NCBI GenBank assembly: GCA_021827205.1 | Contig: JAKAWV010000001.1 | Coordinates: 1-64,000, forward strand | DNA length: 64,000 nucleotides | Reading direction: 5' to 3' | From: Pseudomonadota bacterium | GTDB lineage: Bacteria > Pseudomonadota > Gammaproteobacteria > Xanthomonadales > Rhodanobacteraceae | Shown: positions 1 through 64,000 of the stretch, one piece after another | Position numbering within the stretch: the first letter of the stretch is position 1 | Layout: every line of letters begins with the position of its first letter | Translations under genes and position numbers: made by a program | The notes under the pieces: model-generated | The model's database searches: none | Seen by the model: only the letters and a program-made list of their open reading frames with translations | Told to the model about the DNA's origin: nothing

Positions 1-93
1 GCGCAGCAACGCGACCGCTCGATTGCTGTGCTCAAACGCCGCGCTGCCGCCCTCGGATTCCAACTCGAGCCGACTGCTTCGGCGGCCACATGA
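1..93 (+). CDS. C-terminal fragment, transposase-like (gene starts outside the window)
   Basis: An open frame runs from the window edge to TGA at 91-93 and gives 30 residues ending in a basic, alanine-rich tail (LKRRAAALGFQLEP). Short basic tails of this kind occur at the ends of insertion-sequence transposases, and its place at the edge of an accessory island fits that. No catalytic residue is visible, so the family cannot be named. Bases 94-183 after it hold nothing I can support. Confidence 0.35.
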   Translation, partial: AQQRDRSIAVLKRRAAALGFQLEPTASAAT

Positions 94-183
94 CCGCGAC
101 CTCAGCCACTTGTTTCTCGTAAGGTAATGGGGAGGGATGAAATGCCCTGACCCTGACCCAATGACATGCTTGAGGCCGGCGCG

Positions 184-705
184 TCACGCCGTCGCGCAAA
201 TTGGTTGGGCCAACTTGCTGCTCGATGGGCGGACTCGTGTCACGATCTGCTGTGCCCGCAGTTGCTCGCGGATCTCCATGAGCAAGGTTCCGAGCATATT
301 GCGGCCGACACCATTGACCTCGCCCCAGAGTCGATTCACCTCATTGTCGATCGTTGCGGACTCCGCCAAGCGAGCGTTTCCGGTGCTCAGCAGCAGCTGC
401 TTTAAGTCCTCGTGCTGCGAGAACTTGGCCAGGAGCACCCGGCGCATGCGATCGAACTTGTTTGTGGACCAGCCGGGGGTGATGTCCCAGTAGTATAGAC
501 CGTGGGCGGCCATCGCCAGAAGAGCGGGCGACGGGGCGGACATAAGCCAGTCCCGCACGGCCGGTTTGCGGGCCTTGCCCGCCTGATAGGCGTGTTCGGC
601 CGTCGAGTAGACCACGCCGTCCAGCTCCACCGGACGCCGGTAAAGATTGCTGAACGCCCCGTAGGGTCGCTCGTTAGCCCGGTAGAACCGAATCTCAGCG
701 GCCAT
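184..705 (-). CDS. NADAR family protein (YbiA/DUF1768-like ADP-ribose glycosidase)
   Basis: This 173-residue protein has the NADAR signatures: YGAFSN at 15-20, TAEHAYQA at 35-42 and a C-terminal WGEVNGVGRN..LG..LMEIR block at 127-146. Known family members act on ADP-ribose-linked compounds: YbiA removes damaged riboflavin intermediates, and others reverse guanosine ADP-ribosylation as partners of DarT-like toxins. The ATG is preceded by a strong ribosome site (AAGGAGGG on the minus strand). It is divergent from the small gene at 767 and lies in a defence-type island. No DarT-like toxin is visible beside it, so its substrate here is unknown. The family call is firm; the role is inferred. Confidence 0.88.
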   Translation of the reverse strand: MAAEIRFYRANERPYGAFSNLYRRPVELDGVVYSTAEHAYQAGKARKPAVRDWLMSAPSPALLAMAAHGLYYWDITPGWSTNKFDRMRRVLLAKFSQHEDLKQLLLSTGNARLAESATIDNEVNRLWGEVNGVGRNMLGTLLMEIREQLRAQQIVTRVRPSSSKLAQPICATA

Positions 706-766
706 GGTTGCCCTCCTTAAAATCGCAATATATACTAATTAAGAATTGTCATCAAGATATTTTTAA
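706..766. promoter_or_regulatory. AT-rich divergent promoter region
   Basis: The 61 bases between the NADAR gene and the small plus-strand gene are much richer in A and T than the surroundings. TATACT at 731-736 could serve as a -10 box for the plus-strand gene, and TATATT can be read on the other strand around 727-733. No clear -35 box was identified, so the promoters are inferred from composition and gene orientation. Confidence 0.4.
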
Positions 767-1126
767 TTGAAGAAGCCTGGCCGCCCGCCTGCTCCTCGCG
801 ACGACGAAGCCGCACGCATGCAGGCGCGCGCAGTTGCGGCATTGCAGGAGTCAAAGCTGAAAAAGAAGGCCCTGGCAGAGTACATTGGCCGTTCACCAGG
901 CGCTGTGGGTGCGGCCCTTTCGGCCAAGCCAGCCCGCAATTCGGACACGCTTCGGGATATTTTTAATTATTTATTCCCGCCGACCGAGGCTGTGCTCACC
1001 AAGCATGCGCGTGATCTGGCGTTGCGGGCTCCGGAGACCGCAGTGCTGCTCTCGGCGGTGTTCCGGGACATGGCGGACTTGCTCTCCGGTCAGGTGACGC
1101 TCAAGCCTGGCACACGAGGCAAGTGA
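767..1126 (+). CDS. Small basic helix-turn-helix-like protein of unknown function
   Basis: A 119-residue protein that I cannot assign to a family. Residues about 20-60 look like a helix-turn-helix (KKKALAEYIGRSPGAVGAALS), preceded by a basic AT-hook-like GRPPAPR tract, so DNA binding is plausible. The start is uncertain: TTG at 767 directly follows an in-frame stop and has no clear ribosome site, and an ATG at 818 would give a shorter protein without the GRP tract. Its 3' end overlaps the convergent kinase gene by 26 bases. It might regulate the divergent NADAR gene; this is inference only. Confidence 0.55.
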   Translation: MKKPGRPPAPRDDEAARMQARAVAALQESKLKKKALAEYIGRSPGAVGAALSAKPARNSDTLRDIFNYLFPPTEAVLTKHARDLALRAPETAVLLSAVFRDMADLLSGQVTLKPGTRGK

Positions 1127-2096
1127 CCGCGGCCGTCGATTCCCCAAACGGGTCTGGCTCGGCCGGGGCGGCGCGCTGCATGATGGTTCTCGCCACGGCG
1201 GGGCCGGATTCGTAGAGCGCACCTCGCGCCCCGGCATAGCCGGTGCTCCAGGCCGCCAAGTGCTGTGCACTGCGCAGGACCTCTTCCAGTACCGAGGGCG
1301 ATGTTTGGTCTTGTAGGCACTTCAGTGGCTCAAGCAGGCCGACCAGGATCCCTGCCGTCAGCCAGTCGCCAGCGCCGCACGTGTCGACCACGCGCGATGC
1401 ACGGACGGCCTCCATCGACCTCCATCCGGGGACTGCCTTGCCAGGCCAGCGCCACTGCAGGCCTTGGGCGCCGGATGTCCGGACTTCCAGGTAGTCGCCA
1501 GCCTGCAGCCAGGGCAGTGCGGATGCGCGATCACCGGAATACTTCACCATGTCGGCCAAGGCGAACATCGCACCTGCCCAAGGCTCATCCGCCGGGTCGG
1601 AGGGCTCATACACGACAAAAGCGCCCTGGTTCCTTGCGGCGCCAGCGAGCGCAAGAATTGCGTCCGACAAGCGATCGGCGAAGAACACGTCGAACGGGTA
1701 AGCGCCCGCCTGGGAGTCGATGCCCGCTGCGAACTTATCCCTACGGTAGCGCGGAAGTTCGCGCCCGCACACGGGGCAGTCGAACAAGAAGTGATGCTGT
1801 GCACCCATGCCGAGCTCCTCGACAATGACGGGGACGCAGGCGCCATCCCGCGCGTGATACTCGACGCCGCAGCGCTGCAGGTCGTCAAGCAGCAATGAGG
1901 AAGCCCTCGAGCCATCGGCTGGCCCCGCAGCTTGGGCGGGCCAACCGAGCGAGCCGAGGATCGCGGCCACATTCCCAGCCGTGCCGCCTGCGCGAAAACT
2001 GGCGCGTTCAGGCTGACCAGCAACACGCAAGATATCCAAGGCGATCAAGCCCACCGAAAAAATGCGAGGCGTATCACGAGGGCGAAGGCGCGCCAT
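1101..2096 (-). CDS. PfkB/ribokinase-family sugar kinase with two CxxC pairs (last gene of a five-gene operon)
   Basis: A 331-residue PfkB-fold kinase. The substrate-side GGTAGN motif is at 37-42 and the catalytic anion-hole motif DTCGAGD at 238-244, whose final Asp would be the base that activates the sugar hydroxyl. Family members phosphorylate sugars or nucleosides with ATP. Unusual features are CPVC at 107-110, inside the lid-like region, and CLVC at 326-329, five residues from the C terminus; together they could form a four-cysteine metal site. It starts two bases after the stop of the upstream gene, so translational coupling is likely. The substrate cannot be told from sequence; operon context suggests a ribose- or sugar-phosphate-type metabolite. 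Confidence 0.85.
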   Translation of the reverse strand: MARLRPRDTPRIFSVGLIALDILRVAGQPERASFRAGGTAGNVAAILGSLGWPAQAAGPADGSRASSLLLDDLQRCGVEYHARDGACVPVIVEELGMGAQHHFLFDCPVCGRELPRYRRDKFAAGIDSQAGAYPFDVFFADRLSDAILALAGAARNQGAFVVYEPSDPADEPWAGAMFALADMVKYSGDRASALPWLQAGDYLEVRTSGAQGLQWRWPGKAVPGWRSMEAVRASRVVDTCGAGDWLTAGILVGLLEPLKCLQDQTSPSVLEEVLRSAQHLAAWSTGYAGARGALYESGPAVARTIMQRAAPAEPDPFGESTAAVTCLVCQA

Positions 2097-2098
2097 GG

Positions 2099-3208
2099 TT
2101 AAAGAGAGTCGGCGTCGGGCTGAGGATATACTTCTCCAAGAACCCAGACGTGAACGAAACGATCTGGATCGGCGTCTTCGTTGAATCCTGCGGGCGGCGG
2201 TTCAAATCGCCTGGCTTCGACATAGGCTACGGGCAACGCGTGCTCCATTGCTGCAAGTAGTGCGCCGATGGCCAGTGCTTTCGACCCGATGGGCGACAGG
2301 ACCGTTTCTGACGGTTGCCCAAGGCGATCGTAGACGTCCTTGCGCGACACGTGAATTCGGGACAGCGTGCGATACAGGTCCAGCGGATCGTCCTCGGCTG
2401 CGTAGAGCATCTGGCGCGGATCCACGCCCCACGACCTGGACAGTTCATCTCCGAACTGATCCAGTAGCAGCTCGACGCTCCTAGGCTCCCGAGCCGGGAA
2501 CGGAAAAACCGGACACGTCTCTGCCGGGTCCAGTTCCTCGAAAAGAATGCCGAACGCGCCCTTTTTCGGATTGGCGAGTTGCGGAATCCAGAGGCGTACG
2601 GGTGTGTCGCCCGGGGAACTGGCTCCCTTGAATCCCCAAGGGTTCTGATAGTTCTCCGCGTGCTCGGCAACGATCGCCGTTTCGACCTCCGGGCCACCGG
2701 CTGCTGCCACGACGTGCAAGTTGGGGCCGCCTGCGCAATTGCGTAACAACTCGAACAAAAGACCCACGATCGGGAAGCTGATGCCGATGGACATGGCGCT
2801 CATGTCCACGATGACATCGGTGATGCCGTTCAGCCCGTTCTCATCGCGGAGGCGGCGGCGTAGTTCGGTAACGATTCTGTGTCCGCCAACGACCGCATAG
2901 TCTTCATCGAAAATTTCGATGGAGATGACTTCGCTGTCGGGAAATGCATCGCGCAGGCTGTCTTCATTGGCCTGGGCGCGGTCGAGAAGCGCCTGTTCGG
3001 GCTCGGGGCGGTTCTCCCGCAGAAAGATGCCCTTTCGCCGGGCGTGCGTCTTTCTGACGATGAGTGCAAGGTGCGAAGCCCTGGGATCGAATCCCGCACC
3101 GGCAATGTACAGCACAAAACGCTCGGGTTGGCCCAGCAAACTGTGGATAAACGGCTCGACCTCCGGACCACGGTGGCTGACGCCGTCCAACCAAAGCATG
3201 CGTTTCAC
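2099..3208 (-). CDS. Orphan Rossmann-like protein of the five-gene operon
   Basis: I do not recognise this 369-residue protein. Two beta-strand/glycine patterns suggest a Rossmann-type alpha/beta fold: FVLYIAGAGFDPR at 31-43 and DVIVDMSAMSIGISFP at 131-146, the second followed by a hydrophobic helix and a glycine-rich VVAAAGGPEVE strand. The C-terminal half is mixed alpha/beta with no recognisable motif. The arrangement loosely recalls ligand-sensing Rossmann domains of conflict systems (CARF/SAVED-like), but the diagnostic residues of those families are not evident. It overlaps the ATPase gene upstream by four bases (ATGA) and precedes the kinase by two. It could be the sensor or the effector of the operon. 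Confidence 0.75.
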   Translation of the reverse strand: MKRMLWLDGVSHRGPEVEPFIHSLLGQPERFVLYIAGAGFDPRASHLALIVRKTHARRKGIFLRENRPEPEQALLDRAQANEDSLRDAFPDSEVISIEIFDEDYAVVGGHRIVTELRRRLRDENGLNGITDVIVDMSAMSIGISFPIVGLLFELLRNCAGGPNLHVVAAAGGPEVETAIVAEHAENYQNPWGFKGASSPGDTPVRLWIPQLANPKKGAFGILFEELDPAETCPVFPFPAREPRSVELLLDQFGDELSRSWGVDPRQMLYAAEDDPLDLYRTLSRIHVSRKDVYDRLGQPSETVLSPIGSKALAIGALLAAMEHALPVAYVEARRFEPPPAGFNEDADPDRFVHVWVLGEVYPQPDADSL

Positions 3209-5133
3209 GCTGCACCCCCGTCGAGCAGATTCATGAGGGCAGCGAGGGTGATGGGAACGAAGCCACCCCTGCGCGGCGTCAATCCATTGAAGGCGATGAC
3301 GGGGCCGCTCAGTTCCAGGATGGTCCAGATCCTGCCCTTCGTCTTTCGGCCATGGATCAGCGTGAAGGCGTTATAGCCGACACCAAAGCGCAGCGTCTCG
3401 ACGAGCTTGGGATGATCTACGATCTTGGCAAAGTCGCCCCGTTCAATGCCGATCGCGTTAGCGCCCCCACCCAGCGGCGCCGTGGGTTCCAAGCTTCGAG
3501 TGAGACACATCGCGACAATGCCTACCACCAGTTTGCGCACCGAAATGGCATGCGGGAAGCTCCACTCGCGAATGATCTTCTCGCTGGCCTTGCGGATCGC
3601 GTCGTGCTGTTGCTTCACGTCAAGGCTGGTGGATTGGTCGCCGCGTGTGATCTCCTGTGTTTGGAGCAAACGGACCAATTCCCACGCAAGCCCGAGAAAG
3701 GTCTCGACATTCTCCGTGCCAAGGTCCGCGACGGTGTCCAGACCGCCCAAATACGGCACCTTCAGCTTGTGCCAGAGATGAACCTGCGCGCCCGCGGCAA
3801 CTTCGATATCCGCCTCGACGACAACCTCCTCCGCCAAGGATTCGTCACTTTGGGCGTCGAACAGGGGCTGCTGAGGCGTGCGTTTGAACTGCCGGTGCAA
3901 CAAGATGGCCACCATGGCCGGAGCGATTGTTTCCGTGTCGAGATCGGCTTGCCGGCCTAGGTAGTCATAGACACGATGACAGATCTGCTCCACCTGTACG
4001 GGCGGAATTTTCAAGTCGGCGGCCGCGGTCTCCGATAGCTGCCGAATCTGCTCTTTCTGGCGCTCAGTGGCGATCGCTTTGACGGCCAAACCAGAGAGGG
4101 TGGTGATGCCGTTTCTTGACAGGTCCGGAAGTTGCGCCATATACCGGGAAGCAATTTCTGCCGCGGCGCGTCGGAACGCCTTGCGGACCGCTCCGCGCTT
4201 TTCTTCCGGCGCCTGGGTCATCCGGACATCGACCACAGTGCGCTGTCTCTGAATGTTGTCAGTGGCGGGCACCGCTCCAGTCTCACCCCAAATCAACGCG
4301 TCCCTCGCATCCAGGGCCTCCATGCGTTGAAGCACCCACCTGGCCATGGTGACTTCCCGTAGGGTCAGGTGCTCCATCAGTGCCTTGTGCTGTGCGCGAT
4401 CCGCCCAGTGCGCATCGTCGATCATCAACAACGGCTTCAATGGTTCTGTATAGCCGGGCACTTGAAATCCATCGAACGCGAGAAGTGGATAGAATGATCC
4501 TCCCAAGCTTTGCAGCAGCTTTTCCTCCGAGGGCGGCACGAAGCTTGCCGTAAGGTCGTAGATAATGGATTCCACTTGCACGGCGCGCACGGCGACCTTG
4601 CCGAAGTTGGTGCCGCCAAGGTGCTCGAGGCGTGCTCCTCCCAGCGGCGTCGGCACGATCTCCACATCTTCAGGCGCGATACCCGCATCCTCGAAGGCCT
4701 GTCGCCAAGACAGCACCGCACGGGCCCCCACCAAGCTCAACATCAACTCGTGCGCTCGATGCGGCGTATAACCGATGAGCGCAAGCTCCCGGTAGTCGCG
4801 CTCGAAGGAAATTCGGGCTCCGAATATCACCGGGCGGCCGTCCTGGATGAAGCCACGCTCGATCGCGAAATCCATGAGCTCGTCGTAAACGCGATCCGAC
4901 GTCCGTTGCACTTGCTCGGCCAGGCGTCTGAGGGTGGTGAACTGGAAAAAGCGAGCAAGCGTGGTCTTGCCGCTGCCTGGAGGCGCAGAGAACACCGTCG
5001 TCTTGTTGAGCAGCTCATGCGGATCGTCGTAGTGATCCAGCGTCATCCTGAACAGGGACGGGGCAAGCGTCGCCAGGAATTCCGCTTCGTTGCGCCGGTA
5101 CTCGCTCGCACGCTGTTGGAAAGGGTTTGGCAT
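3205..5133 (-). CDS. Large P-loop ATPase (AAA/ORC-like) of the five-gene operon
   Basis: A 642-residue ATPase. Walker A is SAPPGSGKTT at 49-58, and a probable Walker B is LLMIDDAHW at 235-243, with the acidic pair of AAA/STAND-type ATPases. About 180 residues separate the motifs, more than in compact AAA domains, and the C-terminal 380 residues are mostly helical and unassigned. From memory, ORC/CDC6-like ATPases have been reported beside phosphoribosyltransferase-like effectors in predicted conflict systems, which would fit, but I cannot verify homology. Its start lies five bases after the phosphoribosyltransferase gene and its stop overlaps the next gene by four. It could act as a switch or trigger-sensing component. 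Confidence 0.8.
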   Translation of the reverse strand: MPNPFQQRASEYRRNEAEFLATLAPSLFRMTLDHYDDPHELLNKTTVFSAPPGSGKTTLARFFQFTTLRRLAEQVQRTSDRVYDELMDFAIERGFIQDGRPVIFGARISFERDYRELALIGYTPHRAHELMLSLVGARAVLSWRQAFEDAGIAPEDVEIVPTPLGGARLEHLGGTNFGKVAVRAVQVESIIYDLTASFVPPSEEKLLQSLGGSFYPLLAFDGFQVPGYTEPLKPLLMIDDAHWADRAQHKALMEHLTLREVTMARWVLQRMEALDARDALIWGETGAVPATDNIQRQRTVVDVRMTQAPEEKRGAVRKAFRRAAAEIASRYMAQLPDLSRNGITTLSGLAVKAIATERQKEQIRQLSETAAADLKIPPVQVEQICHRVYDYLGRQADLDTETIAPAMVAILLHRQFKRTPQQPLFDAQSDESLAEEVVVEADIEVAAGAQVHLWHKLKVPYLGGLDTVADLGTENVETFLGLAWELVRLLQTQEITRGDQSTSLDVKQQHDAIRKASEKIIREWSFPHAISVRKLVVGIVAMCLTRSLEPTAPLGGGANAIGIERGDFAKIVDHPKLVETLRFGVGYNAFTLIHGRKTKGRIWTILELSGPVIAFNGLTPRRGGFVPITLAALMNLLDGGAA

Positions 5134-5138
5134 GGCTG

Positions 5139-6275
5139 TTACTTGCTATGACGACTGCGGCGGTAAAACAGCGGGCGCATCGCGTGCACTTGCGCGCCTT
5201 TTCCTTCGGATCGGGCCCACAGCAATGCGACGGAATTATTCGGCGTGTTGTGGTCAAGTACCAGCGGCAATGCGCACCCAGCGTAACCCATGCCCAAATG
5301 CTTCACGCCGCCCTTGTCGGTCGAGGGCGTCTGAATGCCGGCGTCGTAGTATTTCCGCGTCAGCGCAAGAAAGTCAGGATCACCGTCAGGGGTAAGCGGG
5401 AACCCGTTGGTGAGCCGATAGCTATGGGTCACTTCCATGTTCTCAAACCAGGGCAGATCGTCGGGCGATTCTTCCTTCGCTTGGCGCACCGCATCGTTCA
5501 GGTGCTCGATCGCCTTGTCGGTAATGATCAGGTGGTGGATCACGAGCGTCCACTCCTTGGACTTGACGTTTTCCCCGTTCTTCAAGGATCGCAGGAAGCG
5601 CATCAGCTTGCCCTTCCACACACGCTTGCCATGCTCATCGACTTCTGGCCGGATGAAAGACGTTCCGGAGCCAGCGAAGTCGTCTACCAGATAGATCGTG
5701 TTGAAAGTCGGGTCCTGCAGTGCCTTGAGATCGCCGAGATCCTTGGCGAGTTCCTGTCGCAGATCGTCCCACTTCTCCGGGTCGAGCTGAATCCCGACCA
5801 CCACCTGCTCGTTCGAGATCCTGCCGACATTGACATGCCGGAACGAGTCCAGGCGAGCGCCGTCGCTCAAGCCGAGAAACAAGGTGCGGCGGCGCGTCAC
5901 TTCCAACTGGTGGAGGGCGTCGTTGTCGGCATAAACCTGCCAGGGAGCGATGCCACGATCATCGGCAACACTCTTGAGCAACCGCGGGAGAACGGTTTGC
6001 GGATACATGATCTCGACCAGCCGCTCCCGTTCCACTGCGCTGATGAAGGCCAACCGGTGACGCACGAATGCGTAAGCCGCGGGCCGGTCCTGAGAATCGA
6101 ACTGCAACAACCATCCAAGCAAGCTTTCCAAAAAACGCATGCCCGCCAGGAAATCCCGGTAGCTGTCGTATTTGACAGCGGAGATCAGCCGGAGCCACTG
6201 GAATTCTTCCTGGGCCTTGTCCAAGTCCCATTGCATGACCTTGCTGAGCATCCGCAGCGCGATGGTTTCATTCAT
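5139..6275 (-). CDS. Phosphoribosyltransferase-like protein of the five-gene operon
   Basis: A 378-residue protein with the phosphoribosyl-pyrophosphate binding loop of type I phosphoribosyltransferases, TIYLVDDFAGSGTSF at 193-207: two acidic residues after hydrophobic residues, then small residues and the GSGTS turn. The first 190 residues are helical and precede this core. A conserved-looking C-terminal motif, HNTPNNSVALLW at 342-353, is not found in ordinary nucleotide-salvage enzymes. I recall such proteins being called PRTase-CE in work on conflict systems, but cannot check it here. Enzymes of this fold join ribose-5-phosphate to a base or remove it. The gene overlaps the upstream SIS-HAD gene by eight bases. 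Confidence 0.83.
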   Translation of the reverse strand: MNETIALRMLSKVMQWDLDKAQEEFQWLRLISAVKYDSYRDFLAGMRFLESLLGWLLQFDSQDRPAAYAFVRHRLAFISAVERERLVEIMYPQTVLPRLLKSVADDRGIAPWQVYADNDALHQLEVTRRRTLFLGLSDGARLDSFRHVNVGRISNEQVVVGIQLDPEKWDDLRQELAKDLGDLKALQDPTFNTIYLVDDFAGSGTSFIRPEVDEHGKRVWKGKLMRFLRSLKNGENVKSKEWTLVIHHLIITDKAIEHLNDAVRQAKEESPDDLPWFENMEVTHSYRLTNGFPLTPDGDPDFLALTRKYYDAGIQTPSTDKGGVKHLGMGYAGCALPLVLDHNTPNNSVALLWARSEGKGAQVHAMRPLFYRRSRHSK

Positions 6276-8175
6276 TCGTCCGTCCCTTGAATCGCAGCAG
6301 TCCCTTGGATGCCTCGAAGAGTTTCAACTGGTAGCAGGTTGCCGCCACCTGCCGGCGAGAAGTGCCCGCGAGATTCCAGCAGCGGTCCTCGGCGCTCGAG
6401 CACTGGTCCGCTGACAGGCTCAAGGGCATCTGCAACAACTCGAAGTCGTTCCCCGGCCATCGCCCCCGATCGCCAACGCACAACACATCCTTTGGCAGGC
6501 AATTTGCTTGCGCTGCTATGGTGCTGATGACATTCCGCTTGGATACCCCCGCTGAAACGATATCAATGGAGTGCGAAGACTGCCACACCGTGAGTTGGCC
6601 GGCGTCTACCAGATCCTGCAAAGCCGCGGCGACCTCGCACCAGGCCTCGCTAAGGCTGCGTCCGTCGAGAAGCGAGACCGAGCATTGCTGGGCATACGCC
6701 CGGCACCGCCCCCGTCCTGGCCTGAGCACATAGCGCTCGATGCGCTCCCTGGCTTCCTGGATCACGGCATCTGGTTCGGCTGCAGTCGGTTCCAGTCCGC
6801 TCAAGGGCTGAATGACGGCGCCGTTGTAATAGCCAATCGAAACGCGTTCCCAGAGGTCTTGAGGCAACTGCTTGCGAAGTTCTTCACCGCACGAGCCACC
6901 GCGCCCAGTGGCGATGCCGACATGCACCTCAGCGGCCAGCAATCGGCGCAGCTCATCGACGATTGACGGCTCCAGCGGTTCATACCGCCGAGACGATTCG
7001 ATCAGGGTGCCGTCGAAGTCGAAGACCACGGCAGGAATGTCCGCAGCTTGGAGTTTTGCCCGGTAAGCCCGCAGCCTGTCCAGCCAGGAGGCGAATTCCG
7101 CTTCGCTCAGGGAGGGTGCGTGCCGGCCGAGCTTGGCTATGACGATTTGCTCGTCGAAGGATGCAGCGGCGTGCTGTGGCGTGGTAGGCACAGCGAGCTT
7201 GTAGATCTGTTCGCCAAAGGCGGGGACGCCCGGGCGTCCCGGATCCCGGTGGATCCGATCCCCCATGCGCTGGGCAACGAACATGGAGGCTGCGATCGAA
7301 GCGAGCCGGGCTTGGGATCCGGCAAAGGGCACCTCGATGCGCCAGGCTGGCGAGGCCTCGCCGATGAGGGCGACCGTCCGGTCGGCTAGCGGCAGATACG
7401 GCGGTGTGGCGAAGCATAGCGCTGCCGTCGCCGCTCCCCGGTCGGCGAACCAGAAATGCCGTCCATGTCCCAGGTTGCGTAGGTCCGACACCCAGACGTT
7501 TGCCAAGGCCGCTTCGGTTGCCCGCATCTCCAAATCAGCGAGTCCCAGCATCGTCTCTGGGTCCCCGATGCCCACAACATCGCCACCCCACTCGGGAAGA
7601 CCTTCGATGGTCGTTTTGGCCCAATCCAATAGGTGCTCCACTTCCCCGACCGACACCTCAGTCAGATCACCAAACGCCGCTTGGTATGCGCGCTCCAGAA
7701 GCAGGCAGGAGGCCCAGAGACTGTTGGTGGCCAGAAACCCGTCGCCACCGGCGGAGAGCGCAAACGCCACGGTCCGACTGGCGCCATAGCCGGCCAGAGC
7801 CCGCTGTAGCGGCGTGTCTTCGGATCCGATCAGTGCCGTGATGGATTGTGCGCCGGCCGAAATTGCATGCTCACACGCCTGGAGGATATCGGAATTACGC
7901 CCGCCGGCACTGAGTAGCCACACGCAGCCGCGCGCGTAAGACGCACTGCTCTGGAAGATTAGAGGGGTAACGACTTGGCAGGGGCGGCCGAGCCTTTCCT
8001 GATGGATTTCGGCCAGGTATTGGGCAGGGGTCCGGGATCCACCCGAGGCGACAATGACCAAGCCATGCCCTGCGCTGTCCTCAACGGCGTGCTTGAGCCG
8101 TTCAATGGGAAATGCGTACGACTCCTCGGTCGTGCGACCCAGCTTCTGGAGTTCCTCGCGGTACGGCTTCCCCAT
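6268..8175 (-). CDS. SIS (phosphosugar isomerase-like) - HAD phosphatase fusion, first gene of the five-gene operon
   Basis: A 635-residue two-domain protein. Residues about 25-340 form a double SIS region (SGGS at 44-47, LLSAGGRNSD around 87-96, a second half near NLGHGRHFWF at 234-243), the phosphosugar-binding fold of GlmS and phosphosugar isomerases. Residues 380-600 are a HAD phosphatase with DFDGT at 386-390 (nucleophile Asp386, acid/base Asp388), a second motif IATGRG, Lys546, and a fourth motif GDRGRWPGND at 568-577. ATG at 8175 has a modest GAGAAG ribosome site; an upstream ATG at 8217 would add 14 poorly folded residues. The fusion suggests handling of one phosphorylated sugar followed by dephosphorylation; the substrate is unknown. 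Confidence 0.86.
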   Translation of the reverse strand: MGKPYREELQKLGRTTEESYAFPIERLKHAVEDSAGHGLVIVASGGSRTPAQYLAEIHQERLGRPCQVVTPLIFQSSASYARGCVWLLSAGGRNSDILQACEHAISAGAQSITALIGSEDTPLQRALAGYGASRTVAFALSAGGDGFLATNSLWASCLLLERAYQAAFGDLTEVSVGEVEHLLDWAKTTIEGLPEWGGDVVGIGDPETMLGLADLEMRATEAALANVWVSDLRNLGHGRHFWFADRGAATAALCFATPPYLPLADRTVALIGEASPAWRIEVPFAGSQARLASIAASMFVAQRMGDRIHRDPGRPGVPAFGEQIYKLAVPTTPQHAAASFDEQIVIAKLGRHAPSLSEAEFASWLDRLRAYRAKLQAADIPAVVFDFDGTLIESSRRYEPLEPSIVDELRRLLAAEVHVGIATGRGGSCGEELRKQLPQDLWERVSIGYYNGAVIQPLSGLEPTAAEPDAVIQEARERIERYVLRPGRGRCRAYAQQCSVSLLDGRSLSEAWCEVAAALQDLVDAGQLTVWQSSHSIDIVSAGVSKRNVISTIAAQANCLPKDVLCVGDRGRWPGNDFELLQMPLSLSADQCSSAEDRCWNLAGTSRRQVAATCYQLKLFEASKGLLRFKGRTNE

Positions 8176-8481
8176 TGCGCTTCTCAGTTCGACCCGGCCC
8201 CAGAGAGTCAGAATCACGCTCTGCCTGGCCCTAAGTCATACGGGGCCGGTGCTCGCGGCTTGGACGAGCGTGGATCAGATCAACAAGCTGTCCCACTCCC
8301 CCTTGAGTAGCTGGATTGGTACATCTGCCATGGTTCGACGAGGAGCTTACCAAGTTCCATGGCATGTTCCCAAGGACAGAAGCTATCACCTGTGGTAGCC
8401 GCGACCAAAAGGGTACGAAGATATCCGGGACATCAAGGCGAGCCGCCATGTTTGCTGCGAGAATCGAAGGGGGATGTGGCC
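8176..8481. promoter_or_regulatory. Divergent intergenic region with inverted repeat between the five-gene operon and the Gabija pair
   Basis: These 306 bases separate two divergent defence-type operons and hold no convincing gene. TGCCATGG at 8326-8333 and CCATGGCA at 8357-8364 form an 8-base inverted repeat with a 23-base spacer, and each half contains the self-palindrome CCATGG. This could be an operator read by both promoters. GAAGGGGG at 8466-8473 is the ribosome site of the gene at 8482. No strong -10/-35 pair was recognised. Confidence 0.45.
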
Positions 8482-10296
8482 ATGCGGATCAGCGAGCTGC
8501 GCATCGAAAATTTCCGCGGCATCCGATCTGGATATATCCGGTTCGGACAGCACAGCGTCCTAGTAGGCCCCAATAACTGCGGCAAGACCACAATCATCGA
8601 GGCGCTCGCCTTGCTCTTCGGCCGCGATCGCATGGTCAGGACGCTCACCGAGCATGACTTCTTCGGAGGAAATCCACAGCCGACCGACCGCATCCGTCTT
8701 ATCGCGACAATCATCGACTTTGAGGGGGACAACTTTGCGGATTTCCCGGAATGGTTCCGGGACGACCGCGGGATTCCAAATTGGTGGAACCCCGCGACCG
8801 GAACCGTATCACCCAGACGCACCGACGCGAGCTGTCGCCTAGCCTGCCAGATCGGTTTCTGTGCACGCTTCGACCGCGCCGAGCTCGAGGTCGAGATGGT
8901 GCGGTACTTTCACGACGACGAAGTTGGAGATCTGTTCGTCGAGCAGTCTGCTACGGGCGTGCCAAGTCGACTTATCCGCGAGATCGGCTTCTTCCTGGTG
9001 CCCGCCAACCGCAGCTGGGATCGTGTGTTGTCGTTCGAGTCTGAGCTGTTTCGCCGCGTCGTCGCGTCGGCAGGTGGGCAACCTTCAGAGTCCGTGCTCA
9101 GGGAGCGCGACCGGCTGCGAGCGCCGGCGCAGCCGCTCGAAACCGATCCGCATCTGTTGCCGATCGTGAATGCGCTCAATGCCGAGCTGGCCGGCTTCTT
9201 TCGCGCCGGACCTAAGCTGCAGTTGCGTGTGACGGCCACGGACAGTGACGGTTTGCTTGAAGCTGTCGTGCCGCATTACGCCCAGGCTGACGCGCTCGGA
9301 TTGCCCGCCCGGCGTCATGGTAGCGGGCTGATCTCGTTGCAGCATTTGCTTCTGTTACTGCAGTTCGGGCACCAACGTGCACAAGCAGGCGAAAGCTTCT
9401 GGATGGCGCTGGAGGAGCCCGAACTGCATATACCGCCCCCACTTCAGCGGAGACTCGTTCACCGAATCCAGGCCCTTTCTACCCAAACGTTCGTGTCGAC
9501 GCATTCACCTATGGTCGCAGCGATGGCAGACCCGAGTTCGGTCATGATGCTTCGGAACGAAGGCGGTATCTTGAGCGCGGTGCCACTACTCCCCGCCTCA
9601 CTCTCGGCAGCGACGCCGAACGGGGTGCGGAAGCTGTACCAGCTAAATCGCACGGATACGATCGCGGCGCTGATGCACGACGCGGTACTCGTGCCTGAAG
9701 GCCGGATCGACTACGAGTGGATGAAGCTCCTTGTGCGCGTGGTGGATTTGAGCCAAGGATGGACTCAGACCGAGGAGAGCCGGTTCGGCGCCTATATTGG
9801 CTTGGTCCCGACGCACGATGCAGCCGTGCAGACGACAATCGAAGCGCTGACCGGACTCCATCCACGAATTACGGCACTGGTCGACGGCGATAAGGCGGGC
9901 CAGAATTACGCAGCGGGGCTGATCGGGGCGTCCCTGCGTCCAGCGGTGATCGTACGCTGGCCGGATGGTTGGATGGTCGAAGACGTCGTCGGTTGGATTT
10001 TGGACGCAGATCCTGCCCAGGCGCTTCAAGCCGTCAAGGCCATGATCACACCTGCACCGGTGTCGATTGCAGACTTGGTAGCGCGGCTCAAATCTGGGGA
10101 TCGCACCACAGGCGGCCTCAAGCAGGACCATGTCGCCTATGAGGCCGTTGCGGACGTGATCGGCACCCACAAGCCGTGCTGCCAACGTGCGCGCGAGCTA
10201 CTGAACGGATTGAGCGACGTGCTCCTAGGTGGCGCAAACCCAAGGTTCGAAGTCGTGCTTCCGGCCGAGGCCAACCTTAGAATTTTCCGACCATGA
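8482..10296 (+). CDS. gajA: GajA-like OLD-family ATPase with TOPRIM nuclease domain (Gabija)
   Basis: A 604-residue protein with an SMC-like ABC ATPase followed by TOPRIM. Walker A GPNNCGKTT is at 29-37, the signature-like SGLISLQ at 281-287, Walker B LEEPELHIP at 310-318 and the switch histidine STHSP at 339-343. The TOPRIM domain shows the metal-binding Glu406 (VPEG) and the DxD pair Asp468/Asp470 (VDGDKAG). GajA is a nucleotide-gated DNA nuclease that protects against phages in complex with GajB. ATG at 8482 follows a clear ribosome site. The next gene overlaps by four bases and encodes a UvrD-like helicase, the Gabija arrangement. Solitary OLD nucleases also look like this, but the partner supports Gabija. 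Confidence 0.86.
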   Translation: MRISELRIENFRGIRSGYIRFGQHSVLVGPNNCGKTTIIEALALLFGRDRMVRTLTEHDFFGGNPQPTDRIRLIATIIDFEGDNFADFPEWFRDDRGIPNWWNPATGTVSPRRTDASCRLACQIGFCARFDRAELEVEMVRYFHDDEVGDLFVEQSATGVPSRLIREIGFFLVPANRSWDRVLSFESELFRRVVASAGGQPSESVLRERDRLRAPAQPLETDPHLLPIVNALNAELAGFFRAGPKLQLRVTATDSDGLLEAVVPHYAQADALGLPARRHGSGLISLQHLLLLLQFGHQRAQAGESFWMALEEPELHIPPPLQRRLVHRIQALSTQTFVSTHSPMVAAMADPSSVMMLRNEGGILSAVPLLPASLSAATPNGVRKLYQLNRTDTIAALMHDAVLVPEGRIDYEWMKLLVRVVDLSQGWTQTEESRFGAYIGLVPTHDAAVQTTIEALTGLHPRITALVDGDKAGQNYAAGLIGASLRPAVIVRWPDGWMVEDVVGWILDADPAQALQAVKAMITPAPVSIADLVARLKSGDRTTGGLKQDHVAYEAVADVIGTHKPCCQRARELLNGLSDVLLGGANPRFEVVLPAEANLRIFRP

Positions 10297-11558
10297 CTTT
10301 GTTCGCCATCGAAGGCGCCGCAGGCTGCGGCAAGACAGTTCGTCTCATTGCTGCGCTTCGGGAGGCGCTGTCGGAAGCGCCGCTCCGCGACGGTCAGCGC
10401 GTGCTTGCGCTGACCTTCATGCATGGCGCCCGACGTCGACTGCACGACAAGCTGCGCGATATCGTTGACTTGCGAGGCCGGCTCCACTGCGTGACCGTTG
10501 ACAGTTTTGCCCAGCGACTGGTTATGCGCTGGCGCGGTCTCGGGACGACGCTCGGCGTAACAGCACTCCAACCCGACCAGTATGACGAGCAATGCGATGC
10601 TGCGGGGCTGCTGCTCGAGCAGTCTGAAGTGGCTGGCTGGGTCGCTGCGAGCTTTCCGATCGTGCTGGTCGACGAAGCCCAAGATCTCAAGCCGCAGCGA
10701 CTGCGGATGATCTCGGCGCTGACCGGATCGACAAGGCTCATGGTCGCCGCAGACGACTTTCAGTGCCTCGACCCATCGTTGCGGCCAAGTCCGTGCGTAA
10801 TATGGCTGCGTCAGGCCTGCACGCCGGTCGAGCTGACCCAGATTCATCGCACGTCGATGAGTGGCTTGCTCACGGCTGCGGCTGCAATCCGCGCAGGCAA
10901 TGCGCCGGCGGATGGGCAAGGCTTCAAAATTCTCGCCGCTAAGGGCCTCGGAATGGCTGCCGTATTTCTCGCCAACGCGATCGCCTGGCGCCACGAGGGT
11001 GAGGTGGCGGTCATCACTCCCTCCATGAGCGGCGGCTTTGCGCAGGGGGTGGTGGCGTGCGTCGGCAAAAAGGCCCTCGGGAAGAAGCAAAACGGCCCGT
11101 ACACAATTCATTGGGAGCGCTCGGAGGAGAATGAAACCGATGCGCTGCTGGCGGAATTTCAGCTCGGAGACAGCGCTAGCCTGGCCGACACGATCACTGC
11201 GCTTCGCCAGCTCCCGGCATCGGGAGTCGTGCGCGGCGTGATGGGCTGGGCGCGTCGACAGGCGCATGCGGCGGGTGTGACGAGCTTTAATCGTGCAGAG
11301 GTCGCAGCAGCGGTTCGGCGTCATGTTGTCTTGCGCCGTCAGCACGCCGGAAGCAACCAGGCGAAGTTCGCCGCCATGACCGTACAGCAGGCAAAGAATC
11401 GGGAGTTCGAAGGCGTGGTGGTGCTGTGGCCGTATCAGGTCGGTGGTGATGCCGAGCATAAGCGAAGGCTGCTCTACAACGCGATTACCCGCGCCCGACG
11501 CTGGTGCACGGTAGTCCTGCAGAGTGAGAATCTACTTCGCGTCGCTCCATTTGCTTGA
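10293..11558 (+). CDS. gajB: GajB-like UvrD/Rep-type helicase, short (Gabija)
   Basis: A 421-residue superfamily 1 helicase-like protein. Walker A GAAGCGKT is at 8-15, a Thr/Ser-Phe motif TVDSFAQR near 68-75, Walker B VLVDEAQD at 124-131, an IHRTS motif around 174, and a motif VI-like LLYNAITRAR near residue 393. In Gabija, GajB senses DNA ends and activates GajA. The protein is shorter than typical GajB (about 490 residues), mainly through a reduced 2B-like insertion, yet all nucleotide-binding motifs remain. It overlaps gajA by four bases and is surely co-translated. Downstream begins a non-coding stretch with mobile-element debris. Confidence 0.82.
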   Translation: MTLFAIEGAAGCGKTVRLIAALREALSEAPLRDGQRVLALTFMHGARRRLHDKLRDIVDLRGRLHCVTVDSFAQRLVMRWRGLGTTLGVTALQPDQYDEQCDAAGLLLEQSEVAGWVAASFPIVLVDEAQDLKPQRLRMISALTGSTRLMVAADDFQCLDPSLRPSPCVIWLRQACTPVELTQIHRTSMSGLLTAAAAIRAGNAPADGQGFKILAAKGLGMAAVFLANAIAWRHEGEVAVITPSMSGGFAQGVVACVGKKALGKKQNGPYTIHWERSEENETDALLAEFQLGDSASLADTITALRQLPASGVVRGVMGWARRQAHAAGVTSFNRAEVAAAVRRHVVLRRQHAGSNQAKFAAMTVQQAKNREFEGVVVLWPYQVGGDAEHKRRLLYNAITRARRWCTVVLQSENLLRVAPFA

Positions 11559-11851
11559 CCTAGCGGTCTCCTTGTGCGCGAGCAGGTTCGCTTGCGGGTG
11601 AACGCCACGGCGCTCCCCGGCCCCTTGGTGCGAATGGGAAGCAACGGCAACCTTCCTGGCGGATCGTTGCATTCGATTGAGGCGGTCTGATCCGGGTAGC
11701 GGACACTTTATGATTCCCAGCCCCGGACACTTTATGGTTTCGCGCACACACGCATCGGCACGGGTTTCCGCTGGCGTTGATGGGTTGCGCCCCGCCTGCT
11801 GCATGATGGCCCGCGCTGACTCCAAGGGCGTGCAGGCATTACGCTTGCCGC
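11559..11851. other. Non-coding stretch at the island boundary
   Basis: These 293 bases separate gajB from the first core gene. I see no supportable gene. They contain the insertion-sequence-like direct repeat at 11701-11736, listed separately, and no recognisable tRNA or attachment site. Confidence 0.5.
11701..11736. repeat. Direct repeat GGACACTTTATG, probable insertion-sequence end remnant
   Basis: GGACACTTTATG occurs at 11701-11712 and again at 11725-11736, a 24-base period. Repeated short motifs of this type are seen at the ends of some insertion sequences, for example the multiple terminal repeats of the IS21 family. No transposase is attached, so this would be a remnant. The assignment rests on pattern memory; the repeat itself is seen directly. 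Confidence 0.5.
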
Positions 11852-12310
11852 ATGAACCTGGATCCTCCGTCATCTGCGACATCCGCCTGGCTCTACGTGC
11901 TGGCCCAGTTCGGCCTGCTCGCTGCATTGCTGGTGGTGCCGCCGTGGCAGTGGGAGTGGCGGTTTGCCGGCAGCGTGCTGCTGCTGCTGGCGGCGCTGCT
12001 GGGCGCGTGGACGCTGCTGCACAACCGCCCCGGCAACTTCAACGTGCAGCCGCAGCCGCGCGCGCGTGGGCATCTGGTGACCGACGGGCCATATCGCCGG
12101 GTGCGCCACCCGATGTACATCGCTGTGCTGCTGGGCGCGGCGGGCTGGGCGGATTGCGCCGGCGGCGCGTGGCGCGTGTTGATCGTGCTGGCACTGCTGC
12201 TGGTGCTCAATGCCAAGGCCGCCTTGGAGGAACGTCTGCTGCTGGCGCGCTGGCCCGAGTACGCGGCGTATCGCGCACGCACGTGGCGCTTCGTGCCGGG
12301 GCTCTGGTGA
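11852..12310 (+). CDS. Isoprenylcysteine carboxyl methyltransferase-family membrane protein
   Basis: A 152-residue integral membrane protein with two hydrophobic segments near the N terminus (about 13-53) and another at 88-120. The GPYRRVRHPMY motif at 79-89 is the hallmark of the ICMT/phospholipid methyltransferase family and forms part of the S-adenosylmethionine site; the C-terminal E-x-L-L-x-x-W-P-E-Y region agrees. Bacterial members methylate small membrane-associated substrates, mostly unknown. Its high GC content matches the chromosome, so it marks the return to core sequence after the island. It is convergent with plsB, seven bases apart. Confidence 0.8.
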   Translation: MNLDPPSSATSAWLYVLAQFGLLAALLVVPPWQWEWRFAGSVLLLLAALLGAWTLLHNRPGNFNVQPQPRARGHLVTDGPYRRVRHPMYIAVLLGAAGWADCAGGAWRVLIVLALLLVLNAKAALEERLLLARWPEYAAYRARTWRFVPGLW

Positions 12311-12317
12311 CGCGGCG

Positions 12318-14825
12318 TCAGTCGCCGCTTTCCGGGGTCGCCGCAGGCTCGCTGCCGGGGACGATTTTCAGCACCGTCTCGCGCACGCCACGCGAGAGAA
12401 TCAGGCGCGCATCGCGCACCACGGCGGCGAGCTCGGCATCGAACTCCAGCTTGTTCTCGGCGTTGCTGCGCACCGCGCCCTGCTCGCGCAGTTGCTGGAT
12501 GAAGCCGCGGAACAGGGCCTTGTCGAAGAACTCCGGTGCGGTCAACTGCTGCAGCAGCGACAGGCGCTGCGCGGTGAGCACGCAGGTTTGTTCCAGCTCG
12601 GCGGCGGTGAAGGCGCCGGGTCCGGCTTTCACCAGCGTGGCGATGGCGATGTAGTAGCGCTCGAAGGTCTGCAGCAGGCTGTGCGCGAGCACACGCAACT
12701 GGTAGGCCTCATCGTCCTGGCCGGCGCCGCGCTCCAGCAGGCGCGCATCGCCCACGGTTTGCAGCAGGCCGTGGCGCACGAACAGCTCGATGGTTGCGCC
12801 GAGGCGCTCGCCGAAGCAGTTGTCATCCCAGGGCAGGAACAGTTCGCTGCGGATGAACGGGTACACCATCCGCCCCATGCGCAGCACCGAGGCGCGCGCC
12901 ATGCGCCGGTTGTTGAGGAAACACGCCGCCACCCACGCGGCCGGCGCGAACAGGTGCAGCACGTTGTTGCGGAAATAACTCAGCAGCACCGCCGGGTCGC
13001 CTTCGGTCACCAGCACATCGCCCAGCGGGTGCTTGATGCGCCGGATCCAGCCCATGCGCTCGCCGTAGGCGATGATTTCATCGGGCGCAGCCGGGGTGAT
13101 CGTGACGCGCGCCGAGTAGGGCAGTTCGGTCAGCAGGGTCTTGTACAGCGCGAGCTGGTTGCGCAGATCCTGTTCGGCCAGCGCGTGCTTGGGCGTGGCC
13201 AGCAGGCATACCGCCAGCAGGTTGATCGGGTTGACGTGCGCGGCGCGGTTGATCTCGACGTGGATGCGCTCGGCGAGTTGGTCGACGACCTTGGGAAACC
13301 AGTTCGGGCGTTCGTCCTCGCTGCCGCGCGTGCTGCGCCAGTCGGGCGCGTGCTGCTCGAGGATGCGCTCGAGAAAAATCGGCTCGCCGAAATTGAGGGT
13401 GACGCGGCCGTAGCGCTGGCGCAGCACGCCGAAGCCGCGCAGCACGCCGAGCAGCGATTCCTTCTGCTTGGGCCGGCCGCTGAGCTCGTCGAGGTAGCTG
13501 TCGCCTTCCATCAGTTTTTCGTAACCGATGTACACCGGCTGGAACACCACCGGCCGGCGCGGCGCGCGCAGGAATGCGCGCAGCGTGATCGCCAGCATGC
13601 CGGCGCGCGGCGGCAGCAGGCGTCCGGTGCGCGAGCGTCCGCCTTCGATGAAGTACTCCATGGCCACGCCACGCTGCAGCAACTGATCGACATAGGCGGC
13701 GAACACGCTCGAATACAGCGCGTTGGCCTTGAAGCTGCGGCGCAGGAAAAACGCGCCGCCACGGCGCAGCAGCGGGCCGACCAGCGGCAGGTTGAGGTTG
13801 ACGCCGGCGGCGATGTGCGGCGGCACCAGGCCGCTCTTGTAGAGCTGATAGCTCAGCAACAAATAGTCGGCGTGACTGCGATGGCTGGGCACATAAATCA
13901 CCTCGTGGCCGGGCGCGATCGCGCGCAGCGATTCGAAGTGGTGCATGGAGATGCCGTCGAACAGCTTGTTCCAGAAGCCCGAAAGCAGGAACGAGGCCGA
14001 GCGCACCACCGGGTGCGAATAATCCGCGGCGATCTCCATCGCGTAGCCACGCGCGCGGCGCAGGGCCGAGGCACGGCTGGTCTTTTCCTTCAGCGCGCTC
14101 TGCACGATAGCCAGGCGCACCGGCTCGCTGGCCAGCAGCGCATCGACCAGGGTGCGCCGGTGCGAGAGATCGGGGCCGATCACCGCCGCGCGCACGCGCC
14201 GGAAGTGCGCGCGCAGCACGCGGCTGAGCTTGAGCGCGAGCCGCGGCGGCGCTTCGCCATCGGCCTCGGCGAGCAGCTTGCGCAAGGATACCGGCGGCGA
14301 GAAATGCACGATGCTGTCGCGTCCGTTCAACAGCAGCGCCAGCAGGCGACGGAAGCGGCCGACCACGGCCCAGTTTTCGCTGAACAGCACGCGGAACCAG
14401 CCGCTTTCGCGGTTGGGCGCGCGACCGACATAGATCGACACCGGCACCAGTTGCACGTCGCGCCCGGGCTGTGACTGCAGTGCGCGCAATTGCGCCAGCA
14501 GGCCGTCGCGCGCGGCGTGGCGGCGGCGCGGCCCGAACAGGCCGCGCTGCGGCTCCAGCGCCAGCAGTGCGCGTCGGCGCCGCGCGGCCAGGCGGCGCCC
14601 GGCGCGCAGCGGCGAGGGTAGGCCGGCTTCCAGACAGGCCTGATCGAGAATCAGCGTGTCGGAGATGCCGCGGCGCTCGATCACGTACAGCACCGGCTGC
14701 TCGGGATCGAGCAACTGCGCCGGCTCGGCCGGGTCGCGCTTGATCTTCAGCCACGGACGCAGCAGCGCGCCGAGCAGGCTCAGCGTCCAGGGTGGGCGAC
14801 GCTCGCGGATGGGGCGTGCGCTCAT
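12318..14825 (-). CDS. plsB: Glycerol-3-phosphate 1-O-acyltransferase PlsB
   Basis: An 835-residue membrane-associated acyltransferase that transfers an acyl group to position 1 of glycerol-3-phosphate, the first step of phospholipid synthesis. The catalytic HX4D motif is in VPSHRSHADYLLLSY, the glycerol-phosphate binding block contains FFLRRSF, and EGGRSRTGR is the third acyltransferase motif. The length suits the large PlsB form of gammaproteobacteria (about 800-880). ATG at 14825 begins MSARPIRERR, the family-like start; upstream in-frame codons read into the preceding gene and are unlikely. The lipoprotein gene upstream ends eight bases before, so the two are probably co-transcribed. Confidence 0.94.
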   Translation of the reverse strand: MSARPIRERRPPWTLSLLGALLRPWLKIKRDPAEPAQLLDPEQPVLYVIERRGISDTLILDQACLEAGLPSPLRAGRRLAARRRRALLALEPQRGLFGPRRRHAARDGLLAQLRALQSQPGRDVQLVPVSIYVGRAPNRESGWFRVLFSENWAVVGRFRRLLALLLNGRDSIVHFSPPVSLRKLLAEADGEAPPRLALKLSRVLRAHFRRVRAAVIGPDLSHRRTLVDALLASEPVRLAIVQSALKEKTSRASALRRARGYAMEIAADYSHPVVRSASFLLSGFWNKLFDGISMHHFESLRAIAPGHEVIYVPSHRSHADYLLLSYQLYKSGLVPPHIAAGVNLNLPLVGPLLRRGGAFFLRRSFKANALYSSVFAAYVDQLLQRGVAMEYFIEGGRSRTGRLLPPRAGMLAITLRAFLRAPRRPVVFQPVYIGYEKLMEGDSYLDELSGRPKQKESLLGVLRGFGVLRQRYGRVTLNFGEPIFLERILEQHAPDWRSTRGSEDERPNWFPKVVDQLAERIHVEINRAAHVNPINLLAVCLLATPKHALAEQDLRNQLALYKTLLTELPYSARVTITPAAPDEIIAYGERMGWIRRIKHPLGDVLVTEGDPAVLLSYFRNNVLHLFAPAAWVAACFLNNRRMARASVLRMGRMVYPFIRSELFLPWDDNCFGERLGATIELFVRHGLLQTVGDARLLERGAGQDDEAYQLRVLAHSLLQTFERYYIAIATLVKAGPGAFTAAELEQTCVLTAQRLSLLQQLTAPEFFDKALFRGFIQQLREQGAVRSNAENKLEFDAELAAVVRDARLILSRGVRETVLKIVPGSEPAATPESGD

Positions 14826-14832
14826 CGGTCGA

Positions 14833-15810
14833 TCAGGGCTTGCGCGCGTGCGCGCTGGTGACCACGGCCGGTGTCGCGACCCGATGCGCGCTGGCGGCGC
14901 TGGCCGGAGCCGCGGCACTGGCCGGCCTGGCTACGCTGGCGGCCGCGGCCGGCTTGGCCAGCACCGCGCGCCAATGCAGCAAGGTGTCGCGGTCGTACCA
15001 ACGGCCGTCCTGCTTGATCAGCGTGCTGTCGCGCGTAACCGGCGTGCCCAGCACGTCGAAGGTGGTGCGCACCACGGCCACGTTGCCATCGTCGGACAGC
15101 ACCTTGATTTGCGCGGTATCCAGGATGGTGTCGATCGAAAGGCCATACACGTCCAGCGCCTGCTTGACGCCACTCCACAGGTGACCGACGTCTTTCATGG
15201 CCTCGGGATAGGGCATCGACAGTGCTTCGTTCAGGGTGCGGAAGCTCATTTTCTGCGCCGTGGCGGTGAGCACGCCCAACGCTTGGTAGACCTTGTCCGG
15301 GTTCAGCCAGTCGGTCTTCTCGGCCCATGCGCTGAGCACGCCCAGCGCCGTGAGCGCCTGCACTTTCTCCGCGGCCGTAAGCCGGGTCGAGCGCTGCACG
15401 CCGGTATCAGCCATGGTGCGCAGCATGCCCAGCATCGTCGGCAGCCGCGCCTGATATTGCTGGCGCGCCCGCAGCAGCCTGGGCTTCATCTCGACCCACA
15501 GCAATTGCTGGGCACCGGGAGCGCTGAGCAGGGTCATCATCCGGGCGAATTGCGCGCGGTCGGCCGGCGAGAACTGGCTCAGATTGCGATCCAGGCCCCA
15601 GCGCGCGCGCATCGCCGCGTAGTCGGCCGGAGGCAGGGCGTGGCGGTACAGCCCATCGATGTCGTTGTCGCGCAGCAGCTTGTAGCCATCGGCCACGGCG
15701 GCCTGCGGGGTGCCGCCGCCGGGGGTCACTTCCTCGGTGTGGCGCGAGCAGGCGGCCAAGGCCAGCAGCGCGAGCGTCAGCAGCAAGGCGCGCAGCGGAT
15801 ACTTGAACAT
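14833..15810 (-). CDS. Predicted lipoprotein, function unknown
   Basis: A 325-residue protein with a type II signal peptide: basic start, hydrophobic core and lipobox LALAAC ending at Cys21. The mature part (about 30-285) is helical and ends in a small beta-rich region around LSDDGNVAVVRTTFDVLG that resembles lumazine-binding/NTF2-like lipoprotein domains, followed by an Ala/Pro-rich low-complexity tail after residue 290. No enzyme motif is evident. It lies eight bases upstream of plsB in the same direction, suggesting an envelope-related role. The 267 bases between its start and the divergent peptidase gene hold promoters only by inference. Confidence 0.8.
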   Translation of the reverse strand: MFKYPLRALLLTLALLALAACSRHTEEVTPGGGTPQAAVADGYKLLRDNDIDGLYRHALPPADYAAMRARWGLDRNLSQFSPADRAQFARMMTLLSAPGAQQLLWVEMKPRLLRARQQYQARLPTMLGMLRTMADTGVQRSTRLTAAEKVQALTALGVLSAWAEKTDWLNPDKVYQALGVLTATAQKMSFRTLNEALSMPYPEAMKDVGHLWSGVKQALDVYGLSIDTILDTAQIKVLSDDGNVAVVRTTFDVLGTPVTRDSTLIKQDGRWYDRDTLLHWRAVLAKPAAAASVARPASAAAPASAASAHRVATPAVVTSAHARKP

Positions 15811-16077
15811 GGGGTGGTTTCCGGGACGCAATCGCGGCAGGGTAGGTGCGGGTGCCGGTGCTGGCAAGCATCCGGTCGCGTATGGAACGGGCAAGATATC
15901 GGAAACAGAGAGTTCCTGCGCATTTTCAACGCGGCGCAGCGCGGTACACGCCCGCGCTGGTCTCCGAAGATTGATCACTTGCGATGATGGATCGCGTCGT
16001 GCAAGCCGCATCCCCGGCTGGCGCCGCGGCGCGCGCGCGGGTCTAATCGCAGGCTGTCCCCAATCCGGTCTGCCCGC

Positions 16078-18336
16078 ATGCGTCTGACCACTGCGCTCTT
16101 GTTCGCCGCATTGCTTGGCACGGCCGCCCCCGCCATGGCCGAAAAACTCAGCATCGACCGCATCTACGACAGTCCGTCCCTGTCCGGCCCCACCGTGATG
16201 GGGCTGAAGATCGCCCCGGACGGTGCGCGCGTCACCTTCCTGCGCGGCAGCAGCGACGACCAGTACCGCATGGACCTGTGGGAGTACGACCGCAAGGACG
16301 GCCAGATCAGGCTGCTGGTGGCGGCCAAGCAGCTCGAGCCGCACGGCGAGCACCTTGACGCCGCCGAACGCGCGCGCCGCGAGCGCGAGCGCACCGCCAT
16401 GTACAGCGGCATCCTCGACTACCACTGGGCGCCGGACGGCAAGGCCATCCTGTTTCCGCTGAACGGCAAGCTGTACCTGTATCGCCTCGGCGTGCCGGCG
16501 CAGCAGGCCATCGAGCAACTGCCCATCGGCGCCGGTTTCGCGCTGGACCCGAAGATCTCGCCCAAGGGCCGCTACGTGTCGTTTATTCGCGAGCAGAACC
16601 TGTGGGTGTACGACCTCAAGACCGGCAAGCTGCGCGAGCTGACCAATGACGACGGCACCATCCACGACGGCGAGGCCGAGTTCGTGGCACAGGAGGAACT
16701 GGACCGCCACACCGGCTACTGGTGGGCGCCGGACGACTCGGCCATCGCCTTCGAGCGCTACAACGACGCGCCGGTGCCCGAGGCCGAGCGCTTCGACATC
16801 TACGCCGACCACACCCGGGTGGTCAAACAGCGCTACCCGTTCGCGGGCGACAGCAACGTGATCTGGCAACTGGGGCTGATCAGCCCGGAGGGCGGCGCGC
16901 CGCGCTTCATCGACACGCCCGCGCAGGACGGTTATCTCGCTCGCGTGAACTGGCTGCCCGACGCCAAGGCGCTGACCTATCAGTGGCTGGCGCGCGACCA
17001 GAAGAAGCTGGAACTGGTCAAGGTGGACGCCGCCACGCTGGCGCAGAAGACCCTGTTGACCGAAACCTCGAAAACCTGGGTGGACGTCAACAGCGACCTG
17101 CGCTTTCTCAAGGGCAAGCCCGAGTTCATCTGGGGCTCGCAGCGCAGCGGCTGGAACATGCTGTACCTGTATGCCGACGATGGCCGCCTGCTGCACCCGA
17201 TCAGCACCGGCGCGTGGCATATCGATGGCGTGCTGGGAGTGGACGAAAAGAAAGGCCTGGTGTACGTCAGCTCCAACCGCGATTTCGTGCCCGATCGCGA
17301 GATTTACGCGCTCAAGCTCGACGGCAGCACGGCCGATGCACCGATTCGCATCAGCCGGCGCGCCGGCACGCACGTGGCCAGCTTCGCGCCGGACGGCAGC
17401 TTCTACGTGGATACCTTCAGCAGCCCCGCGCAGCCGCCGCAGGTGAGCGTGCACGCCGCCGACGGCCAGCGTTTGGCGTGGATCGAGGAGAACAAGCTGG
17501 ACGCCGCGCATCCGTACTGGCCGTACCTGAAAGACCACATCAAGCCCGAGTTCGGCACGCTGCAAGCCGCCGACGGGCAGACGCTGTACTACCGCGTGTA
17601 CAAGCCGCTGGGCTTCGACCCGCGCAAGCGCTACCCGGTGTTCGACACCTACTACGGCGGCCCGCGCGCGCAGAGCGTCACCGACACCTGGCCCGACCTG
17701 TTCAACGAGTACATGGCGCAGCACGGCTTCGTGGTGTTCACCCTGGACAACCGCGGCATGGCGCGGCGCGGGCGCGCCTTCGCCGATGCCGTGTATCACC
17801 AGTTCGGCAAGGTCGAGGTGCAGGACCAGGAAACCGGCATCGACTGGCTGCGCCGGCAGCCCTGGGTGGACCCGGCGCGCATCGGAGCCTTCGGCTGGAG
17901 CTACGGCGGCTACATGACGGTGATGCTGCTCAGCCACGACGCCGCGCAGCTCGCCGGCGGCGTGGCCGTGGCGCCGGTGACCAACTGGAAGCTCTACGAC
18001 ACCGCCTACACCGAGCGCTACCTCGGCACGCCCAAGGAAAATCCCGAGGGCTACAAGCTCAGCAGCGTGTTCCCGTGGATCAAGAACCTGCCCAGCCACA
18101 AGCTGCTGCTGGTACACGGCATGGCCGACGACAACGTGCTGCTGCAGAACTCGATCGAGCTGATCAACGCGTTGCAGCAGCAGGGCACGCAGTTCCGCCT
18201 GATGCTCTACCCCGGCGCCAAGCACGGCCTGTCCTCGCCGGCACAGCGCAAGCATGTGTTTCATCTGATCGCCGACTATTTCGAGCGCCACGTGGCGCGG
18301 CGCGGGACGTGCAAGGACGCGGCGGGCGGGCGGTAG
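16078..18336 (+). CDS. Dipeptidyl-peptidase IV-type serine peptidase (family S9B), exported
   Basis: A 752-residue exported protease. A signal peptide (hydrophobic residues 4-17, cleavage after AMA at about 21) precedes an eight-bladed beta-propeller (about 40-480) and an alpha/beta-hydrolase domain. The catalytic triad is readable: Ser608 in GWSYGG, Asp684 in HGMADDN and His716 in GAKHG. The Asp-Trp-containing propeller segment with acidic residues QEELDRHTGYWW near 204-216 matches the DPP-IV double-Glu region that binds the substrate amino terminus. Such enzymes release X-Pro/X-Ala dipeptides in the periplasm. It is common and often duplicated in Xanthomonadales. No operon partner is evident. 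Confidence 0.92.
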   Translation: MRLTTALLFAALLGTAAPAMAEKLSIDRIYDSPSLSGPTVMGLKIAPDGARVTFLRGSSDDQYRMDLWEYDRKDGQIRLLVAAKQLEPHGEHLDAAERARRERERTAMYSGILDYHWAPDGKAILFPLNGKLYLYRLGVPAQQAIEQLPIGAGFALDPKISPKGRYVSFIREQNLWVYDLKTGKLRELTNDDGTIHDGEAEFVAQEELDRHTGYWWAPDDSAIAFERYNDAPVPEAERFDIYADHTRVVKQRYPFAGDSNVIWQLGLISPEGGAPRFIDTPAQDGYLARVNWLPDAKALTYQWLARDQKKLELVKVDAATLAQKTLLTETSKTWVDVNSDLRFLKGKPEFIWGSQRSGWNMLYLYADDGRLLHPISTGAWHIDGVLGVDEKKGLVYVSSNRDFVPDREIYALKLDGSTADAPIRISRRAGTHVASFAPDGSFYVDTFSSPAQPPQVSVHAADGQRLAWIEENKLDAAHPYWPYLKDHIKPEFGTLQAADGQTLYYRVYKPLGFDPRKRYPVFDTYYGGPRAQSVTDTWPDLFNEYMAQHGFVVFTLDNRGMARRGRAFADAVYHQFGKVEVQDQETGIDWLRRQPWVDPARIGAFGWSYGGYMTVMLLSHDAAQLAGGVAVAPVTNWKLYDTAYTERYLGTPKENPEGYKLSSVFPWIKNLPSHKLLLVHGMADDNVLLQNSIELINALQQQGTQFRLMLYPGAKHGLSSPAQRKHVFHLIADYFERHVARRGTCKDAAGGR

Positions 18337-18351
18337 CGATTCGGTCAACGC

Positions 18352-18372
18352 CTGCGACACAACCTGTCGCAG
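18352..18372. promoter_or_regulatory. Operator-like perfect inverted repeat upstream of the tandem-AAA gene
   Basis: Arms CTGCGACA (18352-18359) and TGTCGCAG (18365-18372) are exact reverse complements around a 5-base spacer. The site ends 44 bases before the start codon of the ATPase gene. Its symmetry and place fit the operator of a dimeric repressor, and the WYL-domain regulator two genes downstream is the obvious candidate. A weak terminator for the peptidase gene is an alternative, though no T-run follows. Confidence 0.55.
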
Positions 18373-18415
18373 CGTCGTGGAAGCTGAGGGCTCCAACATT
18401 GAGCAGGAGCCTGCC

Positions 18416-20560
18416 ATGGACGAGTTCACCCGCATCGAAATGCCGGACGACGGTGCCGAGACCTGCGTGCCGCCGCAAGTCGCGCTGCCGCCGCTGTGGG
18501 GCGAGGCACTGTGGGGCACGCTGCCCATGCGCTGGCTCTGCCGCGCTTGTCTGCTCGCCGGCGAGGATGGTCAAGTTGCCGAATTCCGCCCGGGCGAATC
18601 CTGCGAGCCGCAATTGCACTCGACGATCCGGCGGCGTTTGGGCATCCAGATCAAGGATGATTTTATTGCCCAGTTGCGGATCGTGACCGAACGTTTGCGC
18701 CAGCAGGAAGCCCGGCCACAACATGGCGGCGTGCTGCTGGCCAATCTGCAGCGGCTGGGTCGGGAGCTGGCGCTCGATCAGGATGCGTTGCACCTGATGA
18801 TGCTGCGCATCGTCTATCGCCTGGACCCGACGATGGCGAACGCACTGGCGCCACTGCTGGATAACTGCCTGGACCCGATCTTCACCGCGCGCTTGGATGC
18901 GGTTCTGGAATTGCCTGCGGGACGTTGCGCGCAGATGCTCGAGCGCAGGGGTGCTCTGGCATCCTCGGGGCTGTTGCGTCACAAGCTGGGCGTGGGCAGT
19001 CCACTCGAGGCGCGCCTGCGTATCCCGCAAGGTCTACTGGGCGCGTTGCTTCAGCCAATAACCTCGGTGCACGAAGCGATCCAGCAACTGGTGTCCCGCG
19101 CGCCGGCCACCATATTGAGTCTCGCGGACTTCCCGCATCTGGCCGAGCCCATCGCGCTGATCATGACGCGCTTGCGCAGTGGATTGGCCTGCCGCTCGAG
19201 CTCGGTCAACATCCTGCTGCATGGCGCAGCAGGGACCGGCAAGACCGAACTGGCGCGCCTGTTCGCGCAGACGCTGGAAGTGCCGCTTTACACCATCGAA
19301 GCCCGCGGCCTGCGGCGCGACGATCGGGCCACGCCCGAGGAACGTCTCGAGGAGTACCGGTTCGCGCAGGGCATACTGCGCGTGGTCGGCCCGTCACTGT
19401 TGCTGCTGGACGAAGCCGAGGACTTGTTTCCGACGCCTTGGGACCACCACGACAACAAGCCCAGCAAGGCGCTGCTCAACGAAACGCTGGAACAGGGCGC
19501 GGTGCCGGCACTATGGTTGACTAATCGCGTCGCGCACATCGATGCTGCCTTCCTGCGCCGTTTCGACGTGATCCTTGAAGTCACGCCGCCCGATCGGCGC
19601 CACAAGGCGCAGGTACTGCGCGAGCACCTGCCGGCCAGCGCGAACATCGATCCGGCTTGGCTGGCGCGCGCCGTGGCGCCGCACGCGCTGACGCCGGGTG
19701 TGCTGGCGCGCATCGGACGCACCCTCGCCGACAGTGGGCTGGATGATTCCGAGCGTCTGCAACACGCCGTCGATCTGTTGCGCCGCCAATATGTGCGCGC
19801 GGCGCAGGGCAAGGACATACCTGCGCTCGCCACCGCGCCCGCGCGATTGCCATTCACGACCGCGGCGTTGCAGTGCGATGCGCCAGTCGAGCAACTGCTG
19901 GCACGATTGCGCACCAAGCCCGCCGGGCGCTTGTTGTTTCATGGCCCGCCCGGCACCGGCAAGACCGCGCTGGCGCACCACCTGGCCGAGCACATCGGCA
20001 AGGAGCTGCTGGCCAAGCGCGCCTCGGACCTGCTCGCGCCCTACGTGGGACAGACCGAAGCAAACCTGGCCGCGATGTTCCGCGATGCCGGGCGCGACGG
20101 CGACGTGCTGCTGCTGGACGAGGCCGACAGTTTTCTGGGTGAACGCAACGCCCAGCACGCGCGCTGGGAGACGACACAGACCAACGAGTTGCTGACGCAG
20201 ATGGAAGCCTTCGACGGTCTGTTCATCTGCACCACCAACCGGCTGGAACATCTCGATCCGGCCGTGCTGCGTCGCTTCGATCTGAAGGTGGGCTTTGCGG
20301 CGCTCACGCCCGCGCAGCGCCTGCACCTGATCCGGCAGGCGGCCACGACGCTGGGCGTGGCCTGGCCCGGGCTGGCCGAGACTATCGTCCAACACGCGCA
20401 GTCACATCTGTCCGGCCTCACGCCGGGAGACATGGCCGCAGCATTGCGACATCTGCAGCTCACCGCAGTGGCGCCGACGCTGACGGATTTACTGGACGCG
20501 CTGGCCGCGGAATGTCGCTACAAGGCGCCGCCTGCGCGGCGCATCGGCTTCGTGGTCTAA
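18416..20560 (+). CDS. Tandem AAA+ ATPase of unknown function
   Basis: A 714-residue protein with about 220 N-terminal helical residues of no known family (a CRAC motif near 42) and two AAA+ modules. The first has Walker A GAAGTGKT at 270-277 and Walker B LLLLDEAED at 328-336; the second has GPPGTGKT at 510-517 and VLLLDEADSF at 564-573, with arginine-finger-like NRLEHLDPAVLRRFD. The second module resembles CDC48/FtsH-type domains. ATG at 18416 has an AGGAG ribosome site six bases upstream. The WYL regulator follows immediately, and an operator-like palindrome precedes. Disaggregase, unfoldase or conflict roles are all possible. Confidence 0.8.
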   Translation: MDEFTRIEMPDDGAETCVPPQVALPPLWGEALWGTLPMRWLCRACLLAGEDGQVAEFRPGESCEPQLHSTIRRRLGIQIKDDFIAQLRIVTERLRQQEARPQHGGVLLANLQRLGRELALDQDALHLMMLRIVYRLDPTMANALAPLLDNCLDPIFTARLDAVLELPAGRCAQMLERRGALASSGLLRHKLGVGSPLEARLRIPQGLLGALLQPITSVHEAIQQLVSRAPATILSLADFPHLAEPIALIMTRLRSGLACRSSSVNILLHGAAGTGKTELARLFAQTLEVPLYTIEARGLRRDDRATPEERLEEYRFAQGILRVVGPSLLLLDEAEDLFPTPWDHHDNKPSKALLNETLEQGAVPALWLTNRVAHIDAAFLRRFDVILEVTPPDRRHKAQVLREHLPASANIDPAWLARAVAPHALTPGVLARIGRTLADSGLDDSERLQHAVDLLRRQYVRAAQGKDIPALATAPARLPFTTAALQCDAPVEQLLARLRTKPAGRLLFHGPPGTGKTALAHHLAEHIGKELLAKRASDLLAPYVGQTEANLAAMFRDAGRDGDVLLLDEADSFLGERNAQHARWETTQTNELLTQMEAFDGLFICTTNRLEHLDPAVLRRFDLKVGFAALTPAQRLHLIRQAATTLGVAWPGLAETIVQHAQSHLSGLTPGDMAAALRHLQLTAVAPTLTDLLDALAAECRYKAPPARRIGFVV

Positions 20561-20622
20561 TGCTTGCCTGGTCGCCGCCGCTGCTGCAGCATCGGGCGCT
20601 CCCCGCCCAAGGCTGCGCCCGC

Positions 20623-21633
20623 ATGGCCGGACACACGCAGACGCTGTATCGGCAGTGGCTGGTGCTGCAGATGATCCCGCGCGCGCCGCGCAAGGTCACC
20701 GCGCGCGAGATCGTCGAACGACTGCACGCGGAAGGACAGGACGCCACCAAACGCACCGTCGAACGCGACCTGATCGCGCTGTCGACGCTGTTTCCCTTGG
20801 TCACCGACGAGCGCGCCAAACCCTATGGCTGGAGCTTCGATCACGCCTCGCCCGGCTTCTCGCTGCCGGGCATGTCGCCGCTGCAGGCCATCGTGCTGCG
20901 TCTGGCGCGTAGTCACCTTGGGCGCCTGTTGCCGGCGCATCTCGATGAGGCTTTGCAGCCCTATTTCCGCCAGGCCGATCAGGTGCTCATTGGCGTGGTC
21001 CACGACGGCCACCGCTTCGACTGGGATCGGCATGTGGCCGTGGTCGATCCGACACAGCCGCTGCTGCCGCCCGACATCGACGGCGCCGTGCTGGAAACGA
21101 TCCACGTCGCGCTCGACTGCGGCAAGCGCCTGCACCTGACCTACGAGAGCCGCAGTCAGCAGAAGGTGCTGCACTACACCGTGAATTCTCTGGGTCTGGT
21201 CTATCGCGGCACAGTGGGCTATCTGGTGGCGACCATCGCGCCCTACGACGATCCACGCCAGCTCGCGCTGCACCGCATTCGCGCGGCGGAGCTACTCGAT
21301 GAAACCGCCTTGCATCCCGCTGACTTCGATCTGCACGCCTACGCGCGCTCGGGTGCCTTCGGGTTTCTCGATGAAGGTCCGATCGAGTTGGTGCTGCGCA
21401 TGCAGCGCCCGGCCGCGCAGCATCTTTACGAAACGCCGCTCAGCACCGACCAGCGCATCGAGGACGACGGCCCCGACCATGTGCGCATCCGCGCCACGGT
21501 GAATCTGACCTCGCAGTTGCGCTGGTGGATTCTGGGGTTTGGCGGGCAGGTGGAGTGCATTGCACCCGATCAACTGCGCGAACAGATGTGCAGCACCATC
21601 CAGGCAGCCGGTATCTTGTACGCTCCTGGCTAA
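20623..21633 (+). CDS. WYL-domain transcriptional regulator
   Basis: A 336-residue regulator: an N-terminal winged helix (about 1-65, with the HTH around TAREIVERLHAEGQDATKRTVERDL) and a WYL domain in the middle (about 150-225; the usual WYL triad region reads LTYES..QQKVLHYTVNSLGLVYRGTVGYLVA), then a C-terminal WCX-like extension. WYL proteins sense nucleotides or nucleic acids and often control phage-defence genes. ATG at 20623 begins the conserved domain; an ATG at 20560 overlapping the previous stop would add 21 residues of low similarity to any domain. Adjacency to the tandem-AAA gene suggests that it controls that gene through the palindrome at 18352. Confidence 0.84.
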   Translation: MAGHTQTLYRQWLVLQMIPRAPRKVTAREIVERLHAEGQDATKRTVERDLIALSTLFPLVTDERAKPYGWSFDHASPGFSLPGMSPLQAIVLRLARSHLGRLLPAHLDEALQPYFRQADQVLIGVVHDGHRFDWDRHVAVVDPTQPLLPPDIDGAVLETIHVALDCGKRLHLTYESRSQQKVLHYTVNSLGLVYRGTVGYLVATIAPYDDPRQLALHRIRAAELLDETALHPADFDLHAYARSGAFGFLDEGPIELVLRMQRPAAQHLYETPLSTDQRIEDDGPDHVRIRATVNLTSQLRWWILGFGGQVECIAPDQLREQMCSTIQAAGILYAPG

Positions 21634-21693
21634 CATTCCATCCGATGCCGCTTTGCGGTGCGTCCTGATTCAGACACGAGAGGTGAAAACGCC

Positions 21694-22299
21694 ATGTCAC
21701 ATCCATTAATGTACGTTTTGGGGAAAACTCAGAAATATGAATTCCCGCTGATTCTCGTTATTGGCAGAGAGCCGAATTACGATGGCTGGCTCAATGACTC
21801 TATTGGGATCATGAAAGAAGAATTCAGATCGATGAGAGGTGGGGCTTGGGTCACTGCTTATACACAGATTGCAAAGCAGTGCCTTGGCGACAAGGCAACT
21901 GCAGGGCAGTTGAAGGGCATCTGCTTTGCAAGGAATGCCTCGCCGATCGTCTTTTCAAACGCATTGCCCATGGCAATACCCCACTCTGTAAAAGATAAGG
22001 ATAAAATCCGGAATGAGCTCTCAGAAAAGGACATACGTGACCATATCGTCAAAATATTCGAAAAACCAATAGCCGACAGATTCGGTCTTGTAGTACAGCA
22101 TGGCGCATACAATTCAGGCGCGTTTGAGCTTGCGACTAAGCTAATCAAACAAGAGTGCGCACAAAGAAGTGTCCCGTACTGTTCATCGCCGTTCTTCTGG
22201 AATGGCCATTCTAAAAAAATCCAAGAATGCCTTAGTAAGGACAGGCGCATTATCCAAAGTATTTTTGAAAAGTTTGATTCCGTGCCTGATGCGCGCTGA
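21694..22299 (+). CDS. Orphan protein, AT-richer than its surroundings
   Basis: A 201-residue protein I cannot name. ATG at 21694 follows GAGAGGTGA. The order of motifs, ILVIGREPNYDG at 18-29, SPIVFSNALP near 78-87, LVVQHGAY near 131-138 and a late PFFWNGHSKK, loosely follows the layout of uracil-DNA-glycosylase-fold proteins (phosphate-binding GREPN loop and a C-terminal His motif); this is a weak inference. Codon use (AAA, ATA, AGA, TCA) and base composition differ clearly from neighbours, indicating recent horizontal transfer. It sits between the AAA/WYL pair and a block of dispersed repeats, and could be a third member of that cassette. Confidence 0.7.
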   Translation: MSHPLMYVLGKTQKYEFPLILVIGREPNYDGWLNDSIGIMKEEFRSMRGGAWVTAYTQIAKQCLGDKATAGQLKGICFARNASPIVFSNALPMAIPHSVKDKDKIRNELSEKDIRDHIVKIFEKPIADRFGLVVQHGAYNSGAFELATKLIKQECAQRSVPYCSSPFFWNGHSKKIQECLSKDRRIIQSIFEKFDSVPDAR

Positions 22300-22312
22300 A
22301 GTTCAGCGGGTT

Positions 22313-22481
22313 TCCCTTCGACAGGCTCAGGACAGGCCCTTCTCCCCCCGGGAGAAGGTGGCCCGAAGGGCCGGATGAGGGTTCACGATGGCTGCATGAC
22401 GTTGCCGGATCCATGGTGACGATGTGCTCGGCGCCGAACCCTCACCCCAACCCCTCTCCCGGCGGGAGAGGGGCTTTTAGC
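22313..22481. repeat. Dispersed hairpin repeat block (REP/MITE-like), right half terminator-like
   Basis: This block between genes contains several perfect hairpins: CCTTCTCCC/GGGAGAAGG at 22338-22346 and 22350-22358, GGCCC/GGGCC at 22360-22364 and 22368-22372, and CCCCTCTCCC/GGGAGAGGGG at 22451-22460 and 22464-22473 followed by CTTTTAG. The two halves are roughly inverted, with GGATGAGGGTTC near 22372 opposed to GAACCCTCACC near 22437. The right hairpin with its T-run could work as a terminator. Related copies occur inside the E2 and E3 genes at 43141-43310 and 45690-45765. No gene is seen from 22300 to 22647. Confidence 0.75.
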
Positions 22482-22647
22482 TACTGAACTTCGACGCGAA
22501 TCAGGATTCCGTATGAACCACACGGAAAATCTGAGCGCTCTGCTCGCTATTCGAACGCCGTAGATGCCGCGCGGCACCATGCCGCCTTCACGCGGGCTTG
22601 CTAGTCTTGCGCGGCGCGGCGCTCCCGTGCCGCGGACCGGAGGCCTC

Positions 22648-23280
22648 ATGCGCAAGCTGCTGGTGGTCAATCGCAAGGGTGGTGTGGGCAAGACCACACT
22701 GGTGACCAATCTGGCCGCGGCGTATGCGCAGGGTGGCAAGCGCACGGTGCTGATCGACGCCGATCCGCAGGGCTCCAGCCTGCGCTGGTGCGCGCGCCGG
22801 CCCGCATCGCTGCCGGGCGTGCTCGGCATCGACGGCACGCGACGCAATGCGCTGGCGCAGGTGCCGCACGACAGCGAGCGCCTGCTCATCGACAGTCCGG
22901 CCGGCGTCGGTGCCGCGCAGTTGGCGCCGTGGCTGGATGCGGTCGATGCGCTGCTGGTGCCGGTGCTGCCCTCGGTGATCGATCTGGAAGCCACCTTGCC
23001 GCTGCTGCACGAGCTGGCCCAGGTGCCGCGCATCAAGCGCGGCAAGCTGGCCGTGGGCCTGGTGGCCAATCGTCTCAAGCCGTGGACCAACGTCAGTCAG
23101 CAGGCGCTGGAAACCCTGCACGGCTTCGGCGTGCCGTTGGTGGCCGAGTTGCGCGACAGTCAGGCCTACGTGCTGCTGGCCGGGCTGGGCAAGGGATTGT
23201 TCGATTTCAACTCCGAGCAGGTACGCAGCCATCAAGAGGACTGGCTGCCGCTGCTGCGCTGGATCAAGCGCAATTGTTGA
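22648..23280 (+). CDS. ParA-family ATPase
   Basis: A 210-residue MinD/ParA-type ATPase. The deviant Walker A is KGGVGKTT at 10-17, with the signature lysine in KGG; Walker A' is RLLIDSPAG near 77-85, and IDADPQGS at 39-46 follows. The start at ATG 22648 has a CGGAGG ribosome site and begins directly with the P-loop strand. Proteins of this size position plasmids, chromosomal loci or protein assemblies on the nucleoid. No parB-like partner is adjacent, so this is an orphan ParA whose cargo cannot be told. It is followed 37 bases later by sixA and may share its transcript. Confidence 0.86.
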
Positions 23281-23317
23281 GCGCTTCTGCCAGCGACATT
23301 CGCCACGGAGTCTGCCT

Positions 23318-23782
23318 ATGACCACCGACACCCACGAGCTGATCCTGCTGCGCCACGCCGAAGCGCGCGCGCCGCGCGGCAAGCAGGACGATTTCGATCG
23401 CGTGCTCAGTGCGCGTGGCGAGGCTGACGCCGAGCGTCTCGGCACCTGGCTACGTCAGCAGGAATGGATATTCGATCTGGTTTATTGCTCGCCCGCGGCG
23501 CGTACGCGCAGCACGTTGGCCAGCGTGCTGCCGTTTCATGCGCTGGATGCGCGTCTGCTGCCCGATCTGTACCTGGCTGATGCCGGCACCCTGCAGCGTA
23601 TCGCCAACGGAATTCCTGCGGTCGGTCGAGCGCTGCTGCTGGCCCACAATCCGGGCCTCGAACAGTTCGCCAATGCGCTGTGCGGCTGGTCGGCGCCGCG
23701 CGCGCTGCCCACCTGCGGACTGCTGCGCCTGCGCCGCGAAGCGGACGGCACGGCCCGTCTGATCGAGTCGTGGCAACCGTGA
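23318..23782 (+). CDS. sixA: SixA-type phosphohistidine phosphatase
   Basis: A 154-residue histidine-phosphatase-superfamily protein. The catalytic RHG-type motif is LRHAEA at 11-16 with nucleophile His13; Arg residues near SPAARTR bind phosphate, and the second histidine is in LLAHNPGLE. SixA removes phosphate from phosphohistidine on phosphotransfer proteins such as ArcB or the nitrogen-related phosphotransferase system. Size and motif spacing fit the short SixA branch rather than phosphoglycerate mutases. It ends one base before the next gene begins, which suggests co-transcription with the YceI-family gene. Confidence 0.88.
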   Translation: MTTDTHELILLRHAEARAPRGKQDDFDRVLSARGEADAERLGTWLRQQEWIFDLVYCSPAARTRSTLASVLPFHALDARLLPDLYLADAGTLQRIANGIPAVGRALLLAHNPGLEQFANALCGWSAPRALPTCGLLRLRREADGTARLIESWQP

Positions 23783-23783
23783 C

Positions 23784-24599
23784 ATGACGCGCGCATGGCG
23801 TTGGCTGCTGACGGCACTGTGTTGCGTTTGCGCGTTGCCGGCTGCCGGCGCCATCGCGTCGCTGCACATTGATCCGGCGCATTCGCATGCCGAGTTCGGC
23901 GTGCACGTGCTGTGGTTTGGCAAAGTCGTTGGTCGCCTCGATGCGTTGCATGGTCGCGTGCGCATCGACACGAACGGACAAGCGCGCGTCGATGTCGTGG
24001 TCGACACGCGCTCGCTGCGCATGCCCAACACCGACTACGAAGCCTTCGCCAGCGGCCCCGGGTTTTTCGACAGCGCGCGGTATCCGTTCATCGATTTCCG
24101 TTCGGTCCCGTTTCCGGTCAAGCACCTCGGCACGGGCGGTTCGATCAAAGGCACGCTGACCCTGCGCGGCATCACCCACACGGTGCGTTTCGATCTGCTG
24201 CCGCAGCCTTGCGCCTTGCTCGCAGGCACGAGCGGCGCGAGCACGACCGACACGCCGGCCGCGGCCAGCAGCGCAGCGCCCGCGGTCGCGACAACCGCGC
24301 CGGCACTGGCTGCGTCGGCGAGCAGCGCGGCCGGCACGGCGCCCGCCGTCGCCGCGCCTCAGGCCGCCACCGCGCCGGCGGACCGGGGCACCTGCCGCGT
24401 GCTGGCGCGCGGTTATATCGAGCGCAGTCGCTTCGGCATGCGCGGGCATCGCTTCATCATCGGCGACCGCGTCGAGCTGGATCTGGTGCTGCGCGTGCGC
24501 CGCAGTTCCGTGACGCAGGCAACGCCGGATGCGACTAACGCCGCGCCGGCGGTTGCCAACCCGGCCGTGGCGTCGTCGGCAAACCTGCCGCTGCGATGA
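23784..24599 (+). CDS. Exported YceI-family lipid-binding-like protein with Ala-rich insertion
   Basis: A 271-residue exported protein. A signal peptide (about 1-23) is followed by a YceI beta-barrel: IDPAHSHAEFGV at 28-39, FGKVVGRL, and the GTLTLRGITHTVRFD strand pair near 125-140. The domain is split by a low-complexity Ala/Thr/Ser stretch at about 150-200, and then continues with GYIERSRFGMR, the usual last YceI strand set. YceI proteins bind isoprenoid-like lipids in the periplasm. The insertion sits in a loop and probably does not break the fold. It starts one base after sixA. A second Ala-rich tail ends the protein. Confidence 0.85.
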   Translation: MTRAWRWLLTALCCVCALPAAGAIASLHIDPAHSHAEFGVHVLWFGKVVGRLDALHGRVRIDTNGQARVDVVVDTRSLRMPNTDYEAFASGPGFFDSARYPFIDFRSVPFPVKHLGTGGSIKGTLTLRGITHTVRFDLLPQPCALLAGTSGASTTDTPAAASSAAPAVATTAPALAASASSAAGTAPAVAAPQAATAPADRGTCRVLARGYIERSRFGMRGHRFIIGDRVELDLVLRVRRSSVTQATPDATNAAPAVANPAVASSANLPLR

Positions 24600-24828
24600 T
24601 CGCGCGCACGGCGTCGGCTTCACGTGGGTAGCGGTCCCATTGCGCGAGGTAGCGCGCTGGAAATCCGGGCTGATCGCCGGCTTGCCGCAAGGCGTCGGGC
24701 AGCCACAGCAGCTCGCGTCGCCGCGCCTGCACGGCCTTGCGCGCGCCTGCATCCGGTGCATTGGCAATGGCCACGCTGCTGCCGATCAGGTTGGCCTTCA
24801 GCGTAACCATGTAAAACATCGAGGCCAT
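24535..24828 (-). CDS. Doubtful small protein downstream of hemC
   Basis: A possible 97-residue minus-strand gene that overlaps the end of the YceI gene by 65 bases. It begins MASMFYMVTLKANLIGSS and has a charged, Trp-containing middle with no known domain. It lies 106 bases after hemC in the same direction, where hemD often sits, but it shows no resemblance to uroporphyrinogen-III synthase. It may be a remnant or a chance frame in GC-rich DNA. Otherwise I see nothing in 24600-24934. Confidence 0.25.
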   Translation of the reverse strand: MASMFYMVTLKANLIGSSVAIANAPDAGARKAVQARRRELLWLPDALRQAGDQPGFPARYLAQWDRYPREADAVRAIIAAAGLPTTPRPGWQPPARR

Positions 24829-24934
24829 CGGTGGATCAGGGCGATGCGGTAAGTGTCGAAGCGCGGTTTGGCGGCCATCTGCTCGATGATCCGTGCGCGC
24901 TGCGCGGCGAACCCCGGCAGCAGTCGCGCAGGCG

Positions 24935-25858
24935 CTATCTCCGTCCCGCCATCAGCGCCGCCGCGCCCTCGCGTAGCAGCATCGCGCCCAGGGTCTGGCC
25001 GAGGGCTTCGGGGGCTTGCGTGGTGCCGCTGAATTCGCCGCGCAGCAAGGTGCCGCGCGTGGCGTCGCCGACCAATCCGTACAGGTGCAATTCGCGTTCG
25101 CCGAGCACGGCCCAGGCCGCCACCGGCAGCGTGCAACTGCCGCCGAGCGCGGCATTGAAGGCGCGTTCGGCGCGCACCACCACATCGGTTTCAGCATCGT
25201 GCAGCGGCGCCAACAGCGACGCCACGCGTGCATCGCCAGCGCGCGCCTCCACCGCGATCGCGGCCTGTCCCGGCGCCGGCAGCCAGTCGGGCGCGGTGAG
25301 GCGGCTGCGGATGCGCGCCGCCAGACCCAGCCGCTCCAGTCCGGCCGCGGCCAGCACGATGGCGTCGTAGTGGCCGGCATCGAGCTTGGCCATGCGCGTG
25401 TTGACGTTGCCGCGCAAATCCAGCAACTCAAGGTCCGGCCGCAGCGCGCGCAACTGCGCCTGACGCCGCAGCGACGACGTGCCCACGCGCGCATGCCGCG
25501 GCAGCGCGGCCAGCGTGGCGTGCGTGTTGCTGACCAGGGCATCGGCGGAATCGGCGCGTGCCAGCACCGCGATCAGCGCGAAGCCCGGTTCCAGCTCGGC
25601 GGGCACGTCCTTGAGCGAGTGCACGGCGAGGTCGGCGCGCTGTTCCAGCAGCGCCACTTCCAGTTCCTTGAGGAACAGTCCCTTGCCGCCAATCTCGGCC
25701 AGCGGGCGATCCAGCACCTGATCGCCGCGCGTGGTCATCGGCACCAGCTCCACGACCAGGCCACTGTGCGCCTGCCGCAAACGCTGCGCGACGTGCCCGG
25801 CTTGCCACAGTGCGAGCGCGCTCTGCCGGGTGGCGATGCGCAGCGGTAATGAACTCAT
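24935..25858 (-). CDS. hemC: Porphobilinogen deaminase (hydroxymethylbilane synthase)
   Basis: A 307-residue enzyme that joins four porphobilinogen units into hydroxymethylbilane in tetrapyrrole synthesis. The start [13 protein letters not shown], the [11 protein letters not shown] block and SLKDVP are typical. Cys242 in [12 protein letters not shown] carries the dipyrromethane cofactor. The length matches the family. It lies seven bases downstream of the AlgR-like regulator gene, the same order known in pseudomonads and xanthomonads (algZ-algR-hemC), and is probably transcribed with it. No hemD follows inside the window. Confidence 0.96.
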
Positions 25859-25865
25859 GGATGCC

Positions 25866-26570
25866 TCACGGGTTGCGCAGCCAGGCGCGCACGCTGGCCA
25901 GATTGCGGCGACTGATTTCGGGTTGCAGGGTGCTGCCGGCGAGCTGCGCGACGATGCGTCCGTCGGGTAATGTGTTCAGGCCGAGCAGGCGCTCGCGCGG
26001 CACCAGGCAACTGCGGTGCAGGCGCAGCCAGCGCTCGGGATGCGTCTGCTCCAGCGTGCGCAGCGAATCCTCGATCAGCAGCGTGCCGCCGCTGTGGTGC
26101 ACGGTCACGTACTTGTCGTCGGCGAGCAGCGCGATGATCTCGTCCAGCGGCACGCGCTGGCGCATGCCGCGCACCATGCCGCTGAGGTGCGGACGCGCCG
26201 CGGCGCTTTCGGCGTGCAGGCGTCGCGCGCGTTCCAGCGCCTCGCGCAAGCGCTCGATGCGCACCGGCTTGAGCAGGTAATCGGCAGCTTTCAGTTCGTA
26301 GGCGCGCAGCGCGTGCTGCGCGTAGGCGGTGCAGAAAATCACCTGCGGCGGCGGCGTCAGCCGCGCGATGCGCTCGGCCAGCGCGAGGCCATCGACGCCG
26401 GGCATCTCGATGTCCAGCAGCAATACCGTGGGCTTGAGCACGGGCAGCGCTTCCAAGGCCGCGCGCGCGCTGCCGACGCTGCCGACCAGCTCGGCGCCGG
26501 CGCAATCGCGCAGCAGCGCTTGCAGACGCGCGCGCGCCAGCGGTTCGTCATCGGCGATCAGTACGCGCAT
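25866..26570 (-). CDS. LytTR-type response regulator (AlgR-like)
   Basis: A 234-residue response regulator. The receiver domain (1-115) has the acidic pair DD at 7-8, phospho-acceptor Asp53 in LLLDIEMPG, Thr near FCTAYAQ and Lys in YLLKPV. A LytTR DNA-binding domain covers about 135-232 ([37 protein letters not shown]). AlgR and relatives control surface polysaccharide and type IV pili. It overlaps the sensor-kinase gene by 23 bases and precedes hemC, as in Pseudomonas algZ-algR-hemC. Orthology with AlgR is likely from this order but unproven. Confidence 0.92.
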
Positions 26571-27570
26571 CGGGCAGCCGCAGGGTTACTTGCCAGTGCG
26601 CGTCCACGGCACCGGCTTCCAGCGCCGCGCGCGCGCCGAAATGGTAGCCGATGCGCGCACGCACATTGGCCAGGCCGTGGCCGGTGCCGGCGCGTGCCGG
26701 TGCGTGCGGCAGTGGATTGCGCACGCTGATCTCCAGCGCATTGCCATTGCGTCGCCCGCGCAGCTCCAGCGTGCCACCCTCGGCGCACGCGGCGATGCCG
26801 TGGTGGACGGCGTTTTCCACCAGCGGCTGCAGCAGCAGGCGCGGCAGCGGCAGCTCACGCGGCAAATCGTCCCAGTCGCGCGCGATGCGCAGGCGCGCGC
26901 CCAGACGCAATTGCTCGATGGCCAGATAGCGGTCGATCAGATCGAGCTCCTCGCCGAGCGTGCCCTCGTGCGGGTCATCCAGCGCGGCGCGGAACAGATC
27001 GGACAGATTCTCCAACGTGCGCTCGGCGGCTTGCGGATCGATCGACACCAGCGCCAGCGCGGTATTGAGACTGTTGAACAGAAAGTGCGGACGGATGCGT
27101 GCCTGCAATGCCTCCAGTTGCGCTCGCGCCAGCGCGTCGCGGCGCTCGCGCCAGTCGTCCAGTACCCACAGATAGCGCAGCAGCGCGGCGCCGACCAGCG
27201 CGGTGGCCGCGGTGCTGCCGAACACGAAGCGCGGCGCATCGCGCGCGGTCAAGCCGGTGCCCAGCGCGTGATCGAGCTGCCACACCACGCTGGCGGCGAC
27301 CAGCACCAGCAGCACGCTGAGCAGCCACGCGCCAGCCCACGGCCAGGCGCCGGGCAGGCGCTGCAGCAACGGTCGCGACTTGCACAACGTGACGCCCAGC
27401 AGCAGCGCCAGCCACGCCGCGAACAACAGGCTCAGCGACCACGCGCGCAGATGCGCATCGGCGCTGGGTGCGAGCTGCATCACCACCGCCACCAGCAGTG
27501 CGACCACGGCCAGCGCCAGCAACTCGCCGCCGTGGCAGAAGTCGGGCAGCGCGCGGCGCGGCACGCGCAT
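26548..27570 (-). CDS. LytS/AlgZ-like membrane sensor histidine kinase
   Basis: A 340-residue kinase. Four hydrophobic segments lie in residues about 16-132, followed by a short coiled linker and the His_kinase domain; the phospho-acceptor is His162 in RPHFLFNSLNT, and the ATP-binding N box is VENAVHHG near 255 with a G-box GHGLANVRARI. This is the noncanonical kinase class that pairs with LytTR regulators. Start ATG at 27570 lies just after the end of the esterase gene at 27573, and its end overlaps the regulator. Its signal is unknown; AlgZ/FimS relatives act in pilus and surface control. Confidence 0.9.
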   Translation of the reverse strand: MRVPRRALPDFCHGGELLALAVVALLVAVVMQLAPSADAHLRAWSLSLLFAAWLALLLGVTLCKSRPLLQRLPGAWPWAGAWLLSVLLVLVAASVVWQLDHALGTGLTARDAPRFVFGSTAATALVGAALLRYLWVLDDWRERRDALARAQLEALQARIRPHFLFNSLNTALALVSIDPQAAERTLENLSDLFRAALDDPHEGTLGEELDLIDRYLAIEQLRLGARLRIARDWDDLPRELPLPRLLLQPLVENAVHHGIAACAEGGTLELRGRRNGNALEISVRNPLPHAPARAGTGHGLANVRARIGYHFGARAALEAGAVDAHWQVTLRLPDARTDRR

Positions 27571-27572
27571 GC

Positions 27573-28259
27573 TCAGTCGCCCATCCGCCGCGCCAGCCAC
27601 GCGCGCAGATCGGCGATCTCCTGCGGCAGCACGGCGTGCGCCATCGGATAGCTGTGCCAGTCCACGCGATGACCGAGCGCGGTGAGCACGTCGCGCGCGG
27701 CGGCGCCCAGCATCTGCGGTACCACCGGATCGAGGCTGCCGTGGCCCATGAACACCGGAATGCGCGCATTGGCCGCGCTGCGCTCGCCGGCGAGCTGATC
27801 GGCCAGCGGCAAGTACGTGGACAGCGCGATCACCCCGGCCAGTGGCTGCGCGTGGCGCAGCGCCGCGCACAGCGCCACCGCGCCGCCCTGCGAAAAGCCG
27901 GCCAGGAAAATCTTGTCCGCCGCGATGCCATGCGCGCTCTGCTCGCGCGCGATCAGCGCCTGTACTTGCGCCATCGATTCGCGCAGACCGCCCTCGTCGG
28001 CGCGGCTGCCCAGATCGAAGCTGCGGATGTCGTACCACGCGCGCATGCGCAGGCCGCCGTTGAGGGTCACCGCGCGCTGCGGCGCGTGCGGAAACACGAA
28101 ACGCAGCGGCGGCAGGCCGTGCGTCAGCTCGGGCACGATCGGCGCGAAATCGTTGCCGTCGGCGCCAAGACCGTGCAGCCACACGATGCTGTGCCGCGGC
28201 GCCGGGCCACTGACGATCTCGACCGCGGACAGAAGTTCGATGTGTTGTTGGGTAGCCAT
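27573..28259 (-). CDS. Alpha/beta-hydrolase carboxylesterase (phospholipase/carboxylesterase family)
   Basis: A 228-residue cytoplasmic esterase. The oxyanion-hole strand is IVWLHGLGADGND at 25-37, the nucleophile is Ser123 in GFSQGG, and the acid and base are Asp in HGSLDPVVP and His in YPMAHAVLP. These small hydrolases cleave short-chain esters and lysophospholipids. ATG at 28259 starts MATQQHIEL; an upstream ATG would add six residues only. The gene directly precedes the kinase-regulator-hemC set, so it may head that operon. No signal peptide is present. Confidence 0.9.
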   Translation of the reverse strand: MATQQHIELLSAVEIVSGPAPRHSIVWLHGLGADGNDFAPIVPELTHGLPPLRFVFPHAPQRAVTLNGGLRMRAWYDIRSFDLGSRADEGGLRESMAQVQALIAREQSAHGIAADKIFLAGFSQGGAVALCAALRHAQPLAGVIALSTYLPLADQLAGERSAANARIPVFMGHGSLDPVVPQMLGAAARDVLTALGHRVDWHSYPMAHAVLPQEIADLRAWLARRMGD

Positions 28260-28576
28260 GACGCAAGCATGCCGCATGCGGCCCCTTGCCCGCGACTTTC
28301 GGCGCCAAGACAGCGCGCCCGTGGACCCGGCAGGAGGCGGGGGTGGAACGGGGGAGTGGGGAGTGGGAAAACCGGCGTGTGCCTTGCGTCAATCAGCATG
28401 GCCGCGAGCGGATGTTTTTCGCGTGTCATGCCGAGCGCGACGAAGCATCTCGGCATGCATGGCCGCATTGATGCAGCCAACGCCACGCACATTCACGCGC
28501 CGGGATCCTTCGCGCCGTTGCGGACGACAAGCCAGCGGAGATCGCGATGATTTCCGGTTCCCCGCCCCGGCCCCGC
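28260..28576. other. Intergenic region with hairpin repeat, no gene
   Basis: These 317 bases lie between two minus-strand genes. The only clear structure is a 9-base perfect inverted repeat, CATGCCGAG at 28427-28435 and CTCGGCATG at 28449-28457, within a sequence like the dispersed TCATGCCGAG-type repeats of many GC-rich genomes. A purine-rich GGGGGAGTGGGGAGTGGG tract lies near 28350-28370. Either could end transcription of the upstream DUF481 gene, but no T-run is present. Confidence 0.5.
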
Positions 28577-29407
28577 TCAGAAGTTGTAGACCAGATTGGT
28601 GGTCAGCAGTGTGTCGGTCTTGGCGACGCCGCCGTAAGGATTCAGCAGCAGCACATTGTTGAGCTTGGTGTTGTGGCGGATCTGGTAGCTCACCTTCAGC
28701 GCCAGGCGTTTGTTTATCTGCACCACCAGGCTGGTCGTGTCCTCGGCGAAGGTATCGAAGCTGGCCGCTTCGATCAGCAGGTGGTTCTCGATGTGCGTGC
28801 TGGCGGTCAGTTGCTGGCTGTAGTTGAGGGCGCCGCGGACGATCGCGGCGGTGTGGTTGGCGCTGGCGCCCTCGGTGCGGAAGCGCTTCACGCCCGGACC
28901 CAGCTCGAAATCGAGGTCGGTGCTGGCGTTTTTGATCAGCACGTGGCCCCAGCTCACCGCTATCGCGGCCTGGTAGCGGTAGGCCGAGAAGTTGTCGTGG
29001 TCGTAGCGCATGGTGCTGACCAGGCGGTTTTCCGGGTTCAGCACCAGCGCGGCGCTGCCGCCCAGCGTGTAGCGGTTGGCGGTGACGCGGTATTGCTGCA
29101 CGTTGACCGGTGTGCCGCCTGGACCGGGCAGGCTCACGCTGATCACACCTTGGCTGCGCAGGGCGCTGCCGTCGAAGTGGTAGATCCAGTTGTTGGACTG
29201 AAACTTCAGATCAAACCCGGCGTTGAGGTTTTGCGAGCGCGTGTTGCCGGTGGTCGCGGCCAGGCCCAACTGCCCGCTGCCGGACCAGCCCAGCGGATCG
29301 GCGCCGGATGTCGCGCCGCCTGATGCGCTGCCAACGGCCAGGGCGGGCAGGCTGAGCGCCAGCAGCAGCGTGGCGCAGATGATGCGAACGATGATTCGGG
29401 GCGTCAT
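28577..29407 (-). CDS. DUF481 family outer-membrane protein (YdiY-like)
   Basis: A 276-residue exported protein. The signal peptide (about 1-25, ending ALA) is followed by alternating beta strands typical of a small outer-membrane barrel, with WSGSGQLGLAATTGNT near 40-55, the DUF481 hallmark, and a terminal aromatic TTNLVYNF that matches the beta-signal read by the BAM complex. Its function is unknown; relatives are often called salt-induced outer-membrane proteins. ATG at 29407 is chosen because it starts the signal peptide. It is divergent from the YafY-like regulator with 185 bases between start codons. Confidence 0.85.
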   Translation of the reverse strand: MTPRIIVRIICATLLLALSLPALAVGSASGGATSGADPLGWSGSGQLGLAATTGNTRSQNLNAGFDLKFQSNNWIYHFDGSALRSQGVISVSLPGPGGTPVNVQQYRVTANRYTLGGSAALVLNPENRLVSTMRYDHDNFSAYRYQAAIAVSWGHVLIKNASTDLDFELGPGVKRFRTEGASANHTAAIVRGALNYSQQLTASTHIENHLLIEAASFDTFAEDTTSLVVQINKRLALKVSYQIRHNTKLNNVLLLNPYGGVAKTDTLLTTNLVYNF

Positions 29408-29592
29408 TGAAAACTCGTGCTGTGGAATGGTGGGGGTGGCGACGGCGCTGCGCGGCAAGCCATCCGCGGCTCGCGCAAGACCAGAACTTCAGGCCTTGCA
29501 TAAAGCGACCGCACGCCAGCGCGGAAAGTTCCAAGGCTTGCCGCAGCCGCGCCGCGCACGCATGCTAGCGCGGAGCCACCCGAAGTCCCTGT

Positions 29593-30573
29593 ATGGATCG
29601 CTACGAGCGCATCGTGCTGTTGCATCGCCTGTTGCGCGCTGCGCGCCGGCCCGTGCCGCTGGCGCGGCTGATCGACGAGCTGGGCTGTTCGCGCGCCACC
29701 GTGTATCGCGACGTCGCCTATCTGCGCGACGCGCTGGGCGCACCGATCGAAACCGGTGGCGGCGAGGCCGCCAGTTTCCGCTACGCCGAGGCCGCCGGCT
29801 TCGAGCTGCCCGGTTTCTGGTTCAACAGCGAGGAACTGGCCGCGCTGCTGGCGCTGCATGCCGTGGTCGCGCGCGCCGATCCGGGCGTGTTGTCCAGCGC
29901 GTTGGCGCCGTTTCGCGCGCGCATCGAGCGTCTGCTGACCGAGCACGCCGGTGGTCTGGCGCCGCCGCTGGAGCGCATCCGCGTGCTGACGCAGGGCGTG
30001 CGCCGTCTCGACGAGCATGTGTTCCGCAGCGTCGCCGCCAGCGTGCTGGCGCGGCAGCAACTGCGCTTTTTTTATCGCGCGCGCTCCACCGGCAATGAAA
30101 CGCGGCGTGTGGTGTCGCCGCAGCGCATGGTGCACTACCGCGACAACTGGTATCTGGACGCCTGGGACGAGGACAAGGATGCGCTGCGCAGCTTCGCCGT
30201 GGATCGCATGCGCCAGGTCGAAACCTCCGGCGCGCGCGCGAGAGACGTGCCCGATGCCGAACTGGATGCCGTACTGGCCGCTGGCTACGGCATTTTTTCC
30301 GGCACGCCGCGCGCCATCGCGGTGCTGCATTTCTCCGCGCACGCCGCGCGCTGGGTAGCCGACACGCACTGGCACTCGCGGCAGGAAGGACGCTTTCTGG
30401 CGGATGGTCGCTACGAGTTGAAGGTGCCCTACGCCAACTCGCGCGAGCTGCTGATGGACGTGCTCAAGTACGGCCCCGATGCCGAGGTGGTCGCGCCGCT
30501 GCCGCTGCGCGAGGAAATGAAATCGCTGCTGGCGCTGGCGCAGCGGACCTACCAGCGCGGGCCGCGCGCATGA
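29593..30573 (+). CDS. YafY-family WYL-domain transcriptional regulator
   Basis: A 326-residue regulator. The N-terminal winged helix (about 1-60) includes LIDELGCSRATVYRDVAYL, and the WYL domain (about 145-215) has the WYL-like motif DNWYLDAWDEDKDALRSFAVDRM, followed by the WCX dimerisation extension. These proteins sense ligands, often nucleotides or small signals, and control nearby or distant genes. The patatin gene overlaps its end by four bases, so both come from one transcript; the divergent DUF481 gene is another possible target. Confidence 0.88.
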   Translation: MDRYERIVLLHRLLRAARRPVPLARLIDELGCSRATVYRDVAYLRDALGAPIETGGGEAASFRYAEAAGFELPGFWFNSEELAALLALHAVVARADPGVLSSALAPFRARIERLLTEHAGGLAPPLERIRVLTQGVRRLDEHVFRSVAASVLARQQLRFFYRARSTGNETRRVVSPQRMVHYRDNWYLDAWDEDKDALRSFAVDRMRQVETSGARARDVPDAELDAVLAAGYGIFSGTPRAIAVLHFSAHAARWVADTHWHSRQEGRFLADGRYELKVPYANSRELLMDVLKYGPDAEVVAPLPLREEMKSLLALAQRTYQRGPRA

Positions 30574-31550
30574 GCGCCGCGGCGACTCCCGTGGCGCGTC
30601 CGCGCGTGGCGCTGGCGCTGGGTTCTGGCAGCGCCAAGGGGATGGCGCACATCGGTGTGATCGCCGCGCTGGAAGAGGCTGGTTTCGAGATCAGTGCCAT
30701 CGCCGGCAGCTCGATCGGCGCGCTGGTCGGCGGCGTCTACGCGCTGGGCAAGCTCGCCGTGTACCGCGACTGGGTGTGCTCGCTGGACAAGCTCGATGTG
30801 CTGCGCCTGGTCGACTGGACGCTCACCGGCGCGGGGCTGATCAAGGGGGAGCGCATCATTGCCACGGTGCGCGATCTGGTCGGCGAATCCGACATTGAAA
30901 ACCTGCCCATCGGCTACACCGCCGTCGCCACCGATCTGGAACGCCAGCGCGAGGTGTGGATCTCGCGCGGACCGCTGTTCGACGCCATCCGCGCCTCCAT
31001 CGCCATCCCCACCGTGTTTCATCCCTACGAGATCGACGGCAGGCGCCTGGTCGATGGCGGCCTGCTCAACCCGGTGCCGGTGACGCCGCTGCTGCGCGAG
31101 CGCTACGACTATCTGATCGCCGTGAGCCTGGACGGCCCGCGCCGCGGCGACAGCAAGCCGGTCGCCGAGCCCGCGCCGCGTGACCCGTACCGACAGCGCT
31201 TCACCAGCTTCATGCAGCACATCACCGGCCACCACGCTCCGGTCGAGCCCGAACCTAAGCCCGCGCGTGAGCCAAATTGGATCAACCTGATGGGCCAGAC
31301 GATGGACATGATGCAGGGCAACCTCGCGCGCTTGCGTCTGGCCGCGTACCGCCCCGACCTGCTCATCGAATTGCCGGGCGATTGCTGCGCCGTGTACGAG
31401 TTTTACCGCGCCGAGGAAATGATCGCGCTGGGTCATGCCGAGGCGGCACATCTGCTGGCCGGTTGGCCCAACGCGCACGCGTTGCCGGTTGGCGCAACGG
31501 CGCCGGTGGTTGCGCACGGCAACAGCGATCGCGGCGGCGACCACGGCTGA
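30570..31550 (+). CDS. Patatin-like phospholipase (RssA-like)
   Basis: A 326-residue lipid acyl hydrolase. The oxyanion loop is GSGSAKG at 18-24, nucleophile Ser48 in GSSIG, and the dyad Asp in VDGGLLNPVPV. The region after 190 is a charged, Pro-rich linker and a C-terminal helix region without a known domain. RssA-type enzymes are cytoplasmic and poorly characterised; patatins release fatty acids from phospholipids and also occur as effectors in defence systems, though nothing here points to that. It starts inside the stop of the regulator gene (ATGA overlap). Confidence 0.9.
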   Translation: MSAAATPVARPRVALALGSGSAKGMAHIGVIAALEEAGFEISAIAGSSIGALVGGVYALGKLAVYRDWVCSLDKLDVLRLVDWTLTGAGLIKGERIIATVRDLVGESDIENLPIGYTAVATDLERQREVWISRGPLFDAIRASIAIPTVFHPYEIDGRRLVDGGLLNPVPVTPLLRERYDYLIAVSLDGPRRGDSKPVAEPAPRDPYRQRFTSFMQHITGHHAPVEPEPKPAREPNWINLMGQTMDMMQGNLARLRLAAYRPDLLIELPGDCCAVYEFYRAEEMIALGHAEAAHLLAGWPNAHALPVGATAPVVAHGNSDRGGDHG

Positions 31551-31736
31551 TCCGAAGGTGCGAGTGGGGGGTGGGGGCAAGGATCGCGGCGATACCTTTG
31601 TTGTCATCCTGAGGCGCGCCCCATGTGGGCCGGGCATTCCGCGCGCCCCGGGCGCGTGTCGCGACATCAAGTTGCCCCTGTTTCCATGTGCCGCATCGTG
31701 GCAAGGCCGCGCTGCGCGAAGACGCGGGGCGCAGCG

Positions 31737-32657
31737 TCAATACACCGGTGGCAGGCCTGGTGGGCGGCCCTTGAAGCGCTTGTGCACCCACAGATACTGC
31801 GCGGGCGCGGCACGCACCATGACCTCGATGGCGGCGTTGACGCGCGTGGTATCGGCCAGCACGTCGCTGCCGGGGAAATCGCGCAGCGCGGGTTCGATGC
31901 GGATCGCGTAGCCGCCACCGCGCACGCGGCGGTGCGCGAACGGCAGCACCGCGGCGCCGGACAGGCGCGCGAGGTGGTGGGTGGCGGTGATGGTGGCGGC
32001 GGGCACGCCGAAGAACGGCGCGAATACACTGTCCTTGCCGCGCATGTCCTGATCGGGCGCGTACCAAAGCACGCCACCGCGGCGCAGGTAGCGCACCGTG
32101 CCGAGCAGATCGTCCTTGGTGAACATGGCGGCGGCGTAGCCGAGACGCGCGCGCAGCACCACGTGCTCGAACACCGCGCTGTCCATCACCCGATACATGC
32201 CGGCCAGTGGTACGCGCATGGACAACAAGCGCGCGCATAGTTCGAGGTGGGTGAAGTGCGCGCCGACCAGCAGCACGCCGCGGCCATCGGCCCGCGCTTC
32301 GTGCAGATGTTGCAAGCCCTCGAAGCGCACCGGTACGCGCGCCAGCGCGCGCGCACTGCCCATCCAGCCCAGCGCGAATTCGGCCAGCATCAGGCCCAGG
32401 TTGCGCAGGTTGGCGCGCAGCAGCGCCTGCTGCGCGGCGGCATCGAGTTCAGGGAAGCAAAGCTGAAGATTGCGCGCGGCCACGCGGCGCCGCGCCGGCA
32501 CCAGATGCGCGGCCAGCACGCCCACGCCGCGACCGCAGGCCATCAAGACGCGATAGGGCAGACGCGCGGCCAACCAGATCGCGGCAACGCCCAGCCACGC
32601 CGGCCAGTGGCGCGGCGCAAGCAGGCGGCGCGGGATTCTGTCGCGGGCGGGCGGCAT
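31737..32657 (-). CDS. Lipid A biosynthesis acyltransferase (LpxL/HtrB family)
   Basis: A 306-residue inner-membrane acyltransferase that adds a secondary acyl chain to Kdo-lipid A. A hydrophobic anchor lies at about 20-52. The catalytic HX4E motif is His134-Glu139 in VGAHFTHLEL, and DQDMRGKDSVFAPFFGVPA is the family's second conserved block (lauroyl transferases have DQD..G..G.FVPFFG). The ending HKRFKGRPPG is typical. It is divergent from waaA, with which it shares the lipopolysaccharide pathway. LpxL versus LpxM specificity cannot be decided. The 186 bases before it (31551-31736) hold no gene. Confidence 0.9.
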   Translation of the reverse strand: MPPARDRIPRRLLAPRHWPAWLGVAAIWLAARLPYRVLMACGRGVGVLAAHLVPARRRVAARNLQLCFPELDAAAQQALLRANLRNLGLMLAEFALGWMGSARALARVPVRFEGLQHLHEARADGRGVLLVGAHFTHLELCARLLSMRVPLAGMYRVMDSAVFEHVVLRARLGYAAAMFTKDDLLGTVRYLRRGGVLWYAPDQDMRGKDSVFAPFFGVPAATITATHHLARLSGAAVLPFAHRRVRGGGYAIRIEPALRDFPGSDVLADTTRVNAAIEVMVRAAPAQYLWVHKRFKGRPPGLPPVY

Positions 32658-32820
32658 GCGGGGCGCATGGTAGCACTCGCGTTGCGCGGCTCTCGCTGTG
32701 CCGGCATCGAAATTGTCGCGTGTTGCTTGCTGTTGCGTGCACCCCAGATCGACGCGCGGGGTGTTGACCGGCGGATGCTTCGCAGCAGGTTTTCGCGGAG
32801 CCCTATACTGCCGCGCCCTC

Positions 32821-34146
32821 GTGGAGGACCGTGTCCTGGCGCGTCTGCTCTATACGTTGCTGCTGTATCTGCTGGCGCCGCTGATGCTGGTGCGCCTGAT
32901 GCTGCGCGGGCTGCGCAATCGCGATTATCTGCGGCGCTGGCGCGACCGCTTCGGCTATGTGCCGCGGTTGACTGGCGCGCGCTCGATCTGGCTGCACGCG
33001 GTGTCGGTAGGCGAGGTCAACGCGCTGGCGCGTCTGGTCGAGGGGCTGCTGGCGCGGCATCCCGAGGTGCCGCTGATCCTGACCACGGGTACGCCCACCG
33101 GCTTGGCGCGTGTGCGTCAGTTGTTCGGCCAGCGTGTGCACCACACCTACCTGCCCTACGATTTGCCCGGCGTGGTGCGGCGTTTTTTCGCGCGCACGCG
33201 ACCGCGCCTGGGGGTAATCGCCGAAACCGAGATCTGGCCGAATCTGTACACCGCGGCGGGGCGCCGGCAGGTGCCGCTGATGATCGTCAACGCACGCCTG
33301 TCGGAGCGTTCGATGCGCGGCTTCGCCATCCTGCCCGGTGTGCGCTTGATCAGCGCCGCGCTGGAGGCCGTGGTGCAGATACTGGCGCAAAGCGAGGCGG
33401 ATGCCGAACGCTACCGGCGTCTGGGCGCGCGGTCCGAGCGCGTGCGCGTGGTCGGCAATCTGAAGTTCGACATGGCCGTGGCCGACAGCGTGCGTGGCGC
33501 CGGCGCGCAGGTGCGTGTCGCGCTGGGCAGTGCACGCCCGGTATGGATCGCGGCCAGCACGCACGAGGCCGAGGAGCAGGCCGTGCTGCATGCGCACGCC
33601 GCCGTGCTGCGCGCGTTGCCCGAAGCGCTGCTGTTGATCGCGCCGCGCCATCCCGAGCGCTTTCGCGCGGTCGCGCAGGCGGCGCGCGCGGCGGACTTCA
33701 GCGTGTCCACACGCAGCTCGGATGACATGCCGGCGTCGCGTTCGCAGTGCTTTGTACTGGACAGCCTGGGCGAGTTGATGACGTATTACGCGGCGGCCGA
33801 TCTGGCTTTCGTCGGCGGCAGCTTGGCGCCGATCGGCGGTCACAACGCGCTGGAACCCGCTGCGCTGGCTGTGCCGGTGCTGGTCGGGCCGCACACGTTC
33901 AATTTTCAGGACATCACCGAGGCGTTGCTGGCATCTGGTGCGGCGTGGCGAATCGCACAAGCCGCGGCGCTGGGTGATGCGGTGCTGGCCTTGCTGCAGG
34001 ATGCGCCGGCGCGCGCGCGCATGGGCGCGGCGGCGTTGGGCGTGATCGAGCGCGGACGCGGAGCGCTGGCCGAAATCGAAACCGCGATCGAACGCGAGTT
34101 GGCTGCGTCCGCTCGCGCGGCGCCGGTTACTGCAGCAGCGCGTTGA
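32821..34146 (+). CDS. waaA: 3-deoxy-D-manno-octulosonic acid transferase
   Basis: A 441-residue GT30 glycosyltransferase that adds Kdo to lipid IV-A. An N-terminal membrane anchor (LLYTLLLYLLAPLMLVRLML) leads into RRWRDRFGYVP, WLHAVSVGEV with the catalytic Glu, TTGTPTG and ETEIWPNL; the C-terminal half has the sugar-nucleotide block GGSLAPIGGHNALEPAALAVPVLVGPHTFNF. The start is unclear: GTG at 32821 is in frame but lies on top of a GGAGGA ribosome site (32823-32828) that would instead suit a start near CTG 32836, while a TATACT at 32804-32809 could be the -10 box. Its end overlaps the convergent tolC end by 20 bases. Confidence 0.93.
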   Translation: MEDRVLARLLYTLLLYLLAPLMLVRLMLRGLRNRDYLRRWRDRFGYVPRLTGARSIWLHAVSVGEVNALARLVEGLLARHPEVPLILTTGTPTGLARVRQLFGQRVHHTYLPYDLPGVVRRFFARTRPRLGVIAETEIWPNLYTAAGRRQVPLMIVNARLSERSMRGFAILPGVRLISAALEAVVQILAQSEADAERYRRLGARSERVRVVGNLKFDMAVADSVRGAGAQVRVALGSARPVWIAASTHEAEEQAVLHAHAAVLRALPEALLLIAPRHPERFRAVAQAARAADFSVSTRSSDDMPASRSQCFVLDSLGELMTYYAAADLAFVGGSLAPIGGHNALEPAALAVPVLVGPHTFNFQDITEALLASGAAWRIAQAAALGDAVLALLQDAPARARMGAAALGVIERGRGALAEIETAIERELAASARAAPVTAAAR

Positions 34147-35515
34147 TTTCCTGCAGTTGCGGATAACCCAGCTTGCCGCCATCGTAGGCCAGCAACAGGC
34201 GATTCAGCAGCAGTGTGTAGCGCGCTTGCGAGTAGGCGCTTTGCGACAGGAACAGCGTCTGCTGCGCGAGCAGCACATCGACGATGGTCTGCGTGCCTAC
34301 CTCGTAGCCAGCCTGGGTGGCATCCAGCGAACTCTTGGACGAAACCACGGCGGCCTTGTTGGCCTCGACGCTGGCGATGCCGGACAGCACCGAATGGAAC
34401 GCGTTGCGCGTGCTGCGCACCAGCGCACGACGGTTCTGCTCCAGCACGTCCTGTGCGCTTTCGCGGTTGTAAATGGCTTGGCGCACGCGCGACTGCGTGG
34501 CGAATCCGCTGAAGATGGGGATGCTCAGCACCACGCCGATGGCGGTGTCGCGGCTGAGGCTGTCGGTGTGATATTGACCAAGGCCACCGAGGCGCGAGTT
34601 CTGATCAGCCCAGCCCGGGTTGCGCGTGTAGCTGAGCTGCGCGGACAGCGTGGGCAGGTGCGCGCCATAGGCGGCCTTGACGCTGTCGCTGGCCGAGCGG
34701 ACCTGCTGTTCGGAAGCCAGCAGCGTGGGGTTGTCGCTCAGCGCCATGTCCACCCAGGACTGGAGGTTGTCCGGCGTGGGCGCATTCATGGGGATGTGTT
34801 CGCGCAGGGGCCTGAGATCGTTGGCCGGCTTGCCGGTGATTTGCGTCAGCGCCTCGCGCGCATCATCCAGCGAATTGCGCGCCGTGATCACCGTGGCCAC
34901 GGCGGTGTCGTATTGCGCCTTGGCGGCGTTGACGTCGGTGATCGCGGCCAGCCCCACCTGGAAGCGCTGCTTGGCCTGGTCGAGCTGGCTCTTTAGCGCC
35001 TTGGCGTTGGCTTCGGAATAGGTCAACTGGTCTTGCGCGGCGAGTGCGCCGAAATAGGCCGTGGCCACGCGCAGGTACAGATCCTGCTCGGCTGCAGTGT
35101 AGGTGGCGTCCTGGCTGCGCGCGTTGGCGTGGGCAGCTTTCAGATTGGCCCAGTCGGAGAAGTTGAACAGCGTTTGCGACAACGTGCCCTGCAGCGTGGT
35201 GCCGTAGCTTTGGTTGGAACTGGTGAAATTGAGTATCTGGAAGCCGGCGTTGGTGTTGAACGGCTGCGAACTGCTGTTGGTGCCGTGCGACTGCGAGTAG
35301 CTGTAGCTGGCATTCAACTGCGGCAGCAGCAGCGCGCGCGCTTGCACGATACCTTCATGCGTGGCCTGCTTGATGGCCTCGGCCTGCGCCAGCACCGGGT
35401 CGCTGGCGCGCGCCTGCTGGTAGGCCTGCAGCAGATCCTCGGCCTGCGCGAAGGCGGGCATCAACGCCAGCGCGATGGCGCAGCCGAGCAGCGTGGGCGA
35501 AGCAGTGCGGTTCAT
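34127..35515 (-). CDS. tolC: TolC family outer-membrane efflux channel
   Basis: A 462-residue outer-membrane factor. The signal peptide ends at AQAEDLL (about residue 26), and the mature protein has the TolC repeat pattern DLLQAYQQARASDPVLAQAEA followed by long helices in two halves, each with beta segments (LNASYSYSQS; LSAQLSYTRN). TolC forms trimeric tunnels that serve multidrug pumps and type I secretion. It is followed upstream by pcm and a TetR regulator, an arrangement found in xanthomonads, so the regulator may control it. Transcription converges on waaA with a 20-base overlap. Confidence 0.94.
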   Translation of the reverse strand: MNRTASPTLLGCAIALALMPAFAQAEDLLQAYQQARASDPVLAQAEAIKQATHEGIVQARALLLPQLNASYSYSQSHGTNSSSQPFNTNAGFQILNFTSSNQSYGTTLQGTLSQTLFNFSDWANLKAAHANARSQDATYTAAEQDLYLRVATAYFGALAAQDQLTYSEANAKALKSQLDQAKQRFQVGLAAITDVNAAKAQYDTAVATVITARNSLDDAREALTQITGKPANDLRPLREHIPMNAPTPDNLQSWVDMALSDNPTLLASEQQVRSASDSVKAAYGAHLPTLSAQLSYTRNPGWADQNSRLGGLGQYHTDSLSRDTAIGVVLSIPIFSGFATQSRVRQAIYNRESAQDVLEQNRRALVRSTRNAFHSVLSGIASVEANKAAVVSSKSSLDATQAGYEVGTQTIVDVLLAQQTLFLSQSAYSQARYTLLLNRLLLAYDGGKLGYPQLQEINALLQ

Positions 35516-35575
35516 GGATGGATTCCTGGGGTCAGGGGAGCGTCGGGATTGAGTTCGTGGTTCAGGCGGCGCGGC

Positions 35576-36226
35576 TCAGAGCACGAACCGCGGAACAGGC
35601 GCGGCATGCTGCAAGTACGGCAGGTCGGTCTCGAACAGGATTTCAGTGGTGCCGGCAGCGACGCGCAGCAGCGTGGCCTGCATGGCCGGTGCGCGCCCTT
35701 GCACCACGAACAGACGCCCGCCGGGCTTGAGCCAGCCCAGCCAGCGCTGCGGCAGCGTGGCCACGGCGCCGGTGACGGCGATGGCGTCGTAGCGCTGTGC
35801 CGGCGCGAACTCGCGCACCGCCTCGGCGGTGATCGCCTCGACGTTGTCGCAGCCGGCAGCGCGCAGGGCCGCGCGCGCGGTGGCGGTGAACTCGGCGTGG
35901 ATATCGAGGCTGGTCACGTGGCCGGCCAGTCGCGCCAGGCATGCGGTGATGAAGCCGCTGCCGGTACCGATTTCCAGCACGCTGTCGCTGGCGGCCAGTT
36001 CCAGCGCCTGCAGCATGCGGCCCTCGACCACGGGTTTCATCATCACTTCGCCGTGACCCAGCGGCAACCCAAGGTCGGCGAAGGCCATGCCGCGATATGC
36101 CGCGGGCACGAAATCTTCGCGACGCAGCGCGGCCAGCACATCGAGCACGCGCGCATCCAGCACTTCCCACGTGCGAACCTGGTTGCTGACCATGTTCTGG
36201 CGGGCCAATTCAAAATCCAGCGTCAT
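35576..36226 (-). CDS. pcm: Protein-L-isoaspartate O-methyltransferase
   Basis: A 216-residue SAM-dependent methyltransferase that repairs isoaspartyl residues. It begins with the N-terminal motif RQNMVSNQVRTWEVLDARVLD; the substrate-binding block has MMKPVVEGRMLQAL, and the SAM motif I is VLEIGTGSGFITACLA near 81-96. The end PVPRFVL is short, as in bacterial members. ATG at 36226 is supported by that conserved N terminus. It lies 60 bases upstream of tolC in the same direction and is probably in one transcript. Some members in this position lack strong repair activity. Confidence 0.9.
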   Translation of the reverse strand: MTLDFELARQNMVSNQVRTWEVLDARVLDVLAALRREDFVPAAYRGMAFADLGLPLGHGEVMMKPVVEGRMLQALELAASDSVLEIGTGSGFITACLARLAGHVTSLDIHAEFTATARAALRAAGCDNVEAITAEAVREFAPAQRYDAIAVTGAVATLPQRWLGWLKPGGRLFVVQGRAPAMQATLLRVAAGTTEILFETDLPYLQHAAPVPRFVL

Positions 36227-36332
36227 CAGGGCAGACTCGGGGCAAAGGTCAAGCGCGCAAGCATAGGCATTGCGTCGTTGCGGGACAATCGCGAGTTTGC
36301 CGCATGCAGGCGCGCGAGTGCAGTGTCGGAGG

Positions 36333-36683
36333 TCATCCGGCGCGGCTGACAAGTGTCGGGCGCGCGTTGCGTGCGGTCTGCGTCAGCGCCGCGGGCAGCG
36401 CCGGCAGACGCGCGGCCGCGACCGATACCGCGCGCGCCAGGCGTACATCCAGCCGCAGCAGACGCTGTTCCAGTCCGCGCGCCGCAAGTGCGCGGCTGCG
36501 CAACAGCCACGCCATCCAGCGCGCCAACTGCGCGCGCTCGCGCGCAGCGAGTGCCATCATTGCGCTGCGTGCTGCAAAAGCAAGGCGTCGCGCGGCGCGG
36601 CCTTCGGCCTCGATCCATGCGCTGAGCGCGCGCTGCGCGCGCAGATAGGCATGACTCCATGGGGCGATGCTGTCGCTGGGCAT
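36333..36683 (-). CDS. Small Ala/Arg-rich helical protein, hypothetical
   Basis: A possible 116-residue gene between pcm and the divergent TetR regulator. The product is helical and rich in Ala and Arg, beginning MPSDSIAPWSHAYLRAQRALSAWIEAEG, with no recognised domain or signal peptide. Its start lies just beyond the AT-rich promoter region at 36694-36720, which makes a divergent pair with the regulator gene plausible. The amphipathic composition could also arise by chance in GC-rich DNA, so I hold it with modest confidence. Confidence 0.45.
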   Translation of the reverse strand: MPSDSIAPWSHAYLRAQRALSAWIEAEGRAARRLAFAARSAMMALAARERAQLARWMAWLLRSRALAARGLEQRLLRLDVRLARAVSVAAARLPALPAALTQTARNARPTLVSRAG

Positions 36684-36693
36684 GACGGATGGC

Positions 36694-36720
36694 CTAATAC
36701 TAAACTTTTGAGTATACTAA
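36694..36720. promoter_or_regulatory. AT-rich promoter/operator before the TetR regulator
   Basis: A sharply AT-rich patch directly upstream of the regulator start at 36726. It contains the palindrome AGTATACT (36711-36718), which includes a TATACT -10-like box, and TAATACTAAACTTTTG just before. A TetR-type autoregulatory operator overlapping the promoter is the natural reading, but the repeat is short. Confidence 0.5.
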
Positions 36721-36725
36721 AGCGC

Positions 36726-37409
36726 ATGAGCCGCGATGTGAAGCCATCCCCGCCAGCCCTCGCGTCTGCCCGCCCACACGCGCGGGCGTTGGGTCCGGGT
36801 CGGCCCAAGGACATGGAGAAGCGCGGCGCCATCCTGGCCGCGGCACAGAAGCTGTTCACGCGCTCCGGTTTCGAGGGCACCAGCATGGATGCCATCGCGC
36901 AGGCGGCGGGGGTTTCCAAGCTCACCGTGTACAGCCACTTCGGCGATAAGGACAGCCTGTTTCGCGAGGCCGCGCAAACCTGTTGTGGCGAGCTGATGCC
37001 CGAACAGGTGTTCGATTTCCAGGCCGGAGCCGATGTGCGCGTGGCGCTGAGCGCGATCGCGCTGGCGCATTCGCGCATACTCGCCAATGCCGAGCTGTCG
37101 GCGCTGTTCCGCGCCGTGCTTGGCGATTGCGGCGCCGATGGCGATCCGCGTCTGGGGCGGCTGGTGTGGGAGGTGGGTCCGGGCCGCGCGCAGCAGAAGA
37201 TCGAGCATTTTCTGACCCAGGCCGTGACGGCCGGCAAGCTTGAGATCAAGGACATTCCCATGGCGGCGAGCCAGTTTCTGGCGCTGCTGCGTGGCGATCT
37301 GCCGCTGCGGCGCCTGTTCGTGTGCGCCAACGCGTGCGAGGAAGTCGACATCCGCCGCAACGCCGAAGCCGCCGTGGAAGTGTTCCTGCGCGCCTACGCG
37401 CCCCGTTGA
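36726..37409 (+). CDS. TetR/AcrR-family transcriptional repressor
   Basis: A 227-residue regulator. Residues about 30-80 form the TetR DNA-binding domain (ILAAAQKLFTRSGFEGTSMDAIAQAAGVSKLTVYSHFGDKDSLF), preceded by a basic, Pro-rich tail with GRPKD. The remaining helical domain belongs to the C-terminal TetR class with MAASQFLALLRGDLPLRRLF. Such proteins sense small toxic compounds. Position upstream of pcm and tolC suggests a link to efflux. ATG at 36726 is six bases past an AT-rich box; no good ribosome site precedes it, so a near-leaderless message is possible. Confidence 0.9.
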   Translation: MSRDVKPSPPALASARPHARALGPGRPKDMEKRGAILAAAQKLFTRSGFEGTSMDAIAQAAGVSKLTVYSHFGDKDSLFREAAQTCCGELMPEQVFDFQAGADVRVALSAIALAHSRILANAELSALFRAVLGDCGADGDPRLGRLVWEVGPGRAQQKIEHFLTQAVTAGKLEIKDIPMAASQFLALLRGDLPLRRLFVCANACEEVDIRRNAEAAVEVFLRAYAPR

Positions 37410-37457
37410 GTTTGCAGGCATGGGCGCCGGCCTGTGCTTCGTGCTTGAATACATCCT

Positions 37458-39497
<2,040 letters not shown>

Positions 39498-39556
39498 GGG
39501 TTGCCGGGGGGCGGGCCAGACACGCCCCACATTGACCGGCCCGACTCGCGGCGGCG

Positions 39557-40096
39557 TCAGGTGCCGTGTTCGGCGTCGTAGCGCTGTTTTGATGCGAGGA
39601 CTTCAGCACGCGCCTGTACGGCTCCGTCCCAGCCGTCCAGCTTCACCCATTTGCCTTTCTCGAGATCCTTGTAGTGCTCGAAGAAATGGCCGATGCGCTC
39701 CTTCCAGTGTGCGGACACCTGCGCGATGTCCTCGACCTGCGCATAGCCGGCGAATACCTTGGCAGTCGGTACCGCGACGATCTTGTAGTCCTTGCCGGCT
39801 TCGTCGGTCATGCGCAGCACGCCCACCGGGCGGCAGCGCACCACCGAGCCCGGCACCAGCGGTAGCGGCAGGATCACCAGCGCATCGACCGGGTCGCCAT
39901 CGTCGTACAGCGTGTGCGGCACATAGCCGTAGTTGCATGGGTAACGCATCGGCGTGGACAGGATGCGGTCGACGAAGATCGCGCCCGAGGCCTTGTCCAC
40001 CTCGTACTTCACCGGTTCGGCGTCCTTGGGAATTTCGATGATGACGTTGATTTCGTGCGGCACGTCGCGTCCGGCAGGAACCAGATCCAGGCCCAT
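39557..40096 (-). CDS. ppa: Inorganic pyrophosphatase
   Basis: A 179-residue family I pyrophosphatase that hydrolyses pyrophosphate and so pulls biosynthetic reactions forward. The signature DGDPVDALV is present, along with VIIEIPKDAEPVKYEVDK, the RYPCNYGYVPHT block and the KDLEKGKWV motif. It is the hexameric cytosolic form by length. The gene is convergent with thiC, 59 bases apart, and its upstream neighbour on the same strand starts over 80 bases away, so it is probably transcribed alone. Confidence 0.96.
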   Translation of the reverse strand: MGLDLVPAGRDVPHEINVIIEIPKDAEPVKYEVDKASGAIFVDRILSTPMRYPCNYGYVPHTLYDDGDPVDALVILPLPLVPGSVVRCRPVGVLRMTDEAGKDYKIVAVPTAKVFAGYAQVEDIAQVSAHWKERIGHFFEHYKDLEKGKWVKLDGWDGAVQARAEVLASKQRYDAEHGT

Positions 40097-40183
40097 GGGT
40101 AGTACTCGGGTAACGGGGAGGCGCCAAGTTTATTGCGCTGCAGCGCAATCCGTCGAACGGGGCGGTGCGTGAGTGCCGCGTGC

Positions 40184-40486
40184 CTACATGCAAACACGTT
40201 GCTCGAGGTCTGGCGTGCTGGCGATGACGGCGTTGCCGCCGGCTGCATTGCAGGATTGCGCGAAGGCCATGTTCGAGCCGGGCGCGGGCAGGCTGGCCAG
40301 CGCGGCGATTGGCGTCATGCCGCGCTGCAGGGCGGCGATCAGCGCCGCGGCGCGTGGCGTGATGCGGATGCTCAACTGCGTTTCCGCGGCACGCGGTGCC
40401 GGTGCTGCGGCCAGGGCCAGCAGCATGAACGCCACGAGGATGGCGGAGCGGGAAAATCCTGCGCGGGGCAGAGCAAGTGTTTTCAT
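40184..40486 (-). CDS. Small exported protein, hypothetical
   Basis: A 100-residue product beginning MKTLALPRAGFSRSAILVA, with a clear signal peptide (hydrophobic 14-29, cleavage likely after PRAAE around residue 35). The mature part is about 65 residues, contains two cysteines (SCNAAGG and a terminal RVCM) that could form a disulfide, and has no known domain. The ATG at 40486 is preceded by G/A-rich bases on the minus strand. It may be a genuine periplasmic protein, though homologues cannot be tested here. Confidence 0.5.
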   Translation of the reverse strand: MKTLALPRAGFSRSAILVAFMLLALAAAPAPRAAETQLSIRITPRAAALIAALQRGMTPIAALASLPAPGSNMAFAQSCNAAGGNAVIASTPDLEQRVCM

Positions 40487-40957
40487 GCGCCCATGCTGCG
40501 CCCGCACAAATGCGCTGAATGTGCGCTGCAAGCTCTTTCCGGCGGCTCTTTGCAAAGGTTCGTGAAGCGTGGTGATGGCGCGCACGCTGCGCCCGTGCGC
40601 ACGCGCACACTCGCGTTGCGCGGATGCTGGCGATGGCGTCGGTGACGGCGGCGGCTGAAACCCGACAATGGTTGACACGGGCGCGGTGTTTTTTCAGATC
40701 GCGGCCATCGTCGCTCGCCTGCGCCTACGTCATGGCGACGGCAAAATTGAGCTGCGTATGGCAGGTTTTGCCAGCACCTTGCCGGCTGCGATGGGCGCCA
40801 TCTTGTGATGGTGATAGCCGCGTGCGGCGTGGATGCTGCGCCAGGATGTTGAGAAGTGCGTCGCTGCTGCCGGAGGTGGATGAACAATATTGGAAAATGC
40901 AGCGCAGCGGATTTCCGCATCCTGATAGGCTTTTGGTCTTTGCTGGGGCATATCGCG
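40487..40957. other. Intergenic region without supported gene
   Basis: This stretch of about 470 bases separates the small exported protein from the mechanosensitive channel gene. Short open frames occur on both strands but show neither ribosome sites nor recognisable products. Runs such as TTTTTTCAG near 40690 and AATATTGGAAAATGC near 40886 could belong to promoters. I see no repeat or RNA gene. Confidence 0.5.
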
Positions 40958-41800
40958 ATGCAGGAACTGCTGCGCCGACTGGACTTGCTCAATCTCTCGC
41001 ACGCCAGCGTGCATCTGGGCCTGCGCCTGCTGCTGGGCGTCGTGCTGTTCGCGCTGGGGCTGTGGCTGGCGGCGCGCGCGGCCAACTTGATGCGGCGCGC
41101 ACTCAAGCGTGCGCGCGTCGAGCCGACGCTGATTCCATTTCTGCGCAACAGTCTGTACAGCGCGCTGATCGTGCTGGTCGCCGTGTCGGTGCTGGGTTTC
41201 CTCGGCGTGCCCACGGCCTCGCTGGTGACGGCGGTGGGCGCGGCGGGACTGGCCATTGGTCTGGCCTTGCAGGGCTCGCTGTCGAACCTCGCCTGGGGCG
41301 TACTGCTGATCCTGTTTCGGCCGTTTCGCACCGGCGACTGGGTGGATGCCGGCGGCTACAGTGGCAGCGTCGAGGCGATCAGCCTGATGCACACCACGTT
41401 GGTGCTGGCCGACAATCGCGTGGCGGTGATCCCGAACGCCAAGGTCGGTGCCGATGCCATCGTCAACTACAACCGCCGCGGCACGCGCCGTGCCGAGGTG
41501 CAGGTGGGGATCGGCTATGGCGATGATGTCGAGCGTGCGCTGCAGGTGTTGCGCGACATGCTGGCTGCGGATGCGCGCGTGCTCAGCGATCCGGCGCCAA
41601 CGGTCTATGTCGCCGCGCTGGGCGACAGTTCGGTCAATCTCACCTTGTGGGCGTGGGCACAGCGCGCCGACTGGTGGCCGCTGCAACAGGACTTGCCGCG
41701 CCGGGTGAAGGAAACCATGGACGCAGCGGGTATCTCGATGCCGTTCCCGCAGCGCGAACTGCTGATCCGGCGCGCGCCGGTAACGCCGCGCGCGGATTGA
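40958..41800 (+). CDS. MscS-family mechanosensitive channel
   Basis: A 280-residue small-conductance channel. Three membrane segments lie at about 19-40, 62-83 and 90-113; the last carries the pore-lining Gly/Ala pattern GAAGLAIGLALQGSLSNLAWGVLLILFRPF. The cytoplasmic vestibule follows with GDWVDAGGYSGSVEAISLMHTTLVLADNRVAVIPNAKV, typical of MscS beta domains. Such channels open under membrane tension during osmotic downshock. ATG at 40958 gives the usual MscS length; frames further upstream are unlikely. A second, different MscS paralogue sits at 44305. Confidence 0.92.
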   Translation: MQELLRRLDLLNLSHASVHLGLRLLLGVVLFALGLWLAARAANLMRRALKRARVEPTLIPFLRNSLYSALIVLVAVSVLGFLGVPTASLVTAVGAAGLAIGLALQGSLSNLAWGVLLILFRPFRTGDWVDAGGYSGSVEAISLMHTTLVLADNRVAVIPNAKVGADAIVNYNRRGTRRAEVQVGIGYGDDVERALQVLRDMLAADARVLSDPAPTVYVAALGDSSVNLTLWAWAQRADWWPLQQDLPRRVKETMDAAGISMPFPQRELLIRRAPVTPRAD

Positions 41801-41889
41801 TCCGCGCGTTGATCGAATCATGAGCGCTCAGCCACGCCCGGGCGTGGCGTCGTCGCGGCGTCAAGCTGCCGCGGCGCCGACCGCGCTGC

Positions 41890-42480
41890 TCAGCCGCCGC
41901 CACCGCCGCCGTGTGGTGGCTTGTGCCCGCCGTGGCCTGCCCCATGCGCCGGGCCTTGCGGCGGCTTGCCGTCATGCCCCGGAGCGCCGGGGCGATGGCC
42001 CGGATGCGGCAGGTAATGGTGGCGGCCCCGCGGCAGGTAATGGCCTTGCCGCTGGGGGCGATAACGCAATGGCTGCCACCGGTAACCGGGCCGCGCCCAT
42101 TGTGCGCGTTGCGGATACCAGGAGCGGTTGCGGTAATGGTTGCCCCAGTACGCATCCAGCACGAAGTTGACGATCGGAATGCCGATGCGCCCACCGTAAG
42201 TCGAGAGCACGACGCGTCGGTTGTTGTAGGGATAACGGACGTAATTCGCGGAAATCCAGCCGCGTGCGCCATCGCCTCGAACATCGCACCAGCTCCAGCC
42301 ACTGGTGCAGCTGAAAACGGCGATCGGTGTGCCTGGCGGCAGCGTGACGACGCGCGGGTAGCGCACATCGGGGCCGGCGCGCAGATTCACATAACCGTTG
42401 ACATAGCCATCGGCGGCCAGTGCCGACAGCGGAGCCAGCGCCGCGACGGCGAGTACGACAAGTTTGTACAGACGCTTCAT
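41890..42480 (-). CDS. Exported SH3-domain protein with His/Gly/Pro-rich tail
   Basis: A 196-residue secreted protein. A signal peptide (about 1-23, ending ALAA) is followed by a bacterial SH3 domain at about 25-85 (YVNGYVNLRAGPDVRYPRVVTLPPGTPIAVFSC, then GWISANYV). The rest is rich in Tyr, Arg, His and Pro and ends in a His/Gly tail (residues about 160-196) that could bind metal. Bacterial SH3 domains usually bind cell-wall peptides. ATG at 42480 has a strong AGGAGG ribosome site on the minus strand. It is convergent with the MscS gene. Confidence 0.85.
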   Translation of the reverse strand: MKRLYKLVVLAVAALAPLSALAADGYVNGYVNLRAGPDVRYPRVVTLPPGTPIAVFSCTSGWSWCDVRGDGARGWISANYVRYPYNNRRVVLSTYGGRIGIPIVNFVLDAYWGNHYRNRSWYPQRAQWARPGYRWQPLRYRPQRQGHYLPRGRHHYLPHPGHRPGAPGHDGKPPQGPAHGAGHGGHKPPHGGGGGG

Positions 42481-42884
42481 CAAGAGTCCTCCTGAGAACG
42501 GGCCAAGCAACAATCATCAAGCAAGAGTCAGTATGCGGTTTTTTACAGCAATGGCATGATGGGCATCGGTGCGTTCGCGCACAGTCACTCTCCCAGAATC
42601 GGGTTCGCACCGCGTCTGCCTGCAGCGCGTGGACCGGGCTGCCGGCCCGCAGTGCCTTGATCTCATTATGGATTGCCGTCGCCGCAGTGATCGCATGCAT
42701 CCGGCTATGTGCCGCGCAACCGCAGTCATGACGGGTCCGCGTTCGCGCGTTGCTGGAATCGACCGGCGCTCCACTACCTGCACCTGCGACCCATGCATTC
42801 GTCAGCAAGCGCGCGCGAGGCATGACGTACGTGACGCGTTGCGCGACAATCAACGCTTGCACATTGCCGAATGCAGGAGCATGC
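42481..42884. other. Divergent intergenic region before the E2 gene, no gene seen
   Basis: About 400 bases between the SH3 gene and aceF. It carries both promoters by orientation but no clear -10/-35 pair or repeat. CAGGAGC at 42874-42880 is the ribosome site of aceF. Open frames here show no recognisable product. No aceE (E1) gene is present next to aceF, where it is usually found. Confidence 0.5.
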
Positions 42885-44291
42885 ATGTCCTCGCTGATCG
42901 AAGCCCAGGTGCCGGATATCGGCAATTACCACGACGTGCCGGTGATCGAGCTGCTGGTGAAACCCGGCGATACGGTGACCAAGGATCAGGGTCTGGTGAC
43001 GCTGGAATCGGATAAGGCGACGATGGAAGTGCCGGCTCCGGCCGCGGGCGTGGTGAAGGAGCTGAAGGTCAAGCTGGGTGATGCGGTGTCCGAGGGCGTG
43101 CTGATCGCGCTGATCGAAACGACAGAACCCGCGTCTCTCCCCTCTCCCGCCGCCGGGGGGGGAACCGAGGATGAGGGTTCGCCTTCGGCCAAGCTCGCAG
43201 AATCCGCCGGAGCCTCATCCGGCGCTGCGCTGCATCCCTCGACAGGCTCAGGACAGATCCCTTCGGCCAGCTCAGGACAGGCTTCTCTCCCGACGGGAGA
43301 AGGCAAGGCAGAATCTCCGTCAGCGATCGCTCGCCCCGTGGCTGCGCCGCCCGTGCGCTTCGACAGCAGCGCGGTGATGCCCGATCAGGTGCCTTACGCC
43401 ACGCCGGCGCTGCGCCTGTTCGCGCGCGAGTTGGGTGTGGATCTGACCCAGGTCAAGGGCAGCGGACGTGGCGGGCGTATCGTGCGCGAGGACGTGCAGG
43501 CCTTCGTCAAGCAAGCCTTGAGCGCAGGGAGTGGCGCGCGCGCCGCGGGCGGCAACGGGCTCAACCTGCTGCCTTGGCCGGAGATCGATTTCGCCAAGTT
43601 CGGCGCCGTCGAGGCGCAGCCGCTGGGCAAGATCAAGCGCGCCACCGGCGCCAATCTGGCGCGCAACTGGGCACTGATCCCGCACGTCACCCAGCACGAT
43701 CTGGCCGACATCACCGCGATGGAGGCTTTCCGCAAACAGCTCGGCGGCGAGCACAAGGACATCAAGATCACGCCGCTGGTGTTCCTGATCAAGGCGGCGG
43801 TCGCGGCGCTGCAGGCCTTCCCGACCTTCAATGCCTCCCTCAACGCGGCCGGCGACACGCTGACGCTGAAGAAGTATTTCCATATCGGCATCGCCGTGGA
43901 CACGCCCGATGGTCTGGTGGTGCCGGTGCTGCGCGATTGCGACCAGAAGGGCCTGCTGGAGCTGGCGCGCGAACTGGGCGCGATCTCGGTCAAGGCGCGC
44001 GACAAGAAGCTGACCCCGGCGGACATGTCCGGCGGGTGTTTCTCGATCTCCTCGCTCGGTGGCATCGGTGGCACCGCGTTCACGCCGATCATCAATGCGC
44101 CCGAGGTGGCGATCCTCGGCGTCAGCAAGAGCGCGCTGCAGCCGGTGTGGAACGGCAACGCCTTCGAGCCGCGGCTGCTGCTGCCGCTGTCGCTGAGCTA
44201 TGACCATCGCGTGATCGACGGCGCCGCGGCGGCACGCTTCACCACCCACATCGCGCGCGCGCTGGGCGACCTGCGCCGACTGCTGCTCTGA
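42885..44291 (+). CDS. aceF: Dihydrolipoyllysine acetyltransferase, pyruvate dehydrogenase E2
   Basis: A 468-residue E2 core subunit that moves acetyl groups from lipoamide to CoA. It has one lipoyl domain (1-80, lipoylated Lys44 in ESDKATM), a long linker (82-165), the peripheral-subunit-binding domain (about 167-207, YATPALRLFARELGVDL) and the catalytic domain with His441 and Asp445 in DHRVIDG. The start ATG at 42885 has a CAGGAGC site. Linker residues about 86-140 are encoded by copies of the dispersed repeat at 22313, and the lipoyl-domain DNA is almost the same as in lpd at 45450. Only one lipoyl domain is present, against up to three in E. coli. Confidence 0.95.
   Translation: MSSLIEAQVPDIGNYHDVPVIELLVKPGDTVTKDQGLVTLESDKATMEVPAPAAGVVKELKVKLGDAVSEGVLIALIETTEPASLPSPAAGGGTEDEGSPSAKLAESAGASSGAALHPSTGSGQIPSASSGQASLPTGEGKAESPSAIARPVAAPPVRFDSSAVMPDQVPYATPALRLFARELGVDLTQVKGSGRGGRIVREDVQAFVKQALSAGSGARAAGGNGLNLLPWPEIDFAKFGAVEAQPLGKIKRATGANLARNWALIPHVTQHDLADITAMEAFRKQLGGEHKDIKITPLVFLIKAAVAALQAFPTFNASLNAAGDTLTLKKYFHIGIAVDTPDGLVVPVLRDCDQKGLLELARELGAISVKARDKKLTPADMSGGCFSISSLGGIGGTAFTPIINAPEVAILGVSKSALQPVWNGNAFEPRLLLPLSLSYDHRVIDGAAAARFTTHIARALGDLRRLLL
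42900..43149 (+). repeat. Lipoyl-domain DNA duplicate, copy 1
   Basis: This 250-base segment of aceF matches 45450-45699 of lpd almost base for base, with about five mismatches seen by eye (for example AAG/AGG, GAT/GAC, GCT/GCG, GTG/GTA). Similarity begins abruptly after the first few codons and ends in the linker. The near absence of synonymous change suggests recent gene conversion or duplication. Confidence 0.9.
43141..43310 (+). repeat. Dispersed repeat inside the E2 linker, translated
   Basis: Within aceF, segments match the intergenic block at 22313-22481: CTCTCCCGCCG-type hairpin starts, GATGAGGGTTCGCC, CCCTCGACAGGCTCAGGACAG, CTTCGGCCAGCTCAGGACAG and the CTTCTCTCCC/GGGAGAAG hairpin near 43283-43304. 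The frame stays open and the repeat supplies the Ser/Gly/Ala-rich linker. Confidence 0.8.
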
Positions 44292-44304
44292 ACGCGACGC
44301 CGGC

Positions 44305-45390
44305 ATGAGCCACACGGCGTCCATGCAGACGCTGCTGCAAACGCTGCAGGCGCGGCTTGCGGATGGGCTCGACTTTCGCCTGATCACGCTCGGCCGCAAC
44401 GGTTACAGCCTCAGCGTCGGCATGCTGCTGGGCGCGCTGCTGATCCTGCTGATTTCAAAATTGGCCTCGTGGCTGGTGCAGCGCGGGCTGGCCGGCTACG
44501 GCGCGCGCTACGCGCACGCCAATCCCGCCGCGTTGTATACGTTGGGGCGACTCAGCCATTACGCGATTCTGGTGCTGGGCGTGGTGCTGGCGCTGGGCGC
44601 GGCCGGCATCCCGGTCAGCAAGTTGACACTGATCGCCGGAGGCATCGGCATCGGGCTGGGTTTCGGCCTGCAGGCGATCTTCAACAATTTCATTTCCGGG
44701 CTGATCCTACTGTTTGATCGCAGCCTAAAGGTGGGCGATTTCGTCGAGTTGGCCTCGGGCGTGCACGGCACCGTGCGCGACATCAAGATCCGCGCCACGC
44801 GCATCACCACCAACGACGACATCGACATCCTCGTGCCCAACTCGGAGTTTGTCAGCGGGCGCCTGATCAACTGGACCCTGCAGGAAGTCACACGGCGCTT
44901 GCGTGTGCCGTTTGGCGTGGCTTACGGCTCGTCCAAGGAACTGGTGAAGAAGGCCGCGCTGGAGGCCGCCGCCGCGGTACCGTTCACGCAAAGCCTGCAG
45001 GGCGCGCATGCGCCGCAGGTGTGGCTGGTCGGCTTTGGCAGTTCCACGCTCAATTTCGAGCTGGTGGTGTGGCTCGATGCCGATGCCACGCGGCGCCCGT
45101 CCTCGGCGCTGGCGGCTTACAACTGGGCGCTGGAAACGGCGCTGGTCGGGCATGGTCTGGAGCTGTCGTGGCCGCAGCGCGATTTGCGCATGCGCAGCTG
45201 GTTCGGGCTCGAAGGCGAGCAGGCGCGCGCCGCCATCGCCGAACTGCTTGGCGTCGTGCCGGCCGCGTCGCCAGCACCTGCAGCGCCCGCGCCCACGCCA
45301 GGCGCCGCCTACGCCGGCAACGACGCCATCCGCGACGTGCCGCGTTACGCCGATGCATCGCCCAGCAACACACCGCCGCCCGCGCGCTGA
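44305..45390 (+). CDS. MscS-family mechanosensitive channel within the pyruvate dehydrogenase cluster
   Basis: A 361-residue channel protein. Hydrophobic segments lie at about 37-60, 81-100 and 106-137; the pore helix reads GGIGIGLGFGLQAIFNNFISGLILLFDR, followed by the beta domain GDFVELASGVHGTVRDIKIRATRITTNDDIDILVPNSEF. The C-terminal extension after about 305 is Ala/Pro-rich. It starts 14 bases after aceF and ends 44 bases before lpd, so it is probably co-transcribed with the dehydrogenase subunits, an unusual place for a channel. It is a different subfamily from the MscS protein at 40958. Confidence 0.9.
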   Translation: MSHTASMQTLLQTLQARLADGLDFRLITLGRNGYSLSVGMLLGALLILLISKLASWLVQRGLAGYGARYAHANPAALYTLGRLSHYAILVLGVVLALGAAGIPVSKLTLIAGGIGIGLGFGLQAIFNNFISGLILLFDRSLKVGDFVELASGVHGTVRDIKIRATRITTNDDIDILVPNSEFVSGRLINWTLQEVTRRLRVPFGVAYGSSKELVKKAALEAAAAVPFTQSLQGAHAPQVWLVGFGSSTLNFELVVWLDADATRRPSSALAAYNWALETALVGHGLELSWPQRDLRMRSWFGLEGEQARAAIAELLGVVPAASPAPAAPAPTPGAAYAGNDAIRDVPRYADASPSNTPPPAR

Positions 45391-45434
45391 GCGCTGCTCC
45401 ATTCATCGCGCCCATTCATTTCGAGGAGTTCGCC

Positions 45435-47246
45435 ATGCCCACCCTACTTGAAGCCCAGGTGCCGGATATCGGCAATTACCACGACGTGCCGGTGATCGAG
45501 CTGCTGGTGAAACCCGGCGATACGGTGACCAGGGATCAGGGTCTGGTGACGCTGGAATCGGACAAGGCGACGATGGAAGTGCCGGCGCCGGCCGCGGGCG
45601 TGGTGAAGGAGCTGAAGGTCAAGCTGGGTGATGCGGTGTCCGAGGGCGTACTGATCGCGCTGATCGAAACGACAGAACCCGCGTCTCTCCACTCTCCCGT
45701 CAAGAGCGCGGCGTCCCCCCCCGCTCCCGCCGGGAGAGGGGGGCTGGGTGAGGGTACGAGCGTGCGTGGGACCGAATCCCCACCCGTCGCCGCGCCCGCA
45801 GTCATTGCCGCCGCCGCATCCGCTGCCCGCAAGGCCGATATGGAATGCGCGCTGCTGGTGCTGGGCGCCGGCCCCGGTGGTTACACCGCGGCGTTCCGTG
45901 CCGCCGATCTGGGCATGGATGTGGTGTTGGTCGAGCGCTATCCGAGTCTCGGTGGCGTGTGTCTCAACGTCGGCTGCATTCCGTCCAAGGCGCTGCTGCA
46001 CACCGCCGAGGTGATCGCGGAGGCCGCAGCCATGGCGGCGCATGGCGTCAGCTTCGGCGCGCCCAAACTGGATCTGGACAAGCTGCGCGCGTTCAAGAAC
46101 GGCGTGGTCGGCAAGCTCACCGGCGGGCTGGCCGGCATGGCCAAACAGCGCAAGGTGCGCGTGCTGCAGGGTACCGGTACCTTCATTGCGCCACATGAGC
46201 TGGACGTGGCCACGGCCGAGGGTGTCAAGCGTGTGCGCTTTGCCCAGGCGATCGTCGCGGCCGGTTCGCAGGCGCTGAAACTGCCGGGTTTCCCCTGGGA
46301 CGATGCGCGCGTGATGGACTCCACCGACGCGCTGGCGCTGACCGATATTCCCAAGTCGCTGCTGGTCGTCGGCGGCGGCATCATCGGCCTGGAAATGGCT
46401 TGCGTGTATGCGGCACTGGGCAGCGCGGTGACCGTGGTCGAGTTGGCCGAGCAGTTGATGCCGGGCTGCGATTCCGATCTGGTCAGGCCGCTGCAGCAGC
46501 GTTTGAGCAAGCGTCTGGCCGGCATTCACTTGAAGGCCAAAGTCGCGCAGGCCTCGGCGCAGAAAGACGGCATCCATGTCGTGTTCGAGGGCGAATCCAA
46601 GCCTGTGCGCGATGTGTTCGATCGCGTGCTGGTGGCGGTCGGACGCGTGCCCAACGGCAAGCGCATCGGCGCCGAGGCGGCAGGCATCGCGGTGGATGCG
46701 CGCGGCTACATCGCCGTGAACGAGCAGATGCGCAGCAACGTGCCGCACATCTTCGCCATCGGCGACATCATCGGCAATCCGATGCTGGCGCACAAAGCCA
46801 CGCACGAGGCCAAGCTGGCCGCCGAGGTCGCCGCCGGCGAGAAGCGCGCATGGTTGGCGCGGGTGATTCCCTCGGTGGCCTACACCGATCCCGAGATCGC
46901 CTGGGTGGGCGTGAGCGAGCGCGAGGCGCAGGAGAAGAATCTGGCCATCGAAGTGGCGCGCTTCCCCTGGGCGGCGTCCGGGCGCGCGCTGGGCATGGAT
47001 CGCAGCGAGGGCTTCAGCAAGCTGATCTTCGACGCGCAAACCAAACGCGTGGTCGGTGGCGGCATCGTCGGCGTGCACGCCGGCGATCTGATCGCCGAGG
47101 TGGCGCTGGCCATCGAGATGGGCGCCGAGGCCGCCGACATCGGCCACACCATCCATCCGCACCCCACGCTCAGCGAAACCGTGGCCATGGCCGCCGAAAT
47201 CATGGACGGCAGCATCACCGATCTGATTCCCCCGAAAAAACGCTGA
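45435..47246 (+). CDS. lpd: Dihydrolipoamide dehydrogenase (E3) with N-terminal lipoyl domain
   Basis: A 603-residue flavoenzyme that reoxidises dihydrolipoamide on E2. An N-terminal lipoyl domain (1-80, Lys44) is joined by an Ala/Pro linker to the E3 part, which starts at about 137 with the FAD motif GAGPGG at 144-149. The redox pair is Cys176 and Cys181 in GGVCLNVGCIPSK, the NAD motif is VVGGGIIGLE, and the C-terminal His-Glu pair is in HPHPTLSE. Lipoyl-E3 fusions are known in Xanthomonas and Neisseria. The linker (about 85-115) contains repeat-derived codons. Start ATG at 45435 has a GAGGAG ribosome site. Confidence 0.96.
   Translation: MPTLLEAQVPDIGNYHDVPVIELLVKPGDTVTRDQGLVTLESDKATMEVPAPAAGVVKELKVKLGDAVSEGVLIALIETTEPASLHSPVKSAASPPAPAGRGGLGEGTSVRGTESPPVAAPAVIAAAASAARKADMECALLVLGAGPGGYTAAFRAADLGMDVVLVERYPSLGGVCLNVGCIPSKALLHTAEVIAEAAAMAAHGVSFGAPKLDLDKLRAFKNGVVGKLTGGLAGMAKQRKVRVLQGTGTFIAPHELDVATAEGVKRVRFAQAIVAAGSQALKLPGFPWDDARVMDSTDALALTDIPKSLLVVGGGIIGLEMACVYAALGSAVTVVELAEQLMPGCDSDLVRPLQQRLSKRLAGIHLKAKVAQASAQKDGIHVVFEGESKPVRDVFDRVLVAVGRVPNGKRIGAEAAGIAVDARGYIAVNEQMRSNVPHIFAIGDIIGNPMLAHKATHEAKLAAEVAAGEKRAWLARVIPSVAYTDPEIAWVGVSEREAQEKNLAIEVARFPWAASGRALGMDRSEGFSKLIFDAQTKRVVGGGIVGVHAGDLIAEVALAIEMGAEAADIGHTIHPHPTLSETVAMAAEIMDGSITDLIPPKKR
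45450..45699 (+). repeat. Lipoyl-domain DNA duplicate, copy 2
   Basis: The lpd counterpart of 42900-43149; see that entry for mismatches. Similarity stops at the linker, where each gene then carries a different arrangement of the dispersed repeat. Confidence 0.9.
45690..45765 (-). repeat. Dispersed repeat inside the E3 linker, opposite orientation
   Basis: CGCTCCCGCCGGGAGAGGGG followed by GGCTGGGTGAGGG (about 45722-45755) matches the reverse complement of the intergenic CCCTCACCCCAACCCCTCTCCCGGCGGGAG element at 22438-22470. The frame stays open and encodes Pro/Ala/Gly-rich linker residues. Confidence 0.78.
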
Positions 47247-47372
47247 GTGCGAGCGCACGGCAACAGTGTGTTTGCGCGCCGATGCTGGTGTCGGTGCACG
47301 CCGCCCGCACAATGCCTGCAAGGCGCCGTGCGCGTCTTGTGAACATTCCATCCACCTTTGCGAGGAAGCTGC

Positions 47373-47987
47373 ATGAAACTCTACTTTTCCCCCGGCGCCT
47401 GCTCGCTGTCGCCGCATATCGTGCTGCACGAGCTGGGCCTGTCGTTCGAGCTGGTGCAGGTTGATTTGAGCAGCAAAAAAACCAAGGACGGCAGCGACTT
47501 CCGGAAGATCAATCCCAAAGGCTACGTACCGGCGCTGCAACTGGATGACGGCGCCATCCTCACCGAAGGTCCGGCGATCGTGCAGTACCTGGCCGATCAG
47601 AAACCCGCGGCGGGTCTGGCGCCCGCCAACGGCACCTTCGCGCGTTACCGACTGCAGGAATGGCTGAACTTCATTTCCACCGAGCTGCACAAGCAGTTCA
47701 GCCCGTTGTTCAATCCGGCTTCGACCGATGCGGTGAAGCGGGCGCAGCAGGAGCGCCTGGCCGAGCGTTTCCGACAGATCGTCGCGGCCATGGGCGCCGC
47801 GCCGTATCTGATGGGCGATCAGTTCACGGTGGCCGATGCCTATCTGTACACGGTGCTGACCTGGGCCGGCTTCTTGGGCGTGGATCTCACTCCGTTCCCG
47901 GCGCTCAAGGCCTATATGGAGCGCGTCGAGGCGCGTCCCGCGGTGCGCGCCACGCTGGCTGCGGAGCGCGCGGCCAAGAAGGGCTGA
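47373..47987 (+). CDS. Glutathione S-transferase (beta-class-like)
   Basis: A 204-residue glutathione transferase. The thioredoxin-like N-terminal domain begins MKLYFSPGACSLSPHIVLHE with Cys10, the active-site cysteine of beta-class enzymes, NPKGYVPAL (cis-Pro) and the glutathione gamma-glutamyl site LTEGPAIVQYLAD. The all-helical C-terminal domain includes GDQFTVADAYLYTVLTWA. It conjugates or reduces electrophiles using glutathione. ATG at 47373 directly begins the first beta strand. It is followed by a strong terminator at 48029, so it is transcribed alone. Confidence 0.93.
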   Translation: MKLYFSPGACSLSPHIVLHELGLSFELVQVDLSSKKTKDGSDFRKINPKGYVPALQLDDGAILTEGPAIVQYLADQKPAAGLAPANGTFARYRLQEWLNFISTELHKQFSPLFNPASTDAVKRAQQERLAERFRQIVAAMGAAPYLMGDQFTVADAYLYTVLTWAGFLGVDLTPFPALKAYMERVEARPAVRATLAAERAAKKG

Positions 47988-48028
47988 ACCGCGCGATGTG
48001 ATCGCCGGCATCGCGATCGAGGCAACAG

Positions 48029-48056
48029 AAAACGACGCCCCTGCGGGCGTCGTTTT
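48029..48056 (+). terminator. Rho-independent terminator after the GST gene
   Basis: A perfect 12-base inverted repeat AAAACGACGCCC (48029-48040) and GGGCGTCGTTTT (48045-48056) around the loop CTGC. The right arm ends in four T residues and the left begins with four A residues, so it can terminate transcription from both sides: the GST gene and the convergent gene at 48090. Confidence 0.92.
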
Positions 48057-48089
48057 CATGACGATGGCATGACGCGATTCGCGCGACGC

Positions 48090-48419
48090 TCAGGTGTTCT
48101 GAGCGGCCTCCGGCGTCACCGTGCCCACGGTTTCGTAATGCCGCACCAAGCCTTCCTGGTCGAGCAGGTACTGCGCCTCCTCGGCGGTGTACACGGCCTG
48201 CTGCGGGTCGCCGCCCACCCAGGCACTGATTGCGTCCATCGAATCCCACAGCGTCAGCATCACGAATTCGGCGTGCTCGCCCTGATAGCGGCGCAGCACC
48301 CAACCGCCACGCTGCCCGGGTTTTCCAGCCAGGGCCGGCAGCGCCACGCTGTTGAGAAACTTGAGATAAGCCTCGGCCGTGTCCTTGTGCGTGATGCCCC
48401 GCCAGACGCGTGCGATCAT
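48090..48419 (-). CDS. Antibiotic-biosynthesis-monooxygenase-like (ABM fold) small protein
   Basis: A 109-residue protein of the dimeric alpha/beta-barrel type: MIARVWRGITHKDTAEAYLKFLNS, the central strand GWVLRRYQGEHAEFVMLTLWDSMDAISAWVGG and a helical tail. Such proteins act on small aromatic molecules or haem, but no catalytic signature is present. It overlaps the end of the polymerase gene by four bases, so both are expressed together. Its function is unknown. Confidence 0.7.
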   Translation of the reverse strand: MIARVWRGITHKDTAEAYLKFLNSVALPALAGKPGQRGGWVLRRYQGEHAEFVMLTLWDSMDAISAWVGGDPQQAVYTAEEAQYLLDQEGLVRHYETVGTVTPEAAQNT

Positions 48420-49798
48420 GTCTCGTCCCCCGTTGCAGCCGGTCCGCTTGCGGCTGGCGTGCGCAGCTTAGCAGGCCGCTCGCGCGCCGCCGCCGCGTGC
48501 GCCTGTTGGCCGGCAACCTTGAAGCGGTTGAGCGATTGCAGCCACAGCTCATGCTGCGTGGCTTCGCTGGCGCTGTCGGGAATGCGATTGAACGGAACGC
48601 GCATCGGCGCGGCCTCGTGGCGGATCGCCGCACTGAGCCCGCCGAAGTACACCGCGTTGTGGCCGAAACGCGCGTTGATGCGATCGATCGTTGCGTCCAG
48701 GGGATCGCCCGCCATCGGCGCATCGAACAAATCCGGTGCGGCGGCAGCGGGATCACTGAGGCGGTGCAGGGTCACGCTGAGCGCCAGCGGGCGCGCGCCG
48801 CGCGGACCGGGCAGGGCGGGTTGCGCGGCGTCATCCAGCAGTTCGCGCAGCGCGTGCAGCAGCGTCGCCGTGGATGCCGTGGCGGCAAAGCGTGCATCGC
48901 GCTCCCAGCGCGGGCGCTCGCCGGTGTAGCGCACGCGTACCGCCAGCGCGCCCGCGCGCAGGCCCAGGCGGCGCAGGCGCATCGCCGCCTTGCTCAGCAG
49001 TTTTTGCAGCACCGCGCGCGCGCCCTGCGCGTTGCGCAACTCGGGGCCGAGTACGTGCGAATGACCCACCGAGCTGCGCGTGGTCGGTCGTGGTGGCAGC
49101 CACTTGCCGTGCAGCAGGGCGTGGAAACGCTCGCCCTCGATGCCGCCCCAGACGTGGCGCAGCGCGGCGGCATCGGCGGCGCACAGTGCCGCCACGTTGC
49201 CTATGCCGTGGCGCAACAGGCGCTGCTCCAGCGCCGGACCGATACCGCACAGGTCGCGCAGCTCCAGCGCATGCAGTGCTTGCGGCAGATCGTCCGCTTC
49301 GAGCACGGTGAGGCCGTCGGGCTTGCGCATGTCGGCCGCGGTCTTGGCCAGGAAGGCATTGGCCGCGATGCCGATCGAGCAGCGCATGAACTCGGCTTCG
49401 CGCGCGATCTCGGCCTTGATCGCGCGCGCCAAGGCCTCGGCCTGCGCGCGCTGGCGCTCGTGGCCGAGCAGTTCGCACTCAACCTCGTCGATGGAGCCGA
49501 CGTGGCTGATTGGCAGCACGCGCCCGATCGCCCCCAGCAGGCGGTGGTGCCACTCCACGTACAGCGCCGGGCGCGCCAGGCACAGCACCAGTTCCGGGCA
49601 CAGCCGGCGCGCGTCGCTGACGCGCGTGCCGGTCTTGATGCCGAACGCCTTGGCGCTGTAGCTGGCGGCGATGCAGCAGGTGGACGCGGCCAGCACCGGC
49701 ACCACCGCGACCGGCTTGACGCGCAGCGCCGGCTGCACCTCCTGTTCGACCGAGGCGAAATAGCTGTTGAAATCGACGAACAGGCTGCGCAGCGTCAT
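48416..49798 (-). CDS. Y-family DNA polymerase, DinB/ImuB-like
   Basis: A 460-residue translesion polymerase-like protein. The N-terminal motif FVDFNSYFASVEQ at 7-19 (metal-binding Asp and the steric-gate aromatic) and the second acidic motif GSIDEVE near 102-108 are intact, as is SIGIAANAFLAKTAAD, so catalysis is plausible. The helix-hairpin-helix region GIGPALEQRLLRHGI follows, and a little-finger domain extends to about 360; the C-terminal 100 residues are less conserved. It differs from ordinary DinB in length (about 350). ATG at 49798 starts the conserved strand. LexA or imuA-type partners are not adjacent. Confidence 0.85.
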   Translation of the reverse strand: MTLRSLFVDFNSYFASVEQEVQPALRVKPVAVVPVLAASTCCIAASYSAKAFGIKTGTRVSDARRLCPELVLCLARPALYVEWHHRLLGAIGRVLPISHVGSIDEVECELLGHERQRAQAEALARAIKAEIAREAEFMRCSIGIAANAFLAKTAADMRKPDGLTVLEADDLPQALHALELRDLCGIGPALEQRLLRHGIGNVAALCAADAAALRHVWGGIEGERFHALLHGKWLPPRPTTRSSVGHSHVLGPELRNAQGARAVLQKLLSKAAMRLRRLGLRAGALAVRVRYTGERPRWERDARFAATASTATLLHALRELLDDAAQPALPGPRGARPLALSVTLHRLSDPAAAAPDLFDAPMAGDPLDATIDRINARFGHNAVYFGGLSAAIRHEAAPMRVPFNRIPDSASEATQHELWLQSLNRFKVAGQQAHAAAARERPAKLRTPAASGPAATGDET

Positions 49799-49943
49799 CA
49801 GCGGCCTCCGCGTGAGGCGGGCAGTACAGCCTACTGCAGTCGCAGCCGCTGCGATGCCCGGCAGCTTGCCCGGTTCCGTGGTGGGGGGGCATGCTGTGCC
49901 GGCCATGCGTGGGGCATGGCGGTCCAATGGCAAGGGGAAGCAC

Positions 49944-50390
49944 ATGAACAATTTCGGTGCCCTGATGGGCATGGGTTTTGGGGTCGCACTGATCGGCGGG
50001 CTGATCGGGCTGGTGATCTCGGTCTTGCTCGGCGCGCTGATCCTCATGTTCGCCTACAAACTGGTGGTGAAATCCGACCCGGGCTATGGCAAGGCCGTGA
50101 TCACGATGCTGGCCGTGATCGGCGCCGCGATCGTGATTCACATCGTTCTTGGCCTGGTGCTGTTCTGGCTTGGCATGCTGGCGGGCTTGATCATTTTCAT
50201 CGCCGATTTCCTGGTGACCGCCTGGCTGATCCAGAAACTGATGAAATCGCCCATGAGTGGTGAAATCAGTTACGGTCAGGCTTGTCTTGTGGTGGTGGTC
50301 GACTGGTTGATCTGGCTGGCCATTGCCGTTGTGATGTGGGTCATCGGCATGACGATCGGTTTCTCGTTCATGCATGGAATGATGCGCTGA
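49944..50390 (+). CDS. Four-helix integral membrane protein, unknown function
   Basis: A 148-residue protein with four strongly hydrophobic segments at about 10-40, 50-75, 77-92 and 110-138, ending in a Met-rich FSFMHGMMR tail. No known family is recognised. ATG at 49944 follows AAGGGGA. The Gly/Val/Ile-rich segments resemble small inner-membrane proteins of the envelope. It is divergent from the polymerase gene and in line with another small membrane protein gene 65 bases later. Confidence 0.7.
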   Translation: MNNFGALMGMGFGVALIGGLIGLVISVLLGALILMFAYKLVVKSDPGYGKAVITMLAVIGAAIVIHIVLGLVLFWLGMLAGLIIFIADFLVTAWLIQKLMKSPMSGEISYGQACLVVVVDWLIWLAIAVVMWVIGMTIGFSFMHGMMR

Positions 50391-50455
50391 CGCTGCATTG
50401 AGTTGCTGGGCGGCGCGTAGCGCGCCGTCCGGCCGCCATAAACGCTGGAATCGAG

Positions 50456-50911
50456 TTGCAATCACTGCTGCTGCCATGGCTGGGTGCATGGGCGAGCCTG
50501 GGGCCCGCCAGTGCCGTGCTGGCCGCGGCGCTGCTGTGGCTGCTGGCCACGCTGTTGCTGATGCTGGCGGTGCGCGTGATGCTGGGCTTCTGGGCAGCGC
50601 CGGGACGCAGCGCGCTGATCGTGTTGCTGTCGCTGGGGCTGACCGCGCTGCTGCTGCTGGCCTGGAATCTGGGCACGGCGCTGATGGGCAGCCTCGATCC
50701 CTTGCATTTGCATGTCGGGCTGAGTGTGCTGCTGGTGGCGCTGGCGCTGCTGGCACAGCTTTGGGTTCTGAGCCACTGGCTGGTGTTGCCCTCAGTGCGC
50801 GCGCCGAGCGCCGTTGGCATGCTTGGCGTGGCGTTGCTGTTCTGGGTGCTGCTGATTGTGGCGCTGACCGCGCTGGGCCTGTCGCTGGGCTTGCCGGTGC
50901 CGCGCCCGTGA
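50456..50911 (+). CDS. Leu/Ala-rich integral membrane protein, unknown function
   Basis: A 151-residue, very hydrophobic protein with about four predicted membrane segments (5-45, 50-75, 85-115, 118-147) and few charged residues. The start appears to be TTG at 50456 with a weak GGAATCGAG upstream, so expression level and exact start are uncertain. It is adjacent to the previous small membrane gene and convergent with the Mpo1-like gene, 12 bases apart. No function can be given. Confidence 0.6.
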   Translation: MQSLLLPWLGAWASLGPASAVLAAALLWLLATLLLMLAVRVMLGFWAAPGRSALIVLLSLGLTALLLLAWNLGTALMGSLDPLHLHVGLSVLLVALALLAQLWVLSHWLVLPSVRAPSAVGMLGVALLFWVLLIVALTALGLSLGLPVPRP

Positions 50912-50923
50912 GCAGCACAATGC

Positions 50924-51388
50924 TCAGTAGGCGATGCGCGCGCGCTTGAGCAGCTTGCTCACCAGCCAGGCCGGGCCGATCAGCAGATAGGCGAGATCGG
51001 TCAGAAACGACGGGCGCTGGCCCTCGATGGCGTGGCCGATGAATTGCCCGATCCATGCCAACACAAACACCACGCCGGCGAGGATCAGCAGATGCTCGGC
51101 GCCCAGCGCGACAAAGGCGAGGTGGGCGATGAAGCCGAACACCACGAACACGGCCAGCATGCCCAGGCCGATCACGCGCGACAGCCGCCAGTAGAACAGC
51201 CAGGCCAGAAACATCGCCACGCCCGCCCACAGCCCTGGCTGCGCGAAGGCCAGCGGCACCGGGACTGCCCACAGCGCGGCAATCACGCACCACAGAATCA
51301 GCGGCACGCACACCCAATGGATGGCGCGATTGCGCGCGTTGCGATGGACATTGCCGTAGCTGTCAAACCACTGCTGCACGTCGCGCAT
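50924..51388 (-). CDS. Mpo1/YGL010w-like membrane protein (DUF962)
   Basis: A 154-residue membrane protein with the DUF962 signature: WFDSYGNVHRNARNRAIHWVCVPLI at 7-31, with the conserved histidines, and further segments to GHAIEGQRPSFLTDLAYLLIGPAWLV near 118-143. The yeast homologue Mpo1 is an iron-dependent dioxygenase that oxidises 2-hydroxy fatty acids; His15, His24 and His118 here could bind the metal. Family members in bacteria are uncharacterised. The gene stands between purC and small membrane genes. Confidence 0.85.
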   Translation of the reverse strand: MRDVQQWFDSYGNVHRNARNRAIHWVCVPLILWCVIAALWAVPVPLAFAQPGLWAGVAMFLAWLFYWRLSRVIGLGMLAVFVVFGFIAHLAFVALGAEHLLILAGVVFVLAWIGQFIGHAIEGQRPSFLTDLAYLLIGPAWLVSKLLKRARIAY

Positions 51389-51464
51389 GAAGCGGGCTTC
51401 TCCGGTCGGGGTTGCTGTTATACCGCGGCGCGTGCTGTTGTGATCAAGAACCAGTGCGGCCGCT

Positions 51465-52346
51465 TTACACGGTGAGCTTGTGCAGCGCCTCGACGTACTT
51501 GGCGCGCGTGGCCGCGATCACCTCGGGCGGGATGCGCGGACCGGGCGCCTGCTTGTTCCAGTGCAGCGTTTCCAGGTAGTCGCGCACGAACTGCTTGTCG
51601 TAGCTTGGCGGACTGGTGCCGATGCGGTACGCATCGGCCGGCCAGAAGCGCGAGGAGTCCGGCGTCAGCATTTCGTCCATCACGTAGAGCGTGCCGGCGG
51701 CATCGAGGCCGAACTCGAACTTGGTGTCGGCGATCAAAATTCCACGTTGCGCGGCGTATTCGACGGCATGACTGTACAACGCCAGCGTGGCCGCGCGCAC
51801 CTGCTCAGCGAGATCGGCGCCGATAGTGGCGACAACCTGGTCGAAGGCAATGGCTTCGTCGTGGCTGCCCGCGGCGGCCTTGGTCGATGGCGTGAAGATC
51901 GGCCGCGGCAGTTTTTCCGCCTGCTGCAGTCCCGCCGGCAGCGCGATACCGCTGATGCGGCCCGTGGCCAGGTAATCCTTCCAGCCGGAGCCGGCCAGAT
52001 AGCCGCGCGCCACCGCTTCGATCGGCACTGGCTTGAGGCACCTGGCGACCACGCTGCGCTGCGCATACAGCGTGGCATCCACGCCCGTGGGCAGCATGCT
52101 GGCCACGCTGATGCCGGTCAGGTGATTCGGCATCAGCGCTGCCGTGCGCGCGAACCAGAAGTTGGACAGTTGCGTCAGCAGCTCGCCCTTGCCGGGAATC
52201 GGATCGGGCAGCACCACGTCGAACGCCGACAGGCGATCGCTGGCCACGATCAGCAGGCGTTCGGCATCCAGCGCATAAACATCGCGCACCTTGCCCCGAT
52301 GCAGCAGGTGCAGACCGGGCAAATCGGATTGGACCAGCAGACTCAC
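51465..52346 (-). CDS. purC: Phosphoribosylaminoimidazole-succinocarboxamide synthase
   Basis: A 293-residue purine enzyme that joins aspartate to carboxyaminoimidazole ribotide. The N terminus [38 protein letters not shown] and the C-terminal block [34 protein letters not shown] are typical of the eukaryote-like/long PurC. GTG at 52346 is selected because it places the conserved LVQSDLPGL near the start; ATG at 52391 would add 15 unusual residues. It is divergent from the cytochrome c gene (99 bases) and appears single. Confidence 0.93.
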
Positions 52347-52445
52347 GGCAGGCTCGCAGATTGGGCGAAAAATCCATTGTAATGGTCGCATCGCGGCCGC
52401 TGCGCGCGGCTTGGTTAAACTGCGCGCTTTGCCGCGAACCGCGCC

Positions 52446-52823
52446 ATGCCCTTGCTGCGTCTTTTCCTGATCTGCGCCGTGCCCGGCCTGCTCATGCTGC
52501 TGTTGGGCGCTTGCAGTGAGCGCCTGCCGCGCAGCAGTGGTCGTGCCGCGCTCGCGCCAGCCGGCATGCAACCGCCGGCACAGTTGGGCCTGTGCGCCGC
52601 CTGCCATGGTGCCAACGGCCATGCGCGGCAACCGGACATTCCCGATCTCGCCGGCCAGAAAGCGGATTACCTATTCAAGGCCATGCGCGATTACCAGAGC
52701 GGTGCGCGCAACGTGCCGCTGATGCGCGGCGCGCTCGGCCCGATCGACCCCAAGCAGATGCGTGCGCTGGCCGACTGGTATGCCGCGCAACCCATGTGCC
52801 TGCCGCAGGTGCGCCGCCCGTGA
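52446..52823 (+). CDS. Cytochrome c lipoprotein, class I
   Basis: A 125-residue small c-type cytochrome. The lipobox LLGAC (19-23) gives a lipid-attached Cys23 after a hydrophobic signal. The haem site is CAACH at 50-54 with axial His54, and Met93 in PLMRG is the likely sixth ligand. It resembles the small electron carriers that feed terminal oxidases. The next gene, djlA, starts at GTG 52820 inside the stop codon region (four-base overlap), which suggests co-translation of these otherwise unrelated proteins. Confidence 0.88.
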
Positions 52824-53635
52824 GTTTCTTGTGGACCTGGGTGGGCGCGGCGTTTGGCCTGACCTTCGGCCACAGCCTGGGCGCGCTGATCCTGGGCGCG
52901 CTGATCGGCTGGGTGGTGGACACCATGCGCCATCAGCGTCGGCGCCTGCGTGCGCAGCGCCAGTTCGTGGCGCCGCTGTTTGCGGTGCTGGGTGCGCTGG
53001 CCAAGGCCGATGGGCGCGTCAGCGCGGCCGAGATCAACGTCGCCGAGCGCATGATGCAGCGCTTCAATCTCGACGCCGCGCAGCGCGCCGAGGCCATCGC
53101 GCGCTTCAACGCCGGCAAGCAGGCCGGTTTTCAGCTCGCGCCCGCGCTCGGCGAGTTGCGTCGCATCTGCGCGCCGCAGCCGCAACTGGCCTGGGCCGTG
53201 CTCGATGTGCTGGCCGAGGTCGCCTATGCCGAAGGCGCGGTCAGCCCGGCCGGGTTTCAGTTGCTGCAACAAACCGCGCACGCGCTGGGCTTTGGCGACA
53301 TGCAACTGCTGGCGCTGCTGATGATGCGCGGCTACGCCATGCCGCAGGGCGCGGCGGGCGCGTGGCAGCAGCAGGGTTATCAGCAGGCTTACCAGCAAGG
53401 CTATCGGCGAGCGCCCTCACCGCGCAGCAGCGGACCTGATCCTTATGCCGTGCTCGGTGTGGAGCGCAGCAGCGACGACGCCAGCATCAAGCGCGCCTAC
53501 CGCAAGCTGATTTCGCAGTATCACCCGGATCGTCTCGGCGATCTGCCGGAAGAACTGCGCCGCCGCGCCGAGCGCCGCGCCAGCGAAATCAACACCGCGT
53601 GGGAAGCGATCAAGGCCGAGCGCGGGATTGTGTGA
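52820..53635 (+). CDS. djlA: Membrane-anchored DnaJ-like co-chaperone DjlA
   Basis: A 271-residue type III membrane co-chaperone. An N-terminal membrane segment (about 6-32, with the Gly-rich pattern GLTFGHSLGALILGALIG) is followed by a TerB-like central domain (about 45-160, LGALAKADGRVSAAEINVAERMMQRF) and a C-terminal J-domain (about 205-267) with the HPD motif in SQYHPDRLG. A Gln/Tyr-rich linker lies near 178-192. It would stimulate DnaK at the inner membrane. GTG at 52820 begins VSFLWTW and is set by the overlap with the cytochrome gene. The J-domain confirms the assignment. Confidence 0.92.
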   Translation: MSFLWTWVGAAFGLTFGHSLGALILGALIGWVVDTMRHQRRRLRAQRQFVAPLFAVLGALAKADGRVSAAEINVAERMMQRFNLDAAQRAEAIARFNAGKQAGFQLAPALGELRRICAPQPQLAWAVLDVLAEVAYAEGAVSPAGFQLLQQTAHALGFGDMQLLALLMMRGYAMPQGAAGAWQQQGYQQAYQQGYRRAPSPRSSGPDPYAVLGVERSSDDASIKRAYRKLISQYHPDRLGDLPEELRRRAERRASEINTAWEAIKAERGIV

Positions 53636-53650
53636 GCCACGCAGTCATCA

Positions 53651-53706
53651 GCGAAGAACGCAAAGATCGCCAGGAATTCAGGATCAACATCCTTTGCGTG
53701 TTTCGC
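53651..53706. repeat. Imperfect inverted repeat in the djlA-rpe gap
   Basis: GCGAAGAACGCAAAGAT (53651-53667) pairs with ATCCTTTGCGTGTTTCGC (53689-53706), two mismatches plus one bulge, with a 21-base spacer. It resembles the GCGAAGAACGCAAAGA-type dispersed repeats of many proteobacterial genomes, and could end djlA transcription as a hairpin, although it lacks a T-run. Confidence 0.6.
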
Positions 53707-53806
53707 GTCCTTCGCGGACAAAAACCGCGACAGCACACTGATCGACGCCGCGCGCTTGGCTGCGGACAGCGCGTGGTCGACAATGCGCTTTTCGCGGAGT
53801 CATGCC

Positions 53807-54487
53807 ATGCGCCAGCCCATCGTCATCGCGCCATCGATTTTGTCCGCCGATTTCGCGCGGCTGGGCGAGGACGTGCGCAAGGCGCTGGATGCCGGCGCCG
53901 ACTGGGTGCACTTCGACGTGATGGACAACCACTACGTGCCCAATCTCAGCATCGGGCCGCAGGTGTGCAAGGCGCTGCGCGACTACGGCATCACCGCGCC
54001 GATCGACGTGCATCTGATGGTGACGCCGGTGGACCGCATCGTGCCCGATTTCGTCGCCGCTGGCGCCAGCCGCATCAGCTTCCATCCCGAGGCCAGCGCG
54101 CACGTTGATCGCACGCTGCAGCTCATTCACGGCCACGGCTGCAAGGCCGGGTTGGTGTTCAACCCGGCCACGCCGCTGAGCTGGCTGGACTGGACGCTGG
54201 AGCAGCTCGACCTGGTACTGCTGATGAGCGTCAACCCCGGCTTCGGCGGGCAGAAATTCCTGCCAGGCACGCTGGACAAACTGCGCGCGGTGCGCGCGCG
54301 CATCGACGCCAGTGGCCGTGAAGTACGCCTGCAAGTGGATGGCGGCATCAACGCCGAAACCATCGCCGCGGCGGCAGCGGCGGGCGCCGATACCTTCGTC
54401 GCCGGCAGCGCCGTATTCGGCCAGCCCGACTATCGCGCGGTGATCGCCAACCTGCGCGAGCGCGCCGCCGCATCGGTATCGTGCTGA
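53807..54487 (+). CDS. rpe: Ribulose-phosphate 3-epimerase
   Basis: A 226-residue TIM-barrel enzyme that interconverts ribulose-5-phosphate and xylulose-5-phosphate. Metal-binding and catalytic residues lie in [17 protein letters not shown] (Asp37/Asp39 region), PIDVHLMV and the late VDGGINAET phosphate loop. ATG at 53807 begins [19 protein letters not shown], the conserved start; the frame continues upstream but without domain support. It precedes trpE by 55 bases, a linkage (rpe-trpEGDC) known in other proteobacteria, and may head the tryptophan transcript. Confidence 0.96.
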
Positions 54488-54542
54488 CGCCGCGCGGCGG
54501 CGCTGCTATCGTGCTGCGTTCGCTTCTGGCTCGCCGCACGCC

Positions 54543-56018
54543 GTGATCACCCAAGCCGAGTTCGACACCCTCGCCGCGCAGGGCCATACCCGCATTCCCG
54601 TGGTGCGCGAGGTCTTTTCCGATCTGGATACACCGCTGTCGGTGTATCTGAAGCTGGCCGATGGGCCGCATACGTTTCTGTTCGAGTCGGTCGAGGGCGG
54701 CGAGGCATGGGGGCGCTATTCGATCATCGGTCTGCCGGCGCGGCGCGTGTACACGTTGCGCGCCGGCGTGCTGGAGACAAGCGATCTGGGCGAGGTGATC
54801 GCGCGCGACACGCCGGCCGATCCGCTGGCCGCCATCGAGCAACTGCGCGCCAGCTTCAAGGTGCCGCGCCTGCCGGGCCTGCCCGCGTTCACCGGTGGGC
54901 TGGTGGGGTATTTCGGCTTCGAGTGCATCGGCTACATCGAGCCGCGCCTGTTGCGCGCGGACAAGCCCGACCTGCTGGGCACGCCCGACGCGCTGCTGAT
55001 GCTGGCCGATGAAGTGGCGGTATTCGACAACCTGCGCGGGCGCCTGTTTCTGATCGTGCATGCCGACCCGGCGCAGCCGCAGGCCTGGCGCCGCGCCGTG
55101 CGGCGCCTGGATGAGCTGGCGTTTCGTCTGCGCCGCGCGGGATCGGCCTATCCGGAAACGCTGCGCGCCAAGCCGCTGGCCGAGGCCGATTTCAAATCCA
55201 GTTTCAGCCGCGCCGAATACGAGGCGCTGGTCGAACGCGCCAAGGAATACATCCGTGCCGGCGATATTTTCCAGGTGGTGCCCTCGCAGCGCCTGAGCGT
55301 GCTTTTTGATGGTCGCCCGGTGGACGTGTACCGCGCATTGCGCGCGTTGAACCCCTCGCCATACATGTACTTCATCGACCTGGGAGCAACGCAGATCGTC
55401 GGTTCCTCGCCGGAAATTCTGGTGCGCGTCAAGGACGGCAAGGTGGTGCTGCGCCCGATCGCCGGCACGCGCCGCCGCGGTGCCACGGCGGATGAAGACC
55501 AAGCGCTGGCCGAGGAACTGCTGGCCGATCCGAAGGAGCGCGCCGAGCATCTGATGCTGATCGACCTGGGCCGCAATGATGTGGGTCGTGTCAGCATCGC
55601 CGGCAGCGTGCGCGTCAGTGAATCGTTCGTCATCGAGCGTTACTCGCACGTCATGCACATCGTCTCGCAGGTCGAGGGCACGCTGGCGCCGGGACTGGGC
55701 TACATGGACGCGCTCAAGGCCAGCTTTCCGGCGGGCACGGTCTCGGGCGCGCCCAAGATTCGCGCGCTGGAGATCATTCAGGAACTGGAACCGCATCGGC
55801 GCAACGTGTACGCCGGCGCGGTCGGCTGGATCGGCTGGTGGGGCGATGGCGACACCGCCATCGCCATCCGCACCGCGGTGATCCAGGACGGCCAGTTGCA
55901 CGTGCAGGCCGGTGGCGGCGTGGTGTACGACTCCGACCCGGCCGCCGAGTGGGAGGAAACCATGAACAAGGGCCGCGCCCTGTTCCGCGCCGTGGCGCAA
56001 GCCGCGCGGGGGCTGTGA
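54543..56018 (+). CDS. trpE: Anthranilate synthase component I
   Basis: A 491-residue subunit that makes anthranilate from chorismate using ammonia from TrpG. The tryptophan feedback site appears as [18 protein letters not shown] near 41-58, and the catalytic domain carries [35 protein letters not shown] and the final [16 protein letters not shown] at 54543 is the start. The gene precedes trpG by one base, so the two subunits are translationally coupled. No leader peptide or attenuator was recognised in the 55-base gap. Confidence 0.95.
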
Positions 56019-56019
56019 C

Positions 56020-56598
56020 GTGCTGTTGCTGATCGACAACTACGACAGCTTCACCTGGAACCTGGTGCAGTACCTCGGCGAGCTGGGCGCGGAAGTGAAA
56101 GTGCTGCGCAACGATGCCATCGATGTCGCCGCCATTCACGCGTTGCGGCCCGCGCACATCGTGATTTCGCCGGGGCCGTGCACGCCCAATGAAGCCGGTG
56201 TGTCGCTGCAGGTGCTGCGTGAACTCGGCGGCAGCGTGCCGATCCTCGGCGTGTGTCTGGGGCATCAGGCCATCGGTCAGGCGTTCGGCGGCACGGTGGT
56301 GCGCGCGCCGCAGATCATGCACGGCAAGACATCGCGTATCCGCCATGCGGGCGCGGGCGTGTTCGCCGGCCTGCCGGATGGCTTTACCGCGACGCGCTAT
56401 CACTCGCTGGTGGTGGCGCCGGAAGCACTGCCCGACTGCCTGGAGGTAAGCGCGTGGAGCGAATATCCCGACGGCACGCGCGAGGCGATCATGGGCCTGC
56501 GTCACAAGACCCTGCCGATCCAGGGCGTGCAGTTTCATCCCGAATCCATCCTCACGCAGCACGGCCACGCCCTGCTGCGCAATTTTCTGGCGGGTTGA
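56020..56598 (+). CDS. trpG: Anthranilate synthase component II (glutamine amidotransferase)
   Basis: A 192-residue class I amidotransferase that supplies ammonia to TrpE. Catalytic Cys79 is in [15 protein letters not shown], and the His-Glu pair in QFHPESI. It starts with GTG at 56020, one base after the trpE stop, in line with tight coupling of the subunits. [19 protein letters not shown] is the family start. The protein may also serve PabA (4-aminobenzoate) function in some bacteria, but the trp context supports TrpG. Confidence 0.95.
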
Positions 56599-56602
56599 TG
56601 CC

Positions 56603-57652
56603 ATGAAGTCCGTCACCATCACTCCGCACGAAGCGCTGCAGCGCACGATCGAGCACCGCGAGATCTTTCACGACGAGATGATCGATCTGATGCGTCAGAT
56701 CATGCGCGGTGAGGTGCCGCCGGCGCTGACCGCGGCGATCATCACCGGTCTGCGCGTGAAAAAGGAAACCGTGGGCGAGATCACCGGCGCGGCGCGCGTG
56801 ATGCGCGAGCTGGCGGTGCGCGTGTTCACGCCGGCTTATCCGCACTTCATCGATATTGTCGGTACCGGCGGCGACGGCGCGCACAGTTTCAATATCTCCA
56901 CCGCCAGCATGTTCGTGGCCGCGGCCGCGGGCGCGCAGGTGGCCAAGCACGGCAATCGCGGCGTGTCCTCGAAATCGGGCAGCGCCGATGTGCTCGAGGC
57001 GCTCGGCGCGGTCATCGACCTGGCGCCGCGGCAGGTCGCGCAATGCCTGGCCGAGACCGGCATCGGCTTCATGTTCGCGCCCAACCATCATCCGGCGATG
57101 AAAGCCGTCGCGCCGGTGCGGCGCGAGTTGGGCGTGCGCACCATCTTCAACATCCTCGGCCCGCTGACCAATCCGGCCGCCGCGCCCAATATTCTGATGG
57201 GCGTGTTTCATCCCGATCTGGTTGGCATCCAGGTGCGCGTGCTGCAGCAGCTTGGCGTGCAGCGCGCCATGGTCGTTTACGGCAAGGACGGATTGGACGA
57301 GATTTCCCTCGGCGGCGTGACCCTGGTGGGCGAGCTGCGCGAGGGCGAGGTGCGCGAGTACGAACTGGAGCCGGAAGATTTCGGTTTCAGCATGGCCTCC
57401 AGCCGCAATCTGCGCGTGGACGATGCCGCTGCCTCGCGCGAACTGCTGCTGGCGGCGCTGGAAAATCGCCACGCCATCGCGCGCGACGTGGTGCTGTTGA
57501 ATGCCGGCGCGGCGCTTTACGTCGCCGGGCTCGCGGCTGATCTCGCCGCAGGCATTGCGCGCGCGCGCGCCGCCATCGACAGCGGCGGCGCGCGCGCGCG
57601 CGTGGATGCTTTCATCGCCGCCACGCAGCGGCTCAAAGGCGCCGCGGCGTGA
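56603..57652 (+). CDS. trpD: Anthranilate phosphoribosyltransferase
   Basis: A 349-residue type III phosphoribosyltransferase that couples anthranilate to PRPP. The signature [14 protein letters not shown] at about 88-101 and [21 protein letters not shown] match the family; GGVTLVGEL and VLLNAG close the fold. It begins four bases after trpG and ends in an ATGA overlap with trpC (57649), which shows an unbroken trpEGDC transcript. It carries no fused TrpG domain, unlike the enterobacterial form. Confidence 0.96.
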
Positions 57653-58449
57653 GCGACATCCTTGATCGCATCCTCGCGCGCAAGGCAGAGGAAGTGCGCG
57701 CGCGCCGTGCGCTGCTGCCGCTGGCCGAACTCGCCGCGCGCTGCAGCACCGCGCCCGCGCCGCGCGGTTTCGCCGATGCGCTGATCGAGCGCATCGCGGC
57801 CGGCTTGCCCGCGGTGATCGCGGAGATCAAGAAGGCCAGCCCGAGCAAGGGCGTGATCCGGCCCGACTTCGACCCGGCCGCGATCGCGCGCGGCTATGCC
57901 GCCGCCGGCGCCACCTGTCTGTCGGTGCTGACCGATGTGGATTTCTTTCAGGGCAGCGACGCCTACCTCGAACAGGCACGCGCGGTCTGCGCGCTGCCGG
58001 TGCTGCGCAAGGACTTCGTTGTCGATCCGTACCAGGTGTACGAGGCGCGCGCATTGGGTGCCGATTGCATTCTGCTGATCGTCGCCGCGCTTGACGACAG
58101 CGCATTGCTGGAGCTGAGTCTGTTGGCCAGTGAGCTGGATATCGACGTGCTTGCCGAGGTGCATGACGCAGTGGAACTGGAGCGCGCGCTGAATCTTCCG
58201 GTGCGCTTGATTGGCGTCAACAACCGCGATCTGCGCAGTTTTGCAACCAGGCTGGACACGACGCTGGCGTTGCGCACGCGCGTACCCGCCGAACGCCTGC
58301 TAGTCAGTGAGAGCGGCATCCGCACGCCCGCGGACGTGGCGTTGCTGCGCGCTGCCGGTGTGCAGGCGTTTCTGGTCGGCGAAGCGTTCATGCGCGTGGC
58401 TGATCCGGGCGCCGAACTGGCGCGCCTGTTCGCAATTCCGGCGCCATGA
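57649..58449 (+). CDS. trpC: Indole-3-glycerol-phosphate synthase
   Basis: A 266-residue TIM-barrel enzyme that closes the indole ring. Catalytic residues lie in [12 protein letters not shown] (Glu/Lys), [21 protein letters not shown] and VGVNNRDLR-like [10 protein letters not shown], then [12 protein letters not shown]. It is the monofunctional form without fused TrpF. It overlaps trpD and the HAD gene by four bases each, so all five genes are probably translated from one message. trpF, trpB and trpA are not present in this window. Confidence 0.96.
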
Positions 58450-59132
58450 ACCAGGCCGTGTCACCGGCCGCGGCCGCAACGCCGCGCGTGGTGCTGTTCG
58501 ATTTCGACGGCGTGCTGGTGCGTGGCGACAGCTTCAGCGGTTTTCTGCGCGTGCGCGTGCGCCGCCAAGCCTGGCGCCTCGCGCTGCTGCTACCGTTGTT
58601 GCCGGCGTTGCCGCTGCTGCTGCGGCGGCGCGGGCGGCGCATTCTGTTGCACTGCACGGTGCGCCTGTTGCTGCTTGGTACCAGCCTGTCGCGTTACCGG
58701 GCATTGGCCGAATCGCACGCGCGGGTACAGGCGCTGCGGCGCGGGTTCTTCGTGCCGGACGCGGTCAGCGCGCTGCGCCGCCATCTGTTGCGCGGTGATC
58801 GCGTCATTGTGGTCACCGGCTGCGAGGAGCACCTGGCGCGCGCGCTGCTGCAGGCGGTGCGGCTGGACGGTGTGGAGCTGGTGGCCTCGCGTCTGCACAG
58901 ATCCTGGCTGGGCGCGGTGCCGGCGGTGCACAACGTCGGCCGCGAGAAGTTGCGCCAGATGGAAGCGCATGGCGTCGAACCGCCGTTCGCCTGCGTCTAC
59001 AGCGACGCCGGCGCCGATCTGCCCATGCTGCTGGCGGCCGAGCGCGCGGTGCTGGTCAATCCCGGCGAGAGCCTGCGCGCGCGCATGCAGGCCCGACTGG
59101 GCAGCCGCTACGCCGAGGTCGAGTGGAGCTGA
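58446..59132 (+). CDS. HAD-superfamily phosphatase (SerB-like, class IB)
   Basis: A 228-residue HAD hydrolase at the end of the trp transcript. Motif I is FDFDGVL at 18-24 with Asp19 and Asp21; motif II includes [11 protein letters not shown], the lysine motif GREKLRQ and motif [14 protein letters not shown]. The pattern is that of HAD-IB enzymes such as phosphoserine phosphatase. An Arg/Leu-rich helix cap lies between motifs I and II. It overlaps trpC by four bases; serine is the cosubstrate of tryptophan synthase, so a serine-supplying role is appealing but unproven. It is convergent with clp, ten bases apart. Confidence 0.85.
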
Positions 59133-59142
59133 GTCGAACGCC

Positions 59143-59835
59143 TCAGCGCGTGCCCAGCACCACCACGGTCTTGCCGGAGACGTGGATCATGCCGCGCTCC
59201 TCGAGCTGCTTGAGCACGCGTCCCGCCATCTCGCGCGAGCAGCCGACGATGCGCGACAGCTCCTGTCGCGAGATGCGAATCTGGGTGCCCTCGGGATGCG
59301 TCAGCGCGTCAGGCTCCAGGCACAGGTCCAGCAGGGTGCGACTGATGCGGCTGGAAACATCCATGAACGCCAGACGGCTGGCCTGACGCGAAGCGCGCAA
59401 CAGACGTGAACTCAGTTGCGTGCCAATCAGGAACAGCAGCTTCGGGCATTCCTCGTGCAGACCCGTGGCGAACAACTGGAACAGGCGCTCGTAACTGATT
59501 TCCGCCAGTTCGCAGTTCGCGCGCGTGCGCACCGTGGTTTCGCGCTGGGTGGGCTGGAAGAACAGTCCGGTTTCACCAATGAACTCGCCGCGGTTGATGT
59601 AGGCGACAATCAACTCGCGCCCTTCCTCGTCCTCGGTGAGCACGGTGACCGAACCATCGACCACGTAAAACAACGTGGTGGGCGCGTCGCCGGGGCGGAT
59701 GATCGCAGTCTTCGGCGGATAGCGTCGCCGATGGCACTGCGCCAGAAAACGTTCCATTGAATCAGGATCGGGCGCCAGTGCGGCAGGCGCCTGACTGCGG
59801 CGAAAGTTTTCCTGCAACAGGTATTTAAGGCTCAC
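59143..59835 (-). CDS. clp: CRP-like global regulator Clp
   Basis: A 230-residue CRP/FNR-family regulator. The nucleotide-binding beta-roll runs about 20-135 (FYVVDGSVTVLTEDEEGRELIVAYINRGEFIGETGLF), the dimer helix about 140-170 and the HTH about 180-225 with RISRQELSRIVGCSREMAGRVLKQLEERGMI. In Xanthomonas Clp binds cyclic di-GMP instead of cAMP and controls virulence and extracellular enzymes. GTG at 59835 follows GGAGG by four bases and gives exactly the known Clp length. The position beside speD and trpC is conserved in xanthomonads. Confidence 0.94.
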   Translation of the reverse strand: MSLKYLLQENFRRSQAPAALAPDPDSMERFLAQCHRRRYPPKTAIIRPGDAPTTLFYVVDGSVTVLTEDEEGRELIVAYINRGEFIGETGLFFQPTQRETTVRTRANCELAEISYERLFQLFATGLHEECPKLLFLIGTQLSSRLLRASRQASRLAFMDVSSRISRTLLDLCLEPDALTHPEGTQIRISRQELSRIVGCSREMAGRVLKQLEERGMIHVSGKTVVVLGTR

Positions 59836-60033
59836 GCGACCTCCCTGGCTGGGTGCGCGAATGCGCATCACGGCGTCTCATTCTGACAGCAAAAAATCGC
59901 GTCCGGCATATATTCAAGCGGTAGCCGCCAAGACGATACTATACGGCTGGCCGAACGCTGCAGCCGATGTGCCGCGGCACGCCCGCCGACGCGTCGCGCG
60001 GCACACACTTAGCATTTCATCGAGGAAGTCGCC
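59836..60033. promoter_or_regulatory. Divergent clp/speD promoter region
   Basis: The 198 bases between the two start codons are AT-richer than the surroundings near 59885-59945 (AAAAAATC, GCATATATTCAAG, GATACTATACGG), where promoters of both genes probably lie. TGCGC at 59854-59858 and GCGCA at 59863-59867 form a short inverted repeat ahead of clp. No reliable -10/-35 spacing could be fixed by eye. GAGGA near 60022 is the ribosome site for speD. Confidence 0.4.
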
Positions 60034-60819
60034 GTGGTCATACCGCTGCCGCGCCTGCGCTTGCAGGGTTTCAACAACCTGACCAAGTCGCTGAGCTTCA
60101 ATATCTACGACATCTGCTACGCGGTATCGGAGGAGCAGCGTCAGCGCTACATCGAGTACATTGACGAGCAGTACGACGCCGACCGCCTCACCCAGATCCT
60201 CAGCGACGTGGCCGAGATCATCGGCGCCAACATCCTCAACGTCGCGCGCCAGGACTACGACCCGCAGGGCGCCTCGGTGACCATGCTGATCTCCGAGTAT
60301 CCGGTGGTCGAGAAACTGGGCCGCGACGTGATTTCCGGTGCCGTGGTGGCGCATTTGGACAAGAGCCACATCACCGTGCATACCTATCCGGAGACGCATC
60401 CCCACAACGGCATCGCCACTTTTCGCGCGGATATCGACGTCTCCACCTGTGGCGTGATTTCACCGCTGAGGGCGTTGAATTTCCTGATTGACAGCTTCGA
60501 GTCGGACATCGTCACCACGGATTACCGCGTGCGCGGCTTCACCCGCGACGTGAAGGGCAAGAAGCACTTCATCGACCACAAGATCAACTCGATCCAGGAT
60601 TACCTGGCCAAGCATATCCAGCAGAAGTACGAGATGTTCGACGTCAACGTGTATCAGGAAAACATTTTTCACACCAAGATGCACATCAAGGACTTCGACC
60701 TCGACACCTATCTGTTCGAGGCCAATGCATCGGATCTTTCGTTCAAGGACCGGCAGCGCATCGAGGTGCTGCTGAAGCGCGAGATCGAGGAGTTGTTCCA
60801 CGGTCGCAATCTGATGTGA
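60034..60819 (+). CDS. speD: S-adenosylmethionine decarboxylase, proenzyme
   Basis: A 261-residue self-processing enzyme that makes decarboxylated SAM for spermidine. The cleavage site is [13 protein letters not shown], between Lys110 and Ser111; Ser111 becomes the pyruvoyl group. Further conserved blocks are [25 protein letters not shown] and [11 protein letters not shown]. The length is that of the E. coli-type class 1A enzyme. GTG at 60034 with a GAGGA site is the start. It is convergent with coq7, 19 bases apart. No speE is present in the window. Confidence 0.96.
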
Positions 60820-60838
60820 TCGCGCGTGGCCACGCCGT

Positions 60839-61480
60839 TCAGATGCGGTAGGCCACGGCCTTCATCAGCTTGGCGCTGAGGCGCATCAGTCGCGGCACGG
60901 GCCATGGCAGCGGCGTGCCGCCGCGCGCGCTGGCCTGCTGGGCGTGGCGTGCTTCGTCCTGTTTCATCTGCCCGAGGATGGCGCGCGAGGCGGTATCCGC
61001 TGTCGGCAGGCGTTCGAGATGAGACTCCAGATGCGCCTCGACCTGACGCTCGGTTTCCACGACAAAACCCAGACTGGGACCATCGCCGGCGCGCGCGGCC
61101 AGCGCGCCCAGTGCGTAGCTGCCTGCGTACCAGAGCGGGTTGAGCAGACTCGGCCGGCTGTGCAACTCGCGCAGGCGCGCTCCGCACCAGGCGAGGTGAT
61201 CGGCCTCTTCATCGGCCGCGTACAGCAGGTGCGCGCGCGTTGCCGCGCTGCGCGCCAGCGCGGCTTGGCCCAGATACAGCGCCTGCGCGCACACCTCGCC
61301 GGTGTGGTTGATGCGCATCAGCCCGGCAATATCGCGGCGTTCGGACTCGCTCAATGTTGTTGCGGCAAGCCCCGCGGCCGGGTTGGGCCGGCGCGCCACG
61401 GCGCTTGCACCCAAAGTGTCCAGCGCGTTGTTCAACGCGATCAGCGTGCGATCCAACGGGGTGAACTGTGGCTCGAACAT
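60839..61480 (-). CDS. coq7: 2-polyprenyl-3-methyl-6-methoxy-1,4-benzoquinol hydroxylase Coq7
   Basis: A 213-residue di-iron monooxygenase that adds the last hydroxyl in ubiquinone synthesis. The ferritin-like iron ligands are in [15 protein letters not shown] (Glu), [11 protein letters not shown] (Glu, His), [15 protein letters not shown] and DEARHAQQA (Glu, His). This enzyme is found in bacteria that lack the flavin UbiF. It is divergent from rplM with 233 bases in between. The order clp-speD-coq7-rplM is conserved among xanthomonads. Confidence 0.94.
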
Positions 61481-61636
61481 GGGGTGGGTCTCGTTCGCTG
61501 CGGTTGAACGTGGCCGTCCAGGCGGCCGTCGTGCGTGATGATAGGCCGGTGTGCCCGATCATGGCGTGCATTGCCGGGGAGCGGCCATGCTTGACCGTGC
61601 TATCGCGTGCGGTTCAAGCCACCCGTTGGCCTTGGC

Positions 61637-61666
61637 TTGCGCCGGGGTTGCGTGCGCGGCTAGACT
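61637..61666 (+). promoter_or_regulatory. Probable sigma-70 promoter for rplM-rpsI
   Basis: TTGCGC at 61637-61642 and TAGACT at 61661-61666 are separated by 18 bases, a good -35/-10 pair, about 47 bases ahead of the rplM start. Ribosomal protein operons need strong promoters; this is the best match, but it is only inferred. Confidence 0.45.
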
Positions 61667-61713
61667 TCCGCTTCTGTTTTGTTGATACCTGTGCCTCACG
61701 GGGTGATTTTTTC

Positions 61714-62142
61714 ATGAAGACTTTCAGCGCCAAAGCCGAGAGCGTGCAGCGCGACTGGTTCGTGGTCGACGCCACGGACAAGACCCTCGGACGCCTCTGT
61801 TCCGAAATTGCCTCGCGTCTGCGCGGCAAGCACAAGCCCATTTTCACGCCGCACATCGACACTGGCGATTACATCGTCGTGGTCAATGCCGAGAAGATTG
61901 CCGTCACTGGCAACAAGCTTGAAGACAAGAATTATCACCGCTTCACCGGCTATGTCGGCAATCTCAAGACCACCCCGCTCAAGGCCATGCTGGCCAAGCA
62001 TCCCGAGCGTGTGATCGAGATTGGCGTCAAGGGCATGCTGCCCAAGAATCCGCTGGGCCGCGCGATGTACCGCAAGCTCAAGGTGTACAGCGGCGCCGAG
62101 CATCCGCATACCGCCCAGCAGCCGCAGCCGCTGAACTTCTGA
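61714..62142 (+). CDS. rplM: 50S ribosomal protein L13
   Basis: A 142-residue large-subunit protein, exactly the family length. [28 protein letters not shown], then [29 protein letters not shown] and [21 protein letters not shown] are diagnostic; L13 binds 23S rRNA early in assembly. ATG at 61714 is followed by the rpsI gene eight bases after the stop, the universal rplM-rpsI pair. Confidence 0.98.
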
Positions 62143-62150
62143 GGACATCC

Positions 62151-62546
62151 ATGGCCACCCTGCAACAGAACTACGGCACCGGCCGTCGCAAGAGCTCAGC
62201 AGCCCGCGTTTTCCTGCGCAAGGGCAGCGGCGCGATCACCGTCAACGGCAAGTCCTTGGACACTTTCTTCGGGCGCGAGACCTCGCGCATGATCGTGCGC
62301 CAGCCGCTGGAACTGACCCAGATGACCGAGAAATTCGACATCATGGTCACGGTTGAGGGTGGCGGCATCACCGGTCAGGCTGGTGCCATCCGTCTCGGCA
62401 TTTCGCGCGCGCTGGTTGAGTACGATGAAACCCTCAAGACACCGCTGCGCAAGGCCGGTTTCATGACTCGCGATGCGCGCGAGGTCGAGCGCAAGAAGGT
62501 CGGTCTGCACAAGGCACGCCGCGCGACCCAGTTCTCCAAGCGCTGA
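62151..62546 (+). CDS. rpsI: 30S ribosomal protein S9
   Basis: A 131-residue small-subunit protein whose C-terminal tail reaches the P-site t[51 protein letters not shown] and the ending [17 protein letters not shown] are characteristic. It carries a GAGGA ribosome site at 62142-62146 overlapping the rplM stop. A tRNA gene follows 11 bases later and may be part of the same transcript. Confidence 0.98.
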
Positions 62547-62557
62547 TTTCCCGCTTT

Positions 62558-62631
62558 TGGGAGATCGTCCAACGGTAGGACAACGGACTCTGACTCCGTT
62601 TATCTAGGTTCGAATCCTAGTCTCCCAGCCA
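62558..62631 (+). tRNA. tRNA-Gln (CUG anticodon), CCA encoded
   Basis: A 74-base sequence folds as a full cloverleaf: acceptor TGGGAGA with TCTCCCA, D arm GTCC..GGAC, anticodon stem ACGGA/TCCGT with loop CTCTGAC (anticodon CTG), variable loop TTAT, and T arm CTAGG-TTCGAAT-CCTAG. Discriminator G and an encoded CCA end it at 62631. An initial U-A pair is normal for bacterial glutamine tRNA. Confidence 0.96.
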
Positions 62632-62641
62632 TCCGGCCAAG

Positions 62642-62665
62642 GCCCCGCGCGCGCGGGGCTTTTTT
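62642..62665 (+). terminator. Rho-independent terminator after the tRNA
   Basis: GCCCCGC and GCGGGGC form a stem (62642-62648 and 62653-62659) around GCGC, directly followed by six T residues. It would end the transcript that may include rplM, rpsI and the tRNA. Confidence 0.92.
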
Positions 62666-62831
62666 GTTTCGGCGCCGGATCAGGCAATTGGCATGTTTGT
62701 GGCCCGTCCCGAGTTCGGCGGAAGACCTACCCTGTCAGTTGCTGCAGCTTTGCAGCCCTGATCGATGCCTGGGCATGCATCGAAATCCCGTGCGACAATC
62801 ACAGCGGACTTTGCTTGCAATGTGATTTGCC

Positions 62832-63110
62832 ATGGCCGCCAATACTGATGCGTTCCGTCGTTTCCAGGAGGAACTCGCGGCGCTTGATCGCGCAGCCCAG
62901 CAGCGTTCAGCCGCCACCTCCCAGGAGGCCGAGATGGCACGCGCGAAGTCGGAATTCCTGCTGCTGCGCAAGCGCTACAACCTGTCGGTTGCGGATGTCA
63001 TCGCTTTCTTCCCGCAGGAAGAGGGAATTGAGTATCTGCGACAGATCATTGCCGAGTCCGAGCGCGGCGCGCGCCAGGCCGGGAAGCGGCAGACGAAATC
63101 GAAAACCTGA
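62832..63110 (+). CDS. Small charged helical protein, unknown function
   Basis: A 92-residue protein, MAANTDAFRRFQEELAALDR at the start, largely helical and charged with a basic Lys/Arg-rich end (RQAGKRQTKSKT). The middle LLLRKRYNLSVADVIAFFPQEEGIEYL could be a short HTH-like or H-NS-like segment, but I cannot confirm a family. The ATG has no strong ribosome site. Its amino-acid content and lone position suggest a small DNA- or RNA-associated protein; this is inference. Bases 62666-62831 before it hold nothing I can name. Confidence 0.6.
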   Translation: MAANTDAFRRFQEELAALDRAAQQRSAATSQEAEMARAKSEFLLLRKRYNLSVADVIAFFPQEEGIEYLRQIIAESERGARQAGKRQTKSKT

Positions 63111-63229
63111 TCGGATACTTGCAAGGCTGCCGAATGGGCACTTTCTACAATCCGGCGCTCCACATGGACGTGCCTGAAGCGGCATGCCGGTGAGCTGGCA
63201 CATTGGCTTGAGAGAATTCGGGCGAAACT

Positions 63230-64000
63230 TCACTTCGTGCCCTCTTGGAAGAGAAAGTGCGCAGAGTCCGTGGCCATGGAATCGCCACCGACGTAAACCA
63301 AATAGGTTCCGGACTGGGTACCCACCACGCCGTGACCGAGGTAGAAAGCCAGATCGGCGGGAACGAGGGTGAAACGCACCGTCTTCGATTGACCTGGATT
63401 CAGGCTCACGCGCCGGAAGCCCTTGAGCAGACGCACCGGCGGGCTGATGCTGGCCACCTCGTCGTGCACATATAACTGCACCACCTCGGCACCACGACGC
63501 TTGCCGGTGTTGCTCACGCGCACGCTCACATGCAGCGTTCCGCCGGTGCGCAGTCGGTCGCTGTCCAAACATACAGGACCGAAAGCAAAGCTTGTGTAGC
63601 TGAGCCCGTAGCCAAAGGGATACAGCGGCGAATTGGGCACGTCGACATAGTGGGTGGTGTAGTGCCGGGTCAGCCGGGTCGCCGGGTTGTAGGGCCGGCC
63701 GGTCTCAAGGTGCGCATAATAGATCGGCACCTGACCGACATCGCGTGGAAAAGTCATCGGCAACTTGCCCGAGGGATCGTCGGTACCGAACAGCAGATCG
63801 GCGACTGCCGGCCCTGCCTCGTCACCGGGCACCCAGGCATCCAGGATCGCATCGACATGCGTGCTCAGCCACGGAATCGTCAGCGGCCGGCCGTTGATGA
63901 GCACCACCACAACCGGCTTGCCGGTGGCGACAATCGCCCGGGCCAGTTCCATCTGGCGTCCCGGCAGCCCGATATGCGAACGGCTGTGCCCTTCTCCGAT
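63230..64000 (-). CDS. bglX: Family 3 glycoside hydrolase, C-terminal part (BglX-like beta-glucosidase), partial
   Basis: The gene enters from the right edge; 256 residues up to the stop are visible. GEGHSRSHIGLPGRQMELARAIVATGKPVVVVLINGRPLTIPWL is the (alpha/beta)6 sandwich of family 3 enzymes, followed by LLFGTDDPSGKLPMTFPRDVGQVPIYYAHLETGRP, the YPFGYGLSYTSF block and a fibronectin-type-III-like C-terminal domain (about 140-250 of the visible part). The catalytic nucleophile domain lies outside the window. Such periplasmic enzymes cleave beta-glucosides from cellulose- or hemicellulose-derived sugars. The end of the gene is intact at 63230. Confidence 0.92.
   Translation of the reverse strand: MGEGHSRSHIGLPGRQMELARAIVATGKPVVVVLINGRPLTIPWLSTHVDAILDAWVPGDEAGPAVADLLFGTDDPSGKLPMTFPRDVGQVPIYYAHLETGRPYNPATRLTRHYTTHYVDVPNSPLYPFGYGLSYTSFAFGPVCLDSDRLRTGGTLHVSVRVSNTGKRRGAEVVQLYVHDEVASISPPVRLLKGFRRVSLNPGQSKTVRFTLVPADLAFYLGHGVVGTQSGTYLVYVGGDSMATDSAHFLFQEGTK

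What the first reader, a model, noticed from the sequence alone, without database searches (positions are those of the whole stretch)
1101..8175. Five-gene operon of sugar/nucleotide enzymes plus ATPase and an orphan protein: candidate new conflict or signalling system
Seen: five minus-strand genes with junctions of -8, +5, -4 and +2 bases encode a SIS-HAD fusion, a phosphoribosyltransferase-like protein, a large P-loop ATPase, an unassigned Rossmann-like protein and a PfkB kinase. Known families: these catalyse phosphosugar binding, dephosphorylation, PRPP chemistry and sugar phosphorylation. Inference: the operon makes, modifies or destroys a ribose- or nucleoside-like small molecule under control of the ATPase. 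Predicted Ter-type stress systems also combine phosphoribosyltransferase and HAD enzymes to make a nucleoside-like metabolite, but the SIS-HAD/PfkB set differs. It lies in a defence-type island.
Basis: partly seen in the sequence, partly recalled or inferred. Interest (0 to 1): 0.93.

Follow-up and report, generated by a model that had tools for sequence, protein, structure and literature searches.

The report
Mobile five-gene phosphoribosyl conflict system
A block of five genes that stay together on plasmids and in genomes of very different bacteria pairs a predicted sensor with a ribose-attaching enzyme and sugar-phosphate enzymes, and looks like an undescribed relative of known virus-defence systems whose chemistry is still unsolved.

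Summary
The operon is real and is a conserved unit. All five lie together in 70 of the 80 closest genome loci (of 324 found; 11 phyla among the 80); the other ten are cut by contig ends. So they do on 16 of 19 plasmids with a PRTase relative. Only 3 of 197 same-family genomes carry the PRTase: accessory, not housekeeping. Two modules co-evolve: PRTase/ATPase/CARF6 and SIS-HAD/PfkB. A NADAR N-glycosidase is an optional sixth gene (31 of 76 loci; window 184-705). The PRTase belongs to the family of type III retron effectors, which also occurs as a PRTase/ORC-CDC6/CARF6 triad beside DNA methyltransferases and as PRTase-NADAR pairs, some in or beside defence loci. Best reading: a mobile, probably anti-phage system in which a sensor gates a PRTase making an N-ribosyl product, processed by sugar-phosphate enzymes and erasable by NADAR. 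Anti-phage activity and all substrates are untested. New variant of a known kind.

The parts
6268..8175 (-). SIS-HAD fusion: sugar-phosphate isomerase/deglycase-type SIS region (about residues 15-370 of the ORF) plus HAD-IIB phosphatase (about 395-600)
   Evidence: HAD-IIB 1.6e-11 over cut-off; SIS profile match to NagB-II structures 4e-5 with the whole profile and 0.0018 with SIS alone, E235 aligned near/on their 'LKLKE' Glu; S58-G60, E235, H251, K362, D400, D402, T437, K560, D583, N590, D591 invariant in 33 of 33
5139..6275 (-). PRTase-CE phosphoribosyltransferase, predicted effector/writer
   Evidence: PF24390 2e-13 over cut-off; PADLOC PRTase_III-A (retron) 6.5e-11; D198, D199, G204 and H342, N343, N346, N347 in 34 of 34
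3205..5133 (-). ORC/CDC6-like AAA+ ATPase, predicted sensor/switch
   Evidence: PF24389 1e-5, below cut-off; G53, G55, K56, T57, D239, D240 invariant in 29 of 29; the triad relative at L140 matches PF24389 at 1e-126
2099..3208 (-). CARF6-family protein, predicted ligand-binding switch or partner of the PRTase
   Evidence: PADLOC CARF6 PDLC01916 5e-82 over residues 10-363; no Pfam or NCBIfam match and no significant PDB-sequence relative; distances track PRTase r=0.96 and ATPase r=0.96
1101..2096 (-). PfkB-family sugar/nucleoside kinase, ribose-1-phosphate-kinase-like, with a CPxCG insert
   Evidence: PF00294 6e-15; NF053626 ribose-1-phosphate kinase model matches 32 of 32 members at E<=0.01 (P0001 far below the model's cut-off); G37, G38, D238, G241, G243, D244 in 32 of 32
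184..705 (-). NADAR (YbiA-type) N-glycosidase, optional sixth component, predicted eraser
   Evidence: PF08719 1.2e-25; TIGR02464 4e-23 over cut-off and NF053876 'NADAR family anti-phage protein' 3e-16 below cut-off; beside the cassette in 31 of 76 assessable loci; YbiA structure 2b3w 1.4e-26
767..1126 (+). small HTH-like putative regulator, divergent from NADAR and convergent with PfkB
   Evidence: no family match in four libraries; iterated profile finds it in 10 loci, the window included, each time beside NADAR; genes in the same place in L008-L010 are annotated helix-turn-helix
8359..10296 (+). neighbour, not part of the system: GajA/OLD-like ATPase of a Gabija-like pair
   Evidence: PADLOC GajA 1.6e-46
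10293..11558 (+). neighbour, not part of the system: GajB-like UvrD helicase, short (421 aa)
   Evidence: PADLOC GajB 2.8e-20

Best explanation
A mobile conflict (probably anti-phage) system built on a PRTase-CE enzyme. SHOWN by sequence: a core triad (PRTase-CE, ORC/CDC6-like AAA+ ATPase, CARF6) co-inherited with a sugar-phosphate pair (SIS-HAD, PfkB), with NADAR as an optional sixth part; the catalytic columns checked are intact. INFERRED: the ATPase, possibly on DNA, together with CARF6 holds the PRTase inactive until infection. The active PRTase then uses PRPP to put a 5-phosphoribosyl group on a nitrogen of a nucleotide, nucleic-acid base or other amine, which halts growth or phage replication. 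SIS-HAD (sugar isomerase or deglycase plus phosphatase) and the ribose-1-phosphate-kinase-like PfkB process the ribosyl-phosphate part or recycle what is released. NADAR, a ribosyl N-glycosidase, removes the mark.
For: Co-occurrence: 87 of 102 loci hold all five; of the 15 that do not, 11 are cut by a contig end. Accessory and mobile: 3 of 197 same-family genomes, plasmids, 11 phyla among 80 loci, first 11.6 kb of the window 61.5% G+C against 66.7%. Defence kinship: PRTase-CE is the type III-A retron family; 15 of 31 sampled PRTase-CE loci are PRT-RT pairs, and PRTases are called probable retron effectors of unknown action in PMC9122126 (passages). Triads without sugar enzymes lie beside a DNA methyltransferase in 3 of 3. 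PRTase-NADAR pairs (6 of 31) lie in an Hma-type locus (L137; same layout in L138) or beside GajA (L159) or type IV restriction (L157) genes. N-ribosyl chemistry: NADAR beside PRTase-CE in two separate groups of the PRTase tree, with NADARs only 23-35% identical between them. Two modules: r 0.93-0.96 within the triad, 0.95 SIS-HAD/PfkB, 0.82-0.86 between.
Against: No phage or toxicity test exists. NADAR is missing from 45 of 76 assessable cassettes, and all 12 tested genomes whose cassette assessably lacks it have none at all, so it cannot be essential; NADAR distances follow the other five only loosely (r 0.47-0.67, n=33). None of the 15 retron, 3 triad and 3 other PRTase-CE loci sampled has a NADAR match. 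The ATPase misses the Pfam cut-off. The PRTase has no significant PDB relative by sequence (orotate PRTase at E=0.16). The SIS match is weak. No fold could be predicted. The sister of the five-gene PRTases is in a Streptomyces biosynthetic-looking cluster (L017), so part of this branch may be plain metabolism. Of the pair neighbours tested in L158 and L160, none matched a defence model. No acceptor is known.
Confidence: 0.45

Rival explanations
1. Second-messenger signalling: the PRTase with SIS-HAD and PfkB makes a nucleotide-like signal from PRPP, CARF6 senses it, and the ATPase (or a host protein) is the effector.
For: CARF6 is filed among CARF proteins in PADLOC; CARF6 and PRTase track each other closely (r=0.96) and are together even without the ATPase in L017.
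Against: No nuclease, TIR, membrane or protease effector matches P0001-P0005, and none was seen among the recurrent neighbours. The triad also occurs without the sugar enzymes (L140, L154, L155). CARF6 has no PDB-sequence relative to support ligand binding.
Confidence: 0.22
2. A plasmid-borne metabolic operon (for example salvage or deglycation of ribosylated or Amadori-type compounds: PfkB kinase plus SIS deglycase plus phosphatase), with no defence role.
For: Fructoselysine 6-kinase is a weak match for 15 of 32 PfkB members; SIS E-X15-H and Lys are invariant, which from recall fits GlmS isomerases and FrlB/FraB deglycases alike; many carriers are rhizobial plasmids; L017 lies among biosynthetic genes. 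An ABC-type ATPase cluster occurs in the flanks of 5 loci (2 within 1.5 kb) and an RND-type transporter in 4 (1 within 1.5 kb), judged by eye from one sequence each.
Against: No transporter lies regularly beside the cassette; the neighbours that do are NADAR, small HTH-like genes and, on mostly rhizobial plasmids, an RHE_PE00001-family gene, the rest being mainly integrases, transposases and conjugation or restriction genes. An AAA+ ORC/CDC6-like ATPase, CARF6 and a retron-family PRTase are not expected in a catabolic operon.
Confidence: 0.2
3. PRPP or nucleotide depletion: the PRTase burns PRPP (or degrades nucleotides in reverse), starving phage replication, and the sugar enzymes keep the ribose phosphates from being recycled.
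For: Intact PRPP motif in 34 of 34; a phosphatase and a ribose-1-phosphate-kinase-like enzyme in the same operon.
Against: Does not explain the recurrent NADAR, whose known chemistry is cleavage of N-ribosyl bonds; retron and triad relatives occur without the sugar enzymes.
Confidence: 0.1

Closest known systems
Type III-A retron PRTase effector (PADLOC PRTase_III-A / RT_III-A)
   Same: Same PRTase-CE superfamily (6.5e-11 here; one Pfam family PF24390); PRTase called probable effector with unknown action (PMC9122126, passages)
   Different: No reverse transcriptase among the nine window proteins tested; instead ATPase, CARF6 and sugar-phosphate enzymes; the five-gene PRTases form their own group (SH-aLRT 92; 98 with L017)
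PRTase-CE / ORC-CDC6-like / CARF6 triad (as at L140, L154, L155; Pfam PF24390 + PF24389, PADLOC CARF6)
   Same: Same three proteins in the same order; presumably the source of those family names (inference)
   Different: Triads lack SIS-HAD and PfkB in the fetched stretches and lie beside a DNA methyltransferase in 3 of 3; the window ATPase is distant (24.8 bits against a cut-off of 27)
PRTase-NADAR pairs (L137, L138, L157-L160), some in or beside Hma, Gabija or type IV restriction genes
   Same: PRTase-CE next to a NADAR
   Different: No ATPase, CARF6 or sugar-enzyme match in the fetched stretches; PRTases form a separate group; NADARs 23-35% identical to those of the five-gene system
DprA-PRTase anti-phage pair (PMC9122126, passages)
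   Same: A PRTase proposed as effector gated by a DNA-sensing partner
   Different: DprA in place of an AAA+ ATPase; relation of the two PRTases not tested here
Ter-type PRTase/HAD systems (recalled; mentioned in PMC5512222 passages)
   Same: PRTase and a predicted nucleoside-derived product in a stress/defence context
   Different: No Ter-family match in the nine proteins tested

Membership tests
PRTase-CE (PF24390) | Match over the curated cut-off and an intact PRPP DD motif | tested here: met
   51.2 bits against 27; D198, D199, G204 in 34 of 34
ORC-CDC6-like (PF24389) | Match over the curated cut-off | tested here: inconclusive
   24.8 against 27 bits; two five-gene ATPases (L150, L151) also match the profile built from the triad ATPase
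CARF6 | Match to a PADLOC CARF6 model | tested here: met
   PDLC01916 5.4e-82, residues 10-363 of 369
CARF6 | Rossmann-type CARF fold binding a nucleotide ligand | not testable with these tools
   Structure prediction switched off; best PDB-sequence match E=0.87
Type III retron | Retron reverse transcriptase beside the PRTase | tested here: not met
   No reverse-transcriptase match among the nine window proteins or in the four five-gene loci
CBASS / Thoeris type signalling | Cyclase (CD-NTase) or TIR synthase with a separate effector | tested here: not met
   No such match in P0001-P0005
Ter-type stress system | TerD/TerC-family proteins in the operon | tested here: not met
   No such Pfam match in the nine proteins
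FrlD/FrlB-type deglycation pair | PfkB kinase and SIS deglycase specific for Amadori products | tested here: inconclusive
   Fructoselysine 6-kinase matches 15 of 32 PfkB members, ribose-1-phosphate kinase 32 of 32; SIS nearest to NagB-II, weakly
NADAR, YbiA type | NADAR family with Glu in the last strand | tested here: met
   PF08719 1.2e-25; E144 in 13 of 14, D in 1; that this column is the diagnostic residue of PMC11125620 (passages) is my reading of the YbiA alignment
Anti-phage defence system | Lowers phage plating or kills infected cells | not testable with these tools
   Needs an experiment

The most novel reading that the evidence does not exclude
A writer/eraser immunity based on N-ribosylation with PRPP as donor: the PRTase writes phosphoribosyl on a nucleotide or nucleic-acid base of infected cells; the SIS domain then locks it by an Amadori-type aldose-to-ketose rearrangement (the logic of TrpD-TrpF and HisG-HisA, recalled) while HAD and PfkB set its phosphorylation; NADAR erases the unlocked mark. 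The same mark would be what type III retron PRTases make, so this system would expose the unknown chemistry of a whole class of defence effectors.
Probability: 0.13. Interest if true: 0.92.

Novelty: new variant of a known kind. Interest (0 to 1): 0.66.

Why it matters
PRTases are proposed effectors of type III retrons and of a DprA pair, with mode of action unknown (PMC9122126, passages). This branch adds two sugar-phosphate enzymes and often a NADAR, whose known chemistry is cleavage of N-ribosyl bonds. That narrows the likely product to a ribosylated nucleotide, base or amine and gives enzymes with which to trap or erase it, so an open question becomes directly testable. It also links PRTase-CE and NADAR in two separate groups of the PRTase tree.

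Tried and rejected
Housekeeping sugar pathway: rejected (no such regular neighbours). Retron: no RT. NADAR supplied in trans: rejected in 12 of 12 genomes whose cassette assessably lacks one; a 13th genome in that call, that of L084, could not be judged because its contig ends 194 bases after PfkB, and it has one NADAR on another contig. Heptose-type pathway (SIS+PfkB+HAD as GmhA/HldE/GmhB, recalled): not favoured; the HAD is type IIB and no nucleotidyltransferase matched in P0001-P0005. Class-level search with the single PRTase found only the window's own genome among 369: accessory, or too distant for that search. Viral contigs with single proteins: nothing; with the alignment: 3 loci. Literature: all ten searches used and no description of the five-gene set seen in their listings or in the passages read. 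DefensePredictor (PMC13092281, passages) names a PRTase in a figure legend and NADAR domains among its hits; I could not tell whether either belongs to such a system. Two papers I recalled as most likely to discuss it (Makarova 2020 CARF classification; Burroughs & Aravind 2020) are not held, so prior mention cannot be excluded. Defence-island statistics for the 80 genome flanks against a control were not run.
Full report
What is there. The five minus-strand genes are real, at the stated places and junctions. Family searches give SIS-HAD, PRTase-CE (PF24390, over cut-off), an AAA+ ATPase just under the ORC-CDC6-like cut-off, a CARF6 protein (PADLOC, 5e-82) and PfkB. Upstream of the window's plus-strand start of the operon lie a NADAR gene (184-705, minus) and a small divergent gene (767-1126, plus); on the other side a GajA/GajB-like pair (8359-11558). 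The window begins at the first base of contig C7 of a 3.04 Mb, 43-contig genome. The first 11.6 kb has 61.5% G+C against 66.7% for the rest of the window.

Is it a unit? tblastn against 72,556 plasmid records found relatives of CARF6 in 17, ATPase in 17 and PRTase in 19 records. All 19 PRTase records were fetched. A PRTase alignment (A1) scanned against one genome for each of 84,980 species found 324 relatives, of which only the best 80 are held, so the co-occurrence count below is for the closer relatives; viral contigs gave 3 more. With profiles grown from the window proteins (score over 25 bits), 87 of 102 loci have all five families. Of the 15 without, ten genome loci and one viral locus run into a contig end; four are real: L013 and L103 lack PfkB, L015 has the PRTase alone, and L017 (Streptomyces) has a PRTase and a CARF6-like protein alone. 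The 80 genome loci name 60 Pseudomonadota, 9 Planctomycetota and 11 others in nine more phyla.

Gene order is rearranged in blocks: SIS-HAD/PRTase/ATPase/CARF6/PfkB (window type) and PRTase/ATPase/CARF6/SIS-HAD/PfkB are the main forms, and the triad PRTase-ATPase-CARF6 keeps its order (one apparent exception, L058, comes from an over-long ORF start). Pairwise distances over 83 loci, the window included (L001, L005, L007, L015 and L017 left out beforehand), correlate 0.93-0.96 within the triad, 0.95 between SIS-HAD and PfkB and 0.82-0.86 between the two blocks, against shuffled maxima of at most 0.19; NADAR correlates 0.47-0.67 with the five (n=33, shuffled maxima up to 0.39). That is the pattern of two modules joined early and inherited together, with NADAR more loosely attached.

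Accessory and mobile. Of 197 genomes of the same family, 3 have the PRTase (the window's own among them), and none of the 12 other same-genus genomes listed does. Of the 17 plasmid loci that carry the triad or more, 11 have an integrase, recombinase or transposase within the fetched 9 kb by the records' own, incomplete annotation (my count: L002-L004, L006, L009-L011, L016, L018-L020). Clustering of flanking ORFs (clusters in at least 4 loci) shows at the cassette NADAR (35 loci, all within 1.5 kb), small HTH-like genes (clusters of 17, 8 and 4 loci, all within 1.5 kb; some of these may be other ORFs, the L075 representative had no Pfam match and the L010 one matched HTH models just under cut-off) and an RHE_PE00001-family gene (10 loci, 8 within 1.5 kb, mostly rhizobial plasmids). 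The other clusters look like integrases, recombinases, plasmid, conjugation and transposition genes, anti-sense ORFs, an ABC-type ATPase (5 loci, 2 near), an RND-type transporter (4 loci, 1 near) and a methyltransferase cluster (4 loci, 2 near) of which one member (L065) was checked and is type I. Gabija-like genes lie near the cassette in the window and L031; L004 has a weak GajB match, and L004 and L005 have UvrD and AAA genes by annotation.

NADAR. In 76 loci with at least 1.2 kb beyond both ends, PfkB without NADAR occurs in 45, both in 29, NADAR without PfkB in 2 (L013, L103), neither in 0. L151 is a third locus with NADAR and no PfkB. Of 12 tested genomes whose cassette assessably lacks NADAR, 12 have none anywhere; a further one, L084's, has one elsewhere but its cassette cannot be judged; the 7 genomes with a local copy each gave one match, at that copy. 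The NADARs are far more conserved than the rest (70% mean identity, n=33, against 36-48% for the five) and are YbiA-like.

Wider family. PF24390 was searched in 398 Pseudomonadota genomes (18 over cut-off) and in 326 genomes of the phylum of L084, Bacteroidota by its record (17 over cut-off); 4 of 14 control genomes rang at E<=0.001, none over the cut-off. I fetched 31 of the 36 places over cut-off (17 and 14; the window itself, the L084 place and three weak places were not fetched). Contexts: 15 retron-type PRTase+RT, 4 five-gene systems (one without PfkB), 3 triads without sugar enzymes, 6 PRTase-NADAR pairs, 3 others (one a PRTase fused to an OLD-like TOPRIM). NADAR matches occur in all 6 pairs and 3 of 4 five-gene loci, and in none of the other 21. 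All three triads sit beside a DNA methyltransferase. Of the pairs, L137 lies between HmaA- and HmaB-type genes, with L138 of the same layout; L159 lies beside GajA and L157 beside type IV restriction/Orf5-type genes; the tested neighbours in L158 and L160 had no PADLOC match at 1e-8. In a quick ML tree of 51 PRTases the five-gene PRTases form one group (SH-aLRT 92; with L017, 98) and the pairs another (100); several rows have long branches and the deep order is unsure, so one old PRTase-NADAR association is not excluded.

Chemistry. Columns expected to be catalytic are invariant: PRTase D198, D199, G204 (34 of 34); HAD D400, D402, T437, K560, D583, N590, D591 and SIS S58-G60, E235, H251, K362 (33 of 33); PfkB G37, G38, D238, G241, G243, D244 (32 of 32); ATPase G53, G55, K56, T57, D239, D240 (29 of 29). 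The HMMER alignment to NagB-II structures brings the 'SKFTEAAL' stretch of E235 onto their 'LKLKEVCA'; that this Glu and a His 16 residues on are the GlmS/FraB-type catalytic pair is recalled. The motif around D583 carries an insert (GDRGRWPGND) relative to the aligned phosphatases. PfkB matches a ribose-1-phosphate kinase model in 32 of 32, fructokinase in 28 and fructoselysine 6-kinase in 15 of 32 at E<=0.01; for P0001 all lie far below the curated cut-offs. NADARs hydrolyse guanosine-ADP-ribose and are linked to riboflavin intermediates, and E. coli ybiA shares an operon with ybiB, of predicted phosphoribosyltransferase activity (PMC11125620, passages).

Interpretation. The triad's kinship with retron effectors and methylase-linked triads, together with mobility, makes a conflict role likely (my estimate 0.7). 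The exact chemistry is open (0.35 for the N-ribosyl product model with sugar processing and NADAR erasure). Because PRTase-CE proteins occur without SIS-HAD/PfkB elsewhere, the near-constant presence of these enzymes here should change either the donor, the product or its removal. That NADAR and PfkB are never both absent hints that they touch the same ribose metabolite (inference from 76 loci of uneven relatedness, in 74 of which PfkB is present anyway).

Novelty. The parts are named in Pfam and PADLOC, and the triad is probably what those names were made for (inference). The union with SIS-HAD, PfkB and NADAR was not seen in ten full-text searches; the two papers most likely to mention it could not be read. 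I file it as a new variant of a known kind.

Noticed in passing
L017 (Streptomyces scopuliridis plasmid) 1-19000: A PRTase-CE relative and a CARF6-like protein (PADLOC 1.8e-6) sit together without the ATPase in a biosynthetic-looking cluster annotated with PRPP synthetase, inositol-monophosphatase-family, glucose-6-phosphate isomerase and PEP-mutase-family genes. It may show the pair acting in small-molecule synthesis.
   Followed up: partly
L137 6102-8035 and L138 6333-8267: A PRTase-CE and NADAR pair lies between HmaA-type helicase and HmaB-type methylase genes (PADLOC match shown for L137), as if grafted into an Hma defence locus.
   Followed up: partly
L139 6402-7949: PRTase-CE fused to an OLD-like TOPRIM domain (PF24395, 2.6e-26), followed by a dynamin/GTPase-like gene.
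   Followed up: no
L007 1-13161 and L009 9001-19128: Second copies of the triad (L007) or its start (L009) beside the first on Rhizobium tumorigenes and Sinorhizobium meliloti plasmids; in L007 a patatin-like phospholipase gene lies between the copies.
   Followed up: no
window 1716-1784 (P0001 residues 105-127): The PfkB carries a CPxCG insert that weakly matches the Rad50 zinc-hook model (0.0066, below cut-off); first Cys conserved in 31 of 32, second in 25 of 32. Possibly a metal-bridged dimer.
   Followed up: no
L002, L004, L007, L018, L019, L020, L030, L031, L051, L055 upstream of the cassette: An RHE_PE00001-family gene recurs (10 loci, 8 within 1.5 kb), mostly on rhizobial plasmids; it may be a plasmid gene at a shared insertion site or a regulator.
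   Followed up: no
window 8359-11558: Gabija-like GajA/GajB pair divergent from the operon; the GajB is short (421 aa).
   Followed up: no
window 37454-37555: TPP riboswitch on the plus strand (Rfam RF00059, 70.8 bits).
   Followed up: no
L005 9001-15987; L059 13059-15590; L063 11147-14716: Cassettes with genes in pieces or interrupted; described only, not mended.
   Followed up: no
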